A DNA stretch of 55,390 bases from a virus. This document shows, one piece after another, positions 1 through 55,390 of the stretch. The number at the start of each line of letters is the position of its first letter. Within the stretch, counting starts at the first letter, position 1. The notes under the pieces were generated by a model. The model was not told the origin of the DNA. It searched no databases and was given only the letters and a program-made list of their open reading frames with translations. Made by a program: the position numbers and the translations under genes. The stretch lies in IMG/VR virus record IMGVR_UViG_3300044984_002141, positions 1 through 55,390 of that record. One strand, 5' to 3'.

Positions 1-2
1 TG

Positions 3-1040
3 AGCTTTATCATATCGTACTTACGTAGAGTATCACCTATAATGAATCAACCAAATCCTGGACCATATAATTTTTGGTTTGAAGGTAATGGTATGTCGTT
101 TGATGATTCATTTGCATCGTATAATTTATCTACAGAAGTGGATAACATTAATATCATCGATAACATAACAGTATATCATTTATATAACGCAAATAGAACG
201 ATGGATGTACATAAATTCATTAACCCAAAGATTGAGTCAGCTGAATTTGGTACGTTTGATATGAGCGATCCAGATGGATGTGAAATAACGCTAAACATAG
301 TTTACGATAGCTATTATCCACAGTTTGGTGTTATACCTGATGTACCAGCACCAGAACTTAATATTACTCAGTTAACAGCATCAACTATTGTTGAAGATAT
401 TAAGGTGAATGGCGCCAAAGATCTTAGTAATTTAACTAATAGTAGTAGCGGTACTTATAGCTACCAAACAGATGTAACTTATATTGATCCACTAAACAGT
501 TACGAAGGTTATCCCACAGTACAAGAGCAGCAAAAGCAGACTGGGCTAGATGGGTCGGATACAAACCTAGACGGTGTAGGGGATGATACGGTTGTAAGAG
601 ATACTGTTGTGAGTGATTATAACACTGAGCAGAATCAACCACTAGAACGTACAAATGCAGATACACCCGATGTGCAAGTATCATTCGATAAAATAGCGAG
701 TGATTATGTTGATACGAACCCAGCGCAGTTAACAGATATTGAAGCTACTACCTTATCTCAAGGTTTAGTAGATAATAATATCGATACTTCGTCTGCACTT
801 GGTGAGACAGCGGTTAGAGTAATAGCTAATAGCATTACACCTAATGATGAAACAATTGCTAATAAATTGTCAGTTGCATATTTTCCACCTGATCCAAATG
901 AAGTAGCTATGGTTGATCAAATGTTAGGTAAAACGTTTGTTCCACCAGCACAAGATCAAGTAGATATGGTAAATCAAATGATCGCTGATTATAAGGCAAG
1001 TTCCGGTATAGATATGTTGGACTTCAATGGGTCGTTTTAA
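3..1040 (+). CDS. Tail-tube-like (gp19/gp54-type?) protein with long acidic C-terminal extension, 5' end cut off
   Basis: The reading frame is open to the left edge with no stop, so the gene starts outside the window; the first internal ATG is at 42. The N-terminal 110 or so residues read like the end of a T4-type tail tube or tube-initiator domain (FINPKIESAEF followed by EITLNIVYDSYY, the strand pattern that closes such domains). This fits a position just before the gp4-like gene. The remaining 220 residues are acidic, Asn/Thr/Asp-rich and of low complexity. Near the end is a degenerate duplicated motif (PPDPNEVAMVDQML and PPAQDQVDMVNQMI). The last codons overlap the next gene by 14 bases. 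The tube assignment is an inference from short motifs; another baseplate or tail-completion role is possible. Confidence 0.4.
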   Translation, partial: SFIISYLRRVSPIMNQPNPGPYNFWFEGNGMSFDDSFASYNLSTEVDNINIIDNITVYHLYNANRTMDVHKFINPKIESAEFGTFDMSDPDGCEITLNIVYDSYYPQFGVIPDVPAPELNITQLTASTIVEDIKVNGAKDLSNLTNSSSGTYSYQTDVTYIDPLNSYEGYPTVQEQQKQTGLDGSDTNLDGVGDDTVVRDTVVSDYNTEQNQPLERTNADTPDVQVSFDKIASDYVDTNPAQLTDIEATTLSQGLVDNNIDTSSALGETAVRVIANSITPNDETIANKLSVAYFPPDPNEVAMVDQMLGKTFVPPAQDQVDMVNQMIADYKASSGIDMLDFNGSF

Positions 1041-1461
1041 ACAGGGGTTGTATAATCCCAAAAATCCTGATAAGTATATCGGAGATATTAAAAAAATCCG
1101 ATATATGTCATCATGGGAATTATCAATGCATTCATTTCTTGATAATAACTTAAAAATTATTAGGTGGAGCTCTGAAACTATTGCTGTACCATATGTAAAA
1201 CCAACTGATAATAAAATTCATCGATACTTTCCTGATTATTATGTGGAATATATTGATAAAAATAATAAAATGCGCAGACTTATTATTGAAGTTAAGCCGC
1301 ATAAGCAAACAAAAGTGTCGAGAGCACGCAACACTAAGAATAAAGTTTATGATGATATTCAATTAGCTGTTAATTTAGCTAAATGGAAAGCATGTACGGA
1401 GTTCTGTAATCATAATGGACTAGAATTTCAGATTATAACTGAAAAACAAATGTTCACTTAG
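1027..1461 (+). CDS. 4: Head completion protein, T4 gp4 family
   Basis: A 144-residue protein that closely follows the T4 gp4 head-completion family, which acts late in head maturation after DNA packaging and has a nuclease-like fold. The family signature is visible in order: NPDKYIGDIKKIRYMSSWEL near residues 13-32, WSSETIAVPYV near 47-57, HRYFPDYYVEY, then LIIEVKPHKQTK. The PD...E-x-K arrangement (PDYYVEY and IEVKP) resembles a PD-(D/E)xK nuclease core. The C-terminal AKWKACTEFC...FQIITEKQMF is also typical. The length matches the family (about 150 residues). It overlaps the preceding gene by 14 bases and lies just upstream of the terminase genes. Confidence 0.93.
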   Translation: MGRFKQGLYNPKNPDKYIGDIKKIRYMSSWELSMHSFLDNNLKIIRWSSETIAVPYVKPTDNKIHRYFPDYYVEYIDKNNKMRRLIIEVKPHKQTKVSRARNTKNKVYDDIQLAVNLAKWKACTEFCNHNGLEFQIITEKQMFT

Positions 1462-1472
1462 ATGTACATTCA

Positions 1473-1480
1473 TCTAAATA
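1473..1480 (+). promoter_or_regulatory. Late-promoter-like site (TCTAAATA)
   Basis: Matches 7 of 8 bases of the T4 late promoter TATAAATA and ends 25 bases before the small terminase start. It lies in the only gap between the gp4-like gene and the terminase genes. Assignment is by similarity and position only. Confidence 0.4.
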
Positions 1481-1504
1481 ATATTTTTTACAATAAGAAA
1501 TATT

Positions 1505-1924
1505 ATGTCTGGATCACTTAAGACTCACCCGTTTGAAAACATATTTGATATTGAATCAGGTACTACTTTGATTGAAACTCAAGCACTTGAAGTTATAAAC
1601 TCCACTACGTTTGATTTATACGATGAAAAAGATAAGGAAATTGAAGAACAGTATCAAACTGTGTATAATGCAGCATTTAACGCATTCTTATCTCAAGCAA
1701 ACGCTATGGATAGAGGAGCTGATCCTCGATATACACACTCAAATATGGAGGTTGCCAATCAATTCTTAGCGACCGCATTGCAAGCAGTTAAAGAAAAAGC
1801 CGATCTCAAGTACAAGAAAGAAAAAAACCAATCATCTAGTACAAAAAACATTACTAATAATAATCTTATCATTGATCGTAATGAATTACTAAAGCACTTA
1901 GGTGGGTTCACCCCGATAGAATAG
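1505..1924 (+). CDS. 16: Terminase small subunit, T4 gp16 family
   Basis: A 139-residue protein with the gp16-type central helical pair. DLYDEKDKEIEEQYQTVYNAAFNAF (residues 38-62) is followed by a second helix ending in EVANQFLATALQAVKEKADLK. In T4 this subunit forms the ring that regulates the large terminase motor and recognises DNA for packaging. The last 35 residues are Asn/Ser-rich, then a short helix (RNELLKHLGGFTP) that may contact the large subunit. It sits immediately before the large terminase gene, as in T4. The gap between the two contains a hairpin over the large-subunit ribosome binding site. Confidence 0.88.
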   Translation: MSGSLKTHPFENIFDIESGTTLIETQALEVINSTTFDLYDEKDKEIEEQYQTVYNAAFNAFLSQANAMDRGADPRYTHSNMEVANQFLATALQAVKEKADLKYKKEKNQSSSTKNITNNNLIIDRNELLKHLGGFTPIE

Positions 1925-1934
1925 TGAATATATA

Positions 1935-1960
1935 CTTGTTTTTATTATTAAAAACAAGGA
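1935..1960 (+). promoter_or_regulatory. Hairpin overlapping the terL ribosome binding site
   Basis: A perfect 9-base inverted repeat (CTTGTTTTT at 1935-1943 and AAAAACAAG at 1950-1958) with a 6-base loop. The AAG of the AAGGA Shine-Dalgarno sequence (1956-1960) is the 3' end of the stem, and the ATG follows at 1967. If folded, the hairpin would partly hide the ribosome binding site of the first large-terminase fragment. The stem is AT-rich, so its strength is uncertain. Confidence 0.45.
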
Positions 1961-1966
1961 TATAGT

Positions 1967-2566
1967 ATGTCTAGGAACGAGTACTTAAAAAAGCCTGGAG
2001 AGCTGGTTGAATACACCACTGACATGGTACGTGAGTTACAGAAGTGTAGTGTAGACCCAGTTTATTTCATTGAAAATTACATAAAAATCACTCATCCGAC
2101 AAAAGGACTGGTGCCATTTATATTATACGATTTTCAACGTGTAATGGTAAAAACATTTCATGAAAATCGATTTTCAATAGCGTGTGCGAGCCGACAAGTA
2201 GGTAAATCACAAACCTCATGTGCATTTATCTTATGGTATGTGTCATTTCACTCACATAAAAACGTATTAATAGCATCAAATAAAGCTAGTGGTGCAAAAG
2301 AGATGTTAACTCGTATATCAGAGATGTACGAGAATCTACCAAAATTTTTAAAACCGGGTATTGATCCATCGAACTGGAACAAACTATCCATATCATTTGA
2401 CAATAACAGTAAAATTATATCAGAAGCAACTACATTAAATAGTGGTCGGGGTATGTCTATATCATTACTATTCTGCTTAGGTGGTGAAACTAATGTAACT
2501 GTACGTAATAAGCGTACTGGTGAGGTTAGTGTTGTTAGTTTAGAACAGCTGTATGGAGGATTATAG
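1967..2566 (+). CDS. 17: Terminase large subunit fragment 1 (ATPase N-terminal part) fused to split-intein N-half
   Basis: First of three genes that together encode the T4 gp17-type packaging motor. Residues 1-169 are the start of the ATPase domain: an adenine-binding/Q region (LYDFQRVMVK), Walker A SRQVGKS at 75-81, and the coupling region up to RGMSISLLF, which is the hydrophobic strand of Walker B. Cys170 starts a 30-residue intein N-half, CLGGETNVTV through LEQLYGGL, then a stop. The terminase sequence resumes at the exact next residue in the gene starting at 3437. Alone this polypeptide lacks the catalytic acidic pair, so it should be inactive until trans-spliced. AAGGA precedes the ATG by 6 bases. 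Confidence 0.92.
   Translation: MSRNEYLKKPGELVEYTTDMVRELQKCSVDPVYFIENYIKITHPTKGLVPFILYDFQRVMVKTFHENRFSIACASRQVGKSQTSCAFILWYVSFHSHKNVLIASNKASGAKEMLTRISEMYENLPKFLKPGIDPSNWNKLSISFDNNSKIISEATTLNSGRGMSISLLFCLGGETNVTVRNKRTGEVSVVSLEQLYGGL
2474..2563 (+). other. Split intein 1, N-half (30 residues)
   Basis: Begins with the nucleophile Cys (codon 2474-2476) in block A context CLGGETNVTV and runs to the stop at 2564. At 30 residues it is much shorter than the usual 100-residue N-half, matching the atypical split class known from AceL-TerL and VidaL inteins. Its partner is the 109-residue C-half at 3437-3763; together they are about 139 residues, a mini-intein size. Trans-splicing activity is inferred. 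Confidence 0.88.
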
Positions 2567-2568
2567 TA

Positions 2569-3444
2569 ATGTTTGAATGTATAGACAACAAATATAAAGT
2601 GTGGTATTTTGCACTAATACAAAAACGGATATTATCTCCGTGCACTGATAGCCACACAGAATCGCACCATATACAACCCAGAGCGCTAGGTGGAACAAAC
2701 TTACCCAACAACTTAGTACAGCTAAGTGTACGAGAACATATTGTTTGTCATCAAATGTTAGTAAAATTTTTAAAGCACCCGTTAGCAAAACAAAAAATGC
2801 TACTAGCGTTGCATTTCTTATGTCATGGGAGGCACAAGGTTGATGAACGCAAAACTATAATGAATAAATTTTCAAGTAGATTGTTAGCAGAGCTACGTAA
2901 AAATTTACATGAGCCTAAATCTGTAGAGACTCGTGAGCGTATGTCCATTGCACGCACTGGTATCAAGCGAAAATATGAGCACTACATGAAGGTTAACACA
3001 GATCCTGAAAAGATTCGCAAAACTGCGGAGTTTCACAGAGGTAGAAAGCGTAGTGCTCAAACAAAATATAAACAAAGTGTACGTAAAAAAGAGTTCTTAT
3101 CGGTGAATAACCCGTTCAATAAAGGTAAGAAACAGTACTATGATCCAACTAATAGTTTGAACACTGGTGTATATTTTTCAGGTAGTGAGCCAGCCGGGTG
3201 GATATTAGGTAATCAAAAAGCACGAGGTACTAAAACTTGCTATAGTTTAGAAACAGGTGAAGTTAAACGATTTGCGGTGGATAGCATACCAGCTGGGTGG
3301 TTCATCGGGCACCCTAATAATAAGGGGTATGAGATGTATATTAATATACATTCAAATCAACATAAACGGATAAAACCCACTGCGATACCATTATGTGGTG
3401 AATGGGTTCACTGGACTAAATTTAACGAGGTGCGCCATGCGTAG
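2569..3444 (+). CDS. HNH homing-type endonuclease between the halves of intein 1
   Basis: A 291-residue free-standing HNH nuclease. The catalytic motif is clear: SHHIQPRALGG at residues 32-42, Asn-Asn-Leu-Val at 47-50, and Arg-Glu-His at 55-57. Behind it are basic NUMOD3-like DNA-binding modules (RERMSIARTGIKRKY, then GRKRSAQTKYKQSVRKK) and two PAGW(I/F)-containing C-terminal segments (EPAGWILG, IPAGWFIG). The gene starts 2 bases after the stop of terminase fragment 1. Its GGAGG (2555-2559) lies inside the intein N-half coding sequence. Its last 8 bases overlap the start of fragment 2. It probably promotes homing of the split intein into terminase genes that lack it, by cutting the uninterrupted site; this role is inferred from position. 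Confidence 0.88.
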   Translation: MFECIDNKYKVWYFALIQKRILSPCTDSHTESHHIQPRALGGTNLPNNLVQLSVREHIVCHQMLVKFLKHPLAKQKMLLALHFLCHGRHKVDERKTIMNKFSSRLLAELRKNLHEPKSVETRERMSIARTGIKRKYEHYMKVNTDPEKIRKTAEFHRGRKRSAQTKYKQSVRKKEFLSVNNPFNKGKKQYYDPTNSLNTGVYFSGSEPAGWILGNQKARGTKTCYSLETGEVKRFAVDSIPAGWFIGHPNNKGYEMYINIHSNQHKRIKPTAIPLCGEWVHWTKFNEVRHA

Positions 3445-3763
3445 TAATACAGAATATGAAATTTTATCACCAGATGGTCATTTTTATGATTTTAAAGGTG
3501 TAATTCAATCAACTAAAACCCTACATCAAATTAAGATACAAGATGGTGATGATATATGGGCGTCAGATAATCATATATTCTTTGTAAATGGTATTGCTAC
3601 TAAAGTGAGTAATTTGAGTGATTATGGATTCATTGATTCTATTGATGGTCCAATCGCGTATCAAAAAACATTCAATTATAACATCACTTATGCATATGAT
3701 GTAGTTGAATGTCAAGAAGAAGATCATTTATATACAATTAATAGTAGCATTATAACCCATAAC
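3437..3763 (+). other. Split intein 1, C-half (109 residues)
   Basis: Ends with THN followed by Cys+1 (TGT, 3764-3766), the standard C-terminal splice junction. Block B is visible as SDNH at residues 43-46, with Ser for the usual Thr of TxxH. Block F is visible in YAYDVVE...HLYTINSSIITHN. There is no endonuclease domain. All residues needed for splicing appear to be present when paired with the N-half at 2474-2563. Confidence 0.9.
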
Positions 3764-4129
3764 TGTGATGAGTTTGCATTTGTCGCCAATAATATTAGTG
3801 AGCATTTTTGGACTTCAATAAGTCCTACACTATCAACCGGTGGTAATTGTATTATCGCAAGCACACCTAATGGTGATGATAACTTGTATGCTGAGTTATG
3901 GCGTGGTGCTGAAAGTGGAGCTAATGGGTTTACACCTATATTTGTTAAATGGGATACAGTTCCTGGGCGAGATGAGCGATTTAGAGAGCAAGAAATTGCA
4001 AAGATTGGTCTCACAAAATTTCAACAAGAATATGAATGTCTGCGAGGTGATACATTAGTTACAATTTTAGATTCGTTCAACACAGAACGCACATTAACGC
4101 TTAAGGAATTATATGATGAATTTGAGTAA
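3437..4129 (+). CDS. 17: Terminase large subunit fragment 2: intein 1 C-half, middle extein, intein 2 N-half
   Basis: A 230-residue polypeptide with three parts. Residues 1-109 are the intein 1 C-half. Residues 110-200 are terminase: CDEFAFV carrying the Walker B/catalytic Asp-Glu at 111-112, and the coupling motif STPNG near 142-146, ending at TKFQQEYE. Residues 201-230 are the intein 2 N-half. I chose the ATG at 3437 because GAGGTG (3427-3432) precedes it by 4 bases and it overlaps the stop of the HNH gene, suggesting coupled translation. A longer open frame from 3395 has no such signal. The order C-half, extein, N-half is the layout used in artificial protein circularisation. The fragment has the ATPase catalytic acids but no Walker A. 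Confidence 0.92.
   Translation: MRSNTEYEILSPDGHFYDFKGVIQSTKTLHQIKIQDGDDIWASDNHIFFVNGIATKVSNLSDYGFIDSIDGPIAYQKTFNYNITYAYDVVECQEEDHLYTINSSIITHNCDEFAFVANNISEHFWTSISPTLSTGGNCIIASTPNGDDNLYAELWRGAESGANGFTPIFVKWDTVPGRDERFREQEIAKIGLTKFQQEYECLRGDTLVTILDSFNTERTLTLKELYDEFE
4037..4126 (+). other. Split intein 2, N-half (30 residues)
   Basis: Cys at codon 4037-4039 begins block A (CLRGDTLVTI) directly after the terminase motif FQQEYE. It runs for 30 residues to the stop at 4127. It has the same length as the intein 1 N-half and a similar block A, so the two inteins are related. Its partner is the C-half at 5020-5349. Confidence 0.88.
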
Positions 4130-5033
4130 TATTTCTAATCTATTAGCTCAAAAATATGTTATTTCTCCATTAGATGGCAACCAGTATTGTAGAGCAAACG
4201 GATACTTTAAGCGTCACTTACACGACAACGGATTTAATTCATACCATGAGTTTTTTAGATCTATGTATCCAACACTAATACAGCATTGTAAATTTTGTGG
4301 TGTTGAGTGTTCATTTAATAATACAACTATGCAATATAAAATTACATGTGGCGACAGAAAGTGTCAAGGTAAGTTAACATCAGAAATTCTTGCAAGTAGG
4401 GATGATAATTATTGGCCTACAGTGCTATCTCGCAGGTATGAAACGATTAGTAGTCAACCTATTGAATATAAACGTAAAATAATAGAAAAACGTGTGGCTG
4501 AGTGTATTGCGCGGGGTTCTTATCAAAAAGCAGTTGCGGTACGTGAGCAAACATGTTTATTGCGTTACGGTGATAGTAAGTATAATAATAGCACTCAAAT
4601 ATCTAAATCAAAATTAAATTGGACTCCAGAGCGTAAAGCACTATACCATGAACGGTTTTTACAAACCACAGGAGGTAAAAAGCTATACGAGTTTCACACC
4701 ACTGAAACCTGGTATAATAGGTCTATTCGATTACACGAGAGAGGATTAGCGGTTCATCCAGATGAGAGATCAGCCTTACGGTTATATCGGCTTGCAGTTC
4801 AAAGATTAACTGAACAAAATTATAAACAGCATAAGCATATTATTAATCCAAATAATTATACACGAGCAACTAAAAAAGATTGTGAATTAGCATATCACTT
4901 AGATCATATTATACCGATCGTATACGGGTTTGCGCACAATATACCGGTTGATACTATTGCATCGGTTGACAATCTACAGATGTTACACTATAAAGAAAAT
5001 ATTTCAAAAGGAGCTAAGTATGTCAGCATTTAG
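4113..5033 (+). CDS. HNH homing-type endonuclease between the halves of intein 2
   Basis: A 306-residue nuclease of a different type from the one in intein 1. The HNH core is at the C-terminus: HLDHIIP at 262-268, DNLQML at 286-291, and N296 with SKG at 298-300. Near the N-terminus there is a Cys cluster (C59, C62, C66, C79, C84) that could bind zinc. The centre contains TCLLRYGDSKYNNSTQISKSK-like sequence, resembling the LRYG-x-x-N modules of phage homing enzymes. AAGGA at 4103-4107 precedes the ATG by 5 bases, inside the intein N-half. The gene overlaps fragment 2 by 17 bases and fragment 3 by 14 bases. It probably mobilises intein 2. Confidence 0.85.
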   Translation: MMNLSNISNLLAQKYVISPLDGNQYCRANGYFKRHLHDNGFNSYHEFFRSMYPTLIQHCKFCGVECSFNNTTMQYKITCGDRKCQGKLTSEILASRDDNYWPTVLSRRYETISSQPIEYKRKIIEKRVAECIARGSYQKAVAVREQTCLLRYGDSKYNNSTQISKSKLNWTPERKALYHERFLQTTGGKKLYEFHTTETWYNRSIRLHERGLAVHPDERSALRLYRLAVQRLTEQNYKQHKHIINPNNYTRATKKDCELAYHLDHIIPIVYGFAHNIPVDTIASVDNLQMLHYKENISKGAKYVSI

Positions 5034-5349
5034 AGCTAATAATAAAGGGTATCAAATTAAAACACCATATGGATATGAGCCTTTTGCTGGTATATCAATG
5101 AATGGTGTTAAACCAGTTATAAAATTATCGTTATCTAACGGTAAAACAATCACTGGTACCGAAAACCATATCTTATTCACCTCAGATAAATTAGAACGAT
5201 GTATAGGTAATATTAAAATTGATGATGTGCTTGATGGGATAGTACACACGACTGTTACCGGTGTTGTCGCTGATGGAAGTGCTGAAGTCTTTGATGTAAT
5301 TGAAGTACCATCTCATACATTTTATGCAAACAGTGTTGTTAGCCACAAC
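5020..5349 (+). other. Split intein 2, C-half (110 residues)
   Basis: Ends VVSHN before Cys+1 (5350-5352). Block B is TENH (TxxH) at residues 47-50, and block F is EVFDVIEVPSHTFYANSVVSHN. No endonuclease domain is present. With its 30-residue N-half it would form an intein of about 140 residues. Confidence 0.9.
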
Positions 5350-6138
5350 TGTCATTTTATTAGTAATGACCCGTTATTGTTTAGTTCTATCGGGCTTAGT
5401 AATTATTTTGTTACAGAGATGCCTGCACCTGATGCTAGGGGGATTGTATTCTTTGAACCAATTGAATACGGTAAAACATATTTAATAGCTATGGATCCAG
5501 CAACAGGCACTGGAAGTGATTACACTGTTATAGTAATGTATAGTTTTCCAGATATGGTGCAAATTGCAGAATATCGAGCAAACACTGTTTCATCACCTGC
5601 GGTGTATCATGTACTCAAATATCTACTTAAACTACTTGAAAAATCTAGAGCTGCTAACGCTTATTGGAGTCTAGAAAATAATGGTGTCGGTGAAGGTATC
5701 ATTAGCATGTATGAATCTGATGAAAATCCTGCTGAATTTGGTGAACTTGTATCTGAAGCTGGTAGACGTAGAATAGGCTTTACAACTGGTAAAAATAAAG
5801 CTAAGCATTGTATGACTTTTAAGAATTTATTTGAAGCCGGTAAGATTATTGTGCGTTCACGTAATACTATCTCAGAAATGAAGAATTATATACGTAAAAA
5901 TGGATCATATGCAGCTAGAGTAGGTAGTACAGACGATACAATTTCAGCACACTTAATTTTAATTAGAATATTAGAAGAGATTACATCATACGAAGATCAA
6001 GCGTATGATATCATGTATAAAGATGAATTCTTAAACGAATTTGATAATAATGAAGAGCAATGGGAAGAACCAGCTCCTATCGTGACTAGTAATGATTTTA
6101 ACGAAGCGGATATGTTCAAGCACCTAGAAATGTGGTAA
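5020..6138 (+). CDS. 17: Terminase large subunit fragment 3: intein 2 C-half fused to nuclease domain
   Basis: A 372-residue polypeptide. Residues 1-110 are the intein 2 C-half. From Cys111 (CHFISNDPLLF) it is the terminase C-terminal part. The RNase H-like nuclease motifs are visible: AMDPATGTGSDYTVI with Asp159 and Asp167, ENNGVGEG with Glu219, and STDDTISAHL with Asp305-306. I chose the start at 5020 because AGGAG (5009-5013) precedes it by 6 bases; the open frame extends back to 4930 without a signal. The three exteins (169, 91 and 262 residues) sum to about 522 residues, somewhat shorter than T4 gp17 (610). Residue-by-residue continuity at both junctions matches gp17. Confidence 0.93.
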   Translation: MSAFRANNKGYQIKTPYGYEPFAGISMNGVKPVIKLSLSNGKTITGTENHILFTSDKLERCIGNIKIDDVLDGIVHTTVTGVVADGSAEVFDVIEVPSHTFYANSVVSHNCHFISNDPLLFSSIGLSNYFVTEMPAPDARGIVFFEPIEYGKTYLIAMDPATGTGSDYTVIVMYSFPDMVQIAEYRANTVSSPAVYHVLKYLLKLLEKSRAANAYWSLENNGVGEGIISMYESDENPAEFGELVSEAGRRRIGFTTGKNKAKHCMTFKNLFEAGKIIVRSRNTISEMKNYIRKNGSYAARVGSTDDTISAHLILIRILEEITSYEDQAYDIMYKDEFLNEFDNNEEQWEEPAPIVTSNDFNEADMFKHLEMW

Positions 6139-6187
6139 TTTGAGGAAAAATCATGTATAATTGAATAGTATAAACTAGGAGATTACC

Positions 6188-7717
6188 ATGATTTCAGTAA
6201 AGGATGCAGCCATTATTTCAAATGGCTCTAACATATCAATAAATTCATTATTTGACATTACACCTACAACCAAATACTTATATCTTAACACATATGGTAG
6301 TAATCGTGTAGTGTCTACTGTAACCCCAAGTAGTGGTGTGCTGTTAGCCAACAATAAAGTTGTTAGTAGTACACCATACTGGGGGTACACCGCTACTACT
6401 ATACTATTTGAATTAAAAAATAATCAATATGTTAGTAGTAAATACGGTAAATTATCAGATATAGTGTTTCAACCTGCAAAATCTAACTATTTAAATTTAA
6501 TATCAATAGCAACTGCAGATAAATTTGACCCAGGGTTATTATTTAATATGGCTGATCCCGGGCAAATCGTTACAGAAATGAGCATTAATCAATATTCAGC
6601 ATCAATACTCACTATGCCTGGTGCAACTGAAAAAACACCTACTATACCTAATATTATTAATACAGCTAACTCATTTATAGGTAAGACATGGAATATTAGT
6701 GGTGGCTGGGCGCTAGTAGATACAATCTCAGCATTATGTGGTACATCATTACCTATGAGTAGTATTAGTACATGGAATCATTTTCAAGGTAATGATAACT
6801 GGGTGGTTAAGTACAATGGTTTAGCTCCAAAAGGTGATTGGAAAACTATGATTGCACCTGGCGATGTTATATTTCTAAGTGATGATTATATGAGACATAG
6901 CACTGCAGCTATTTGTGTAGCTGGAAACGGTATTAATGCTATGGTGGTTGACAACGTTACAACTGCAAACAACAGATTAAATTCACAAGATCTCACAATA
7001 GCTCCAGCTCACTTATTAAGTACTGAGGACGTGTATAATTATACACCAAATAGTCGTGCTTTTATACTTACACTTAAAAATCAAACAGTTCCAGTTGTAT
7101 CTCCACCAATAAATAACAAATATGTTATACGTGGTGTATACGATATGACTGTTAATCCGGTTGATGATATTAAATTAGGTTGCAACGAAGCATTTACTGT
7201 AACGTTAAATAATGTATTTAAGTATGGAAACCCAAATACAGCTATATCTACAACTGTAACCGGTCTACCTAGTTGGGTTAAGTATAATTCATCAACGGGA
7301 TTATTATATGGAACTTCACCAAAAATTGCAAGTAATGTTGAGATTTCTTACAACTTTAAGGTTGGTACATTTACTGGATCTGATAAGATGAAAATAATTG
7401 TTGATCCTACACAATTAGTAGATATTAAAAATACCGCGTGGACGGTTGGCACTGTTAATAGTTTATCTATAAATAAACAATGCACAGATACATATTATTA
7501 CACAGTAAAAACTCCGGATGATATGAGTTGGTTACAAATAGATCAAGTAAACGGTATTTTATTTGGAACGCCACCTGCAATAGGTCTTGGACATAAGTAT
7601 AGTATCACAATATGTCAGCAACATGACGCATTATCATATGCATCTCATGTTGATAATTTTACATTATCTATTATTAACCCAATCACTTTGACTGGTTTGC
7701 AAACAGGTATTACATAA
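6188..7717 (+). CDS. Virion protein with papain-like (NlpC/P60-like) domain and two putative Ig domains
   Basis: A 509-residue protein in three regions. Residues 1-150 are not recognised. Residues about 155-290 resemble an NlpC/P60 or amidase-like fold: SFIGKTWNISGGWALVDTI, then PGDVIFL and MRHSTAAICVAGNG...MVVDNV. The usual Cys of a G-C-W-x-L-x context appears as GGW, so it may be inactive. Residues about 340-405 and 425-500 look like He_PIG/cadherin-like repeats (GLPSWVKYNSSTGLLYGTSP and MSWLQIDQVNGILFGTPP). CTAGGAG precedes the ATG by 6 bases. It sits between terminase and the fibre array, so a tail appendage or adhesin role is likely. Function beyond this is inference. Confidence 0.5.
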   Translation: MISVKDAAIISNGSNISINSLFDITPTTKYLYLNTYGSNRVVSTVTPSSGVLLANNKVVSSTPYWGYTATTILFELKNNQYVSSKYGKLSDIVFQPAKSNYLNLISIATADKFDPGLLFNMADPGQIVTEMSINQYSASILTMPGATEKTPTIPNIINTANSFIGKTWNISGGWALVDTISALCGTSLPMSSISTWNHFQGNDNWVVKYNGLAPKGDWKTMIAPGDVIFLSDDYMRHSTAAICVAGNGINAMVVDNVTTANNRLNSQDLTIAPAHLLSTEDVYNYTPNSRAFILTLKNQTVPVVSPPINNKYVIRGVYDMTVNPVDDIKLGCNEAFTVTLNNVFKYGNPNTAISTTVTGLPSWVKYNSSTGLLYGTSPKIASNVEISYNFKVGTFTGSDKMKIIVDPTQLVDIKNTAWTVGTVNSLSINKQCTDTYYYTVKTPDDMSWLQIDQVNGILFGTPPAIGLGHKYSITICQQHDALSYASHVDNFTLSIINPITLTGLQTGIT

Positions 7718-7739
7718 CTACAATTTTTTAAGTTGATAT

Positions 7740-9140
7740 ATGACGACGAATACACTTACTATTAATTACACTGATACCACCAAATCTAGTATACAGATAC
7801 CACTCGGTGGAATTAACACGTCAACACCATTATCGTTATATGGACTTGGCACAACAAATTATGGTGCAGACTTGTGGGCTAATATGCTGCACCTAATGGA
7901 GAATTTCTGTAATTCGACACCTCCATCAAATCCTGTTATCGGTCAATTATTTTACAAATCCACCACTAAAACTCTTCAGTTATACACTGGGCTAAACGCT
8001 AGCGGATTAGCAAACTGGGTTACATTAATAACAATAGATCCAGCTAGTACCACAGGTAATGCATTTGCTACATACTTACCACTAGCTGGTGGTATCATAA
8101 CTGGTGATTTAATTTTAACAACAGAGTTTACAAACATAAATACAGTTAAGCCTGGACTAAATGAAAATCGTGCCGCAACTATAAGATACGTGGATTCGCT
8201 ATTAGCTGGCTTTTCATTACAAAACACAACCGCTATTACAAATACTGTTAAACAAGCTACAGATTTACCATTTATTTACACTGGTAGTACTGCAACATTA
8301 GCGCAAAGAACGATGGGTGCACCATTAAAATTACCATCAGAAGGTTATGGTAGTGATGGTAGATTATTAGTTGCAAATGTAACTACGCCGACTAATGAAT
8401 TATTTGCAGCAACTAGAAAGTACGTTGATGCAAAAGTAGCTACAATTATTCCAGGTGTTGCAAACACGGTAACTACAGCAACATTATCTGCAGAAATTAA
8501 AAAACTAACAGATTTACCATTTGTATATAACAATATATTAGTGGGAGAAGTTTCAAGTCGTATAGCGTCTATGACGATGAAATCTGATTTGATATTACCC
8601 GCGTATGCAACTGGTACGTCCGCTAAAGTTAGTTATGTAAATCATGCTGCAACAAGAGCATATGTTGATGATTCTATATACGGGTTATCTACTACAATTA
8701 CAAGCTATATTGATACAAACATGCCTGACATGTCTGCATTATTATATGGTAGTCAAATTACTTCTAATCAAAACATATCGCACACATCATACTTAGTTGT
8801 TGGTGATCATATATCGGTCACTGGTGTTGCACAATGTTCGATATATCCCAAACCTGCGACAGCAACAGCTGATGAAAGAATATATTACTACGCATTAATA
8901 CCATTTAGTGATATATTACCGCAATCTGTTACATTCTCACATCACAAGTACTCAGTTCAAGCAGATTTTGCGGATATAGATTTAGTACCATATGGTCGGC
9001 AGCCATACAGTAATTCATTTTTATATAAAAAATTAAATACATCACTAATTATCTACTTATTAGTTGCACCGACTACTACAGCATTAGCCACTGCATTTGT
9101 ACCAACCGCGTTTAGCTTTACGATTAACGGGACCAAATAA
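7740..9140 (+). CDS. Fibre-like virion protein, array A member 1
   Basis: A 466-residue protein. The N-terminal 85 residues form the array A module: TPLSLYGLGTTNYGADLW, HLMENFCNSTPPSNP, then IGQLFYKSTTKTLQLY. This module is common in marine phage tail and fibre proteins. Three copies of the fibre-stem motif AATxxYVD follow (AATIRYVD, AATRKYVD, AATRAYVD), then a unique beta-rich C-terminus of about 130 residues likely to form the distal tip. There is no strong Shine-Dalgarno sequence. Its stop overlaps the next start (TAATG). Host receptor binding is inferred from architecture. Confidence 0.65.
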   Translation: MTTNTLTINYTDTTKSSIQIPLGGINTSTPLSLYGLGTTNYGADLWANMLHLMENFCNSTPPSNPVIGQLFYKSTTKTLQLYTGLNASGLANWVTLITIDPASTTGNAFATYLPLAGGIITGDLILTTEFTNINTVKPGLNENRAATIRYVDSLLAGFSLQNTTAITNTVKQATDLPFIYTGSTATLAQRTMGAPLKLPSEGYGSDGRLLVANVTTPTNELFAATRKYVDAKVATIIPGVANTVTTATLSAEIKKLTDLPFVYNNILVGEVSSRIASMTMKSDLILPAYATGTSAKVSYVNHAATRAYVDDSIYGLSTTITSYIDTNMPDMSALLYGSQITSNQNISHTSYLVVGDHISVTGVAQCSIYPKPATATADERIYYYALIPFSDILPQSVTFSHHKYSVQADFADIDLVPYGRQPYSNSFLYKKLNTSLIIYLLVAPTTTALATAFVPTAFSFTINGTK

Positions 9141-11704
9141 TGACGACGAATAATAATTACCTTATAGCATATAGTAACACTACTAAACCAAGTATCAACT
9201 TAACACCTGGGCAGATAGATGCAACAAGTACATCATTAACATTGTTTGGGTATGGTGCTAAAGAGTACGGTAAAGGACTAATGTCTAATACAGTAAAATT
9301 ATTAGAAAATTTTTGCAATACAACCGCACCTAATAACCCAATTGAGGGTCAATTATGGTTTAATTCGAGCACAGCTACATTAAATGTATGCTACCGGGCA
9401 ACTGGTGGGTCGTTGAGCTGGAAATCAGTTGCGCCAGTAGGTGGATGGGACAGTACTGGTGGATCTACGACTAGTTCAATTACTGTCGAGAGTGGTGCTG
9501 CAACTAAAGCAGATCTCAGTTCGTATATACCGATCAATGGACTCATCGGTAATATGGCTACTGGTAGTATGACGGGTGATTTAAAGTTGTACAATAACCC
9601 AAATTGGTATACTACAAATGCTCAAGGATTAACTGTAATTAACGAAGCGGTTACAGCAGATTTAAGTAACTGTGCTGCAACTAGAAAATATGTAGATCTT
9701 AAAGTAGGTAGCGTCGTTGTTGCTCAAAATAAAGCGACTGATTGGAATGTAACACCTGCTCAATTAATAACAATGATTGAAAGTGGTGCTAGCCCGTACA
9801 TAAAACGTGTTGCAACTAACCCAACTGATAATGTAATGGTTAGTCCATTAATTTTACGTAATCAATCAAACCCACAAACAGTTGGTTTATATGAGGCGGT
9901 AAATAAACAATATGTTACCTCTGTGGCTGAATCTATTGTAACTGGTATGAGTACTGGGACAGGTACAGTGCCACAGTATATCAAGGATTTATTATTAGGT
10001 TATGTACCAATTGCAGGTATTAGTAACAGTAGCTTTACAGGAATTACTTCTCATTTACCTGTGCTTGATGAACCTAGTTGGTACAATGCTGATGGAACAT
10101 TAAGCCTTACTGCTAAGATTCCCAACAACTACGCTGCAACTATAAGATACGTTAATACTAAGGTAGCTGACGCACTTAAATCAACAGGTGGTGGTATTAA
10201 TTGGCCTGTATCGTCATCAGTAGTTATTGCAAAGATTAATGAAGATGCTGGTGGTGGACCGTATATACATAAGAACTCTACAGATGCTGGGTTCCGCACC
10301 ATGGCTAAACAATTGTTTTTGCGGTCAGATCAGACAGCTGATAATGTGGTTGATAAGGAGGCTGTGAGTGCTGGCGTTGTACGTACACTAATAAACAATA
10401 GTAAGCCTACAGATATAGATAGTGCAAAGTTGTTAGCTGCATTAAACGCATTACCAGCCGCAGTTAAACCGTGGCCTACTCAAACAAATCAACAAGCATC
10501 CATTGATACAACTGAGTTAGATAAGGCGACTAAAGCTGCAAATGAAGCCGCTAAAGCCGCTGCTGATGCGTTATCAGAATTAAAGAAGGCAGATTCAAAT
10601 GACGCGGACACGCTTGACAAGCTCATTAAGAATGCAGAGGCCGCTACAAAAGCTGCAAATGAAGCTGCCGGAGCTGTTAATAAAGCTGCAACCGATGCCG
10701 CAGGTAAAGCAGTTGTAACAACACCAGGTATCGACACAGTATCAAGCGGTTTGACAGATCTAATTGGGCAAGCAAATGAAGCTGCAAGACTCGCAAATGA
10801 AGCAATAAAAACTGAAGCAGCTGGTACTGATACGTTAACTAAGTTAATAAAAGATGCAGAAGCTGCTGCGCAAAAAGTAACTGATGCGATAGCATTAGCA
10901 GGTAGGACGACTATTACGACAAATACCACGAGTGGTGTTGATGTAAGTGGGTGGAACAACACAACTGTATCACCTACACTAGCAGATACTTATACGCAGG
11001 CTGGTAAAGTGTATATGAAGGATCGTGAGCGGATATCATATTCAAAATTACCAGATGGCACATTAATAATCTCAGGTTATTATCGTAAATTTGGTCTGTG
11101 CCACGCTGGTGATGCTGTTGATTGGGTAACCTCCATAGATAAAATTAGATTTCCATCTGGATATAATTTTATTGATCCGTTTTACTCTGTTACAATTACA
11201 GAGGTGTCTCATAACACCCGTTGTGCTGATCAAATAGTTGGATCTAGTGATGCTAGACATAGAGGTGGTTTCTGGGATGGTTCACTTGCTCGTGATGGCT
11301 GGTATAACTGGCCGGGGGCTGCGTTGCTTAATTGCGATATTGGTCGAACATATACCGCAGCTCAACTAGCTCCCTACCCACAGGGTCCAAGATATCCATG
11401 GGCTGAAACAAAAAATGAATCATTCCCGACAGGTACTGCTCATCCATCAAGTGATCCTCCTGCTGATTTTGAACCGTATATATATTATCAGCCAAGCGAT
11501 ATTCTAGGTGTAACATATAACAATGAGGTTAAGAGATTTAACTCGTTGTATAACGAGTTTGCTGTACCGCCATGTACTTGGATGTCGTATGATCAAGCTA
11601 CAGATGGGTTTAAAATAAGTGGCTGCGTGAACAAGGCTGTTACCTGGCTATACGCACGCAACACGTTATCGTGTAATTTCACCGCAATCGGTAGATGGAA
11701 ATAA
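9140..11704 (+). CDS. Large fibre-like virion protein with Ala-rich coiled coil, array A member 2
   Basis: 854 residues, the largest of the six array A paralogs. The N-terminal module (TSLTLFGYGAKEYGKG, KLLENFCNTTAPNNP, EGQLWFNSSTATLNV) is followed by AATRKYVD/AATIRYVN stem motifs. An Ala/Lys/Glu-rich segment spans about residues 453-595 (repeats such as AATKAANEAAGAVNKAA) and is probably a long trimeric coiled coil. The last 240 residues are unique, rich in Tyr/Trp/Pro and probably the receptor-binding head. Start and stop are coupled to its neighbours (TAATG overlap upstream, 3 bases to the next gene). Confidence 0.65.
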   Translation: MTTNNNYLIAYSNTTKPSINLTPGQIDATSTSLTLFGYGAKEYGKGLMSNTVKLLENFCNTTAPNNPIEGQLWFNSSTATLNVCYRATGGSLSWKSVAPVGGWDSTGGSTTSSITVESGAATKADLSSYIPINGLIGNMATGSMTGDLKLYNNPNWYTTNAQGLTVINEAVTADLSNCAATRKYVDLKVGSVVVAQNKATDWNVTPAQLITMIESGASPYIKRVATNPTDNVMVSPLILRNQSNPQTVGLYEAVNKQYVTSVAESIVTGMSTGTGTVPQYIKDLLLGYVPIAGISNSSFTGITSHLPVLDEPSWYNADGTLSLTAKIPNNYAATIRYVNTKVADALKSTGGGINWPVSSSVVIAKINEDAGGGPYIHKNSTDAGFRTMAKQLFLRSDQTADNVVDKEAVSAGVVRTLINNSKPTDIDSAKLLAALNALPAAVKPWPTQTNQQASIDTTELDKATKAANEAAKAAADALSELKKADSNDADTLDKLIKNAEAATKAANEAAGAVNKAATDAAGKAVVTTPGIDTVSSGLTDLIGQANEAARLANEAIKTEAAGTDTLTKLIKDAEAAAQKVTDAIALAGRTTITTNTTSGVDVSGWNNTTVSPTLADTYTQAGKVYMKDRERISYSKLPDGTLIISGYYRKFGLCHAGDAVDWVTSIDKIRFPSGYNFIDPFYSVTITEVSHNTRCADQIVGSSDARHRGGFWDGSLARDGWYNWPGAALLNCDIGRTYTAAQLAPYPQGPRYPWAETKNESFPTGTAHPSSDPPADFEPYIYYQPSDILGVTYNNEVKRFNSLYNEFAVPPCTWMSYDQATDGFKISGCVNKAVTWLYARNTLSCNFTAIGRWK

Positions 11705-11707
11705 TCT

Positions 11708-12376
11708 ATGGCTATTATAGATATTGTATTATCAGATAAAAGTAAGAGTAGCGTAAAATCTACATCAATTAGTAGCATGAAGTATGTAGATTTTACATCT
11801 GCAAACTATGGTGCTGATTTTTGGAGTAATATACTACGATTAACAGAGAATTATAGTAGTGTTAACCCACCTAATTTTCCAATTGAGGGCCAGCTGTGGT
11901 TTAATCCCAACACATTTGCACTTAATGTTGCCACTGTCGATGCAAATAAAAACGTAGTATGGACTATAGTTAGTGATGTATACGACGATACAACTGTAGG
12001 TTATATTGATCGATATAAGCGTAATATTATTCTCAACATATCTGTACCAGCAACAACAGAGCCTACTATCTACGATGGACCGTATAAAACTAGTAATCAT
12101 GCTGCTACAAAGAAATTTGCAGATGAATGGCATGGTGGTATTGTACACGGTAGCGATAAGATATGTAATTGGAATATATTTCCAAACAAGTACTGTATTA
12201 TAAACGGAAATGCTGGGGGAGCCATCAAGCTACCATTTACTATGTTTGATACAAACTACGCAGTAATTTTAACTAATATCGATACTGCGAGTACATCACA
12301 ATACGCATCTAGCAAAACCACAACAGGTTTTTACGCCTCAAACAATTCATGGATGGTGGTAGGTTATAAAGCATGA
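11708..12376 (+). CDS. Short fibre-like virion protein, array A member 3
   Basis: 222 residues. It has the array A N-terminal module (YVDFTSANYGADFW, LTENYSSVNPPNFP, EGQLWFNPNTFALNV) and one stem motif (AATKKFAD). The C-terminal 70-residue beta domain (LPFTMFDTNYAVILTN through TTTGFYASNNSWMVVGY) resembles the gp53-like fibre C-terminal domain. The stop overlaps the next ATG (ATGA). It is a short version of the same design as its neighbours, with the long stem missing. Confidence 0.6.
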   Translation: MAIIDIVLSDKSKSSVKSTSISSMKYVDFTSANYGADFWSNILRLTENYSSVNPPNFPIEGQLWFNPNTFALNVATVDANKNVVWTIVSDVYDDTTVGYIDRYKRNIILNISVPATTEPTIYDGPYKTSNHAATKKFADEWHGGIVHGSDKICNWNIFPNKYCIINGNAGGAIKLPFTMFDTNYAVILTNIDTASTSQYASSKTTTGFYASNNSWMVVGYKA

Positions 12377-13077
12377 AATATAATATAACACACGCTAATG
12401 GTACATCGTTAGTATTTGACGATCAAGCAGTGGATAATAAGAGTACGTCACTTACATTTGCTGGACAAACAAATAGTTTATACAGCTACTATTTTTGGTC
12501 TAATTTAGCACACTTGATAGAGAATTTTGCTGGGCCAAACTCACCTGATAATAAAATTGTAGGTCAGTTATGGTACGATAACACAAAAGGGGCTAATGCG
12601 TTAAAGGTATACACTGGTCAAACATGGCAGTCAGTTGCTGCACAAGTTGAAGATATGTCTGGCTACGCACTACATCAATCAACTACTCTATCCAGTCATT
12701 TAATTTTACCAGAAAATCCAATATCTACTGCAACAAATATTGCTGTAACTAGAGGATATATTGAAAAAACTTACAGATATAAGTTTAAAACGGAAAGTAC
12801 TGCGGATATTAAGTATATTAGACATAATAATAATTATATTGTTTGTCATAGTATAGTTACTCCACTAACTGCAGATACGCGTACGGTACAGGTATTGCTA
12901 CCATATGTTATGGCGGATGATAATTATGCAATATCATTATCCATTAATAGTGTAGATACAGCAACACATGGTGAGGTGTATGCATTTTCTACAAATAAAA
13001 CTAAAACTGGGTTTACTATAGTTGCAACTAATACATTCCCATCAATTGCATGGGTAGTAATGGGGTTTTCTGAATGA
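12373..13077 (+). CDS. Short fibre-like virion protein, array A member 4
   Basis: 234 residues. The N-terminal module is clear (STSLTFAGQTNSLYSYYFW, HLIENFAGPNSPDNK, VGQLWYDNTKGANALKVY). One stem motif (AVTRGYIE) and the same C-terminal beta domain type as member 3 follow (LPYVMADDNYAISLSI, KTGFTIVATNTFPSIAWVVMG). It starts on an ATGA overlap with member 3 and ends on an ATGA overlap with member 5. A tail fibre role is inferred from family and array position. Confidence 0.6.
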   Translation: MKYNITHANGTSLVFDDQAVDNKSTSLTFAGQTNSLYSYYFWSNLAHLIENFAGPNSPDNKIVGQLWYDNTKGANALKVYTGQTWQSVAAQVEDMSGYALHQSTTLSSHLILPENPISTATNIAVTRGYIEKTYRYKFKTESTADIKYIRHNNNYIVCHSIVTPLTADTRTVQVLLPYVMADDNYAISLSINSVDTATHGEVYAFSTNKTKTGFTIVATNTFPSIAWVVMGFSE

Positions 13078-13802
13078 GTACTAAAGTTCAATTTACAAAT
13101 AGATCTAAGCCTGCAATATACATTGCAGATTACGAATATAATTACCAGACTCCTCTTGCGATGTATGGTAAGCATGTGATGGATTATGATGCAGTAACTT
13201 GGTCAAACTTACTACATAAGCTTGAAAATTGGAGCAATAGTTCAGCACCTGAAAACGCGCTCGAAGGTCAGTTGTGGTGGGATAATAGAAACAATCAATT
13301 AATGATTAATATCGGTAAAGATATGTCTAATCCTAATTGGCGGTACGTAACTAAAAATTCAATTGATACGAAATCATTATTACGTATTTCTGGTGGTACA
13401 TTGTATAATGATTTAGTATTAGTTGATGATGTTATAGAGGATGAGCAAGTAGCTACTATTGATTATGCAGCGAGTGTAAACACAATTGTACCTACTTCAT
13501 TAAACAATAATTACCAACATAACATTTTACCTTATAGTGGATTTATGACATTTAACGGGTGTATAGTTAAGGCTGACTTCATTAATAATATTTGTGTAAT
13601 CCCAACACGGTTTACCATGGTTAATACTAGCTATTCAGTAACAGTATCAATTTCAATGAATACTAGTGCAAGGCAATTAAATTATGATTTTAGATATCAT
13701 GTAGTAGACAAAACGATTAAAAGCTTTAAAATAATAACCGAACAAACTATACCAGATGATTGTGAGATCAATTTTGTCTTAGTTGGGAATATTCAAGCGT
13801 AA
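13074..13802 (+). CDS. Short fibre-like virion protein, array A member 5
   Basis: 242 residues. The N-terminal module is visible (TPLAMYGKHVMDYDAVTW, LHKLENWSNSSAPENA, EGQLWWDNRNNQLMI). The stem motif is degenerate (VATIDYAASV). The C-terminal beta domain is again of the gp53-like type (TRFTMVNTSYSVTVSI ... INFVLVG). The gene overlaps member 4 by 4 bases. A 43-base gap with a weak late-promoter-like CTAAATA (13806-13812) separates it from member 6. Confidence 0.58.
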   Translation: MSTKVQFTNRSKPAIYIADYEYNYQTPLAMYGKHVMDYDAVTWSNLLHKLENWSNSSAPENALEGQLWWDNRNNQLMINIGKDMSNPNWRYVTKNSIDTKSLLRISGGTLYNDLVLVDDVIEDEQVATIDYAASVNTIVPTSLNNNYQHNILPYSGFMTFNGCIVKADFINNICVIPTRFTMVNTSYSVTVSISMNTSARQLNYDFRYHVVDKTIKSFKIITEQTIPDDCEINFVLVGNIQA

Positions 13803-13845
13803 AAACTAAATACCATATAACAGATAATTACAGGTACATTATACT

Positions 13846-15474
13846 ATGCCATATTCAATTACCCACACTAATAATGGTAGCGGTGGGGTTACCATCATAT
13901 TAGATGATAATCAAGTCGACGAGTCTACCTCGCTTACACTACTCGGTAGAGGTCATCCAAACTACGGTCAAGTACTATGGACTGATTTTATAAAGCTATT
14001 AGAAAATTTTTACGGTCCTACTCAACCATCAAATCCAATTACCGGTCAATTGTGGTATAATAGTAATACAAATTCAATATACGTTAATAAAATCACTGCA
14101 GGTGCTGTAACTGGTGGCAACATAGCGGCGTCTAATGGTAGTCAATGGTCTCCACTTGCAGATCACGCATACCTTGCAACTAACTATAACCCTACCACTC
14201 TTGTAAATAATTCAGTAGATGGATTAGTACAACGTTTATCTGGCTCGGACCCAAATGTAAAGTCTGCATTATTAACCTTACTTACTGGTACATATTTACC
14301 AATAGCTGGTGGTACAATAACTGGTAGATTGCAAGTACCGCAACTGGTACCGGGATCAGCTAATGACCCTGAGTTAACAGCTAATCAATATCTAGCGGTT
14401 GGCTGGCTCAATATGAAAAACTACGTAATTAAGTACGTGGGAGATGAATTACTAACAGTTAAGTCTAGATTGCAAGCACTTGAATCAGCTGGTACGGGAA
14501 CAGGTACTGGTACAGGTACTGTACCATCAGCTGGTTCTGCACTATCTGGGTTTGAAAACCTATCATACGGTATTGGATACGATCCAAGTGGTAGTACTAC
14601 AAACTATGTGCGCAGCGTTGGTGCGGTAGCTACATCAAAAGCATCATCTACTCAATGGATCAACACTAACTTATCAGTTCCACCCATCGATCTTGGTGAT
14701 GTAGATAATGCCCATGATAGTTATGCAACACCTAAAAGTTATGTTGATGGTAAAATTACAGCAGGTACTTTGCTCGCAAGCAGCACACAAGTTTTTACCA
14801 CCACCCAAACTGCAGCTAGAGCTATTAAACTACCGGTATTTCCAGAGGCTGTGTTACCTGGTGGTACGGAAAATACAAATGTTAATTACGATCAATATGC
14901 AGTTACTAAAAAGTATGTAGATGTTGGTTTATCTGGTGCTAATTTAACAAAAATCTTGAGCAAAAGTCAAGATTTTAGAAATAGTTTATCGGGTATAGCA
15001 TCTGGTGCGCTAGCAATACCATCAATTCCTATAACAAACTTCAGTGGAAAAGTATTAGCAATTAACTCGTCTGGATCTGCATTAGAATGGATTGCATCAT
15101 CCACTCCAGTTACTAATACAATTGGATTTAGTAGTTCAAGTTATATTAAGCAAAGTAACAACATGGTTACGGTGTTTGGTGCGGTAGCTGCATCCACACT
15201 AAGACGAAGTGCTAACGTGTTTAGTAATAATATTCAACCATGGGAAGTTACTATAATTATACCTAACAACTTTACACTAAGTGTTCCATATGATGTACAT
15301 GCAACATTTACTCCAAACCCGGCAGCGCAATCGTCCACCGGATTTGTAGGTACAATGAATTGTTATATTACGGCAATGACTGCAACAAGTTTTACATTAG
15401 GTATTATCTGTAATCCTGCAGCATTAACAAGTGATAAAATTGCATACACTATTAACGGCTTAGTTACAAACTAG
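13846..15474 (+). CDS. Fibre-like virion protein, array A member 6
   Basis: 542 residues. The N-terminal module (TSLTLLGRGHPNYGQVLW, KLLENFYGPTQPSNP, TGQLWYNSNTNSIYV) is followed by stem motifs (YATPKSYVD, YAVTKKYVD). A Gly-Thr linker (GTGTGTGTGTVPS near residue 220) resembles the shorter STGTGTVP linker in member 2. The C-terminus (INTNL..., SSSYIKQSNNMVTVFGAVAAS, then PNNFTLSVPYDVHATF) is a fibre-tip-type beta domain. It is the last gene of the first rightward operon. Its 3' end overlaps the convergent gene by 11 bases. Confidence 0.62.
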   Translation: MPYSITHTNNGSGGVTIILDDNQVDESTSLTLLGRGHPNYGQVLWTDFIKLLENFYGPTQPSNPITGQLWYNSNTNSIYVNKITAGAVTGGNIAASNGSQWSPLADHAYLATNYNPTTLVNNSVDGLVQRLSGSDPNVKSALLTLLTGTYLPIAGGTITGRLQVPQLVPGSANDPELTANQYLAVGWLNMKNYVIKYVGDELLTVKSRLQALESAGTGTGTGTGTVPSAGSALSGFENLSYGIGYDPSGSTTNYVRSVGAVATSKASSTQWINTNLSVPPIDLGDVDNAHDSYATPKSYVDGKITAGTLLASSTQVFTTTQTAARAIKLPVFPEAVLPGGTENTNVNYDQYAVTKKYVDVGLSGANLTKILSKSQDFRNSLSGIASGALAIPSIPITNFSGKVLAINSSGSALEWIASSTPVTNTIGFSSSSYIKQSNNMVTVFGAVAASTLRRSANVFSNNIQPWEVTIIIPNNFTLSVPYDVHATFTPNPAAQSSTGFVGTMNCYITAMTATSFTLGIICNPAALTSDKIAYTINGLVTN

Positions 15475-15916
15475 GATAGTTATATCGAGACATCATCCAT
15501 TCAACTGCCTCATCAAATTCGGGGTATGTTGAATGGTCTCGAATATTGACATAATTAGATGCTAAAGTAGATAGTGCATTCTCATCAACAGGTGATATTC
15601 TCACACTTAACCACCGTAGTAACCTATTTGCCGCTTCATCATCTTTAGCTACTACCAAATCATAAAAATCTTGAATATATTCTGACATCAATCGAGGTGC
15701 AGGTATATCCTCTACAACAACTTCCTCTGCAAATTTTATTGGAAAATCAGCATTAACTGTGCCGCAGTTTAAGCAATATTTAATTGTTAATGTTTTACCA
15801 TCATAAACTAAACCTAATTGATTGATAGTAACTGGTTTGCTATAAAGTAACTCAATATTATCATAGCATTTTGCATTAACTATCAGTAACTCACCACCAC
15901 ATTTTTTACAACTCAT
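15464..15916 (-). CDS. Unknown protein with Cys4 zinc-ribbon-like N-terminus
   Basis: 150 residues. Two CxxC pairs (CKKC at residues 3-6 and CLNC near 48-51) suggest a zinc ribbon. The remaining 90 residues are helical and acidic, with no family I recognise. Its 3' end overlaps the convergent fibre gene by 11 bases. It is the last gene of the leftward cluster that includes queC. Function is unknown; a small regulatory or scaffold role would be speculation. Confidence 0.6.
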   Translation of the reverse strand: MSCKKCGGELLIVNAKCYDNIELLYSKPVTINQLGLVYDGKTLTIKYCLNCGTVNADFPIKFAEEVVVEDIPAPRLMSEYIQDFYDLVVAKDDEAANRLLRWLSVRISPVDENALSTLASNYVNIRDHSTYPEFDEAVEWMMSRYNYPSL

Positions 15917-15926
15917 ATAATTTTAC

Positions 15927-16205
15927 TCAATTAAAAAACATTTTATCTTTTTTATCAGCGACAGCTTGACAATCAACGCATAAATCACAAGTTTTGTTTA
16001 TAGTTAATACCACTCGTTGTCTTTCAACTGGGATATACGCTAAACACACTTCACATTGTAATTCTTTATTAATTAATTGCTCGATATCGCGATCTCTTGG
16101 AATATCATGTCTAATTTTATTAATAAGTGACATCCGTTCTGCTTCTTCTAATATAGCAGCGATATCGCATTCATCCATTACATCCGTACTTAATTCCATA
16201 TTCAC
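15927..16205 (-). CDS. TraR/DksA-type zinc-finger protein
   Basis: 92 residues. The C-terminal half carries the C4 zinc finger of the TraR/DksA family: CEVCLAYIPVERQRVV, then CDLCVDCQAVAD. The N-terminal 45 residues are acidic and helical (DECDIAAILEEAERMSL). Short TraR-like proteins bind the RNA polymerase secondary channel without ppGpp and change host promoter use; many phages carry one. It lies directly downstream of the amidotransferase and queC genes and is probably co-transcribed with them. The finger is clear; RNA polymerase action is inferred. Confidence 0.72.
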   Translation of the reverse strand: MNMELSTDVMDECDIAAILEEAERMSLINKIRHDIPRDRDIEQLINKELQCEVCLAYIPVERQRVVLTINKTCDLCVDCQAVADKKDKMFFN

Positions 16206-16213
16206 TCCATTGA

Positions 16214-16822
16214 TTAAAAATAATATGGGTTGTGTTGATTATGAAAAATATCATGCAATATAAATTCGTTATTACTAAGCTTAAATACATTATTATGATC
16301 AATCATTTTTGAATCTGCAAACTTTGTTGAACTAATATTTGCACCATTTATGTATAACGGCGATATTGCATTTCTAAACATATAGATTTCATTATCTTTA
16401 ATACAAACACATGCAAACGATCCTTCGATATCAGATAATTTAGAAAAATCATCTTTAATTAATTCACCTAACGCTTGCGTATCCCATAAGTATTCACTAT
16501 TTAGTAACTTATTAATTTGGGCTAACGCTTCAGTTTTAATAATACCATTATGCAATAACTTAAAGTCCTCACTTACATAAGGATGAATTCGACTATATTC
16601 TTTAACTAACCCACCGGTTGGTGCTTGACAGTGACCTAGCAAATAGTCGCCGTCGTTGATATGATCTAACAATTCAAGATTAAAGTCACCAAAATCTTTG
16701 AATGTGCGTACTTCATGCTCGTTATACAATGTTAATGAGTGACTAAACGAGCCCCGATACCTATTTAAATTTAATAATTCAATGAATTTATCTTTATTAT
16801 AACTACCAATAATACTACACAT
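16214..16822 (-). CDS. Class II glutamine amidotransferase partnered with QueC (Gat)
   Basis: 202 residues beginning Met-Cys-Ser-Ile-Ile-Gly. Removal of Met would expose Cys2, the N-terminal nucleophile of class II (Ntn) glutamine amidotransferases. Further family features are LLGHCQAPTGG near 61-71, LLHNGII near 89-95, and a TQALGELI segment. In archaea and some phages a Gat domain is linked to QueC and helps convert the preQ0 nitrile to the formamidine of archaeosine (dG+ in phage 9g DNA). Here it is a separate gene 14 bases downstream of queC, with an AGGGAT ribosome site. It probably supplies ammonia for a 7-deazaguanine base; the exact product is inferred. Confidence 0.8.
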   Translation of the reverse strand: MCSIIGSYNKDKFIELLNLNRYRGSFSHSLTLYNEHEVRTFKDFGDFNLELLDHINDGDYLLGHCQAPTGGLVKEYSRIHPYVSEDFKLLHNGIIKTEALAQINKLLNSEYLWDTQALGELIKDDFSKLSDIEGSFACVCIKDNEIYMFRNAISPLYINGANISSTKFADSKMIDHNNVFKLSNNEFILHDIFHNQHNPYYF

Positions 16823-16836
16823 TCAATATATCCCTA

Positions 16837-17559
16837 TTACCAGTTAATTGCTTTAGAGTAAGTGATTGGATCTTCAATACCAATATTTTTAAATGCCATG
16901 ATACGCTCTGCACAGCTTGGACATACACCACATGAATGTCCATGCTCATCTACATCATAACAGGTAACAGTTTTACTATAATCACAGCCTAACTTTAAAC
17001 CAATACGTAATTCTTCAGTTTTATTCAACGAAACCAATGGAGTAAATACATCAATCTTATGCATTCGATTTAAATCAACCACACTTTGCAGTGCCGCAAC
17101 AAATTCAGGAGTAGTATCCCAATAATTATACTGATCATTCGAATTTAAACCTAGAGCTATTGCTTCACACTCATTTGCTTCTGCAAACGATAAGATCATA
17201 GATGAAAACAATAGATTACGGAACGGTACGTATGTAGGTGGCTGTGGATTACCTAATATATCCACAATAGTAGGCATTTCAATATCTGAACCTTTAATAT
17301 TAGCTGATACTTTACGAGCAATATTACCTAAGAACGAAATATCTACGATATGATGATGAACACCTAGTGCTTCACATGATTGTCTAGCAAGTTCAACTTC
17401 AATGCTTTGCTTTTGCTGATACGTAAAGCTAACAGGAAACACATTATCATTACCATACCGATCAACTAACATGTATAATAACGTAGTACTATCTAATCCA
17501 CCAGATAACGATAGTGCAACTTTAGATACCTCGGGAAAATTTATATTTTCTAATGACAT
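16837..17559 (-). CDS. queC: 7-cyano-7-deazaguanine (preQ0) synthase QueC
   Basis: 240 residues, normal QueC length. The PP-loop ATP site SGGLDS is at residues 19-24. The zinc-binding Cys cluster is C200, C210, C213 and C216 (CGVCPSC context), and the family segment PTYVPFRNLLFSSMILSFAE lies in the middle. QueC converts 7-carboxy-7-deazaguanine to preQ0 using ATP and ammonia. In phages preQ0 or its derivatives are often inserted into DNA to resist restriction. GAGGTG precedes the ATG. A TTGATA-17-TATAAT promoter lies just upstream. folE and queE are in the same accessory block; queD and a DNA transglycosylase are not in this window. Confidence 0.95.
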   Translation of the reverse strand: MSLENINFPEVSKVALSLSGGLDSTTLLYMLVDRYGNDNVFPVSFTYQQKQSIEVELARQSCEALGVHHHIVDISFLGNIARKVSANIKGSDIEMPTIVDILGNPQPPTYVPFRNLLFSSMILSFAEANECEAIALGLNSNDQYNYWDTTPEFVAALQSVVDLNRMHKIDVFTPLVSLNKTEELRIGLKLGCDYSKTVTCYDVDEHGHSCGVCPSCAERIMAFKNIGIEDPITYSKAINW

Positions 17560-17587
17560 ATATCACCTCACAGTTAATAAAGATGAT

Positions 17588-17616
17588 ATTATATATTAAT
17601 TTTACAGAAGTATCAA
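17588..17616 (-). promoter_or_regulatory. Sigma-70-type promoter for queC
   Basis: On the minus strand TTGATA (17616-17611), a 17-base spacer and TATAAT (17593-17588) match the host housekeeping consensus in 11 of 12 bases. The -10 box ends 28 bases before the queC ATG. This suggests early transcription of queC, gat and the two downstream genes. Confidence 0.65.
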
Positions 17617-17730
17617 ATTATATTTAATCTCTGTAAGATATAGTGAAAAACCGTGTGATAATTAGGGCTCTCCAGTGTTTAACAAAATAATACATATTAT
17701 ATTAAGTAAATAGTGGTCATTTAATCTCAC

Positions 17731-17759
17731 TGGATTAAACGAGTATTTTATATTATAAT
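17731..17759 (+). promoter_or_regulatory. Possible promoter for the DnaE-like gene
   Basis: TGGATT (17731-17736), a 17-base spacer and a perfect TATAAT (17754-17759), 24 bases before the ATG at 17784. The same TGGATT-17-TATAAT layout is found before folE. A 7-base inverted repeat (TTTAATC/GATTAAA, 17720-17739) overlaps the -35 box and could be an operator. The 224-base divergent gap to queC holds nothing else I can identify. Confidence 0.4.
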
Positions 17760-17783
17760 ACTATATCAAAATACGGAGTAGTC

Positions 17784-18365
17784 ATGGCAAAAAAACATGC
17801 AGATATTGATATTGATGTTCAGAGTACGTTTGACCCATCCAACTTATTTGATATAGTTCATGCATCTCGAGTGCAGGATGGTAAATTATTAAAGCATCCA
17901 GTCGGTGTATATTTTCAAAGAATACCAGTTGATCCAGTTACCGGTTATGCGGCAATACCATACGATGCTACTAACGAGTATGATTATTTTAAAATTGATA
18001 TGTTACATTTGCACATATTAAACTTATTTGATAGTAAGCAACAGATCAGAGCATTATTAAGACAAGCACCAGACTGGGATATGTTACAATCAGAAGCTAA
18101 TGTTAGTAAGTTATTTCAGTTAAGTAAGCATTTCGCTGTAGTAAATAAGATGAAGCCGAGAAGTATATTAGATATTGCGGATTGTATTGCTATTATAAGA
18201 CCAGGTAAGCGTATTTTATTAGATAAATACGTATTCGACCGAGCTGCTGCTCGAGTGTTATTATATCAAAAACACAGTGATTCTGATTATAAGCGATCCC
18301 ATGCGGTTGCATATGCACATATTGTTGTATTGCAGATGCATTTAATTTCTGCTGGTATAATTTAA
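17784..18365 (+). CDS. DnaE-like fragment protein, no catalytic core
   Basis: 193 residues. Several motifs in order resemble a bacterial DNA polymerase III alpha (DnaE) segment: YFKIDMLHLHILNLF (as KFDLLGL...), KLFQLSKHFAVVNKMKPRSI (as GVFQ...MKP), DIADCIAIIRPGKR (as ALYRPG), and KRSHAVAYAHIVVLQMHL (as NKSHAAAYALIAYQ). The polymerase catalytic Asp motif (PDxDxD) and the PHP domain are absent. The protein is therefore not a polymerase by itself. It may be a domesticated fragment or a decoy or partner of replication proteins. GGAG precedes the ATG by 6 bases. I believe related small proteins exist in other marine T4-like phages, but cannot verify it here. Confidence 0.5.
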   Translation: MAKKHADIDIDVQSTFDPSNLFDIVHASRVQDGKLLKHPVGVYFQRIPVDPVTGYAAIPYDATNEYDYFKIDMLHLHILNLFDSKQQIRALLRQAPDWDMLQSEANVSKLFQLSKHFAVVNKMKPRSILDIADCIAIIRPGKRILLDKYVFDRAAARVLLYQKHSDSDYKRSHAVAYAHIVVLQMHLISAGII

Positions 18366-18388
18366 ATTTAAAATAAGCAAGGTGAAGT

Positions 18389-18742
18389 ATGTTACATGAA
18401 TCAGTAAAGCATATACTACATGATATAGAATTAACAAATTCTCAAAAAAAGGTATTGGCACGAGCAGTGCAATCAGGTGCTATTGAAGAGCCAAGTCGAG
18501 TCTCATTAAACGATGAGAAATTAATAGCTGCTAGAGATTTACTAGACGAGTTAGGTATTATTGATTATTCTCACACCAACAACACCATTCATATTAACGA
18601 TAGCGGTATAACGTTAATGCAGGAAGAAGGTATTGTAGGTGATGATGAATCACTAACTCCAGAAGGTGAGCAATTATTATCAGATGAGCCGGTAGCGCCT
18701 ACCACAGAGCAGTTAAAATTTAGTGAGTTTTTATTAATTTAA
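18389..18742 (+). CDS. Small unknown protein, winged-helix-like
   Basis: 117 residues. The segment SQKKVLARAVQSG ... AARDLLDELGIIDYS...NTIHINDSGITLMQEEGI reads like a helix-turn-helix followed by a beta wing, so DNA or protein binding is possible. The C-terminal LKFSEFLLI resembles the N-termini of nearby head-type proteins (see findings). AAGGTGAAG precedes the ATG. Its last 23 bases overlap the convergent gene on the minus strand. No specific function can be assigned. Confidence 0.55.
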   Translation: MLHESVKHILHDIELTNSQKKVLARAVQSGAIEEPSRVSLNDEKLIAARDLLDELGIIDYSHTNNTIHINDSGITLMQEEGIVGDDESLTPEGEQLLSDEPVAPTTEQLKFSEFLLI

Positions 18743-19115
18743 TTTGATGTCTTGCAATTGAGGTTGGTTTATTATTAAACATCAGCATTGGACCCTCAAT
18801 TGTATGAATTTTACTAATATGAAAAGTTTTAAACAGTGGAGACATATACTGTTTAATTTTCATTTTTTCAAATAGGAACGATACTGGCATATTACAACCA
18901 TCATCGTACCAATCTTGAATTTCATGTAAATTAATATCAGTTAGCGTGTGTGCGTTATAGAAGTCAAATGTATAACAGCTAATCCATTTATTATAGACAT
19001 TATCTATAATACATCGATGTGACACATCTGTTTTTAGGTTTAACTTTGTAATAAACGGGTACGCTGGATCAATTGAATCTTCCGCGTGTTCAACGAGGTC
19101 CATTTTTATTTTCAT
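18720..19115 (-). CDS. Unknown protein under a late-type promoter
   Basis: 131 residues, a mixed alpha/beta composition with no motif I recognise. AAGGG precedes the ATG by 6 bases. An exact TATAAATA on the minus strand (19165-19158) lies 43 bases upstream, inside the divergent neighbour, so the gene is probably expressed late. It overlaps the convergent gene by 23 bases. Its isolated orientation between two rightward genes suggests an independent transcription unit. Confidence 0.55.
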   Translation of the reverse strand: MKIKMDLVEHAEDSIDPAYPFITKLNLKTDVSHRCIIDNVYNKWISCYTFDFYNAHTLTDINLHEIQDWYDDGCNMPVSFLFEKMKIKQYMSPLFKTFHISKIHTIEGPMLMFNNKPTSIARHQIKLIKTH

Positions 19116-19139
19116 GTTTTCCCTTAATAGGTTACAGTT

Positions 19140-19637
19140 ATGCGTAAATTTAGTGATTATTTATACGAACAAAAGTTCAAGTTAATTGATTTTAATGATA
19201 AAAATGAAGAGGCTGAGGAAAAAGTGCAGCCTGATGAAGATCAGGATAAATTAACGGATAAAGATGATACGGATGATAAAGAGAAAGATGATCGTCCGCG
19301 TCATAACCGTGAGCGTGATAAAGAGCATAAACATAACAAGCATCACGAAGAACATAAGAAAGAAAAAAAAGAAGATCCTGATAGACAGGGTGTTATTCGA
19401 ACAATTAAGAACGCACACTTAGTGTATAAGCGATCAGATTCGGATGGAACATTTTCCGAATTATGGATGTATGATATCAGTAAGGGATCAAAAGACGAAT
19501 TTGATATTCGTAATGCGATATTAGACGGTACAGATATTGATCAAAAAACAGGATCATCTGACGATAATAAGCAAAAATACACGTTATGGACAAATAATAC
19601 AAGACAAATGATGCATATTACTGGATTAGCCAATTGA
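19140..19637 (+). CDS. Highly charged protein with capsid-targeting-like N-terminus
   Basis: 165 residues. The first residues MRKFSDYLYEQ resemble the T4 capsid targeting sequence (MKTYQEFIAE pattern). Residues 20-85 are almost entirely Asp, Glu, Lys, Arg and His, a disordered polyampholyte. The C-terminal 80 residues look folded (GVIRTIKNAHLVYKRSD, YTLWTNNTRQMMHI). An internal head, scaffold or DNA-associated protein is a reasonable guess, based only on composition and N-terminus. The gene starts only 24 bases from the divergent leftward gene. Confidence 0.5.
   Translation: MRKFSDYLYEQKFKLIDFNDKNEEAEEKVQPDEDQDKLTDKDDTDDKEKDDRPRHNRERDKEHKHNKHHEEHKKEKKEDPDRQGVIRTIKNAHLVYKRSDSDGTFSELWMYDISKGSKDEFDIRNAILDGTDIDQKTGSSDDNKQKYTLWTNNTRQMMHITGLAN
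19158..19165 (-). promoter_or_regulatory. Late promoter (exact TATAAATA)
   Basis: Exact match on the minus strand to the T4 late consensus, with the next leftward ATG at 19115. It lies inside the N-terminal codons of the divergent rightward gene, a placement that makes chance coding constraint a possible alternative. Confidence 0.5.
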
Positions 19638-19650
19638 TATACATTATAAT
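19622..19650 (+). promoter_or_regulatory. Possible promoter for folE
   Basis: TGGATT (19622-19627), a 17-base spacer and TATAAT (19645-19650), followed 32 bases later by the folE ATG. The layout equals that before the gene at 17784, so it may be a phage early or middle promoter class. The -35 box is a poor match to TTGACA. Confidence 0.4.
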
Positions 19651-19681
19651 TATATTTTTTAATTAGTTAGGTGGATTTACT

Positions 19682-20353
19682 ATGAAATGCGATGAACAAT
19701 TAGGACTTAAAGTGCGTGAGCACTTAATCTCAAAAGGTATTGAAACACCTATGATAACTCCAGTGCTTACAGAGCAGGAGCAAATTGAAAAAATTGAAGA
19801 TCATATGCGTTCAATATTAACTGCGTTAAACTTGGATCTAACTGATGATAGTTTACAAGAAACACCGCATCGAGTTGCAAAAATGTATGTGCGTGAGATT
19901 TTTTCAGGTTTAGATTACAAGAATTTTCCAAAATGTACAGTAATTGAAAACAAAATGAGCTGTGCAGATGAATTTGTATTAGTTAAGAATATTACCCTGC
20001 AATCATCATGCGAGCATCACTTATTACCAATCTTAAATTTGAAAGGCGGTGGTTGTCATGTTGCTTATATTCCAAAAGACAAAGTAATCGGGCTAAGTAA
20101 GTTAAATCGGGTAGTTAAGTTTTTTGCAAGACGTCCACAAGTGCAAGAGCGCTTAACGCATCAGATTATGGAAGCATTGTGCTTTATTTTAGGTACTGAT
20201 GATGTTGCTGTTGAGATTAGTGCAGATCATATGTGTGTAATGACACGTGGGGTTGAAGATGCTACTAGTACAACAACGACCGCTGCTATGAACGGTCGTT
20301 TTAGAGATGACGCGGTAATTAGATCTGAGTTCTTCAGCTCAACTAAATCTTAG
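19682..20353 (+). CDS. folE: GTP cyclohydrolase I
   Basis: 223 residues, typical FolE length. The zinc site is present: C110 and H113 in SSCEHHLLP, and C185 in [11 protein letters not shown]. Other FolE signatures are [11 protein letters not shown] (60-70), [15 protein letters not shown] (129-143) and [13 protein letters not shown]. The enzyme converts GTP to 7,8-dihydroneopterin triphosphate, the first step towards preQ0. AGGTGG precedes the ATG. Together with queE and queC in this block it supports a phage-encoded 7-deazaguanine pathway. The gene overlaps the convergent unknown gene by 11 bases. Confidence 0.96.
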
Positions 20354-20852
20354 TTTTTAGTTGTTGATAACGTTTTTTTAGTTTAACAACTGTAGCATGA
20401 AGTGAATCGGGATCTTCTTTATAAAGTTGCATTAAATGCTCTTTATATTGAGTTCCTGATTCGTTATGCTCTGACCGTAATTTACCTAAAATGCGAGTCA
20501 TTATTTTTTGAACTTCATCAAGATCATCCTGTGAACTATCATGAGATGAAGACATATATTTACGGATAGATGGTGTATCTGTAATTTTTTCAATTGATGG
20601 TTGTTTTTTACGTAATAAGCTAAGTGCAGCAAGAATAGCAAATCTATGTTTAGCTTGTCTATTCATTGTATCAAAATGTTTATTTTTGATATCGGTTGCT
20701 ATTTTAGTTAAAAAACAAACAGCAGTCTCACACGTAGCAGATGCGCTACTTTCTAAAATGAATAAGCAGTTATCGGTATACGCTAATACTTCTTCATTTA
20801 ACTCTTGCATCTCGAGATCGAGTGCTTCATTTAATTCTTTAATAAGATTCAT
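20343..20852 (-). CDS. Unknown helical protein
   Basis: 169 residues, largely alpha-helical with coiled-coil-like stretches at both ends ([19 protein letters not shown] and [14 protein letters not shown]). No recognisable catalytic motif is visible. It starts on a TAATG overlap with the upstream gene, so the two are probably translated together and may work together. It overlaps folE at its 3' end by 11 bases. Function is unknown. Confidence 0.55.
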
Positions 20853-21799
20853 TATATCTTTACCTTCTTTAATACTGAATACCGATCTTTAATTGATGGA
20901 TTTTGTGAATAATCTACAGCTAAGAACTTCCATATAGATGCAGGTACGTACTGTCTTGTTGCAGAGTCAAGAGATGTTAAATATATCGCTGCGTATGCAA
21001 GTTGTGTTTCATCAGATGTAGTTAAATAATCTAGTAACTGATTTAACGCATTTTTAATAATAGTATGACGGAAGTTAAGTATATCATAACCAGATAAGTG
21101 CGATGTATACTCGTGGTTATTCCCATCATCCAACTCTTTAATTTGCATTTTAATATCATTAATAATACCGGCTGGAACTTTAACCTTAGGGCTAGCTTCG
21201 TGTTCAGGCTCTTTTGGCTCATCAAGTACCGTTGGTAGTTTAGCTGCTTCAGTTACACGCTTACGTTTAACTTTTTTAACAACAACCTCTTCCTGCTCAT
21301 CTTTTTTATCTGATTGTTTTTCAGCAGGTTTTTGCGCTTCTTTATTATCTTCTTGCTCTTTTTGAGGCGCGTCTTTGTCTGATGTAATTGCAACAGGTGC
21401 ACTAACTACCATTTCAGGTGCTGTTTGAATCTGAACCGGAGCAGGTTGTTCAGGTTGTTTTTCCATGCAGCATTTAAAGTAGTTTGCAACACAATCATAA
21501 TCACCAATAACTAATGCTTTGATTTTATCATCTAATTCATCAAACAATTCACATGCTTTATCTTGTTGATTACTAATAACGAAACCTAATGTCTTATCTA
21601 AATGACTTATTAATTCGCTGTATATTTGCTTTACGTTGGGAGAGCTGTTGCGCTCATATTCATGATTATAATGTTCAATTGCGTTAACCAACGCATATTT
21701 TACATTAGAATAATTTTGCGGTATATCAGCAACAACAGTAACTACTGGCGTAATTTCAGCGTTAATACCGGCTAATCTTAAAATATCATTTGGTGACAT
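20852..21799 (-). CDS. Unknown two-domain protein with charged linker
   Basis: 315 residues. The N-terminal helical region (1-110) and C-terminal helical region (about 215-315) are joined by a Gln/Glu/Lys/Pro-rich linker (about 112-210) that contains KKVKRKRV, a strongly basic patch. GAGATAT precedes the ATG. Its stop overlaps the start of the next leftward gene (TAATG). I do not recognise a family; the linker suggests a tethering or scaffold protein. Confidence 0.55.
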   Translation of the reverse strand: MSPNDILRLAGINAEITPVVTVVADIPQNYSNVKYALVNAIEHYNHEYERNSSPNVKQIYSELISHLDKTLGFVISNQQDKACELFDELDDKIKALVIGDYDCVANYFKCCMEKQPEQPAPVQIQTAPEMVVSAPVAITSDKDAPQKEQEDNKEAQKPAEKQSDKKDEQEEVVVKKVKRKRVTEAAKLPTVLDEPKEPEHEASPKVKVPAGIINDIKMQIKELDDGNNHEYTSHLSGYDILNFRHTIIKNALNQLLDYLTTSDETQLAYAAIYLTSLDSATRQYVPASIWKFLAVDYSQNPSIKDRYSVLKKVKI

Positions 21800-21828
21800 T
21801 GATATATCTCATAGTTAGTGTGCGTGTC

Positions 21829-21975
21829 CTAAGATTGCTTACGTTTTGCTTTTTTCTTTTTTGCTTTAACGTACATGTTGTGCCACACCGTTGCTTGGGT
21901 TACGCTATCCACAGGTATAATACCTCGGTGTTTTTCGGCATGATATTTTTCTAGTAATTCACGTAATAGTTTCAT
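21829..21975 (-). CDS. Small basic protein, 48 residues
   Basis: A short open frame beginning MKLLRELLEKYHAEKHR and ending in a Lys/Arg tail (KAKKKKAKRKQS). It is helped by a GGGA sequence about 9 bases upstream. A late-promoter-like CATAAATA on the minus strand (22014-22007) lies 31 bases before the ATG. It fills most of the gap between two leftward genes. The basic tail suggests nucleic-acid binding. It is too short for a confident call, but the promoter-to-start spacing matches other late genes in this window. Confidence 0.5.
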   Translation of the reverse strand: MKLLRELLEKYHAEKHRGIIPVDSVTQATVWHNMYVKAKKKKAKRKQS

Positions 21976-22006
21976 ATTGATTATCCCAAAAGTGTAGTGA
22001 ATGTGG

Positions 22007-22014
22007 TATTTATG
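22007..22014 (-). promoter_or_regulatory. Late-promoter-like site (CATAAATA)
   Basis: Seven of eight bases match TATAAATA on the minus strand. It lies 31 bases upstream of the 48-residue gene and just downstream of the SleB gene terminator, a sensible place for a new transcription start. Confidence 0.45.
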
Positions 22015-22040
22015 TCAACTGTAATGTTGTTTCTCAACAC

Positions 22041-22072
22041 AAAAAGAGAAGAACTATTAAATAGTTCTTCTC
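22041..22072 (-). terminator. Intrinsic terminator after the cell-wall hydrolase gene
   Basis: Perfect inverted repeat GAGAAGAACTA...TAGTTCTTCTC (22046-22072) with a 5-base loop, followed on the minus strand by TTTTT (22045-22041). This is a textbook rho-independent terminator for leftward transcripts leaving the gene at 22129-22656. Confidence 0.8.
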
Positions 22073-22128
22073 CCTGGAAAACGCGGTACAGCTAAATGAT
22101 ATTACATATTTGAGTTTATGTTAGTGCG

Positions 22129-22656
22129 TCATACATTCACTGCCTTCGCAGCTCGATAAAACACCATATTGTCTAATTTAATGGTTCTTATCACTCTACG
22201 AAATGGACTCCGCTTTAAAGAGTCATCATGGAAGAATGTAGCGCCGTTAGTTACATCTTTAATTCGTTCATTCATAACTGCTTCAGCTAGTTGATACATC
22301 TTTCTATAAGATGCAGAACCTTTATGTAATGATGCCCATCGTAATTTACGGTGGCTAAACTGCGATTTTTCATTAACTATACTGCAGTATGATTTGTGTC
22401 TTTGCTTAGAGCGGTTGTGTATTGTATATAACACTCCAGTCTTAGCACCATCCGTTTGATTTTCGGCTTCAGCAATTGCTGTCCGCACCATACAATTTAT
22501 TTGAGGATTTACATATCCTAATAAAGGTGTGGTAGGAGCAATTGCACTTGCTAATATCACCGGTGGATGTGCATCAAAAACATTTGCTGGTAGTTTAATA
22601 TTAGCACCAGCTGGTGCACACAATAACGAACTTAAAAATAATAATTTTTTTACCAT
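22129..22656 (-). CDS. Secreted SleB-type cell-wall hydrolase (endolysin candidate)
   Basis: 175 residues. Residues 1-18 are a Sec-type signal peptide (MVKKLLFLSSLLCAPAGA). Residues about 55-172 match the SleB/Hydrolase_2 domain: RTAIAEAENQTDGAKTG with the likely catalytic Glu, then IHNRSKQ, CSIVNEKSQFS, DVTNGATFFH and MVFYRAAKAV. SleB-type enzymes are lytic transglycosylases that cut peptidoglycan. The signal peptide suggests export by the host Sec system rather than holin-dependent release. AAGGAG precedes the ATG by 6 bases. A strong terminator follows the gene, and no holin is adjacent. It may also be a virion-associated or late lysis enzyme. Confidence 0.85.
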   Translation of the reverse strand: MVKKLLFLSSLLCAPAGANIKLPANVFDAHPPVILASAIAPTTPLLGYVNPQINCMVRTAIAEAENQTDGAKTGVLYTIHNRSKQRHKSYCSIVNEKSQFSHRKLRWASLHKGSASYRKMYQLAEAVMNERIKDVTNGATFFHDDSLKRSPFRRVIRTIKLDNMVFYRAAKAVNV

Positions 22657-22899
22657 ATTATATCTCCTTGCTGATAAGATCCATTAACATCAGGATAATA
22701 CCATGAGGTGGATAGCGTTTTTGGTACTATGGGAATCCCACCCATAGGGATTTAATAAAACACTATACATTAAACGTAATGCTTGATTTTTAACAATAAA
22801 TCAAGCGGTGATTCGTTTTCCGTTTGCTGAGTTTTACAAATAAATCAGTAATATCATTTTTAAACATCTACGTATTTATCGTAAGCAACGTAGGGTTGT
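22657..22899 (-). other. 243-base gene-free gap with alternative hairpins
   Basis: No convincing gene was found. It contains a stem CTATGGG/CCCATAG (22727-22747) whose loop and flank can instead pair as AATCC/GGATT (22734-22752), so two folds exclude each other. A second 9-base stem, GCTTGATTT/AAATCAAGC, lies at 22781-22806. A late-promoter-like GATAAATA is at 22880-22873. All lie in the leader of the SleB-type gene. Confidence 0.35.
22873..22880 (-). promoter_or_regulatory. Late-promoter-like site (GATAAATA)
   Basis: Matches TATAAATA in 7 of 8 bases on the minus strand, using the same GATAAATA variant seen at 27235 and 35981. It lies 217 bases before the SleB-type gene, giving an unusually long leader that contains the hairpins at 22727-22806. 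Confidence 0.4.
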
Positions 22900-23709
22900 T
22901 TAACGGTTTTTTGCGTCTGACCAAATATATGTATGGTTTCTAGTCGCAATCTTATATCCTTTTGCCTGGTATTTTTCAACAATTGGTGCAATCTGTAATT
23001 GATCATCACGTGTTGTACCTAATGGCATAATCCAGTACTCGAATGGAACGGTCACACTTGTACGTTTAGCATTGAGCACTGAAACTACTAAGTCTAACTC
23101 TTCTTCACACTCTGCAGTATCACTACATACAAATTTTAATTGACCAGGATAATCTGTTAATATATGGATGATATTATCATAGTCAACAGCATCAATCTCA
23201 CCACTAACTGCAAGTAATTTTGGACTTATTGAAAAGAATATTTCAAAATATGGGGATCTCTCATACTGATCTTCGAGAGCCATTATAAATTCCGGTATTA
23301 ACGCTTGGGTACCGTTAGTTTCAATTGTAATGAATATAGGTGTATTGTTTACGTTGCGCTCATTGAGGACCCCTAAGATCTCCATAAGCATTTTTTGATA
23401 TTTAACCAGTAATGGCTCACCACCAGTTAATACAAAATGAATATCGTTTTTAGTAATTGGATGTCTAAAAAGTCCATCAGGATTGCTTGTCGTTTTTAAC
23501 ATTTCAATCCAATTATCTACTATTTCAACAGCAGTATACGTATTTGAACCATCTTTAAATGCTGGATTCCAGCTATATTCCGTATCACAAGGAAATCCAG
23601 GACACTTTAGATTACATCCAAATACTCTGGCCCATAAGGATGGCTGACCTGCATATGAACCTTCACCTTGAATAGAAAAGAACTGCTCTGATAACCTATA
23701 CTTATTCAT
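22900..23709 (-). CDS. queE: 7-carboxy-7-deazaguanine synthase QueE (radical SAM)
   Basis: 269 residues. The N-terminal FFSIQGEGSYAGQPSLWARV is the QueE signature. The radical SAM cluster Cys are C32, C36 and C41 (GCNLKCPGFPCDTEYSW), spaced CX3CX4C rather than CX3CX2C. LTGGEPLL is the SAM-contacting motif, and FITIETNGTQ and FFSISPKL follow. QueE rearranges carboxy-tetrahydropterin to the 7-deazaguanine ring. TAGGAG precedes the ATG, and a near-consensus sigma-70 promoter lies upstream. The protein is somewhat longer than the common 210-250 residues. It partners functionally with folE and queC. Confidence 0.92.
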   Translation of the reverse strand: MNKYRLSEQFFSIQGEGSYAGQPSLWARVFGCNLKCPGFPCDTEYSWNPAFKDGSNTYTAVEIVDNWIEMLKTTSNPDGLFRHPITKNDIHFVLTGGEPLLVKYQKMLMEILGVLNERNVNNTPIFITIETNGTQALIPEFIMALEDQYERSPYFEIFFSISPKLLAVSGEIDAVDYDNIIHILTDYPGQLKFVCSDTAECEEELDLVVSVLNAKRTSVTVPFEYWIMPLGTTRDDQLQIAPIVEKYQAKGYKIATRNHTYIWSDAKNR

Positions 23710-23734
23710 ATATTACTCCTATGTGTAAAATTGT

Positions 23735-23763
23735 ATTATAATATAGATTACAATAAAAGTCAA
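23735..23763 (-). promoter_or_regulatory. Strong sigma-70-type promoter for queE
   Basis: On the minus strand TTGACT (23763-23758), a 17-base spacer and TATAAT (23740-23735): 11 of 12 consensus bases. The ATG follows 26 bases after the -10 box. It overlaps the stop codon of the upstream leftward gene. It implies early expression by host RNA polymerase. Confidence 0.7.
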
Positions 23764-24056
23764 ACATATGGACTATCATCACTATTCAGTTTCCAGCTAC
23801 CATCACGTATACCAGCATCCGTAGCTTTTTGTAGCTGTTTTACAGCATATATCACAATATCATTATACTGCTTATATGACGGATCTTTAAAATCTTTAGG
23901 TACTTGAGCACCAGATGCTTGATAGCATTGATTTACTAAATTAACCGCACCAGAAACTTTTTGTTGTGGATTTTTAATTTGTGTAAGTAGTAGCTTCTTG
24001 ATAGCTACAATAATGTCGTATGCAACGACATTTTCAAACAATTCGTATATTTTCAT
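23760..24056 (-). CDS. Small unknown protein with capsid-targeting-like N-terminus
   Basis: 98 residues from the ATG at 24056. An open frame continues back to a GTG at 24137, but that region has no start signal. The N-terminus MKIYELFENV follows the M-K-x-Y-x-x-F-x-E pattern of T4 capsid targeting sequences. The rest is helical with SYKQYNDIVIYAVKQLQKA near the end. A weak late-promoter-like ACTAAATA (24090-24083) lies 27 bases upstream on the minus strand. It may be an internal head protein; this is inference from the N-terminus. Confidence 0.5.
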   Translation of the reverse strand: MKIYELFENVVAYDIIVAIKKLLLTQIKNPQQKVSGAVNLVNQCYQASGAQVPKDFKDPSYKQYNDIVIYAVKQLQKATDAGIRDGSWKLNSDDSPYV

Positions 24057-24156
24057 AGTTTTTAATTGTTGTAAAATATAACTATTTAGTGGATTTATCC
24101 TTGAAGATAAGCCACAATACGTATTATGTCCAATCACATAAACAAGGTAATTAAAT

Positions 24157-24945
24157 ATGTTTTTAAATCCGCAACAGATAGTCGATCAAAAATTAGTATC
24201 AGGTACAATTCGCGTTGAACCAAATGCTATTGATTTTACATTAGATAGCTTACACCACTTTCAACAATCACTATTTTACTTCTCAAACAATAAGTCAAAT
24301 GTTATGCATCGAGCTAGATGTGAGGTACCGGTTGTTGATGTGTATGAGTATAATCGTACTAGCGGCTTAGGTGATAGAGGTCATCTACCAGGTGATGCAA
24401 GTGGTTGGCTATTAGATCCTGGTACAAGCTATGATGCAATGAGTAATGTGTATATTGAAGTACCTGAGAAGATGTCAGCAATGTTAGTTATTAGATCTAC
24501 TGCTAACCGTAATGGCGTCACTTTAACCTGTGGTTTGTATGATTCAGGATTTAAGGGTAATATTGGTTTTGCATTGCATGTTGCAAAAGATGTTGGTTCT
24601 ACCTTTATCGAACAGGGTACTTATATTGGTCAAGTAATCTTTGTTGCATCTGAAAGTGCCGGTACGTACTCAGGTGGTTATAACACTAAAAAAGGTGAAC
24701 ATTGGGTCGATGCGATAAACACACCAAAGCTCGCACTAAAAAATGATGCTAATAGTATTGTAGTGGTATCTGATGAATCAATCGATATGTATCCACCGGT
24801 TGATATTGTCGATATTAGAGGTGATGATGAGTCGACTATTTCAGGTGGTATAAGTGAGCTAGATGTATTAGTTGAATCGCCTGTTGAAGCGGTAGCTGCT
24901 ACAACTAAAGCACCTAAAGCTACAAAGACTACAAAAGCTAAATAA
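24157..24945 (+). CDS. dUTPase/dCTP-deaminase-like protein
   Basis: 262 residues. The DCD/dUTPase fold motifs are present: LVIRSTANRNGVTLTCGLYDSGFKGNIGFALHV (about 108-140), then GTYIGQVIFVASE and SGGYN, which correspond to the R-S-x-x-R-x-G, D-x-G-x-x-G and G-Q-x-x-F motifs of the superfamily. Such enzymes hydrolyse dUTP or deaminate dCTP, keeping uracil out of phage DNA. The N-terminal 100 residues and the C-terminal Lys/Thr/Ala tail (KAPKATKTTKAK) are extra. AAGGTAA precedes the ATG and a strong terminator follows. Which of the two reactions it performs cannot be decided by eye. Confidence 0.72.
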   Translation: MFLNPQQIVDQKLVSGTIRVEPNAIDFTLDSLHHFQQSLFYFSNNKSNVMHRARCEVPVVDVYEYNRTSGLGDRGHLPGDASGWLLDPGTSYDAMSNVYIEVPEKMSAMLVIRSTANRNGVTLTCGLYDSGFKGNIGFALHVAKDVGSTFIEQGTYIGQVIFVASESAGTYSGGYNTKKGEHWVDAINTPKLALKNDANSIVVVSDESIDMYPPVDIVDIRGDDESTISGGISELDVLVESPVEAVAATTKAPKATKTTKAK

Positions 24946-24972
24946 TTAACCTTTAGTTATTTAATAATATAT

Positions 24973-25004
24973 AAAGCACAGATATACAATATCTGTGCTT
25001 TTTT
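24973..25004 (+). terminator. Intrinsic terminator after the dUTPase-like gene
   Basis: A 13-base perfect stem (24973-24985 with 24989-25001; core GCACAGATAT), loop ACA, then a run of Ts to 25004. It closes the rightward accessory unit before the long structural region. Confidence 0.88.
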
Positions 25005-25024
25005 ATTGTTTTATGGATTAATAC

Positions 25025-27229
25025 ATGTCGAAGAAGAAACCATCTGCAACGTTTGAAGAATTTAAATCTTTTATACAAAGTCTACATCTAAGAAATGACT
25101 CAGAGCTTAGAGATTATATTACCGCAAATAATCGCGGAGAGGTATTTTTTAATCGTTTAGGTATGCGTTGTCCTCTTTGCCCATTTAATGTTAGCTATTA
25201 TCTACTAAAGAGCACATACCCGGAATACAAAAACTTTAACGACCTAATGGGTATTCCACCAAAACCTAAACCGTACCCAGTTGAATATAAGACAGTTAAA
25301 CAAGCACGTAGATTTATATTAGATAACGTACCATTAAATACATTAGAAGATTGGGATGTTTATTGTGAATTAAGTCGAAATACGAGTAGTGATACTATTA
25401 TATTTAACGGATACACAGTTCCCAAGCGACCTGATTGGATACCTGAAGATATTGCAGGTACGTATGGTCCTGTGGCAATACAATACAGTATTAGTTGGTT
25501 TTTCAATATACAACCACCTGAACCTGTACCTCATTCAAAATACGCACCATACGAGCAGGCTAGAGCATTTGTACATACATTAGGGCTTGCGACGACCAAT
25601 CACTGGTTACGGTATGTTAAGGCTACTAATAGTGGTAAAAAATATAAATTTGTAGATGGTACAATATTACCACCTAGACCATCATGGGTACCCGGATTAC
25701 CAGAAAGTGTGTATATTACATACGGTGGTTGGGTATCATGGAAAGATTTTCTAGGTGATGCTGAATATCAAAAAGTAATGCCGTTTGAAGAGGCTCGTGC
25801 GTTTGTACAGTCACTGCACTTATCGTCATATAAAGAATATCGTGCATATTACTTACATTCTAAGAAGATTGGGGTATTTCGTAATCAATTTGATGAGGTA
25901 TGTGAACTCCCACCATATAATTTACCACCATTACCGCATGAAGTGTATAAGAAATTAGGTGTATGGACTGATTATGCGGATTTTATTGGTAAAGCTAACA
26001 ATAAGATTAACTATATGGATTACGAGACTGCAAAACAGTTTGTAGTTCCACTAGAGCTGTCCACACCATCTGAGTGGCAGATGTATATTGAGATTTCAAC
26101 ACAATATGGTACGTATGTAAATGCAAGTGGAGCTGAATTACCAGCACCACCCATGAATTTACACAAATACCCAATGTTTTATTATAAATGTCGTAAGGAA
26201 TGGAGGGGTTGGACTGATTTTTTACGTGGAGATAGTATATTATCATGTAATCGTAATGCAAATACTCGATCACTAATAAAACGCACATATTGGACTTATG
26301 AGCAAGCTAGATCATATGTACAAGAACTTAGACTAACTAGTGTTAAAGAATACGTTGCTTATATTAATTGTGATCCGCACCTACCATTCTACAATAAACA
26401 TATGATGCGTTGTACTCCAAGGCCTGATATGTTACCTAAAAATACATCAAATTATTATATGTCTCAATTTACATGGGTAAATTGGATTGATTTTTTGGGG
26501 TTAACTGAAAAGCAAGGGGTACCATACGAGGATTGTAAGTTTTATGCAAATAAGTATAATATTAAAAAACAAACGCATTGGGCTCGAGTAGTAAAAGCAA
26601 ATAATTTACCTGTACCGATAGATGTTGAAGGCTATTATAGGGTACGTGGGTTGTGGGTGAGCTGGAATGATCTATTTGATATTATTGAATATGATATATT
26701 ACCATACGATGAAGCAAAAACATATATCACATCATTAAACTTAACATCAGTCGCAGGGTACGCTAAATGGTGGCAAGCAAATAAACCGGTATTTTTACCA
26801 CCATTATTAACATATTATAAGAAATATGATGAATACAACTCATCTGATATGTTAGGATTAACGTTAACTGCTAAATTTGATAATATACGTAACGATATTA
26901 GTGTTTTTTACATATCGCGATACTCAGATGATCCTACTAATATAATATCAATATCTGTTGATAGTTATGGTAAAGCTAATGCGCTGCAAGCGGTAAATCG
27001 AAAACATCAAACAGTCATAGCTATGTTTGATTTGTTTGGGCGTGTAGATGAATTGCGTAGAATTTCAAACATGTACTGTGATCCATATTCGGGTGGAGAA
27101 AGTAATCAATATGTAACTACTAATTTAAATCAATTGCTGTTTGCATTGAGACATGAGTTTCATGAGACGCAAATATATAAAAGCGTCACTATCGATAGAG
27201 TAAATGCTGATTCACTACAGTACATTTAG
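25025..27229 (+). CDS. Repeat protein with about eight INT_rpt-like units
   Basis: 734 residues. Eight tandem units of 55-72 residues each begin like PYEQARAFV or PFEEARAFVQSLHL and end like GGWVSWKDFLG, approximate starts being residues 9, 92, 176, 252, 332, 425, 502 and 561. This is the pattern of the phage-integrase repeat unit (INT_rpt) family, best known from algal viruses and bacterial proteins. No recombinase catalytic residues are seen. The last 120 residues are a different domain (DISVFYISRYSDDP ... VTIDRVNADSL). The gene sits between the accessory block and the late tail operon. Its role, perhaps DNA binding, is unknown. Confidence 0.65.
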   Translation: MSKKKPSATFEEFKSFIQSLHLRNDSELRDYITANNRGEVFFNRLGMRCPLCPFNVSYYLLKSTYPEYKNFNDLMGIPPKPKPYPVEYKTVKQARRFILDNVPLNTLEDWDVYCELSRNTSSDTIIFNGYTVPKRPDWIPEDIAGTYGPVAIQYSISWFFNIQPPEPVPHSKYAPYEQARAFVHTLGLATTNHWLRYVKATNSGKKYKFVDGTILPPRPSWVPGLPESVYITYGGWVSWKDFLGDAEYQKVMPFEEARAFVQSLHLSSYKEYRAYYLHSKKIGVFRNQFDEVCELPPYNLPPLPHEVYKKLGVWTDYADFIGKANNKINYMDYETAKQFVVPLELSTPSEWQMYIEISTQYGTYVNASGAELPAPPMNLHKYPMFYYKCRKEWRGWTDFLRGDSILSCNRNANTRSLIKRTYWTYEQARSYVQELRLTSVKEYVAYINCDPHLPFYNKHMMRCTPRPDMLPKNTSNYYMSQFTWVNWIDFLGLTEKQGVPYEDCKFYANKYNIKKQTHWARVVKANNLPVPIDVEGYYRVRGLWVSWNDLFDIIEYDILPYDEAKTYITSLNLTSVAGYAKWWQANKPVFLPPLLTYYKKYDEYNSSDMLGLTLTAKFDNIRNDISVFYISRYSDDPTNIISISVDSYGKANALQAVNRKHQTVIAMFDLFGRVDELRRISNMYCDPYSGGESNQYVTTNLNQLLFALRHEFHETQIYKSVTIDRVNADSLQYI

Positions 27230-27234
27230 CATTT

Positions 27235-27242
27235 GATAAATA
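27235..27242 (+). promoter_or_regulatory. Late-promoter-like site (GATAAATA)
   Basis: Seven of eight match to TATAAATA, 43 bases before the ATG at 27285 that opens the three large tail genes. It shares its extended context (GATAAATATG) with the site at 35981. Confidence 0.55.
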
Positions 27243-27284
27243 TGTAAATCGACCCTATTTTTGATTTTCCGAGATGAGCAATTA

Positions 27285-30200
27285 ATGTCTGACAATTCCG
27301 ATTACAAGCTAGATTATCTTAAGATAGATGAATTATTCCCGTCTGTATTTAACACAGACGTAAATAAATCCGTATATAGTAACAGTTTTAACCGGTTCCT
27401 TACAAAAAATGACAATGTTCGTGTTACCGGAACTATCGGAAATCAGTTAAATGTTAATATAATTCAAGAAGATACAATTCATCGCCAAGCTAACCAACTA
27501 CAACCATTAATTTTCTCTACTAATTCTACAGCAGAAGAATTAGGTTCTATTATTGATGTTCAAATTAATTCATTTAAAGATATATTAACAAAATCCGCTC
27601 AGATTGGTATTGATATTGATAAATTTGATCAGTGGGGTGATTGTAATCAATTTGTATTTGCACCACCCATTGATATTGATAAGTTTATTAACTATCGTGA
27701 TTACTTCTGGACCGATGTTAGTGAGCCAGACTATATCACTATTGAGAATAAAATAACAGTATATCAATCAGCACTTTTTGAAGCCAATAATACTCTTACA
27801 TTAGCTCTACAAAATAAAGACGCTAGCTTAGAATTGACTGCTAGACGTGCGGTAGCTGAATATAGTATCAAATTAAATGACGCTATTACAGATGTTACAT
27901 CAGCATTAACACCTACTAATACATCTACCCCAATCAACCACAAATATATGTGGTCTGCAACTAACACCTGGGTTCATAGATCAGATTTAGTTATTACTCA
28001 GGATGGAAAGCCGTTATATAATTATGCAGTACCTGCTACTATGCCAATCATCGAATATGCTGATGATATAGAGGTTAATGAGTGGATATTTTTAAAACAT
28101 AACTGGTTGTATCGTAAAGATGCGGTGTCACCATGGATTAAATCTAATACAGAACCTACCACTAGTGAGCTTTCACTACGTATACCTATAATCTCAGCTA
28201 ATTTAACAAAAAACTCATTTGTAGTAGAATATCGTGATGGATTATATGAAGGCTTAGAATTTTTTGTAACTCAATCATTATATAATAATGGTGTTTATAA
28301 AATTATCAGTTTATCAACTAATACCGTTGCAAAAACAATTGAGATAATTGTTGATAAGTTAGTTCGTTCGACCGGTGCAGCTAATAGATATGTACAATAC
28401 GACTCACATGAATATTATGGTACTGCAAACGTAACCGAAGTAGATAACAATGGTGTTAAATATAATCTCACTTGCGGTACAATTGTACCGGTAGTAGTTA
28501 CTAGCTATGGTGATCCGTGGTTAGGATTATATGCACATTGGAAATTAGATTCTATTGAAAAACCAGTACCTGCTCCAAATCAACCAATCAATCCTGAGCA
28601 ATATAGTGTATCGTATAAAATTACACAAAGTGGTTTTGGGTTTGATGAGGATATGACATTAGATGCTGGTTCATATGGGTATGATGATCAGGTAATCTTT
28701 GATATTCCTGGAACATATATCTTGGATTCTGATGATATTCAAGTATACTTTAATGGTGTACGTCAATACGGTACTTATGACGAAATTAAAGAATTTACAC
28801 CAGCTCAACAATTTGATATTGCTCCGTTAGATACAGATCGCTTTAGCCTTGCAGATAATAATTCAACAGTATTAGTTGATAAAATTCAATTACTAACACC
28901 ACTTAATGTGGGTGATGTTTTAACTATTAAAGTTGGAGCAGCTGCGTTATCTGACACAGTACGTAGACAGATTCCAATTAGAGTTCACAGCGTTAAAGAT
29001 AGTGATGCTAAGCCAAACATTATGATTAGCAACATAATGGCATACCGTAAACATGAGCCTGCAAAAATTGATAATAATCAATATATCAACTTTAACATTT
29101 ATGATGTTTTTGGTAAGCATACTGGTACAGCTAATAACATATTTAAATATAAAGAAGATTCGCAGGCTGCAGTGCACCCAACATTAAATGTGCGCACACC
29201 TACTCATAACGGTAACTATGTGTTTGAACATCTATTGTTTGATGGTAAACTCTTATGTTATAAGCAGAATTCAGTATTAACTACTATATGGAAGCCAGCT
29301 GGTAAGTATGTACCAGTTAAGGTTGATGCGTATCGTCAACCATTAATAGACAACAAGACTTTAGCGGATGGAACGATAGTAAAATCTACCGGTGTTTACG
29401 TATTAAACGATGGAAGTACACGTGAGTCAATAGTTGGTGATTGGGATATACCTGATCCATTGAGATATAATGTGATGCATGAATGTCGCAATGAATTATT
29501 ATTCACTGAAATGTTCGCTCATTTTACCTCAATCTTATCTGCACAGGTTGCACCGAGCGGTATTGATTTATCTGGTGCAGCAGCAGGTAAATTATTAACT
29601 ACGTATAATTATAAAAATGGTACAATAAAAGAGCATAATGGTGGATTTGATTTCTTTATTTCCGCAATGCATCAGAATGCTATTAGTATACTGTCACTAT
29701 TTCGATTTGCAAAGACACAGTACGCAAGTTGCTTACAATATTTACACAGTGAGGTAATTAGTGCTATTATTTCGAGCATTGCCGCAAAAAACACAAATTT
29801 TGACGATCTAATTGCAACTGTTACACCTATAGCAATTGCAGCTGCAACGAATAATATTAAATTAAATAGTTTGTTTTTTGATTCTACCACTAGTGATGGT
29901 GGTACCGGGTTACCAAACTGGATAGCTACACTTCCAATTTTAGGGTTAATACCTGCAACGCAACCTACATTATTAGATAATGGTAAGATTAGAAAAGTTA
30001 GACATCATGACGGACACCTTAGTGATTTTGCGCTAACTGAAAAAGATTTAAATAAAATTAAGCAGGTTTTAACGGTAGTTGAATCAGATGAACGTCCAGC
30101 TTTTTCACAAGGCACGTTATGGCTTAACAATGGATTTTATATATGTACTGCTGATATAGTATCTAACAATGAACCACCAATCAATATGGTAATTGGTAGT

Positions 30201-31178
30201 ACGTGGTATAAACCAGCTACGGAAACGTTATTTCAAAAAAGTACGAATGGTTGGGATGCAATTGATATATCTAACGCTTGGGTATTGATTGATTTTTCAT
30301 TAGTGATTGCATCAGTGGTGTTAGATGTTGAGCGTCGGTTATATGAGCGAGCTACTAGTGTTGCACCTAATGTAATGTACCGTGGATTGTCTGCATGGAT
30401 AATAAGTAATGATTACCCAGCACTACAAGCAAATTTAAAATCTGCATATATTGAATACGTTAAGTCACAACAAACCGTGTTACCGGTATACGATTTTAAT
30501 TTAAGTGATCCATTTACATATAATTACAGTAAGATACCAACCAACTCCAACACTGTTATCAATTATCAAAATAGCAGGAATTGGGCTGCGAGATGGTATA
30601 CTATATACGAACTACAGTACGGTACAGCATATCCTCATTTAGAACCATGGGTGTTGCAAGGGTATGTCACGAAACCCACCAATTGGGATCAAATATATAA
30701 AAGTACAAATACAACTGCACGATGGAAGACATCAATGTGGGCTAATATACGTGAGGGGGTAATTCACTCTTCATTACAGACCACTCCAAGCAACGTTCCA
30801 GTTTATAGTGTGTTAAGCGTCAATGATACTGATACTACATATGGTTCGTATACACCTGGTGACTTATTACCTCCATATGTTGCTATTGCTGAATTAATTA
30901 ATAATAATTCATTAATTACTGGCCCGTTACCAGCTATAAGTAGTATCAAAGATACGTATTCTTTTGGTCAGCAAAGCTTATCAGAACGTAGTTGGATGGA
31001 CTCAATTGAATACCCATACGCTAAATTAGCTGCAATGTTTAAATTACAGCCAATTAAAACACTGTATACTACGTTTGGTATTGATACTATTACCGTAAAT
31101 GGGTTACACATTGATGTGCGTACACAACGAGTACCCACACACACAGATACAATTTTTCACGGAATCACTAATTCATGA
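27285..31178 (+). CDS. Large virion protein (tail/baseplate-associated)
   Basis: 1297 residues from the ATG at 27285. A TTG eight codons upstream is possible but less likely. The sequence is rich in Asn, Thr and aromatic residues, with segments such as PPIDIDKFINYRDYFW, TNTWVHRSDL, MPIIEYADDIEV and LGLYAHWKLDS. These I associate with giant structural proteins of large marine myoviruses. Its stop overlaps the start of the next gene (ATGA). A late promoter lies just upstream. It is probably part of a baseplate or long tail appendage; no enzymatic domain is visible. Confidence 0.6.
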   Translation: MSDNSDYKLDYLKIDELFPSVFNTDVNKSVYSNSFNRFLTKNDNVRVTGTIGNQLNVNIIQEDTIHRQANQLQPLIFSTNSTAEELGSIIDVQINSFKDILTKSAQIGIDIDKFDQWGDCNQFVFAPPIDIDKFINYRDYFWTDVSEPDYITIENKITVYQSALFEANNTLTLALQNKDASLELTARRAVAEYSIKLNDAITDVTSALTPTNTSTPINHKYMWSATNTWVHRSDLVITQDGKPLYNYAVPATMPIIEYADDIEVNEWIFLKHNWLYRKDAVSPWIKSNTEPTTSELSLRIPIISANLTKNSFVVEYRDGLYEGLEFFVTQSLYNNGVYKIISLSTNTVAKTIEIIVDKLVRSTGAANRYVQYDSHEYYGTANVTEVDNNGVKYNLTCGTIVPVVVTSYGDPWLGLYAHWKLDSIEKPVPAPNQPINPEQYSVSYKITQSGFGFDEDMTLDAGSYGYDDQVIFDIPGTYILDSDDIQVYFNGVRQYGTYDEIKEFTPAQQFDIAPLDTDRFSLADNNSTVLVDKIQLLTPLNVGDVLTIKVGAAALSDTVRRQIPIRVHSVKDSDAKPNIMISNIMAYRKHEPAKIDNNQYINFNIYDVFGKHTGTANNIFKYKEDSQAAVHPTLNVRTPTHNGNYVFEHLLFDGKLLCYKQNSVLTTIWKPAGKYVPVKVDAYRQPLIDNKTLADGTIVKSTGVYVLNDGSTRESIVGDWDIPDPLRYNVMHECRNELLFTEMFAHFTSILSAQVAPSGIDLSGAAAGKLLTTYNYKNGTIKEHNGGFDFFISAMHQNAISILSLFRFAKTQYASCLQYLHSEVISAIISSIAAKNTNFDDLIATVTPIAIAAATNNIKLNSLFFDSTTSDGGTGLPNWIATLPILGLIPATQPTLLDNGKIRKVRHHDGHLSDFALTEKDLNKIKQVLTVVESDERPAFSQGTLWLNNGFYICTADIVSNNEPPINMVIGSTWYKPATETLFQKSTNGWDAIDISNAWVLIDFSLVIASVVLDVERRLYERATSVAPNVMYRGLSAWIISNDYPALQANLKSAYIEYVKSQQTVLPVYDFNLSDPFTYNYSKIPTNSNTVINYQNSRNWAARWYTIYELQYGTAYPHLEPWVLQGYVTKPTNWDQIYKSTNTTARWKTSMWANIREGVIHSSLQTTPSNVPVYSVLSVNDTDTTYGSYTPGDLLPPYVAIAELINNNSLITGPLPAISSIKDTYSFGQQSLSERSWMDSIEYPYAKLAAMFKLQPIKTLYTTFGIDTITVNGLHIDVRTQRVPTHTDTIFHGITNS

Positions 31179-34100
31179 ATACAGGTAATAAAGTAAATGG
31201 AATTAATCAATGGTACGTTAATGCATTACGTGATGAAAACAACATAACCAACACGTCAAGTTTTGTTGATAGCTGGGTAAATTGGCGTGATAAGCTTGCA
31301 TATCAAACCAATACTACTATTAATGTAAATGACGTTATCTTAGATAATCCGTATTTTGATATCTCATCTAGCGACTACACTGTTACATTAAAGAAATCAC
31401 CTGGAGCAGAAGATAAATGGGTACATGCAGTAGTAGTATCGTTAAATTCTAGACCTTCAACATCTTATGTTAAAAATAATAGTAGTTTAGATATACCTAA
31501 AACAGATGGTGCAGATTGGGTGTTTAGACTTGATACTATTATTCCAACAACCGATACATTCGATTATTATGATGTAAGACAATATCGAGTTTTACGAGTT
31601 AATGTTGACTCTAATACATTACAATTTAATGGTCCTACACCATGGGTTACTGGAGACACTATTGTATGTACATATGAATCTCCTCGTTTTATTCCAAATA
31701 CTCCATACCAGATAATAAAAAATAATGATTCATACGGGTTAGTGACGTATGATAAAGTATTAAAGTCGTATCAAGATGTAAAATTATATGATAGTATAAA
31801 ATGTTATACACCTAATGATTTAGCGTTAGGTCCTATGGTTCGCGACTATGATCTAAAGTTTGAGCTTGGGAATATAATGCAGTACCGTAAAAGTACTAAG
31901 AGTTGGGTACGATATTCAACCACACTTAATAGTTTTTTAGTACCTATTATTAATAGAGGTATTACTATCTATAATAATGGCGATATTCTACCATCAAATA
32001 TGTATAGAATATCTGGTAATAAAATAACACTGTTGAGTGCGGTAATTATTAACAATTTAGAGGTAAGAATACCTATTCCAACAGGAGCAATATTTAAAGA
32101 ACGTACTGATTCATTTACCGCATTGGATGGTAATATTTGTTCACGTAATTGGGATCACACAGCAATCGATTACAATAAAGTAAATAGTGTTCAGTTTCCG
32201 TTATATATTACCGGAGTACAGGGTGTTATTGATTTTATTGATGGTTATGCAGCTAAGCTAAAAGATATTGGGTTTGTATTTAATGATTATGAGCGGCCAC
32301 GAATGGAGGCTGATGGATATATTGCTGGGTGGCAGACTGAAATTGAACGATTTATAGTTAAAACATGGAGTGGCTTTAATAAGCGATTTGATGTTAACTC
32401 TCTACATGGTACAAATCAGATCTATGATTACTATGAAGTAAATCCATTTAAATATGAGTTGTGGATATCTACACCATACGGTATTCTAGCTGATACATTA
32501 CGTGGACCATACCGTGATATTGCATTAACACCAGTAGTATACGATCAGCGTGGTACACCTATTGCAACAACAGATAATTTAAAAATCTATAGAACAGATA
32601 AAGAAACGCACATTGCGTACGCATCTACGTTAAGCGGTAGTGCTGCGACATCTACGCATATTAGTGGCATGCATGTATACTTAGATAATTATGAACATAT
32701 TATTGCGTTTAACGATTTTACTACTACTGATAACTTACTACATGATTCATTCTTAGGGTTAACTAACGAGCAAATTGATGTTGAGTTCTATAAGCACTGG
32801 GAATCATCTAAGCGACCTAACAGTGGTGGTAGTGTTATAGTTAACGGTACATTAATAGATAATATTGAATCCCGTACTGTTAACTTACAAGATTTATATA
32901 GCACATATGCAGACAATGAGCAACAGCAATATATCTCAGATGCTCGCTCGATATTGGGGTACAACAATACACCGTATTTCGGTAATATCGACTCTAAATC
33001 AAAATTTTTATTTTGGAAAGGTATGATTCACTACAAGGGGTCAAATAAATGTATTGATATGTTTATGAAGCCGGGTGTAGTTGAAGATATTAACTTAAAT
33101 GAAGTGTGGGCGTACAAAGTTTCAGACTATGGTAGCTCATCTGATAAATTAGAACAGGATATTGCTGTTTTTGATACTGATATAGTGCGTGGAACTATGT
33201 GGCTGCAATTTACTGACGGTGCCCCAGCACCATCATTTACAGCCATAAGTAAAGGTAATTTAACTAGATGGTTGACGCTAACACCTGATAACAATGGTCA
33301 CGTATCTGCAGACATTACTAATGTAATGCGCTTTCAGATCAACAATTACCCTACTGTAACTACTCCACACGCATTAACTACATATCACACATATAAACGT
33401 AAGTATATTACAACTGGTATTGCTGATAAAGTTGAGTTATACGTTGAGCAGAATTATGGTGTATTTTACACTACAGATTATTCAATGCATGGTATAGAGG
33501 TTCCACAATACGTAGTGGGTGCTGGTATGATAACATGCTATATTGGATCTGACTTAGTTGATATCCAAGAGATTACATCAACATTAATTACTGTACCTAA
33601 GCGTACAGAAACTTCACAACCAAAAGTAACTGTCATATACACTAGAGGTAAATTAATTGAAGATGTACATTACACGGTAATTAACAACACCTTAGTTGAA
33701 CTCGTAGATGATCCAACATACGACTTACTTGATGTGTATACGTATAATGATAGTAACAATTTACAAGTTAACATTATAGACAATGTTAACAATGTAAAAC
33801 TACATGAACTACACCTATATGATCCTGCTCGTGGAATATACAATCCAAAGGTTGTAGATACCGTTAAGTTTATTAATGCAGTTGATCCAGCAAACTATAC
33901 AAGTGAGATATGGAATGAACCTGAGGTTGGTGTTAAGTGGTTAGATACCACACACTTAGGTTTTTACAGATACAGCGATGCATACGTGTACCCTAATATT
34001 GTTGATCGAGTTGCATTGTGGGGATCTACATCAGTTTGGAGTCATATAACCTGCTACGAGTGGATTGAATCTTCAGTGCCTCCAGAACAGTGGAGTGCAG

Positions 34101-35281
34101 CTGTATCAACTAGCGCAAATGCTGTAAATGCACATCAGTATACAGGTAGACCTATACGTACGTTACGTAAACGTAGAGTGCAGGGAACTACAGGTTATTG
34201 GACAAATTGGTATGATGAGGATACAACATATCAAGTTATTAACCTGCATGACTATGTAATTACTGACAACACATTTATCTTTAAAGTAACATTATCCATT
34301 GATATATCAATGGATATGTATCGGTTATACGTTAATGAAATTGAGCGAGTTGATTACGTAGGTACATTTAACAATGGTTACTTAGATACTATGTCAATTT
34401 CTGGTGTTACATCTAATGATACTGTACGACTAATTAGGTTTGCTGATAAACCTACTATTAGTGATATTGGTACTACTATGATTGGATCTAGTGAATATGA
34501 ATATGTATACAAATACAATACTGTTAACTATTATGACAGTACCGGTCAAATATCTGCTAATAAGTATTACTTCTGGGTAACTAATCAAATTAATAGATCT
34601 ACTAATGGTACATCAACTACAGATGTTGAAAGTTTGTTTATTTACAACAATAATCCGTATTACTTCCATCAGAATTTAGTTGATACATACGATCAATGGA
34701 TTATAAAAAATATTACAAGCGTTGGACGTAATTGTGCATTACAGATTATTAAAGATGATACAATTACCAATGGTTATAAAGGAATTAATACTCATACTAA
34801 TTACGATGAATGGAAATTAATCAGTAAGACGTCGTTAGATAAGATTGCACGCGCATTATGGGATAAAATAACTGAAACTATGATAGGTGAAACGTTAGTT
34901 GGTGGATATGCGGTACCGAGTAGTAACATTGCGTTATTTGATGACTTAAATCACACTACTACAAAATATGGTTTTAAAGCGGGTCAAGTATTAGGTGATG
35001 CAGATGTAATTAAAGGTACTATACTTGCACTACTACGCAATAATAACTTTAGTGTTGTTCCGGTTGATAAGAATACATTTTTATCTAATAACAACTTTAA
35101 CACTATATCAGATATTAAACATACGATGGATTACATGTATAATAATTTTGGTGCATCTACTGTCAATGAAATATTTTTCACTATTTTAACGACTGCACTA
35201 TCGTATACTCGAGAGTTAGATGGTGTTTTTAAGACATCGTATATTACAATTGATTGCAATAAGGTAGTAAAACATGTCTAA
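31175..35281 (+). CDS. Very large virion protein (tail/baseplate-associated)
   Basis: 1368 residues, the longest gene in the window. It starts on an ATGA overlap with the preceding gene and overlaps the next by 8 bases, so the three are one translational unit. Segments such as YYEVNPFKYELWISTP, GPYRDIALTPVVYDQRG and ARALWDKITETMIG suggest a conserved tail or baseplate protein of large marine phages. No enzyme motifs are seen. It contains many short beta strands with aromatic residues, consistent with a multi-domain fibre or wedge component. The specific role is not established. Confidence 0.6.
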   Translation: MNTGNKVNGINQWYVNALRDENNITNTSSFVDSWVNWRDKLAYQTNTTINVNDVILDNPYFDISSSDYTVTLKKSPGAEDKWVHAVVVSLNSRPSTSYVKNNSSLDIPKTDGADWVFRLDTIIPTTDTFDYYDVRQYRVLRVNVDSNTLQFNGPTPWVTGDTIVCTYESPRFIPNTPYQIIKNNDSYGLVTYDKVLKSYQDVKLYDSIKCYTPNDLALGPMVRDYDLKFELGNIMQYRKSTKSWVRYSTTLNSFLVPIINRGITIYNNGDILPSNMYRISGNKITLLSAVIINNLEVRIPIPTGAIFKERTDSFTALDGNICSRNWDHTAIDYNKVNSVQFPLYITGVQGVIDFIDGYAAKLKDIGFVFNDYERPRMEADGYIAGWQTEIERFIVKTWSGFNKRFDVNSLHGTNQIYDYYEVNPFKYELWISTPYGILADTLRGPYRDIALTPVVYDQRGTPIATTDNLKIYRTDKETHIAYASTLSGSAATSTHISGMHVYLDNYEHIIAFNDFTTTDNLLHDSFLGLTNEQIDVEFYKHWESSKRPNSGGSVIVNGTLIDNIESRTVNLQDLYSTYADNEQQQYISDARSILGYNNTPYFGNIDSKSKFLFWKGMIHYKGSNKCIDMFMKPGVVEDINLNEVWAYKVSDYGSSSDKLEQDIAVFDTDIVRGTMWLQFTDGAPAPSFTAISKGNLTRWLTLTPDNNGHVSADITNVMRFQINNYPTVTTPHALTTYHTYKRKYITTGIADKVELYVEQNYGVFYTTDYSMHGIEVPQYVVGAGMITCYIGSDLVDIQEITSTLITVPKRTETSQPKVTVIYTRGKLIEDVHYTVINNTLVELVDDPTYDLLDVYTYNDSNNLQVNIIDNVNNVKLHELHLYDPARGIYNPKVVDTVKFINAVDPANYTSEIWNEPEVGVKWLDTTHLGFYRYSDAYVYPNIVDRVALWGSTSVWSHITCYEWIESSVPPEQWSAAVSTSANAVNAHQYTGRPIRTLRKRRVQGTTGYWTNWYDEDTTYQVINLHDYVITDNTFIFKVTLSIDISMDMYRLYVNEIERVDYVGTFNNGYLDTMSISGVTSNDTVRLIRFADKPTISDIGTTMIGSSEYEYVYKYNTVNYYDSTGQISANKYYFWVTNQINRSTNGTSTTDVESLFIYNNNPYYFHQNLVDTYDQWIIKNITSVGRNCALQIIKDDTITNGYKGINTHTNYDEWKLISKTSLDKIARALWDKITETMIGETLVGGYAVPSSNIALFDDLNHTTTKYGFKAGQVLGDADVIKGTILALLRNNNFSVVPVDKNTFLSNNNFNTISDIKHTMDYMYNNFGASTVNEIFFTILTTALSYTRELDGVFKTSYITIDCNKVVKHV

Positions 35282-35972
35282 GTTAGCACCTATAGTTAAA
35301 CAGCAAGTTACGGCAATAAATCGATTAATAAATTTTGTCAATGAGGTTAAGCCGTACCATACAAAGATATTAGATACTCATGTCACATTCACTATGATTG
35401 AAGATGTTTTTGTCAATATCACTGAAATGTTTGAGAGTACCGTTGATCTATTATTAGATAATCCAATGTCATACACTACTGGTAATATTGTGGCTAATAT
35501 AGGTCTTATGGAACCACACGGATTTAACACATATGGTTACGGTATTGAGCGGTATGATGCAAGAGCGGGTAGTAACTCTGGTAGTCAAATTGACACAACC
35601 GGTCCAAACACACTTAATACAAGCATAACAGAATATTTGATTGTAGACAAAACACGAACTATATTCCTTGGACTAGGATACGAATCATTCAACGAGTTAG
35701 ATGTAAACGGTGATATCGTATTACCGGTTACAAAAGTATCTACAGGTCCGGTTGCAGTTGGTACATTTAGTGCAGCTGTTACATTTAGTTCAGCATTACC
35801 AGCTATTGTTAATACACCAAATACTAATGATTTATCGGGATTATCGACACCTGTAGCTAATAGCAATCAAACAGGTTTCGGAAATGGTGAATTCTCACAG
35901 TTTATGACAGGTGGTGCAGTGGTAGATACCACGTCTACTGTTACATTAGATTCGATGTTTAATCAAATGTAA
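35274..35972 (+). CDS. Virion protein with VKPYHTKI motif
   Basis: 232 residues. The N-terminus VTAINRLINFVNEVKPYHTKIL carries a short motif that I associate with tail or baseplate proteins of large marine phages. The C-terminal 130 residues are Ser/Thr/Asn/Gly-rich and of low complexity. It overlaps the 1368-residue gene by 8 bases, which suggests that it works in the same assembly. It ends the large-protein unit; a late-promoter-like site follows. Confidence 0.58.
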   Translation: MSKLAPIVKQQVTAINRLINFVNEVKPYHTKILDTHVTFTMIEDVFVNITEMFESTVDLLLDNPMSYTTGNIVANIGLMEPHGFNTYGYGIERYDARAGSNSGSQIDTTGPNTLNTSITEYLIVDKTRTIFLGLGYESFNELDVNGDIVLPVTKVSTGPVAVGTFSAAVTFSSALPAIVNTPNTNDLSGLSTPVANSNQTGFGNGEFSQFMTGGAVVDTTSTVTLDSMFNQM

Positions 35973-35980
35973 TATCACAC

Positions 35981-35988
35981 GATAAATA
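35981..35988 (+). promoter_or_regulatory. Late-promoter-like site (GATAAATA)
   Basis: Same GATAAATATG context as the site at 27235, 35 bases before the ATG at 36023. It probably starts transcription of the second fibre region. Confidence 0.55.
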
Positions 35989-36022
35989 TGACTAATATAG
36001 TGGTTATTGGAATTAAAATAAT

Positions 36023-37360
36023 ATGAAGCTCGATTTTAGGCACGGTATAGTACAATACTCTGTAGATAACACTAAGGTACCTACGTTTTTATACACAAAC
36101 AGTACATACAAATATGTTGACTTATCTACTAGCGATTCTAATGTAGTGTATACCTTTGCACATGGTGATACAAATTATCTATATGTAGAGCAGAATACCA
36201 CTAAAAAAGCATGGGGTCCATTTAATAATACTACAAAGTATTGGTTGTTTTGGGAACTACATCTACTAACTGGTGAGCGCACGTTTGCATCGACTAATGT
36301 TAAACCAATTACATCTTACGAGATTCCAAGTAACCCGGTTTTTGATCAATATTTTTTTAGCTTAGCTAATCATACAATTGATTATTATGATGAAGTTTTA
36401 GATACAACAATCACTAAGCCATTATACGCAGGATGTGGATATGTTTGGAATGGATATATCTGGATAGAAAAGTTGCGATTAGTCGCAGGTACGTATTATC
36501 GTGGAGAAGTGACGGCTAGTTTATTAGGTACACAGATAGGTATTGAAACTACAAGTTACGCTGGATATATAGTTTATAGTGATTATAATACACCAGCTCA
36601 ATTAGCTACAAACAACGGCACACTACGGTTCTTAACCACTGATTTTGCACTAAGTAAAACGCAAATAATCCCAACTACTATTAGTTTTCAATCTGTTTTA
36701 CATTACAGTACTGCTGTTGAAAATATTGCAAAATATAAAATTGTAACATTTGACGGTCCAGATAGAATAAAGCTGGCAAACAACGATGATCTAATAAGTA
36801 GTGCAGGTATTGGTATTGTTGAACATGATATTACCACTGGTATGGCTTGTACATATGTATCTCAAGTTTTTGTAACAAACCCTAATTGGAATTACACTGG
36901 ATTAGAAACTACACCTGTGTATCTTGGATTAAACGGTGATTTTACATTTATTGCACCGAGTAGTGGAATAATTCAAAAAGTTGGACAGGTGGTAAATGCA
37001 ACTACGGTTCATTTAGATCTTAACTCACCTGCGGTGTATGTTGCTGGTGCACAGCATGCTAGATATATTCCAATGTCTATAGATGTTAAGAGTGGTAAAT
37101 ATTATACAAGCAGCGTTCAAACGCAAAATATTAGCTCATTTGTACACTATTTTGTATATTTTAATATGTACATTCAAACTCATCCAACAAATATTTGGCG
37201 AATACCACACAATGAAAATTTAACAAATGTGATCATAAAGTGTCAAGACGTATATGGGCGACAATTATTTCCCGCAAATATACATATTGCTGATGACTCT
37301 ACGATTGAAGTAACGTTTGTAAAAAGAACGACTGGTAAAGCATTTATTTTTATATATTAA
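36023..37360 (+). CDS. Fibre-like virion protein, array B member 1
   Basis: 445 residues. The N-terminal module begins MKLDFRHGIVQYSV and includes AWGPFNNTTKYWLFWEL and LTGERTFASTNVKP, a set shared with the next gene. The C-terminal 55 residues are a compact beta module (IWRIPHNENLTNVIIKC ... STIEVTFVKRTTGKAFI) that recurs in at least five places in this window. A late-promoter-like site lies 35 bases upstream. A tail fibre or appendage function is inferred. Confidence 0.62.
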   Translation: MKLDFRHGIVQYSVDNTKVPTFLYTNSTYKYVDLSTSDSNVVYTFAHGDTNYLYVEQNTTKKAWGPFNNTTKYWLFWELHLLTGERTFASTNVKPITSYEIPSNPVFDQYFFSLANHTIDYYDEVLDTTITKPLYAGCGYVWNGYIWIEKLRLVAGTYYRGEVTASLLGTQIGIETTSYAGYIVYSDYNTPAQLATNNGTLRFLTTDFALSKTQIIPTTISFQSVLHYSTAVENIAKYKIVTFDGPDRIKLANNDDLISSAGIGIVEHDITTGMACTYVSQVFVTNPNWNYTGLETTPVYLGLNGDFTFIAPSSGIIQKVGQVVNATTVHLDLNSPAVYVAGAQHARYIPMSIDVKSGKYYTSSVQTQNISSFVHYFVYFNMYIQTHPTNIWRIPHNENLTNVIIKCQDVYGRQLFPANIHIADDSTIEVTFVKRTTGKAFIFIY

Positions 37361-37381
37361 AACACATACAAGGTATTACAT

Positions 37382-38980
37382 ATGATAATTAACTATAGAC
37401 AAGGGCTAATAAAAAGTCAAGTGGATGCGAGTAACGTACCAACCTACTTGAACAAATCAGCAACAAGCGGATACGTAGATCTGTATATCAACGCATCTGT
37501 TGTTGTTGTTGCTCTTGCTCACCGCAACACTGATTATATATATGAAGAAGGTACTACCGTATTACGCGCATGGGGACCATTTACTAGTGCAATAGGTGTA
37601 AATAATTGGTTGTTTTGGGATATAGATATCAATACCGGGTTACGTTCGTTTGGATCAACGCTACATCAGCCGATCGTATCTGACACTAAACCGGTTTCAC
37701 CGCTTACTGATCAACATTGGTTTAACACTAGCACTAGCACGATGCAAGTATGGTACGATCAATCGTGGCACGAAAAGATTAGATGTTTCGCTGGGGTATA
37801 CAACGGTGGTCAAATAGTTGATCCATATTATGTAACTACAGTTACAACCTCAGTAGTTAATGGAGTTGATACAACTGTTACTAATCATGAATACTTTACG
37901 TCGCAAGTTGGATTAAATAATAGAGTAACAGCTGGATTTATCTTGTTCGATGATGGAGTTGAACCAGTAAAAAGTTCTGCAAACAATACGTTTCTAACTA
38001 CAGAATCACACTTTTACACTACTAATTCAAACATAAGCTCTGTTAGTTTTGATGTTATTGATTTCTATGCTGAATCAGTCGATACAATTCCAGCGTTTAG
38101 GGTGGTTAGTTATTATCAAAACAATACAATTGCATTAGCTGCGTGCGATGATCCAAGTTATCGATCAGCGGTAGGAGTAACCCGTAATCCGGTATTTACC
38201 GGTGAGGTAACTAATGTAATAACCAGTGGTTATGTAACTAATGTTGAATGGAATTTTAACGTACCTCCAGCAACTCCATTATATCTAGGTACATTAGGTC
38301 AATTGGTAACAGTTCCACCTCTAGCAGGATTTATACAAAAAGTTGCTACCGTGGTATCTAGTGATACGATATTAATCAGTATAGATCCACAGTTAATATT
38401 TAAGCCGGCAGATTTCACAGGTGATACAACTATTGTGAATATTGACGCGTTGTCTGGTAAGTTTTATACAGCAAATACCGCTCCAGTATATCCAGCAAGC
38501 ACTGGACCAACACCTGAATTAAACTTTAATATTGTTGGGTATACATATAACCGTGCAGCCTCACCACATATGTTTTGGGCTGTTGAACATAATATGGGCT
38601 CACGTAATGTATTCGTGCAAGTCTATGATCACGATGATAACTATGTTGCATTTAATTCTGTAAAAGTAGTAGATGAAAACAATATTATAATTGGATTAAA
38701 TGAGCCGATGTTGGGAATGGCGCAGTTATTATTCTTTACATCAACAATATACACAGATTTAGAAGATACTAACATACCAGTCACTGATTACACTCAACCA
38801 GTGGAAAGTCCTAGTGCTGTATGGTCCGTATATCATGCATTAGGCTACAAGCCAATTTCGGTAGTATATGATCATGATGGAAATTTAATTATACCATCAT
38901 CTATTAGACACAGTGCTGATAATTCCTCAATAGAAGTATCGTTTAATAGTCCAACTAGTGGTATTATAAAATTCCTATAA
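37382..38980 (+). CDS. Fibre-like virion protein, array B member 2
   Basis: 532 residues. The N-terminal region (MIINYRQGLIKSQV, AWGPFTSAIGVNNWLFWD, TGLRSFGSTLHQPI, DQHWFNTSTSTMQVWY) is paralogous to the preceding gene. The C-terminus carries two copies of the compact beta module (MFWAVEHNMGSRNVFVQVYD near 395 and VWSVYHALGYKPISVVYD near 475), one more than its neighbour. AAGGT precedes the ATG. Gain or loss of the end module is the main difference between the two proteins. Confidence 0.62.
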   Translation: MIINYRQGLIKSQVDASNVPTYLNKSATSGYVDLYINASVVVVALAHRNTDYIYEEGTTVLRAWGPFTSAIGVNNWLFWDIDINTGLRSFGSTLHQPIVSDTKPVSPLTDQHWFNTSTSTMQVWYDQSWHEKIRCFAGVYNGGQIVDPYYVTTVTTSVVNGVDTTVTNHEYFTSQVGLNNRVTAGFILFDDGVEPVKSSANNTFLTTESHFYTTNSNISSVSFDVIDFYAESVDTIPAFRVVSYYQNNTIALAACDDPSYRSAVGVTRNPVFTGEVTNVITSGYVTNVEWNFNVPPATPLYLGTLGQLVTVPPLAGFIQKVATVVSSDTILISIDPQLIFKPADFTGDTTIVNIDALSGKFYTANTAPVYPASTGPTPELNFNIVGYTYNRAASPHMFWAVEHNMGSRNVFVQVYDHDDNYVAFNSVKVVDENNIIIGLNEPMLGMAQLLFFTSTIYTDLEDTNIPVTDYTQPVESPSAVWSVYHALGYKPISVVYDHDGNLIIPSSIRHSADNSSIEVSFNSPTSGIIKFL

Positions 38981-38989
38981 TCAATTATA

Positions 38990-38997
38990 TATAAATA
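38990..38997 (+). promoter_or_regulatory. Late promoter (exact TATAAATA)
   Basis: Exact T4 late consensus in a 48-base gap, 32 bases before the ATG at 39029. It is followed by a GGGG ribosome site. It opens the unit of single-module genes and array C. Confidence 0.65.
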
Positions 38998-39028
38998 CAA
39001 CTACTAGCGAAATTTAACGGGGATATTT

Positions 39029-39235
39029 ATGTCATATCAACATAATCAAACAGTTGCTGCAAGTGTGTGGGATGTAACACATAACTTACTAACACCAACT
39101 CCATTTGTAAGTGTTTGGATTAATTATAATGGAGCAACGACACTGGTTATGCCTAAGACAGTACGGGTAACAGATCCAAATTCGCTACAAATTATATTTA
39201 CTCAATCACTAGCTGGCGTAGCCGTCATTAATTAA
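39029..39235 (+). CDS. Stand-alone compact beta module protein 1
   Basis: 68 residues consisting of a single copy of the module found at the ends of array B proteins: VWDVTHNLLTPTPFVSVWIN, then TLVMPKTVRVTDPNSLQIIF and LAGVAVIN. GGGG precedes the ATG by 7 bases and an exact late promoter is 32 bases upstream. It is probably a small virion tip or collar protein, or an attachable fibre end. It shows that the module folds independently. Confidence 0.62.
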   Translation: MSYQHNQTVAASVWDVTHNLLTPTPFVSVWINYNGATTLVMPKTVRVTDPNSLQIIFTQSLAGVAVIN

Positions 39236-39248
39236 GGAACATATTCAT

Positions 39249-39461
39249 ATGGCTAGTTATATTCATGAGCAGACGGTACCCGCAAGTACTTGGACAGTAT
39301 CGCATAACTTAGGTACTAAGTACGTAAACATTGAGGTTGTTGTTTCGTATCTTAATCATTATGAAACAATTCTACCAAAAAGTGTAGTTAGCTTGAATAA
39401 TAATAATTTACAAGTTATTTTTAGTAGATCTTTCACTGGTTCAGTAAGGGTTAATAATTAA
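39249..39461 (+). CDS. Stand-alone compact beta module protein 2
   Basis: 70 residues, again one copy of the module: TWTVSHNLGTKYVNIEVVV, ILPKSVVSLNNNNLQVIF, FTGSVRVNN. AAGGAA precedes the ATG. It follows its paralog by 13 bases and precedes array C by 2 bases. A tandem duplication of a single-domain gene is the simplest origin. Confidence 0.62.
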   Translation: MASYIHEQTVPASTWTVSHNLGTKYVNIEVVVSYLNHYETILPKSVVSLNNNNLQVIFSRSFTGSVRVNN

Positions 39462-39463
39462 TT

Positions 39464-40579
39464 ATGACACAACAAAATATGCCTGTTGCTGTTACCGGTC
39501 GATGCATTATTACAGATGATTTAGGTAATATTGTATTAGATAAAGAGAACGCAATTCATTCAAAAAACATGTCGCGAATATTTGCACGCGCATTATCTAA
39601 TGAATCTAATTACTTTATAAATCGTATTGCGTTTGGTAACGGTGGCACGAACGTCGACGCATCACACAATGTTAATTTTAATAAACCACATGATGGTAAT
39701 AGACCACATGATGCAAGTGGATTTAAATCAAGATTATATAATGAAACGTATTCTGAAATCGTTAATGAGAACGGTAATTTCATTGGAACCGGACCTGGCA
39801 CGTCAGCACAGAACGATCCAGCGAGTACACCAAATAGCTTAAGTGGGCCTGGCGTAGTTAGTGTTGAAGTTGGGCAATACTCGCAGGTTCAAGTTACCTG
39901 TGTATTAAATAGATACGAACCATCAGGTGAATATATAACCAGTATTGGTAACGGCACCGAGAATGCTGATGGTAGTTTTGCATTTGACGAGATTGGATTG
40001 TTTACTGGTGGTGTTGCACAAGATATACCAACTAACGGGTTTCAAACTGTTACGATAAGTACTCCAAATCTATTTGTTGCAACAGGTATAGTAATTGGAA
40101 AAACATATAATTTACCAATTGAAGTTAATGGTGTCGTAATACCATACAAGTTTGTAGCGCAAAATGTATCATCTATTGCAAAAGAGAATTATATTAAGTT
40201 TAATGATTTGATTAATCAGTTAAACAGTGATCCTACTATACCAGATTTATATTTTTCAATGAACAACGGTAGTTCAAATAACGCATATTATGGATACCTT
40301 AAAGTAACAAGTAGGACAACTGGGCTAAAATCAACAGTGCGTATTATACCAGCTAGTGTAGATCCAGATTGGTTATTTAATAAGGTTGCATTATTTGTAG
40401 GTATAAATGATCCGGTAGATGGTAGCGATGCGGGCGTGCAAAATATGGCAGATTCACCTGAACGTGAACTATCTCGTATGCTAACTCATCTGATATTTGA
40501 CCCTATTACTAAACCTGCTGATAGAGTTTATATCATTAAGTATATTATTAACATTAACGTACCCCCAACTATCAAATGA
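39464..40579 (+). CDS. Fibre-like virion protein, array C member 1
   Basis: 371 residues. The N-terminal module (VTGRCIITDDLGNIVLDKEN, MSRIFARALSNES, RIAFGNGGT) is shared with the two other array C genes. A second module (GIVIGKTYNLPIEVNGV ... DWLFNKVALFVG) and a third (RMLTHLIFDPITKPADRVY) follow. The stop overlaps the next ATG (ATGA). It is a virion appendage candidate by position and paralogy; no known function is recognised. Confidence 0.58.
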   Translation: MTQQNMPVAVTGRCIITDDLGNIVLDKENAIHSKNMSRIFARALSNESNYFINRIAFGNGGTNVDASHNVNFNKPHDGNRPHDASGFKSRLYNETYSEIVNENGNFIGTGPGTSAQNDPASTPNSLSGPGVVSVEVGQYSQVQVTCVLNRYEPSGEYITSIGNGTENADGSFAFDEIGLFTGGVAQDIPTNGFQTVTISTPNLFVATGIVIGKTYNLPIEVNGVVIPYKFVAQNVSSIAKENYIKFNDLINQLNSDPTIPDLYFSMNNGSSNNAYYGYLKVTSRTTGLKSTVRIIPASVDPDWLFNKVALFVGINDPVDGSDAGVQNMADSPERELSRMLTHLIFDPITKPADRVYIIKYIININVPPTIK

Positions 40580-42618
40580 TTGCTCAATTACCAGTTACTA
40601 TTACAGGGCATTGTCAGATAACTGATGACCTTGGGCATGTTTTGTTAAATCAAACCAATGCAATTCACCCGCAGAATATGGCGAGAGTAATATCACGAGC
40701 ACTGTCACGAGAAGATAATTGCTGGATAGATAGGATTGCGTTTGGTAATGGTGGAACATACCGTACCAGAGTAAGCGGTGTGGATATCATTAACTATAAA
40801 ACGCCTAACGATGGCATTCAAGATGGTCAAGAATGGCAGTCTACTTTATATAATGAGACGTACTCTGAGAATGTTGATACTGCACCTGGCACGGGTGCAG
40901 GTAGTGCAGAACCTATCGTTACAATTGGTACTAGTGGGCTAATGTTAAATAAGCCAATATCAAATGAGCCAATATCTACAGATAACTCAACATCAGGTAT
41001 AGGTTGTGTTAGCTTAGATAAAGATCGAATCTCACAGGTAGTTGTTGCGTGCACATTAACTAAAAATGATGTTGTCAGTCAGTTACCAGTTGATTATGAT
41101 CCACGCTACGATCAAACAACTAGATATTCAATTCCTGCTGGTGAAGCTTTTGTATTTGATGAGATTGGGTTATATACAAGTGGAGCTCCAATAGTTGCTA
41201 CTAGTGGTACACAGGAGATACAGCTTAACAATAAGCGATTAACAGATCATTGTATATCTGCAGGAACATATTATTTTACATTAGTAATTGATGGTGTCAC
41301 TAGCACGATTAAATTAAAGATAAGCGATTCAACATTTCAGCAATTAGTAGATACTTTGACAGTTCGATTAGCTGCATATGGTGCAAAAGTAACAATGAGT
41401 GATGAAGCGTCAGCTATAATAAAACCAACATATGGCAATATGGTGTTTAGCTGTCTTAGCTCTGGTAATACATCTAATATTAATGTACTGATTCAATCAC
41501 GTGCAGACTGGTTATTTGCACACATGGCAGGATTTGTTAAGATCTTAAAACCGGTACAGGGTATTAACGCTGCTAATAAAAATAATCCATTTGTTAGTGA
41601 GCGTGAAGCAACTAGACTACTCACACATATAGTATTCTCACCAATACTTAAGGCTGCAAACAGAACATTTAATGTTAAGTATACATTATCAGTATTTGTA
41701 AATCGTACAAGCACATTACCTATAGTTAGTGCAATTGAACCGTACCATTATAATACAAACACGACAATGTTGCAGCATATTATTACTATAATTGATGATA
41801 CTGGACATACTATATATTCACACGTGTTTGATATTGAAGATTCGGATGCCGTATTATTTTTTAATAATGCTACAGTAGTTGGTGATGTTTGGAGTATCGG
41901 TGGGGTTGCTGTAAATAATGTGTTTGTTGCAAATAGTAAAAACTTCAAGCCTGTGTTACCTACAGCTTATACTGCAAGCTTAAACAAAGCAAGTATTGAA
42001 GCTGGTAACACCCTTAACAGTGTGTTAGACACCAATGTTCAATCACAATTTGATATTACGTATATTACAGATGCGAGTGAAATGAGCATTAATAGCTTAT
42101 CGGTTTTTTCAAACGGAAAATTACCTAACGCGCTAAATGGTAGTCAAACTATATTATTAACTCCTACTACTGTGTTAAGTAATACTGGGTTAGTTGCAAA
42201 TCATCTATATCAATTTAATATTACTATAGATGGTGGTGAACCACAAAATGTAGTTATTGATACTGCTCAGCATACGATAACTACTTATTATATGTTAACC
42301 ACACTATTAAATAATAGTTTAAATGATATTGGTGCAACAGTATCATATAATGGACACTTATTATTTGAAAGTCTTAATGCTGGTGTTGAATCATCTATAA
42401 TTATAGATGACTCTACAGATGAAGATTGGTTATTTTCAAATTTAGCGCAATATAGTAGTACAGCTAATCCCATTCCTGGTGGAACGGTTTGGGATCCAAA
42501 TAGCACTCATTACTTAACTAACGATCCAAGACTATTAATATCATCCAATTTTGCTGATATTAATAAACCGGCTAACAAGCAGTACACTATTAAACAAACA
42601 ATCAAGGTATTGAAATGA
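40576..42618 (+). CDS. Fibre-like virion protein, array C member 2 (duplicated interior)
   Basis: 680 residues. The array C N-terminal module (ITGHCQITDDLGHVLLNQTN, MARVISRALSRED, RIAFGNGGT) is followed by the second (DWLFAHMAGFV) and third (RLLTHIVFSPILKAANRTF) modules. Modules two and three then recur in divergent form (YQFNITIDGGEPQNVVID, DWLFSNLAQYS, LLISSNFADINKPANKQY). It therefore appears to be an internal duplication. ATGA overlaps at both ends tie it to its neighbours. Confidence 0.58.
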   Translation: MIAQLPVTITGHCQITDDLGHVLLNQTNAIHPQNMARVISRALSREDNCWIDRIAFGNGGTYRTRVSGVDIINYKTPNDGIQDGQEWQSTLYNETYSENVDTAPGTGAGSAEPIVTIGTSGLMLNKPISNEPISTDNSTSGIGCVSLDKDRISQVVVACTLTKNDVVSQLPVDYDPRYDQTTRYSIPAGEAFVFDEIGLYTSGAPIVATSGTQEIQLNNKRLTDHCISAGTYYFTLVIDGVTSTIKLKISDSTFQQLVDTLTVRLAAYGAKVTMSDEASAIIKPTYGNMVFSCLSSGNTSNINVLIQSRADWLFAHMAGFVKILKPVQGINAANKNNPFVSEREATRLLTHIVFSPILKAANRTFNVKYTLSVFVNRTSTLPIVSAIEPYHYNTNTTMLQHIITIIDDTGHTIYSHVFDIEDSDAVLFFNNATVVGDVWSIGGVAVNNVFVANSKNFKPVLPTAYTASLNKASIEAGNTLNSVLDTNVQSQFDITYITDASEMSINSLSVFSNGKLPNALNGSQTILLTPTTVLSNTGLVANHLYQFNITIDGGEPQNVVIDTAQHTITTYYMLTTLLNNSLNDIGATVSYNGHLLFESLNAGVESSIIIDDSTDEDWLFSNLAQYSSTANPIPGGTVWDPNSTHYLTNDPRLLISSNFADINKPANKQYTIKQTIKVLK

Positions 42619-42959
42619 TAGAGTTAGAGTATGCTACATATCTTGTTACATTTAATAATAAAATATCAAGTGATCTTACTAACTTACCTGATGGTATATA
42701 CAAGTTTTCAATAATAGTAAATGGAGTTTCATCTGATATTATATTAAACTGTATTGGAATAGTAACATTTAATGATTTAGCTAGGCTGTTAGATTATCAT
42801 ATGAGACGATACGGTATTAAGGTATGGCTTGTCGATAATGGTTTACATTTTAGTGGGTTAAAACCCGCTACACAAACAATTAATGTGCCTGAATACTTGG
42901 TAGGTGATGCAGATTGGTTATGGGCAAATATATCTGGCTATGTACCAGTAGGTGTGTAA
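42615..42959 (+). CDS. Stand-alone second module of array C
   Basis: 114 residues corresponding only to the second array C module: GIYKFSIIVNGVSSDIIL, ARLLDYHMRRYGIKVWL, ending DWLWANISGYVPVGV. It lacks the array C N-terminal module and the RLLTHLIFDP module. It overlaps the upstream gene by 4 bases and ends 1 base before the next ATG. It may be a real single-domain protein or the remnant of a broken longer gene. Confidence 0.5.
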   Translation: MIELEYATYLVTFNNKISSDLTNLPDGIYKFSIIVNGVSSDIILNCIGIVTFNDLARLLDYHMRRYGIKVWLVDNGLHFSGLKPATQTINVPEYLVGDADWLWANISGYVPVGV

Positions 42960-42960
42960 C

Positions 42961-43776
42961 ATGAGCGCTTTAGAGATTCACGGAAGATGTATTATTACTG
43001 ATGAAAGTGGTAATATTATTTTAGATAAGACCAATGCAGTACATCCACAAAATATGGCGCGGGTAATTGCTCGAGGGTTAGCACACGAATCTAGCTATTG
43101 GGTAAACTCTATTGCGTTTGGAGATGGTGGTACAACTAAAGTTAATAATGTTAGAGTGCATAAGACCCCTAATGATGGTATTGCACCTGATATGACGGGT
43201 TGGTTATCTACATTATACCATGAGACTTACCGTGAGGTTGTAGATGATCACACTAGTGGAATGGTTGGTATTGGTAATTATGCTGATACGTCCTTAAATC
43301 CACCTGGTTTTGAACATGATATTAATTCATCAGGTGTAGTTAGTTTAGATGATGGGTTTAAATCTAGGGTTGTAGTTAACTGCTCGTTAAACTACAATGA
43401 ACCTGTTACTATTAACGGTAACTCAATAAAAACACAGCAAGAAACCGGGGTTGGATTTACTTTTGATGAGATTGCGCTGTATAGTGGAATATCAAAAAGT
43501 TTATGGGGTGGTTATGAATTCGTAGACGTTAGTTTAGAGTGTGATGAATTAGACACCGGTTTGGATGTAAACAGTACCTATGTTTTTGATATATTAATTG
43601 GCTCAGTAATAAGGCATTATAGTATAACTACTCCAGCAACCGGCACTGGTACAAATGGAGCGATATCGTATTATGATTTACTTAACTTATTAAATGTTGA
43701 ATTAGTAGATCAAGTCGTGGTGGATATGGTGGATATTTCGCCAAACTTAATAACTCCAAGAAAGCTTAACAAATAA
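42961..43776 (+). CDS. Fibre-like virion protein, array C member 3, truncated at the C-terminus
   Basis: 271 residues from the ATG at 42961 (AGGTG 7 bases upstream; a GTG three codons earlier is less likely). The N-terminal module is intact (IHGRCIITDESGNIILDKTN, MARVIARGLAHES, IAFGDGGT). The second module begins (VNSTYVFDILIGSVIRHY, YYDLLNLLNVELV) but the DWLF and RLLTHLIFDP parts are missing. The protein ends in an unrelated NLITPRKLNK tail. This may reflect a deletion or frame change. Confidence 0.55.
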   Translation: MSALEIHGRCIITDESGNIILDKTNAVHPQNMARVIARGLAHESSYWVNSIAFGDGGTTKVNNVRVHKTPNDGIAPDMTGWLSTLYHETYREVVDDHTSGMVGIGNYADTSLNPPGFEHDINSSGVVSLDDGFKSRVVVNCSLNYNEPVTINGNSIKTQQETGVGFTFDEIALYSGISKSLWGGYEFVDVSLECDELDTGLDVNSTYVFDILIGSVIRHYSITTPATGTGTNGAISYYDLLNLLNVELVDQVVVDMVDISPNLITPRKLNK

Positions 43777-43796
43777 CCACATGCTTACAGCATTCA

Positions 43797-43804
43797 TATA
43801 AATA
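43797..43804 (+). promoter_or_regulatory. Late promoter (exact TATAAATA)
   Basis: Exact consensus in the 60-base gap between arrays C and D, 33 bases before the ATG at 43837. It probably drives the whole array D run, whose genes are separated by 0-13 bases. Confidence 0.65.
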
Positions 43805-43836
43805 CACATTATTATAAACACTAGGTATCACATACA

Positions 43837-45078
43837 ATGTTCATAAAATACACATATAAAGGGATAACAAACGTCACTCAGGTGCAGCTGATTGTAGATG
43901 ATATCAGACGGCTAGTTACTGCTAATACAACTTCGCACTCGGATGCGGTGGACAAACAGCAGCAACTTATTGATATCTTAAACACCAGTACTATAGCTGA
44001 TGTTGATTTGGCGCAGGAACCTGATAATGCAACTATTAATACTGCGTTTGGTGGTGGGAGTAGTTCAGGTTCTTGCATTGTTTGTTGTTCAGCAGACTCA
44101 AAATGGTACCCGGAAGCCGCCATACCGCAGACCGTAGCAAACATTCAAACTTTTCAAATATATAGTGGACTTAATACATATAAAAAAGTACTCACTATTT
44201 CAAATACTGCTGTATCAAACATACAATCTGCTACTACTAACACCGTGTCTGATTCTTATCAGTTGAGTAGTATTAAAATAAGCGCTTCGTGGACTACGGA
44301 TGCCGGGGTAGTTATTCCAGCTCCTGGCACGGCCACAGCTGATGCAACTAAGTTTCCGTTACCTAAGATCTATCAAAATGGTGGAACATTATATATTGCC
44401 GCCACTACACATTACTTTTTTATTGCTAGTGTTGATAAAAGTAAAAAGCAGTTTACGCCGGGGCTGGGTGTTGCTGATTTTGCACCATATGCAATTGCTC
44501 CAATTTTAAATGTTCGTGCTACAGATACATATTACGCTACTCAAGATTATCCAACATGGGTATTCATGTCAATGAATGGCTATACTAATATTTCAACCTG
44601 TTTGAGATATAACATTAATACTCAACTAAATCAGACAAATAAAATGCCTCCTGATTTAGTTGAGTCAAATTATTTGCAAGTAAAAAGTCCGTATGTAACT
44701 GATATTAGAAAGACATCGATTGGTATGCCGGCACTCACACTTAACGCAAATTTAAATAAAGCTTTGCTTTGTGCGAGACTAGAGGTACATAACAATTTTT
44801 CTGTTGATAAACCATCAGACCCCACACCATCTACATCGCATTATGATATTGGTGGTGATATTTCTATGATTGCTCCAATATTTTTAACAGCAAATGGTCG
44901 TGCGCTTGATATGTTGGATGTATTGCGCCCTGTAGATGATATTCTACCTGAGCTATGGTCGTTATCAGCTGATGATCAAGTATTATATAAATCTTATTAT
45001 GGAACATTTATGGTATGGGGTTCAAGAGTGGGTGCGTTGGGATCACCTGGTGTTAAATATGTAGTGAGAATGGGGTAA
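43837..45078 (+). CDS. Virion appendage protein, array D member 1
   Basis: 413 residues. It begins MFIKYTYKGI and continues with a helical stretch (VDDIRRLVTANT) shared in position with the next genes. The central signature is NGGTLYIAATTHYFFIASVDK, then PGLGVADFAPYA and YPTWVFMSMNG, recurring in most of the array. No outside family is recognised. It has the first gene position after an exact late promoter, so late virion expression is likely. Confidence 0.55.
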   Translation: MFIKYTYKGITNVTQVQLIVDDIRRLVTANTTSHSDAVDKQQQLIDILNTSTIADVDLAQEPDNATINTAFGGGSSSGSCIVCCSADSKWYPEAAIPQTVANIQTFQIYSGLNTYKKVLTISNTAVSNIQSATTNTVSDSYQLSSIKISASWTTDAGVVIPAPGTATADATKFPLPKIYQNGGTLYIAATTHYFFIASVDKSKKQFTPGLGVADFAPYAIAPILNVRATDTYYATQDYPTWVFMSMNGYTNISTCLRYNINTQLNQTNKMPPDLVESNYLQVKSPYVTDIRKTSIGMPALTLNANLNKALLCARLEVHNNFSVDKPSDPTPSTSHYDIGGDISMIAPIFLTANGRALDMLDVLRPVDDILPELWSLSADDQVLYKSYYGTFMVWGSRVGALGSPGVKYVVRMG

Positions 45079-45081
45079 TTT

Positions 45082-46425
45082 ATGTATATTGAATATATAG
45101 TTAAGTCGGAAAATGATCCTATATCGTTACCAAACAATTCACCTATAACTGACCCTACAGTTAAGATGGCAATGCTATCTAATAGATGTAAGGCTATTTT
45201 TAGTGATATTGTTAATATTTTAACGGTTCAAGATTATAGTGGTGCATCTATTGACACTCTTAGTAAAATGTGTGATTTGGATAAATCAGAGTTTGTTCAA
45301 GATCACGGCACATTTAAATCATTTTTGACCCCGTTAGAACCAAATACAGATTATATTGCATATACTGACTCTGCGGCTTCAAAAGCCCCACAATCTGCAC
45401 AACCATTTAAATCTGTTGATGGTGTTGAAAATTTATATCAAGCAAACACATCATTTGCTGCATGTGGTACATACTTAGAATTCAATGCTGCATCAACCCC
45501 CGAGGTGCCTGAAGCATTTAGATATTTGTTTGTATCTGTGCGGGCATCTGTAACTATATCAGGTACACGCCCTGAATATGCAGTATATATGTGTGCTGCT
45601 AATGATCAAAGTGAGTTTAACAGTACTAATTTACTTGGTGGTTTTGGACTTAAAAAAACAGCATTTACGTATAAAGGTATTCCAAATCAAATGCCATTAG
45701 AGTTTGGGCAAAGAGAGGGTTCCATATACGAAACCGGTAATTATGCACTAATATTTTCAATGTCGTCACCAGTTGATAACGGTGGACACGTATTAGTAAT
45801 GCCAAAAACTATTGTACCTGCAACTACTCAAGCTGATGGTAGTTTTACGTATACTAGTTACAACATGATGAGCTCAACATTCTTTATGACTCGTTATGAT
45901 CCAATTGATTATTGGTATGATACGACTAACGAGCGTGTAGTTGGTATGACACCATGGGCAGTTATGAGTATTTCACCAGGTGGACCAAATACAAATGCAG
46001 CTGTTGGTGGTCAAAGTTTAAATATATTTAATACGAGTACTCAATTAGTTATTGATTCTACTACTAGTTCAAAAGATTTATGTTTGTTGAAGTTTGCAGG
46101 TAGTTCTGCCACGTTAGGTACTCCGTACTACGCATATTTCAATAATAAAGTTTCAGATCGGGTTAAAGCGGAAGCAATTAACTTAATAGGTATTAACGTT
46201 ATGCCGGTATCACCACAGGTGGTATTAATGGGCAAAGTATCTAGTGTATCTGGTATATATTATGTGGGTGGTCAAAATTTGGCATACGGTGATATTATTT
46301 CTGCAGTAAACGCAAACAATACTTTTGTAAACTATATTGTTTTGCCATCTCGTTCGTTAGTACCAACCAACGCGACACCAATTGATGATGATGATAAGTT
46401 AAAAATAGCTGTACCACTTGTATAA
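45082..46425 (+). CDS. Virion appendage protein, array D member 2
   Basis: 447 residues. The N-terminus MYIEYIVKSEN and the following helix (SDIVNILTVQDYSG) match the array D pattern. The interior is more divergent (GHVLVMPKTIVPATTQ, TPWAVMSISPGG), and the usual GGTLYIAA motif is hard to see. GGGG lies upstream of the ATG, 3 bases after the previous stop. Paralogy rests mainly on the N-terminus, length and gene order. Confidence 0.5.
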   Translation: MYIEYIVKSENDPISLPNNSPITDPTVKMAMLSNRCKAIFSDIVNILTVQDYSGASIDTLSKMCDLDKSEFVQDHGTFKSFLTPLEPNTDYIAYTDSAASKAPQSAQPFKSVDGVENLYQANTSFAACGTYLEFNAASTPEVPEAFRYLFVSVRASVTISGTRPEYAVYMCAANDQSEFNSTNLLGGFGLKKTAFTYKGIPNQMPLEFGQREGSIYETGNYALIFSMSSPVDNGGHVLVMPKTIVPATTQADGSFTYTSYNMMSSTFFMTRYDPIDYWYDTTNERVVGMTPWAVMSISPGGPNTNAAVGGQSLNIFNTSTQLVIDSTTSSKDLCLLKFAGSSATLGTPYYAYFNNKVSDRVKAEAINLIGINVMPVSPQVVLMGKVSSVSGIYYVGGQNLAYGDIISAVNANNTFVNYIVLPSRSLVPTNATPIDDDDKLKIAVPLV

Positions 46426-46438
46426 TTGGTAATATTTT

Positions 46439-47584
46439 ATGTATATACGTTATGCATACTTACCACTATCTAAGGTACAGTCGGAAGCGGAAGCTCAGGT
46501 TGCGGCAATATTAAGTGATATTCAATCACTATTGTTTTGGCAGCCTGATCTTAATTTATCTAGTGCGACGTATTTGCAACAATTGCAGGATAATGGTATT
46601 ATTATATCAAATGCATTTGATCCATTAAAATCGCAAGTAGCTGTTACTCGTTTAGCAGACTGGGCGACAACACCAGATACTATAGATACTAATACCGCAA
46701 TTCACATTGTAAATAATTCACAGTTTGCAACTACGCAGTCAAATGTTATATTATCTACTGGACCGGTAACCGCGCGATCTGCACAAAGTATATCTACAAC
46801 TGCTGCGTGCACATTAAATTTTAAAGCATATGAGCAAGTAGTTGCAGCAGATGGTGTAACTATAATAAACAATTACGCAAGTGGTTGGAATGATCCACGA
46901 TTTAAGCAGCCGATAATATTCTGTAAGGGCGGCTACTTGTTTATTTCTGCAAGTAGTAGTCAACTACTAATCGCAGGCATGAATAGGCGTACAAATAGAT
47001 GGGTACCTGGTATTGGTGTAATGCAATTCCAGCCAGTAGATCAATCATACCATGATGTTCGTACATACCCTATGTGGTGCTACATGTCTATGGCTGCATT
47101 AGATTGTATTTCAGTAGCTCGTAAGTTCGACATAGCAACTAATAGTGATGTTGCAAATACATCAGCGAGCACAGATGTAGTTATTAATCGTATGCAGATA
47201 AAAGGACCGTATGTTACAGATAGGTATAATTTACAGCCTATAAAAAACACAGCTGTACCACAATACACGTATAATGCAGACCTTGTACGTGGGCGAAATG
47301 TTGGGCGATTAAAGTTTCACCGGAGGGCGGATATATCACCAACATATGATGCAGGTGGGGATATATCATCGTGGAGTGGGGTGTATATGGTTAGCGTTGG
47401 TAATAATATGGATACAATTGATTTACTATTACCTGTACACAGTGTAGCTTCAAGTTACACTACTACGGATATTCATGATCCTAATTATGCGTACGTAGAT
47501 TACTATGGTAAATATATATTATGGGCTAGTGATATATCAACAGCGGTAAAATCTAACACTAAATTTTTAATTAAGATGGGATGA
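46439..47584 (+). CDS. Virion appendage protein, array D member 3
   Basis: 381 residues. It starts MYIRYAYLPLSK with a helix (ILSDIQSLLFWQ). The central signature is KGGYLFISASSSQLLIAGM, followed by PGIGVMQFQPVD and YPMWCYMSMAALD, clearly paralogous to member 1. The C-terminal GGDISSWSGVYMVSVGN parallels GGDISMIAPIFLTANG in member 1. It is one gene of a tight late operon. Confidence 0.55.
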   Translation: MYIRYAYLPLSKVQSEAEAQVAAILSDIQSLLFWQPDLNLSSATYLQQLQDNGIIISNAFDPLKSQVAVTRLADWATTPDTIDTNTAIHIVNNSQFATTQSNVILSTGPVTARSAQSISTTAACTLNFKAYEQVVAADGVTIINNYASGWNDPRFKQPIIFCKGGYLFISASSSQLLIAGMNRRTNRWVPGIGVMQFQPVDQSYHDVRTYPMWCYMSMAALDCISVARKFDIATNSDVANTSASTDVVINRMQIKGPYVTDRYNLQPIKNTAVPQYTYNADLVRGRNVGRLKFHRRADISPTYDAGGDISSWSGVYMVSVGNNMDTIDLLLPVHSVASSYTTTDIHDPNYAYVDYYGKYILWASDISTAVKSNTKFLIKMG

Positions 47585-47585
47585 T

Positions 47586-48710
47586 ATGCTATTTGAATAT
47601 AGTTTAGCTAGAAATGATATATTGATACCAGCTACCAGAGCGTCGCGGCAATTTGTGTGTGCATCGATACTACAAGATTTAATTTTAATGTTGACGGTTA
47701 ATGATTTTACATCACTTACTACGTTTGCATTTAGTCGGTATCATGATGCGGTTAACTCATCATATATTGGTAACGATGATTACGGTCCCATGAGTAATAC
47801 TATTTTCAGTAAGTATACAAATATATCCAATCTTATTAACACTAACCTAAGTGTGACCGATTGCTCTAGTGGTATGATGTTAGTATGTACAACTGAAGGT
47901 AATGATCGGAAAGGTTACTTATATGTGCAAGTAGCTATTGTCTCGGTAACGGGTCCTGCTCAAATAGAAGTTACTATGTCTCTACTAAGCACGCCAACCA
48001 AGCCGCTTACATTACCACTTAGTAGAACTGCAACTATTAAGATAATAAATGATAACGGTTCATACATTATTACAAATAACGCTATAATACTATCCATGTC
48101 AACTAGCCATTTAATGTTATGTTGTAAGAATTATATTACGTATAATGATCCAATGGAGGGTCCGGTACCGGGCGCGTACTATCAAAGTGGTTGTGTGATT
48201 GGCGCATATAAGATATCTAATTTTTGGAAGACTGATTATAGAGTTACAAATAAGCTCAATTATATTTTTATTAAATTAGGCTTTAAAGCACCTACTAATG
48301 CTGATCCAATCGGTCAATCACTAGAAGTATTTGATCCAGTAACTAAAGCGATAGCAACAGTTGATGTTAATCCAATGTATAATAGCTTTATATGGCGTGC
48401 TCATATAAATTTAAATGTAGCATCTATTGTATCAACACCTGATATGATTTCGGATGGTGCTAGAAATAAGTCAGACTGGATGTATCCATTACGGTTAATT
48501 AGCTTAAGATCTACTGAGTACATTCATTTAGAGCTATCAAAATTATTGTTTGCGAGCGGGCAAATAGGATACGCTGGTGATGTTGTTATAGATGATACTC
48601 GGAAACAATATTCGGTTTTTCCTGTAAACAGCACAACGGGGCAACCAATACTATATTCTGCAGATTCTAATACTGCAGCCTATCCTAAAATACTACTACC
48701 GATGTATTAA
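47586..48710 (+). CDS. Virion appendage protein, array D member 4
   Basis: 374 residues. It starts MLFEYSLARND with a helix (ASILQDLILMLTVNDF). The central signature is degenerate (NAIILSMSTSHLMLCC, with TNKLNYIFIKLGF where YPTWVFMSM is expected). It begins 1 base after the previous stop. It is a divergent member whose assignment depends on N-terminus and position. Confidence 0.5.
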   Translation: MLFEYSLARNDILIPATRASRQFVCASILQDLILMLTVNDFTSLTTFAFSRYHDAVNSSYIGNDDYGPMSNTIFSKYTNISNLINTNLSVTDCSSGMMLVCTTEGNDRKGYLYVQVAIVSVTGPAQIEVTMSLLSTPTKPLTLPLSRTATIKIINDNGSYIITNNAIILSMSTSHLMLCCKNYITYNDPMEGPVPGAYYQSGCVIGAYKISNFWKTDYRVTNKLNYIFIKLGFKAPTNADPIGQSLEVFDPVTKAIATVDVNPMYNSFIWRAHINLNVASIVSTPDMISDGARNKSDWMYPLRLISLRSTEYIHLELSKLLFASGQIGYAGDVVIDDTRKQYSVFPVNSTTGQPILYSADSNTAAYPKILLPMY

Positions 48711-48711
48711 T

Positions 48712-50025
48712 ATGTATATTGAATATTCGTATAACTCTGTAATACCTGATAATACACAGTATGCACAGTATTTAGATCCAGTAGGTGAGGATGAGGCTAC
48801 CATCACTGAAGCTAAACTATTGATAGTAAATGATATTTTTGAATTATTAACGAATTCGACTCCCAACCTTTCTAGATTTTGTGCAGGATATAGTATTGAA
48901 GGTAGTACAACTATTGGTTGGACGCCCGCAGGTGGAGATTCAAGTGATTCAGTGATGGGTAATAGCGCGATGACTATTGCTTCTATGAGCTCATCTACTT
49001 ATTCAAAAATAGTTACAATATCTACTGTGGATGACAAGACTCCGATAAACCAAGGTTTTGCGATGGTAAGCACGCCAATTATTAATGACCTTGGAGCTCT
49101 ACAGAATATACCGGTTGGCATACTATCAGAGCAGTATGCGAATACTACTGCTATGCAATTACGATTTATTGTAGCAGACGGAGTTAATAACCGTACAATT
49201 ACACAGTCGACGATCGATTATTGTGAATTTTATGCTAACGGAGGTACTATTTTTATTAGTGCCGCTAACACACATTTAATTGTTAGTAGTATGAGTAATT
49301 CAGTAATTGTATCTGAAACATCTGAGACGGTGTCAATTAAATCTACATTTGGTGTTTCGGATTATGATTCGATGGATCCAGAGATTGGAAGTGCCAATTT
49401 AGCACAATTTGTTTACTTTAACTCGACTTCGTTTGGGCAAATCATTGCACATGGTGGTGGATCCACCGGTTACGTGTACCCTGCTGGGGTATTTGATAGT
49501 AGCCTAGGTAGCGGTACGTTAGATGATATGGAGCCACCACCCTTTGTAAAAACAGCAAAAGGTTTGACAATGAGTGTTCGGTACCAATCAGCTATACACG
49601 ATAATAACCTGCACACGTATAATAGTGATTTAGTTGAGACTAAGTATGCAGCACCAGTTATAGTTGATTACGATCAAACAGTGCTTGGGGTTGGAGGTCA
49701 AACTGTTCAAGCTGCGTTCACAGGATTAACAGGAATATATGGACCTGATGGTACAATGTATTCATTCGGTGTAATGACGCCACCAGGTAGCGTGATACTG
49801 CGTAATGATCCGTATATACGGTATTTAATAGGTATACCATCTGAAGTAACTAATTACAAATTATTAGGTGGTAGTATATCTGAGAAATGTGGTTTATATA
49901 TATTACCAAGTATCCACGCTGGTATTGAAGCCTATCAAACTCTTGTATATAATGGTAAGAAATATGTTACTTGGCCGCACACGTTTACCAACTCTTATGC
50001 AAATATTATGATAGAGGTTAAATAA
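48712..50025 (+). CDS. Virion appendage protein, array D member 5
   Basis: 437 residues. It starts MYIEYSYNSVIPDN with a helix (IVNDIFELLTNST). The signature is ANGGTIFISAANTHLIVSSM, then FGVSDYDSMD and AQFVYFNSTSFG. Its C-terminal LGGSISEKCGLYILPSIHAG parallels QGNLSEKCNIYLISGHV in member 6, showing homology at both ends. The stop overlaps the next ATG (TAATG). Confidence 0.55.
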   Translation: MYIEYSYNSVIPDNTQYAQYLDPVGEDEATITEAKLLIVNDIFELLTNSTPNLSRFCAGYSIEGSTTIGWTPAGGDSSDSVMGNSAMTIASMSSSTYSKIVTISTVDDKTPINQGFAMVSTPIINDLGALQNIPVGILSEQYANTTAMQLRFIVADGVNNRTITQSTIDYCEFYANGGTIFISAANTHLIVSSMSNSVIVSETSETVSIKSTFGVSDYDSMDPEIGSANLAQFVYFNSTSFGQIIAHGGGSTGYVYPAGVFDSSLGSGTLDDMEPPPFVKTAKGLTMSVRYQSAIHDNNLHTYNSDLVETKYAAPVIVDYDQTVLGVGGQTVQAAFTGLTGIYGPDGTMYSFGVMTPPGSVILRNDPYIRYLIGIPSEVTNYKLLGGSISEKCGLYILPSIHAGIEAYQTLVYNGKKYVTWPHTFTNSYANIMIEVK

Positions 50026-51515
50026 TGTATACAGTATATAAACATTTATCAATATACTTAGCATTTGATGATTTAAAGTACTTTTCAGTATATGAAGATG
50101 GTATGAGTGGGCCACCAATAAATGTAGATTGGAATGGAGCAGTTGCTCCAACTCGACCTAGGGTAGCCGCGGTTAGGGCAAATGCTGCATTAGGTATTGA
50201 TGCAGCACCAGCTATTCCCGCAATAACTTATTACGATACGGTTGATGGGTTAGCTCCTACAACACCGTTAACAGTCGAAGATTACTTGATTCACACTGGA
50301 ATGACGGTAAGTTCTTTATCCCGCACAACGTATAATTATAAAGCTGCTGGTGCATCTACTAGACCGTACCCACCAAGGGTAAATAATATATTAGTAGATT
50401 TAAAAGATATTATTACTGGCGGTGGTGCAGCATCATACATGAATGATGGTAGTAATTCAGAATCAACTTCAACCGGATACACTGGCGGCTGGACTCATGT
50501 GAACACTACTATTGTTAATAGTTATTATTATCGAATGGTGTTGACATCGGGTGATAATAAGTATGCAACATTATCAGCAGATTCATCTGGGACTAACATA
50601 GTGTTAAACTTATATGGTGGTGATCCAGATGGTGCAGGCATACCTATAACAATATCGTACTCGTTTCCAATAAAAGGTGCAATGCCGGTAATTGGCCCAA
50701 CACCTAGAGCTTACGTGCACGGTAGTTTATTTTTTATTAGTATGTCTCCTAATCATTTATGTATGTTTACTCGAGATATTACAAAAAACCCATATTATTA
50801 CTCAGGGCTTATTTTTTCAAACTTTACACCTAACTACTCATGGTTAACAAGTAAAGGTGTTCACCCGTTCTGCGCATTTACATTTAATTCAAACGGGTTA
50901 ACTAATCTGTCTAATATGTCCGCGTACTCATCAAACAGGTTAAATCCACCGAGTACAACATTATCGATTGGTGCAGGCGCGCAGTACACATTAGTAATGC
51001 CGTCTGGTTCAAACACTCATGCGATACTAAAACAAAATGGTGGTACTATATTTCGATACAAAGGCGGTGGTAGCCCAACCGTAACACCGCTGTTGGTTAA
51101 GGCTTTAGAAGGTCAGTGGAATACAGATATTCTAACCTCGGCTGGTCCATCAAATATTTCAACCACCACACCTATTACATTTACAGATAACGGTTCTTCT
51201 TCACCAAATTATTTCTTAAATCCTATTAATGGTTACCCGTATTCATACAGCGCATCTTATTCGGTATACAGTTTATCGCAGCGAGCAGTTACGTATAGTA
51301 CTAACGGTCAAAGATCTATTATATTAATTCCAATCGGTATAGTGCATTCACAATCAGGTACACAAGGAAATTTATCAGAAAAATGTAATATATACTTAAT
51401 ATCAGGCCATGTGGATGATGCACTTGCATGGACAAATAATCCATTAGCTATGTTTGATTGTGATAATGGTAGCTGGTATCTTAGAGTGGGTTCATTTGCA
51501 ATAGGTATGGATTAA
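50025..51515 (+). CDS. Virion appendage protein, array D member 6
   Basis: 496 residues. It starts MYTVYKHLSIYLAFDDLK. An Ala/Pro-rich insert (about 45-75) precedes the common body. The central signature is HGSLFFISMSPNHLCMFTRD, followed by SGLIFSNFTPNYSW and HPFCAFTFNSNG. The C-terminal SEKCNIYLISG matches member 5. It is the last and largest array D gene, coupled by TAATG to member 5 and followed 1 base later by the 22-residue repeat protein. Confidence 0.55.
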   Translation: MYTVYKHLSIYLAFDDLKYFSVYEDGMSGPPINVDWNGAVAPTRPRVAAVRANAALGIDAAPAIPAITYYDTVDGLAPTTPLTVEDYLIHTGMTVSSLSRTTYNYKAAGASTRPYPPRVNNILVDLKDIITGGGAASYMNDGSNSESTSTGYTGGWTHVNTTIVNSYYYRMVLTSGDNKYATLSADSSGTNIVLNLYGGDPDGAGIPITISYSFPIKGAMPVIGPTPRAYVHGSLFFISMSPNHLCMFTRDITKNPYYYSGLIFSNFTPNYSWLTSKGVHPFCAFTFNSNGLTNLSNMSAYSSNRLNPPSTTLSIGAGAQYTLVMPSGSNTHAILKQNGGTIFRYKGGGSPTVTPLLVKALEGQWNTDILTSAGPSNISTTTPITFTDNGSSSPNYFLNPINGYPYSYSASYSVYSLSQRAVTYSTNGQRSIILIPIGIVHSQSGTQGNLSEKCNIYLISGHVDDALAWTNNPLAMFDCDNGSWYLRVGSFAIGMD

Positions 51516-51516
51516 T

Positions 51517-52935
51517 ATGGCCGAAAGTTTTATTTACAATGTCCCTCCTACCAGTGTAGTTCAAGTTACTGGTGAGTGGGTCGATCGTGCACCAGATATT
51601 AAAACAAAGTATCTTGGAATAGGTTTTGTTGAACCGGTTGAAGTCGATGGTGTTATTGCAAACATGTCTGCAGCTAAGCTAGGAATTGCAATAAGTAACG
51701 ATTTTAGTGAAAGTAATAAACTTGCAACAAATAAACAACAACATTTGGGTGGTGGTAATGTCGTTGATTTTAACGATTCTGATATACGGGGGTTTGCTCA
51801 AGTACTGTACCTTGGTATCGGTGTGGTAGCTACTCCACCAGAAGTTAGTTTCTTAGCGTATAACACTCAACGGTGGTTAGGTATAGCAAACAGTACTACT
51901 AACAGTGATGTTGATACACAGGCGTATAACGTGCAGCGCTATCTAGGAGCTAGTAATGTATTAGCCTTATCGGATAGAGATATACCGGTTAAAGGTATTG
52001 AGACTACTTTAGGTATTGGTTGCGTTAGTACATTTAGTGATAATGATTACACAGCATGGAGTGGTAAGTATCCAAGATGGATGGGACGTGCACACGCCCC
52101 AAAAACAACCGAGCGAGATATCTTTACTATGCCACCGGGTGATGTTAATTTAGGTGCAAGTGTATTAATATTACCGGTTGAGCCAGATGTTATTTCATTA
52201 TCGCGCGATTCAGCATCATTAGGTATTGCAAACTACTTAGCATTCAATGAGTATGATTTGTTTGGATTAAGTAACAATATTACAGATGAAGGAGCAATAC
52301 TTAATTCATTTGGTGGTGCAAATATTGAACCGCCAAATGATCCTGATTTACTTGCAATTGGACCTGGGCGAGATGGTAAATATGGACCATTCTTAAGATT
52401 TAAGTGTGATAGTGATAGCATTAACATATTAACTCCGGTAGTAATCCCGAGTAACTGGTTGTTTAGTAATCTTAGTTCATTTAGAAGAATACTTGCACCT
52501 AAAAATAATAGACGTGCAGCAACGACATTAGATTTATTGAATAATGCAAACACTAGAAATGATCCAAATCACCCTGCGTTAGAAACCCCAAGGTTGTTGA
52601 CGCATTTAATATTTGATCCAATTACAAAACCAGCTGTAAGCACATATTATTTAACGTACATATTAGATATTGCAGTTGCACCTACACCTCAGAAGGATCC
52701 ACTCGACTTCCAGATACCTGAAGAATATAGAACAGATAGTACCTTTGAATATTATTCTACTGATCCATCAAATACATGGACGATTCATCATCAGCTAGGT
52801 TATATACCTAGGGTTGTTGTTTTTGTTAATGATGTAGTTTATTCAGACCCACGAATGGTTATTACGCAGTTTAGTGAGAATACGACTATTATTCAATTCC
52901 CAGGTAAAGTATCGGGTATTGCTAGATTATCCTAG
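51517..52935 (+). CDS. Composite fibre-like protein with 22-residue LGIA repeats
   Basis: 472 residues in three parts. Residues about 30-270 are ten or eleven tandem repeats of about 22 residues with the core (R/Y)(Y/W)LGIAN...SDxD, for example RWLGIANSTTNSDVD and RYLGASNVLALSDRD. A regular beta-solenoid is likely. Residues about 300-390 contain the third array C module (RLLTHLIFDPITKPAVSTYY) with DWLF-like NWLFSNLSSF before it. The last 60 residues are the compact beta module (TWTIHHQLGYIPRVVVFVN, ending KVSGIARLS). It ends the fibre region, 15 bases before the convergent gene. Confidence 0.58.
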   Translation: MAESFIYNVPPTSVVQVTGEWVDRAPDIKTKYLGIGFVEPVEVDGVIANMSAAKLGIAISNDFSESNKLATNKQQHLGGGNVVDFNDSDIRGFAQVLYLGIGVVATPPEVSFLAYNTQRWLGIANSTTNSDVDTQAYNVQRYLGASNVLALSDRDIPVKGIETTLGIGCVSTFSDNDYTAWSGKYPRWMGRAHAPKTTERDIFTMPPGDVNLGASVLILPVEPDVISLSRDSASLGIANYLAFNEYDLFGLSNNITDEGAILNSFGGANIEPPNDPDLLAIGPGRDGKYGPFLRFKCDSDSINILTPVVIPSNWLFSNLSSFRRILAPKNNRRAATTLDLLNNANTRNDPNHPALETPRLLTHLIFDPITKPAVSTYYLTYILDIAVAPTPQKDPLDFQIPEEYRTDSTFEYYSTDPSNTWTIHHQLGYIPRVVVFVNDVVYSDPRMVITQFSENTTIIQFPGKVSGIARLS

Positions 52936-52950
52936 CAATACCCTGATGTA

Positions 52951-53397
52951 CTACTTGTTGGCTTTTGCAGCCGCGGCAGGTGATGCAGGTTTAGCTGCTG
53001 CATCAAAGCTTGGAGGTGGTGCTACTGGTGCAGCTTGTGCTGGTGGTGCTGCGATAGGAGCAGGTGGTGGCGCTTGACGTGGACCGCTTAATTTACCACT
53101 ACCATATGGTAGCACTTGACCACTAGTTGTTAGTTGTTTAGATAGTTGATTAAAATAACTTAGCGCGTTTGCACCATTACCTAACGTATTTTGTTCGAGC
53201 AATTGCCATAACTCAGTATACATTCCAGCGTTACGATTTGTAATAATAGCGTGTAAGCGTTGTTTATCAATATGATCTAACGATGAAAGTGGGATAAAAT
53301 AGATATCACCACTTTCAAATTTTTTCATGACTGCAACTTCAACTAACATTCCAGTACCGTCGATGTCCAACCACTCGATAAAACGATATTTACTCAT
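52951..53397 (-). CDS. Unknown protein with Pro/Ala-rich tail
   Basis: 148 residues. The N-terminal 100 residues appear folded (YRFIEWLDIDGTGMLVEVAV, GDIYFIPLSSLDHIDKQRLHAII, ALSYFNQLSKQL). The last 45 residues are Pro/Ala-rich (PPPAPIAAPPAQAAPVAPPP), a flexible tail. A late-promoter-like AATAAATA on the minus strand lies 36 bases upstream. It resembles conserved small proteins of marine T4-like phages in my memory, but no function can be given. Confidence 0.6.
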   Translation of the reverse strand: MSKYRFIEWLDIDGTGMLVEVAVMKKFESGDIYFIPLSSLDHIDKQRLHAIITNRNAGMYTELWQLLEQNTLGNGANALSYFNQLSKQLTTSGQVLPYGSGKLSGPRQAPPPAPIAAPPAQAAPVAPPPSFDAAAKPASPAAAAKANK

Positions 53398-53400
53398 TTA

Positions 53401-53451
53401 AAACTCCAATTATATTAAATTTTATATGTGCATATTTATTGGAGTTTTTTT
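53401..53451 (+). terminator. Possible rightward terminator with long loop
   Basis: AAACTCCAAT (53401-53410) pairs perfectly with ATTGGAGTTT (53438-53447). The 27-base loop itself contains ATATG/CATAT, and a T-run reaches 53451. It could end rightward late transcripts that read through the convergent gene at 52951-53397. The long loop and position beyond an antisense gene make it uncertain. Confidence 0.35.
53433..53440 (-). promoter_or_regulatory. Late-promoter-like site (AATAAATA)
   Basis: Seven of eight match on the minus strand, 36 bases before the ATG at 53397. The spacing agrees with the other late sites in the window. It overlaps the inverted repeat at 53401-53447. Confidence 0.5.
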
Positions 53452-53487
53452 CAGGGTGGAAATAAGTAGTTGATTAAAAAGCTATAG

Positions 53488-54468
53488 TTATCTAGAAGAT
53501 AGCATTGGAATATAACTATCTAGATACCGACTAACATTCTTTAGTTCGTTTTGACCTAAGAACTTCATAAATTTAAATTGATTAAAGGATTTCTGCTTAT
53601 TGAACTCACTATCAATAGTATCCCACATAAGCTCTTGTATATGTGCTGGTTGATGAGTTAAGTTCATAAGCAATTTATTCTCTGTAACGATATCACCCAC
53701 CAACATAACTCGCTCATCCATATGAATCCATTCAGTATTCATTAAGTTTGTATGAGTATAACCATCTTCAAATGCTTCTTGTATCTTTTTTGTTCTAATA
53801 CGTGGTAAGGCTGATTGCACATTATCTCCACGGTCACCACGAAGATACTTATGATACAGAAAGAAGTCAATTGATTCAATCTCATTATTTTCAATTGTAC
53901 GCTGTTTACCATTAGCAGGATCAATTAATATTACTCTATCATATCTAAGTAATTGTAACATATCCTTATCAGCACTAACAATAGCTACACTGTGATCATC
54001 AACTGTATACTTATTAGTAGATCTATTATCACCTGAGGAATCTTCACCACCGTATATTCTACATATACCCGCAATTAAATCATCAGCTTCTAACCCATCT
54101 GCAGCCAGACAAGTAATTCCAGTACAGTCTCTAATTAATTGTTCAAACTCTAATACAAATTGCTTAAAGTTATCATACATTACTTGTTCAGCTGGTTTCA
54201 TTTGCTGACGTCTATGACCTTTGTACAGTTTACGTGAGTAGCATTGTTCAGATTTTGTATATTCCGCCCGCCAATTTGCCCGATCAAAAACAAATGCCAT
54301 TCTAACAGGTTTTAAGCTATTATAGTATTTGTTTAATGTAGTTAAACTTGTATTATATGCTAACTTTCTAATAAGATCATGATCAGTTTCTCTGCTATGA
54401 ACATAAAACGTCTTATATAAAATGTTACTCATATCTAAAACTAAAATATTGCTCATATAACTACTCAT
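53488..54468 (-). CDS. rnh: RNase H / 5'-3' exonuclease, T4 Rnh (FEN-like) family
   Basis: About 326 residues. FEN-type active-site motifs are in order: ILVLDMSNILYKTFYV near the start, DGLEADDLIAGI, VSADKDMLQLL, and RGDRGDNVQSALPRIRTKKIQ (helix-hairpin-helix region). This family removes RNA primers during lagging-strand synthesis. The start is not settled: the ATG at 54468 gives an ATGAGTAG overlap with the upstream gene, the ATG at 54456 starts MSNILVLD, and a GTG lies at 54495. It is near the sliding-clamp-like gene, so this is a replication segment. Confidence 0.85.
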   Translation of the reverse strand: MSSYMSNILVLDMSNILYKTFYVHSRETDHDLIRKLAYNTSLTTLNKYYNSLKPVRMAFVFDRANWRAEYTKSEQCYSRKLYKGHRRQQMKPAEQVMYDNFKQFVLEFEQLIRDCTGITCLAADGLEADDLIAGICRIYGGEDSSGDNRSTNKYTVDDHSVAIVSADKDMLQLLRYDRVILIDPANGKQRTIENNEIESIDFFLYHKYLRGDRGDNVQSALPRIRTKKIQEAFEDGYTHTNLMNTEWIHMDERVMLVGDIVTENKLLMNLTHQPAHIQELMWDTIDSEFNKQKSFNQFKFMKFLGQNELKNVSRYLDSYIPMLSSR

Positions 54469-54715
54469 AATCACTGATATTGTTAGTTTTTTCACGAATA
54501 CGTTCGATCATATCCGAATACAACACTACTAAGTATTTTTGTATAACTAATTCATCAGTTGTACCACTATAACCTGACTCTTTTAGGTACTTAACAAACT
54601 CATCAGTCCAATTTAGTGCTAGTTCAATACCATGTTCTGGATGAATAGTATCACCAATTATGCTAATATATGGTTGTTTCTCTGGCTTTTTTTTAAAGAA
54701 TGAAAATAAACTCAT
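54461..54715 (-). CDS. Small unknown protein in the replication segment
   Basis: 84 residues, beginning MSLFSFFKKKPEKQ and ending in an acidic helix (SDMIERIREKTNNISDYE). A GGAG site lies close upstream of the ATG. It is wedged between the clamp-like gene (10 bases) and RNase H (overlap of 8 bases or more), suggesting co-translation and possibly a role in replication. No family is recognised. Confidence 0.55.
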   Translation of the reverse strand: MSLFSFFKKKPEKQPYISIIGDTIHPEHGIELALNWTDEFVKYLKESGYSGTTDELVIQKYLVVLYSDMIERIREKTNNISDYE

Positions 54716-54724
54716 ACGAACTCC

Positions 54725-55390
54725 TTATTTCTTGATTGGTATATATACATCAATATTACTGACTTGAATATGTAACATCCCGTTATTTGTAATATAAAAT
54801 TTATTATCAGTGCACTTGGTAAATGCTTGTATAATGGATTTTATATGATACACGTATGTAAAGTTAATATCATCATCACTAGTTAAATTAACCGCTACAG
54901 AGTCATCATACACGAGTTTATCGTTATTATCATCATAAATTTTATATGATACCCGATTATCATTACACATAATAGCTAACTCTTCAGCTTTCATAGCTGA
55001 CTTGCCCTTATTGATCATTCCTGCAAGATCTGCATCAATTGATATTTCATATAAATCAGCTACTTTAAGTTCTTTTGGAGCTGTAATGCCTTTGATTTTA
55101 GCACATCTATATTCAACATTTAATTTAGATGATTTAATGATCAGCATAGACGCATCCGCAAGTGGTCCGTCAGATATACAATCAATTGAATTTCCATTAC
55201 TTAATGCTAATCGATTTTGTAATATTTCAATACGATTAACTCCAACTGCTGCACAACCGATATCTATATCACACGGAGTGAATATTGCTGCAGATCTATC
55301 GTCGCTAATTCCTCTAATAATATGTGGTTCTATAATAAATTGCTCGATACCAAACATCTTTGCAATACTAGTTGCATTTAATATTGTACT
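54725..55390 (-). CDS. 45: Sliding-clamp-like protein (T4 gp45 type), 5' end cut off
   Basis: The frame stays open to the right edge, so the first ATG seen (55357) is probably internal. About 221 residues are visible; T4 gp45 has 228. The strand pattern (IIEPHIIRGISDDRSAAIF, SMLIIKSSKLNVEYRCAKI, ITAPKELKVADLYEISID, then YDDSVAVNLTS and FYITNNGMLHIQVSN) fits the two-domain clamp fold. In T4 the clamp tethers DNA polymerase and also activates late promoters. That fits the late-promoter motifs seen here. Identification is by fold pattern and neighbours and is moderate. Confidence 0.55.
   Translation of the reverse strand, partial: STILNATSIAKMFGIEQFIIEPHIIRGISDDRSAAIFTPCDIDIGCAAVGVNRIEILQNRLALSNGNSIDCISDGPLADASMLIIKSSKLNVEYRCAKIKGITAPKELKVADLYEISIDADLAGMINKGKSAMKAEELAIMCNDNRVSYKIYDDNNDKLVYDDSVAVNLTSDDDINFTYVYHIKSIIQAFTKCTDNKFYITNNGMLHIQVSNIDVYIPIKK

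What the first reader, a model, noticed from the sequence alone, without database searches (positions are those of the whole stretch)
1967..6138. Large terminase encoded by three genes joined by two tandem split inteins
The gp17-type terminase is interrupted at two points. Each break shows a 30-residue intein N-half (Cys start, block A) followed by a stop, and a 109-110-residue C-half (TxxH-like block B, HN/Cys end) at the start of the next terminase gene. The exteins join at exact residues to give about 522 continuous residues with all ATPase and nuclease motifs. Single atypical split inteins in TerL are known (AceL-TerL); two in one motor gene, needing an ordered three-piece assembly, is not something I know to be described.
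Basis: partly seen in the sequence, partly recalled or inferred. Interest (0 to 1): 0.96.

Follow-up and report, generated by a model that had tools for sequence, protein, structure and literature searches.

The report
Phage packaging motor doubly fractured by split inteins
In this bacterial virus the gene for the DNA-packaging motor is broken into three pieces by two unrelated split inteins (protein 'self-gluing' elements), each with its own endonuclease gene lodged in the gap; the parts are of known kinds, but two such breaks in one essential gene, with a second viral lineage and unbroken relatives to compare, is unusual and easy to test at the bench.

Summary
TerL exteins of 169, 91 and 262 aa (1967-2473, 3764-4036, 5350-6135) join to 522 aa that align without a break at the joints to intact T4-type terminase and gp17 in the PDB (E=6e-58). 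Each break holds a 30-aa intein N-half ending in a stop, and a 109/110-aa C-half with its own start codon. Both rejoined inteins score >100 bits against a profile of relatives' inteins, versus at most 8.4 for 1,000 shuffles. Assembly error is excluded by two other contigs, one with 43 SNPs and no indels. Intein lineages follow the site, not the genome. Relatives show each site empty, fused or split in different combinations. A second lineage is also doubly split; its joined exteins match an uninterrupted relative in length (529 codons, dN/dS about 0.04). Trans-splicing itself is inferred. New variant of a known kind; no doubly fractured gene was found in the held literature, but the founding paper (Dassa 2009) could not be read.

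The parts
1967..2473 (+). TerL extein 1 (169 aa): N-terminal ATPase part with Walker A (SRQVGKSQ), up to the Walker B strand (..SISLLF)
   Evidence: PHROG terminase 5e-56; aligned to XacN1; gp17 in PDB
2474..2566 (+). Split intein 1, N-half (30 aa, CLGGETNVTV..GGL) plus stop TAG, followed at once by TAA
   Evidence: TIGR01445 20.6 bits when joined to its C-half, below the curated cut-off 24.5
2569..3444 (+). Stand-alone HNH homing-endonuclease gene HEG1 (291 aa, MobE-like), in the gap of intein 1
   Evidence: phrog_655 homing endonuclease 4.9e-29; weak Pfam HNH, below cut-off; 37% identical over 272 aa to the ORF at the same site in L148
3437..3763 (+). Split intein 1, C-half (109 aa; block B SDNH; ends ITHN), own ATG and SD-like GAGG
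   Evidence: TIGR01443 above cut-off; Cat intein 6dsl 1.7e-5 for the joined intein
3764..4036 (+). TerL extein 2 (91 aa): +1 Cys, Walker B acids (CDE), STPNG motif
   Evidence: phrog_36964; alignment to XacN1
4037..4129 (+). Split intein 2, N-half (30 aa, CLRGDTLVTI..DEFE) plus stop TAA
   Evidence: TIGR01445 29.0 bits, above cut-off, for the joined intein
4113..5033 (+). Stand-alone HNH-type endonuclease gene HEG2 (306 aa), overlapping the end of IN2 and the start of IC2
   Evidence: phrog_5104 6e-12, weak matches to HNH/endonuclease VII families, no Pfam match; 46% identical over 296 aa to the ORF at the same site in L114
5020..5349 (+). Split intein 2, C-half (110 aa; block B TENH; ends VSHN), own ATG and SD-like AGGAG
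   Evidence: Intein_splicing 2.4e-7 for the joined intein; Cat 6dsl 3e-7 and VidaL 6vgv in the PDB; HINT-like model
5350..6138 (+). TerL extein 3 (262 aa) and stop: RNase H-like nuclease with acids in DPATG, LENNG and TDDT
   Evidence: PF17289 3.6e-10; acids invariant in 8 sequences; model hits gp17 3cpe 4.7e-10
1505..1924 (+). Probable terminase small subunit directly upstream
   Evidence: phrog_445 E=0.0038, weak; position

Best explanation
A T4-type terL gene was invaded at two positions by two separate intein lineages, and each intein is now split by an endonuclease gene lodged after about 30 residues. The five overlapping ORFs (TerL-N/IN1, HEG1, IC1/TerL-M/IN2, HEG2, IC2/TerL-C) are probably translated from one message. 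IN1 binds IC1 and IN2 binds IC2. Each pair folds into a HINT domain and trans-splices by the class 1 route (Cys1, terminal Asn, Cys+1), giving a 522-residue TerL. Joint 1 lies inside Walker B, so no fragment holds a complete ATPase site and the motor should be inactive until the pieces are joined. Each endonuclease probably spreads its element by cutting terL alleles empty at that site. Shown: gene anatomy, motifs, families, recurrence and purifying selection on the exteins in relatives. Inferred: trans-splicing, pairing fidelity and endonuclease activity.
For: Exact joints against intact TerL and gp17. Joined inteins match intein models, Cat and VidaL, and exceed 1,000 shuffles. All three assemblies have the same frames. 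An endonuclease ORF fills each gap; all five ORFs have SD-like motifs. Inteins group by site (49% and 42-44%) rather than by genome (27%), and each HEG family stays with its site. Relatives: site 1 empty with site 2 split plus HEG (L114); site 1 split plus HEG with site 2 fused (L148); both split (L149); both empty (L162). The joined exteins of L149 equal the intact L162 TerL in length (529 codons, 94% aa, dN 0.038, dS 0.87); L148 versus L114 gives extein dN 0.057, dS 0.95 and IC2 dN 0.11, dS 0.94. No Rfam intron match.
Against: No splicing or protein data. The window is a 55-kb fragment of a virus whose nearest named relatives by TerL have genomes above 300 kb, so a second, intact terL elsewhere is not excluded. 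Intein 1 is below the Pfam Intein_splicing threshold and below the TIGR01445 cut-off. HEG2's endonuclease assignment is weak (no Pfam match). A SNP-poor tract over the inteins (1 versus 13 expected) is not specific, since 8564-12135 is similarly poor in SNPs.
Confidence: 0.88

Rival explanations
1. The three TerL pieces are not spliced but assemble non-covalently into a working motor, as the split NrdA of some T4-like phages works without splicing after a mobE insertion; the intein halves would serve only as docking tags.
For: Genes-in-pieces that work without splicing are known in phages (cited in PMC3322345 and PMC10448857). Intein halves bind each other tightly (general knowledge).
Against: All class 1 splicing residues are kept at both sites (Cys1, block B His, terminal Asn, +1 Cys). 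IC2 itself is under purifying selection between relatives (dN 0.11, dS 0.94). Relatives keep fused inteins at the same two positions, which must splice to give TerL.
Confidence: 0.06
2. Decayed terminase: the gene is a pseudogene and another terL does the work.
For: The window is incomplete, so the rest of the genome is unseen.
Against: All Walker A/B and nuclease acids are present. Between the window and L002 the terL pieces differ at 9 sites with 1 aa change. Between relatives extein dN/dS is about 0.04-0.06.
Confidence: 0.03
3. RNA-level splicing: the gaps are group I/II introns with endonuclease ORFs, as in ICP1 and Jug-phage terL.
For: terL RNA introns are common in phages (PMC10448857, PMC12363816).
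Against: No Rfam intron match at gathering or at E<=1. The gap edges encode complete intein halves at both sites, which an RNA intron would not need.
Confidence: 0.02
4. Assembly or sequencing error created the stops.
For: The record is a metagenome assembly.
Against: Same frames in two further contigs, one with 43 SNPs and no indel. Each gap is a 0.9-kb ORF, not a point defect; related viruses are broken at the same residues.
Confidence: 0.01

Closest known systems
Fractured genes (Dassa et al. 2009, NAR 37:2560; not held, known from citing papers and general knowledge)
   Same: An essential phage gene broken by a split intein with a free-standing endonuclease gene between the halves.
   Different: Here the same gene is fractured twice, at two sites, by two unrelated intein lineages with two different endonuclease families. 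Whether Dassa et al. list a doubly fractured gene could not be checked.
AceL-TerL, GOS-TerL and Cat-TerL atypical split inteins (PMC11766414)
   Same: Host gene TerL; short IntN (25, 37, 30 aa) and long IntC (104-115 aa); +1 Cys. The Cat C-half (6dsl) is the best PDB sequence match of both joined inteins.
   Different: Described one per gene. The intein-2 site is probably the AceL site (judged from memory); intein 1 sits inside Walker B.
Aeromonas phage PX29 gp17A/17B, Providencia phage PSTRCR_127, Serratia phage 92A1
   Same: gp17 split near the second joint by an atypical intein; a GIY-YIG-like part fused to the C-half (PX29) or a free ORF between the halves.
   Different: One break only; the joint is within a few residues of site 2.
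Vibrio phage VP-1 and Salicola phage SCTP-2 TerL
   Same: Two inteins in one TerL, one of them split.
   Different: The other intein is fused (cis) and at a different position; SCTP-2's N-part is about 39 kb away on the other strand.
MIJ3 PolB and AceL NrdHF fractured genes (PMC6892783, PMC7891396)
   Same: Split intein with an HNH or GIY-YIG gene between the halves in phage or phage-like DNA.
   Different: Other host genes; one break each.

Membership tests
T4 gp17-type large terminase | N-terminal ATPase domain with Walker A and Walker B | tested here: met
   Terminase_6N 3.4e-17 on the joined 522 aa; gp17 3ezk 5.9e-58
T4 gp17-type large terminase | C-terminal RNase H-like nuclease with three acids | tested here: met
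   PF17289 8.1e-10; acids invariant in 8 sequences; model matches 3cpe and 3c6h
Inteins (HINT, class 1) | Cys/Ser1, block B TxxH, penultimate His and terminal Asn, Cys/Ser/Thr+1 | tested here: met
   Both sites: Cys1, SDNH/TENH, HN, Cys+1; intein 2 above the TIGR01445 cut-off, both above TIGR01443
Inteins (HINT, class 1) | HINT fold | tested here: inconclusive
   IC2 part of a medium-confidence model (mean pLDDT 69) matches VidaL 3.2e-5 and Cat 4.7e-5; IC1 not modelled
Atypical TerL split inteins | Natural split with short IntN and IntC of about 100 aa | tested here: met
   30/109 and 30/110 aa
Atypical TerL split inteins | Trans-splicing activity | not testable with these tools
   Needs protein expression
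Fractured gene arrangement | Conserved gene broken by a split intein with a free-standing endonuclease gene between the halves | tested here: met
   HEG1: phrog_655 4.9e-29; HEG2: weaker. Met at site 1, probable at site 2
Homing endonuclease | Cuts the intein-less allele | not testable with these tools
   Empty-site alleles exist in relatives (L114 site 1; L162 both sites), cleavage not tested
Group I/II intron | Conserved intron RNA structure in the gap | tested here: not met
   No Rfam match at gathering or E<=1

The most novel reading that the evidence does not exclude
A natural, obligatory three-piece motor: two mutually orthogonal split inteins, kept in at least two distant phage lineages, make packaging ATPase activity depend on two trans-splicing events. 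Wrong pairing would give a TerL lacking extein 2 or a circular extein 2, so orthogonality would have been selected, and the double break could act as a timing gate on packaging.
Probability: 0.15. Interest if true: 0.78.

Novelty: new variant of a known kind. Interest (0 to 1): 0.57.

Why it matters
It shows that one essential gene can carry two split inteins at once, each with its own endonuclease, in viruses whose broken terL remains under strong purifying selection. The related alleles (empty, fused and split at each site, in different combinations) make the long-discussed route from fused intein to fractured gene directly traceable in one gene. It also supplies two natural atypical split inteins that must tolerate each other in the same cell, which is useful for three-segment protein assembly if they prove orthogonal.

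Tried and rejected
SNP desert as proof of recent homing: the intein and HEG segments differ at 1 site versus 13 expected between the window and L002, but extending the alignment to 12.1 kb shows another tract with few SNPs (47 mismatches in all, 4 of them after 8563), so it was not used. Campylobacter phage hits spanning IC1 to IN2 looked like a double split, but CP81 is broken once, at DE|CAF, with no intein at site 2. RNA introns: none. Origin of one intein by copying of the other: rejected, because sequences group by site. Dassa 2009 could not be read. Literature searches for doubly split genes found only engineered systems, plus 'interrupted by two inteins' for PhoH and NrdA of phage IBB_35, with no split stated in that passage (PMC3322345). 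AlphaFold of the C-terminal piece gave medium confidence only. Natural Cys at the +1 position: 53 of 92 uninterrupted TerL at site 2 but 2 of 92 at site 1, so site 1 is not explained by a pre-existing Cys in most relatives; that count includes near-duplicate contigs.
Full report
WHAT IS THERE. The stretch 1967-6138 holds five ORFs on the + strand that abut or overlap: 1967-2566, 2569-3444, 3437-4129, 4113-5033 and 5020-6138. The first, third and fifth carry the large terminase: extein 1 (169 aa), extein 2 (91 aa) and extein 3 (262 aa). Joined, they make 522 aa that align to the uninterrupted TerL of Xanthomonas phage XacN1 with no gap at either joint, score 63.3 bits for Terminase_6N and 39.3 for Terminase_6C, and match T4 gp17 structures at E=5.9e-58. 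The extein-1 end and extein-2 end are each followed by 30 residues starting with Cys and then a stop. At the first break there are two stops in a row, TAG TAA, so read-through is unlikely. The third and fifth ORFs start with 109 and 110 residues ending in His-Asn before Cys+1.

INTEINS. Joined, intein 2 matches the Pfam intein model (2.4e-7, slightly below the curated score) and passes the NCBIfam N- and C-terminal splicing models. Intein 1 passes the C-terminal model and falls short of the N-terminal one. In the PDB the consensus atypical intein Cat (6dsl) is the best sequence match of both, and VidaL is among those of intein 2. A profile built only from relatives' TerL inteins gives 109.8 and 102.3 bits; the best of 1,000 shuffles gives 8.4, and no other frame of the window exceeds 8.1. 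The model of the third polypeptide (8 sequences, mean pLDDT 69) matches gp17 nuclease (4.7e-10) and, more weakly, VidaL and Cat.

ENDONUCLEASES. HEG1 matches phage homing endonucleases (phrog_655, 4.9e-29). HEG2 has weaker matches to HNH and endonuclease VII families. HEG1 and HEG2 are not detectably related. All five ORFs have a Shine-Dalgarno-like motif before the ATG. This is the fractured-gene arrangement, twice in one gene.

NOT AN ARTEFACT. Two further IMG/VR contigs carry the same locus without indels, with 6 and 43 SNPs. In the five ORFs, window and L002 differ at 10 sites, with one amino-acid change in TerL and one in HEG1.

RELATIVES SHOW THE STATES SEPARATELY. L114/L115/L113 (67% TerL): site 1 empty (..SLLFADEF), site 2 split with a HEG2 homologue. 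L148: site 1 split with a HEG1 homologue, site 2 fused with no endonuclease. L149/L161 and L160 (two metagenomes): both sites split; a different, Vsr-like endonuclease (REase_MTES_1575, below its cut-off) at site 1, and a truncated HEG2 relative fused to IN2 at site 2. L162: both sites empty, one 529-aa TerL, from the same metagenome code as L160. L120 and L127: site 1 fused, the second break split. Inteins group by site, not genome, so two lineages appear to have invaded separately.

SELECTION. The joined exteins of the doubly split L149 have the same length as the intact L162 gene (529 codons), 94% aa identity, dN 0.038, dS 0.87. L148 against L114: exteins dN 0.057, dS 0.95; IC2 dN 0.11, dS 0.94. 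The broken genes are therefore maintained. In L149 against L162, the roughly 550 bp ending at site 1 is 96% identical while other flanks are 76-87%, as expected from co-conversion on homing, though this is one pair only.

MECHANISM. Most likely each pair trans-splices by the class 1 route to give one TerL. Joint 1 lies in Walker B, so extein 1 has Walker A, extein 2 the Walker B acids, and extein 3 the nuclease; no piece has a whole ATPase site. Order is not required, but pairing fidelity is: IN1 with IC2 would drop extein 2, and IN2 with IC1 would circularise it. The two N-halves share 8 of 30 residues. GOS-TerL and AceL-TerL N-halves are reported interchangeable (PMC11766414), so orthogonality is not to be assumed. 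Splicing itself is inferred, not shown.

NOVELTY. Single split TerL inteins and fractured genes with endonucleases between halves are known (PMC11766414, PMC7891396, PMC6892783), also in named phages such as PX29, annotated as N-intein and C-intein. Two fractures in one gene were not found in the held literature, but the founding paper is not held. I file it as a new variant of a known kind.

Noticed in passing
L117/L151 (Campylobacter phage CP81, NC_042112.1 125323-125862 versus about 102-103 kb); L119/L152 (Salicola phage SCTP-2, 256.7 kb versus 216-218 kb): TerL halves encoded far apart: the N-part lies about 22 kb (CP81) or 39 kb on the opposite strand (SCTP-2) from the part that begins with an intein C-half. 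In CP81 the N-part was read and ends in an intein N-half; in SCTP-2 this rests on the alignment alone.
   Followed up: partly
L149:4024-5028: Intein 2 N-half runs in frame into about 80 residues of a HEG2-like protein and then stops: a decayed endonuclease with the split intein left behind.
   Followed up: partly
L162:4487-5425, L149:816-1744, L024:2700-3722: ORFs directly upstream of terL look like a degenerate copy of the TerL ATPase half (Walker A-like motif altered, e.g. QPRKAGLTT in L024). Possible TerL paralogue or regulator.
   Followed up: no
L086 (SRB7757), L117 (CP81), L085 (VP-1), L119 (SCTP-2), L093/L098-L103: TerL is a hot spot for inserts: interruptions near Walker A, at DE|CAF, at F|CDE, in extein 2 and at QE(Y/H)E|C in different phages, some of them fused inteins, some split.
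   Followed up: partly
window 9140-11704 and 13846-15474: Two long ORFs share the same N-terminal domain (phrog_15511/phrog_14394, virion structural), and DNA at 9299, 12490 and 13997 all matches one stretch of a relative's locus: repeated structural, perhaps tail-fibre, genes.
   Followed up: no
window 1027-1461: Head-closure protein family with a TnsA-like endonuclease match (phrog_218 3e-47; PF08722 6.5e-21).
   Followed up: no
window 8564-12135: Only 4 SNPs in 3.6 kb against the L002 contig, versus 43 in the preceding 8.6 kb: mosaic of recently exchanged tracts between strains.
   Followed up: partly

Follow-up and report, generated by a model that had tools for sequence, protein, structure and literature searches.

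In CBA120 (TSP1-4, Ackermannviridae) and in RaK2 (gp526-gp534), several receptor-binding proteins are held together by conserved N-terminal domains (PMC8825819, PMC10253068). The stretch 42-78 of TSP4 comes after the intertwined anchor helix and builds a triangular sheet assembly with three-fold symmetry (PMC8825819). The T4 genes for gp9-gp10-gp11-gp12-wac are tandem baseplate and fibre genes that overlap by 1-4 nt. XacN1, a jumbo phage of Xanthomonas, has been characterised as a phage of wide host range; its description states that electron microscopy showed no tail fibres and reports no tail-fibre homologues (PMC5852040).

The DNA analysed here is a stretch of 55,390 nucleotides from a virus (IMG/VR record IMGVR_UViG_3300044984_002141, positions 1 to 55,390; hereafter the window), in which six consecutive plus-strand ORFs (7740-15474; Table 1) begin with the same N-terminal module of about 80 residues and diverge afterwards. 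A literature search for such paralogue arrays in jumbo phages returned nothing relevant. From gene 1 to gene 6 the junctions measure -1, 3, -4, -4, and 43 nt (negative values are overlaps); the overlap of starts and stops reported in a preliminary description of this DNA therefore holds at three of the five junctions (1, 4, and 4 nt) and not at the two with gaps of 3 and 43 nt. That description also held that the genes are made together rather than switched, which agrees with the finding of neither a plus-strand terminator-like site nor an inverted-repeat switch when the array was scanned. The window DNA was likewise searched for long near-perfect inverted repeats flanking the fibre genes; none was found, and phase variation or a shufflon was rejected on that ground. 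The tight packing suggests that the six genes are read from one transcription unit, to which the upstream neighbour on the same strand may also belong. The central stretch of the protein encoded by this neighbour resembles, by eye, a degenerate NlpC/P60 domain.

Table 1. Coordinates and layout of the six fibre genes and their upstream neighbour in the window.
Feature	Coordinates	Strand	Length (aa)	Anchor	Shaft	C-terminal part or other domains
Upstream neighbour	6188..7717	+	509	without module		He_PIG immunoglobulin-like domains
Fibre gene 1	7740..9140	+	466	aa 1-82 (7740-7985)	repeats end AATIRYVD / AATRKYVD / AATRAYVD	tip from ~aa 331
Fibre gene 2	9140..11704	+	854	aa 1-84 (9140-9391)	repeats 9673-9710, 10132-10169; Ala-rich heptad-like stretch ~10514-10909	large tip from ~aa 620
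Fibre gene 3	11708..12376	+	222	11708-11944	single AATKKFAD unit, 12095-12126	short C-terminal domain
Fibre gene 4	12373..13077	+	234	12373-12615	single AVTRGYIE unit, 12736-12767	short C-terminal domain
Fibre gene 5	13074..13802	+	242	13074-13319	degenerate unit	short C-terminal domain
Fibre gene 6	13846..15474	+	542	13846-14085	PIAGG unit 14286-14325; YVD units 14724-14761, 14898-14935	tip from ~aa 420

All six tightly packed frames are intact. Because an independent contig (IMGVR_UViG_3300046011_003973, 16.7 kb; L098) carries five of the six fibre genes in the same order, the array is no assembly artefact; the two sequences are 99.6% identical over 13,444 bases, and the frames are again intact as far as the contig reaches, which is to a point inside gene 5. 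Positions 1-13444 of the window differ from this contig at 48 sites, of which 47 lie before position 8783 and one after it (p ~3e-8 for an even spread, by hand estimate). Such a skew points to recombination, or to a mosaic produced during assembly, and places the boundary within fibre gene 1.

The reading of the six ORFs as tandem paralogs with one N-terminal module was borne out by pairwise BLASTP among the members (E 1e-5 to 1e-20) and by leave-one-out profiles, in which the left-out member scored 58-93 bits against a profile built from the other five and the best non-member in the window scored 13. The best-scoring other proteins of the window were those encoded at 37382-38980 and 27261-31178 (6-13 bits); what the former has in common with the module seems, by eye, to be no more than a QHWF-type hairpin. 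Comparison of the gene 6 module with the whole 55-kb record gave exactly six matches and no further copy in the window. All six conform to the consensus Y..I...-YG..l.eNf..LLENF...P.nP..GQLWyd, with invariant columns Y40, E53-N54, P61, and G67-Q68-L69 (gene 6 numbering); the motif originally given, LxLENF...P..P..GQLW, captures a real module and is looser than written, since gene 3 has ENY, gene 5 has ENW, and gene 1 has GQLF. None of the six had a significant domain hit in a Pfam scan, the module being absent from Pfam, and the module profile had no match among PDB sequences. In PHROGs essentially the anchor alone was matched: all six N-termini hit phrog_15511 and/or phrog_14394 (best E per protein 4e-8 to 8e-4), an uncharacterised family of which phrog_14394 is named 'virion structural protein'.

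An AlphaFold model of the gene 6 anchor (98 aa, 74 sequences) had a mean pLDDT of 81 and comprised short strands, a helix at residues 40-53, and a hairpin at 69-80. All matches of the anchor to solved structures were weak (Z below 5, no Foldseek E below 0.7) and involved the hairpin part alone; residues 55-93 matched CBA120 TSP3 (Z 4.4), TSP4 42-78, i.e., the sheet after its anchor helix (Z 2.4), and, also weakly, the trimerisation domains of collagen XV/XVIII, the N-terminus of Mtd, and the fibre of cyanophage A-1(L). Trimerising beta prisms and phage fibres account for several of the matched structures. In BFVD the model matched fibre-type proteins of phages, with E values as low as 4e-7; several of these are known to carry the same anchor. 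The matches to solved structures suggest that the hairpin makes the trimer while the helix and the preceding strands dock, and the likeness of the hairpin to trimerisation prisms indicates that each protein is probably a homotrimer.

The anchor is followed by shaft-like units with the pattern PLAGG..TG.L.L ... N.AAT.KYVD. They are recognisable in the DNA itself, as direct repeats, in five genes of the array and, by eye, in decayed form in gene 5. The tips of genes 3 and 4 are related (36% over 59 aa) and that of gene 5 weakly so (E 0.02), and the tips of genes 1, 2, and 6 matched no other tip in the array. Searches of the six proteins against Pfam and PHROGs detected no enzymatic or receptor-binding domain in any tip, and searches with the tips in viral contigs returned the near-identical contig alone, or nothing. 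An AlphaFold model of the whole gene 4 protein reached a pLDDT of 31, too low to show a fold for its tip.

Relatives of the module are widespread: a scan of viral contigs gave at least 552 candidate stretches encoding one, and the profile matched at least 239 ORFs in at least 84 loci. Among the matches listed (84 loci), 236 of the 237 5'-complete ORFs carry the module no more than 20 residues from their start, the usual array consists of three or four genes in tandem (48 loci with three, 11 with four), neighbouring module genes are less than 150 nt apart in 143 of 155 pairs, and six copies occur in the window and XacN1 only. The copy number per phage ranges from 1 to 6; PA5oct has five, and Atu_ph07, Phosso, K64-1, RaK2, and 121Q have one strong copy each. 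The array in the window is an enlarged case of a widespread, unnamed fibre family.

In XacN1 the module genes are the consecutive ORF232-ORF237 (locus L089), which encode proteins of 401-746 aa annotated as hypothetical. In a module tree (80 columns), which was for the most part poorly resolved, the six of XacN1 form one clade (100% SH-aLRT) and genes 1-3 of the window another (99%), gene 3 being on a long branch. Since each array has its own supported clade, the two most likely grew separately, and the XacN1 set is an expansion distinct from that of the window. As XacN1 with its six module genes showed no fibres, the module genes may encode short pins instead of long fibres.

PA5oct, a Pseudomonas jumbo phage (Wroclawvirus), carries the same anchor, by profile, in five copies at two places, namely gp316-gp318, in tandem and close to the annotated tail sheath gene, and gp358-gp359, which follow a pair made up of a baseplate wedge and a giant structural protein. 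The RefSeq record marks each of the five proteins with an ESI-MS/MS flag, which for this relative contradicts an absence from the virion, the outcome that the preliminary description had named as speaking against its reading. The C-terminus of gp358 is the T4 Gp10_C domain (85 bits, cut-off 27). The module is not strictly N-terminal, because gp316 carries an internal copy at about residue 246. The tips of the PA5oct proteins are unlike those of the window in sequence.

In 82 sampled module proteins of relatives, the C-terminal domains included Phage Tail Collar (20/82) and the Peptidase_G2 intramolecular chaperone (12/82). In most sampled relatives the array stands directly behind a giant structural protein (~3,100 aa) and then a ~203-aa protein; in L056, the one relative tested, the former is phrog_10938 with baseplate-wedge PHROG matches and the latter phrog_11259. 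In typical relatives the array is a trio whose gene order and lengths are conserved, and in the two arrays checked the first gene bears Collar. In the window, phrog_10938 proteins lie at 27261-35281 and three phrog_11259 copies at 39464-43776, and the module array is elsewhere, just after the terminase genes; either the array moved, or the common order of the relatives never applied in this lineage. The three phrog_11259 paralogues are accompanied by a related 114-aa piece, and L056 has one ~203-aa copy right before its array. A second run of six adjacent ORFs (43837-51515; 374-496 aa), most starting M(Y/F)I.Y, has no PHROG function; those at 43837 and 46439 are clear paralogues and the rest marginal. 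The terminase large subunit itself is found in three ORFs (1967-2566, 3395-4129, 4930-6138) with two intein-like junctions and with freestanding homing-endonuclease-like ORFs between the pieces (2569-3444, phrog_655; 4113-5033, no Pfam match), and the region 1967-6138 has the appearance of a single fractured gene containing two split inteins. Beyond the array, QueC (16837-17559, minus strand) and GTP cyclohydrolase I (19682-20353) are encoded, possibly as a 7-deazaguanine pathway, perhaps for DNA modification.

Taken together, it is quite probable that the six are virion fibre or pin proteins of a T4-like phage, which share a docking and trimerisation module, are co-expressed, and are assembled together at the level of the baseplate; their presence in the virion would follow from that of their homologues. 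Co-transcribed from one closely packed unit, each protein would be trimerised into a homotrimer by its anchor hairpin, and the module would dock on the tail, probably at baseplate level as PA5oct and the synteny of relatives indicate, while the C-termini may reach the host surface or neighbouring fibres, as the architecture and the collar and chaperone domains of relatives suggest. The whole would constitute a multi-component adsorption apparatus whose members differ in shaft length and C-terminal domain.

The preliminary description offered a library of tips or a hetero-oligomeric appendage, and the comparative data fit the latter, in a form like T4 gp10-11-12, better than a pure tip library. 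Two finer readings, each compatible with the general account above, bear on this. That none of the proteins can replace another, all being parts of a single baseplate or tail-pin assembly in which only one or two touch the host, we hold tentatively, at just short of an even chance: the three fixed-order genes of conserved lengths that relatives keep behind the baseplate giant protein, the Gp10_C domain of PA5oct gp358, and the same kind of short overlaps in T4 g9-g10-g11-g12-wac argue for it, whereas none of the six in the window has Collar or Gp10_C, the array is beside a terminase gene instead of behind the giant protein, and the copy number varies among phages. It is possible, but somewhat unlikely, that they form a receptor repertoire in which a common socket carries six alternative tips, each recognising a different host surface, as in CBA120 TSP1-4 and the RaK2 fibres. 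A common anchor bearing tips that lack detectable relatives in viral contigs besides one near-identical contig would fit such a repertoire, as would the six copies reached independently by this phage and by XacN1, described as of wide host range (PMC5852040), and the 7 amino-acid changes among the 12 differences in gene 1 between the near-identical contigs. Against it are the lack of an enzymatic or receptor-binding domain in the tips by the Pfam and PHROGs searches and the kinship of three of the six tips, the short ones, which does not suit a library of unrelated tips.

The tips of related phages, whose comparison had been proposed as a check, also speak against a repertoire, as they mostly stay with their anchor. 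Among close relatives, taken as those with anchors of at least 80% identity, tip and anchor go together in nearly all pairs, and at 80-90% anchor identity the median tip identity is 70%, with unlike tips in 2% of pairs. One clear swap was found in the sample (L025:4716-5780 vs L015:567-1808; anchor 89%, tip 22% identical); rampant tip swapping between relatives, for which the data were tested, was not seen. The broader proposal of a six-way repertoire on one kind of socket, with a widespread anchor and a copy number that expands independently as hosts diversify, appears doubtful. It is improbable that the array includes duplicates that are dispensable or decaying, with the three short genes as the first candidates: genes 1, 2, and 3 do group as in-phage duplicates with gene 3 on its long branch, and genes 3-5 are short, but the six packed frames are intact here and again in L098, where genes 2 and 3 are identical to those of the window.

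In many uncultured T4-like and jumbo phages, whose fibres would otherwise escape recognition, the anchor serves as a marker of adsorption genes. Fibre tips have no database relatives and are annotated as hypothetical, and the anchor lets the sets be found and counted in metagenomic phages; XacN1 is a telling case, having six module genes although its paper reports no tail-fibre homologues. Moreover, it makes testable whether larger fibre sets go with a wider host range.

Among the described systems, T4 is linked to the window by the tandem, overlapping arrangement of its baseplate and fibre genes and by the gp10- and collar-type C-terminal domains that sit on the same anchor in relatives; the Pfam scan found neither Gp10_C nor Collar in the six of the window, unlike these relatives. 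The module profile had no significant match to T4 gp6-gp12 and wac (best 4.2 bits, to an off-position gp10 segment), and homology with the gp10 N-terminus, prompted by an 'NENF' resemblance, was rejected for want of profile support. The TSP1-4 proteins of Ackermannviridae and the branched fibres of RaK2 appear to differ in having other N-terminal domains (D1/D2, XD), and they differ in their enzymatic beta-helix bodies: the six had no Pfam or PHROG match to the gp10-like XD and D1/D2 head domains and a weak fold match to TSP4 42-78, and Pfam detected in them no pectate-lyase-like or other enzymatic domain that would mark a beta-helical depolymerase body. The RaK2 module protein, ORF065, lies outside the fibre cluster of that phage; its identification as gp098, the baseplate-bottom receptor binder, proved wrong. 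By analogy, the set of six in the window most likely resembles T4 gp10/11/12 or the TSP sets of Ackermannviruses.
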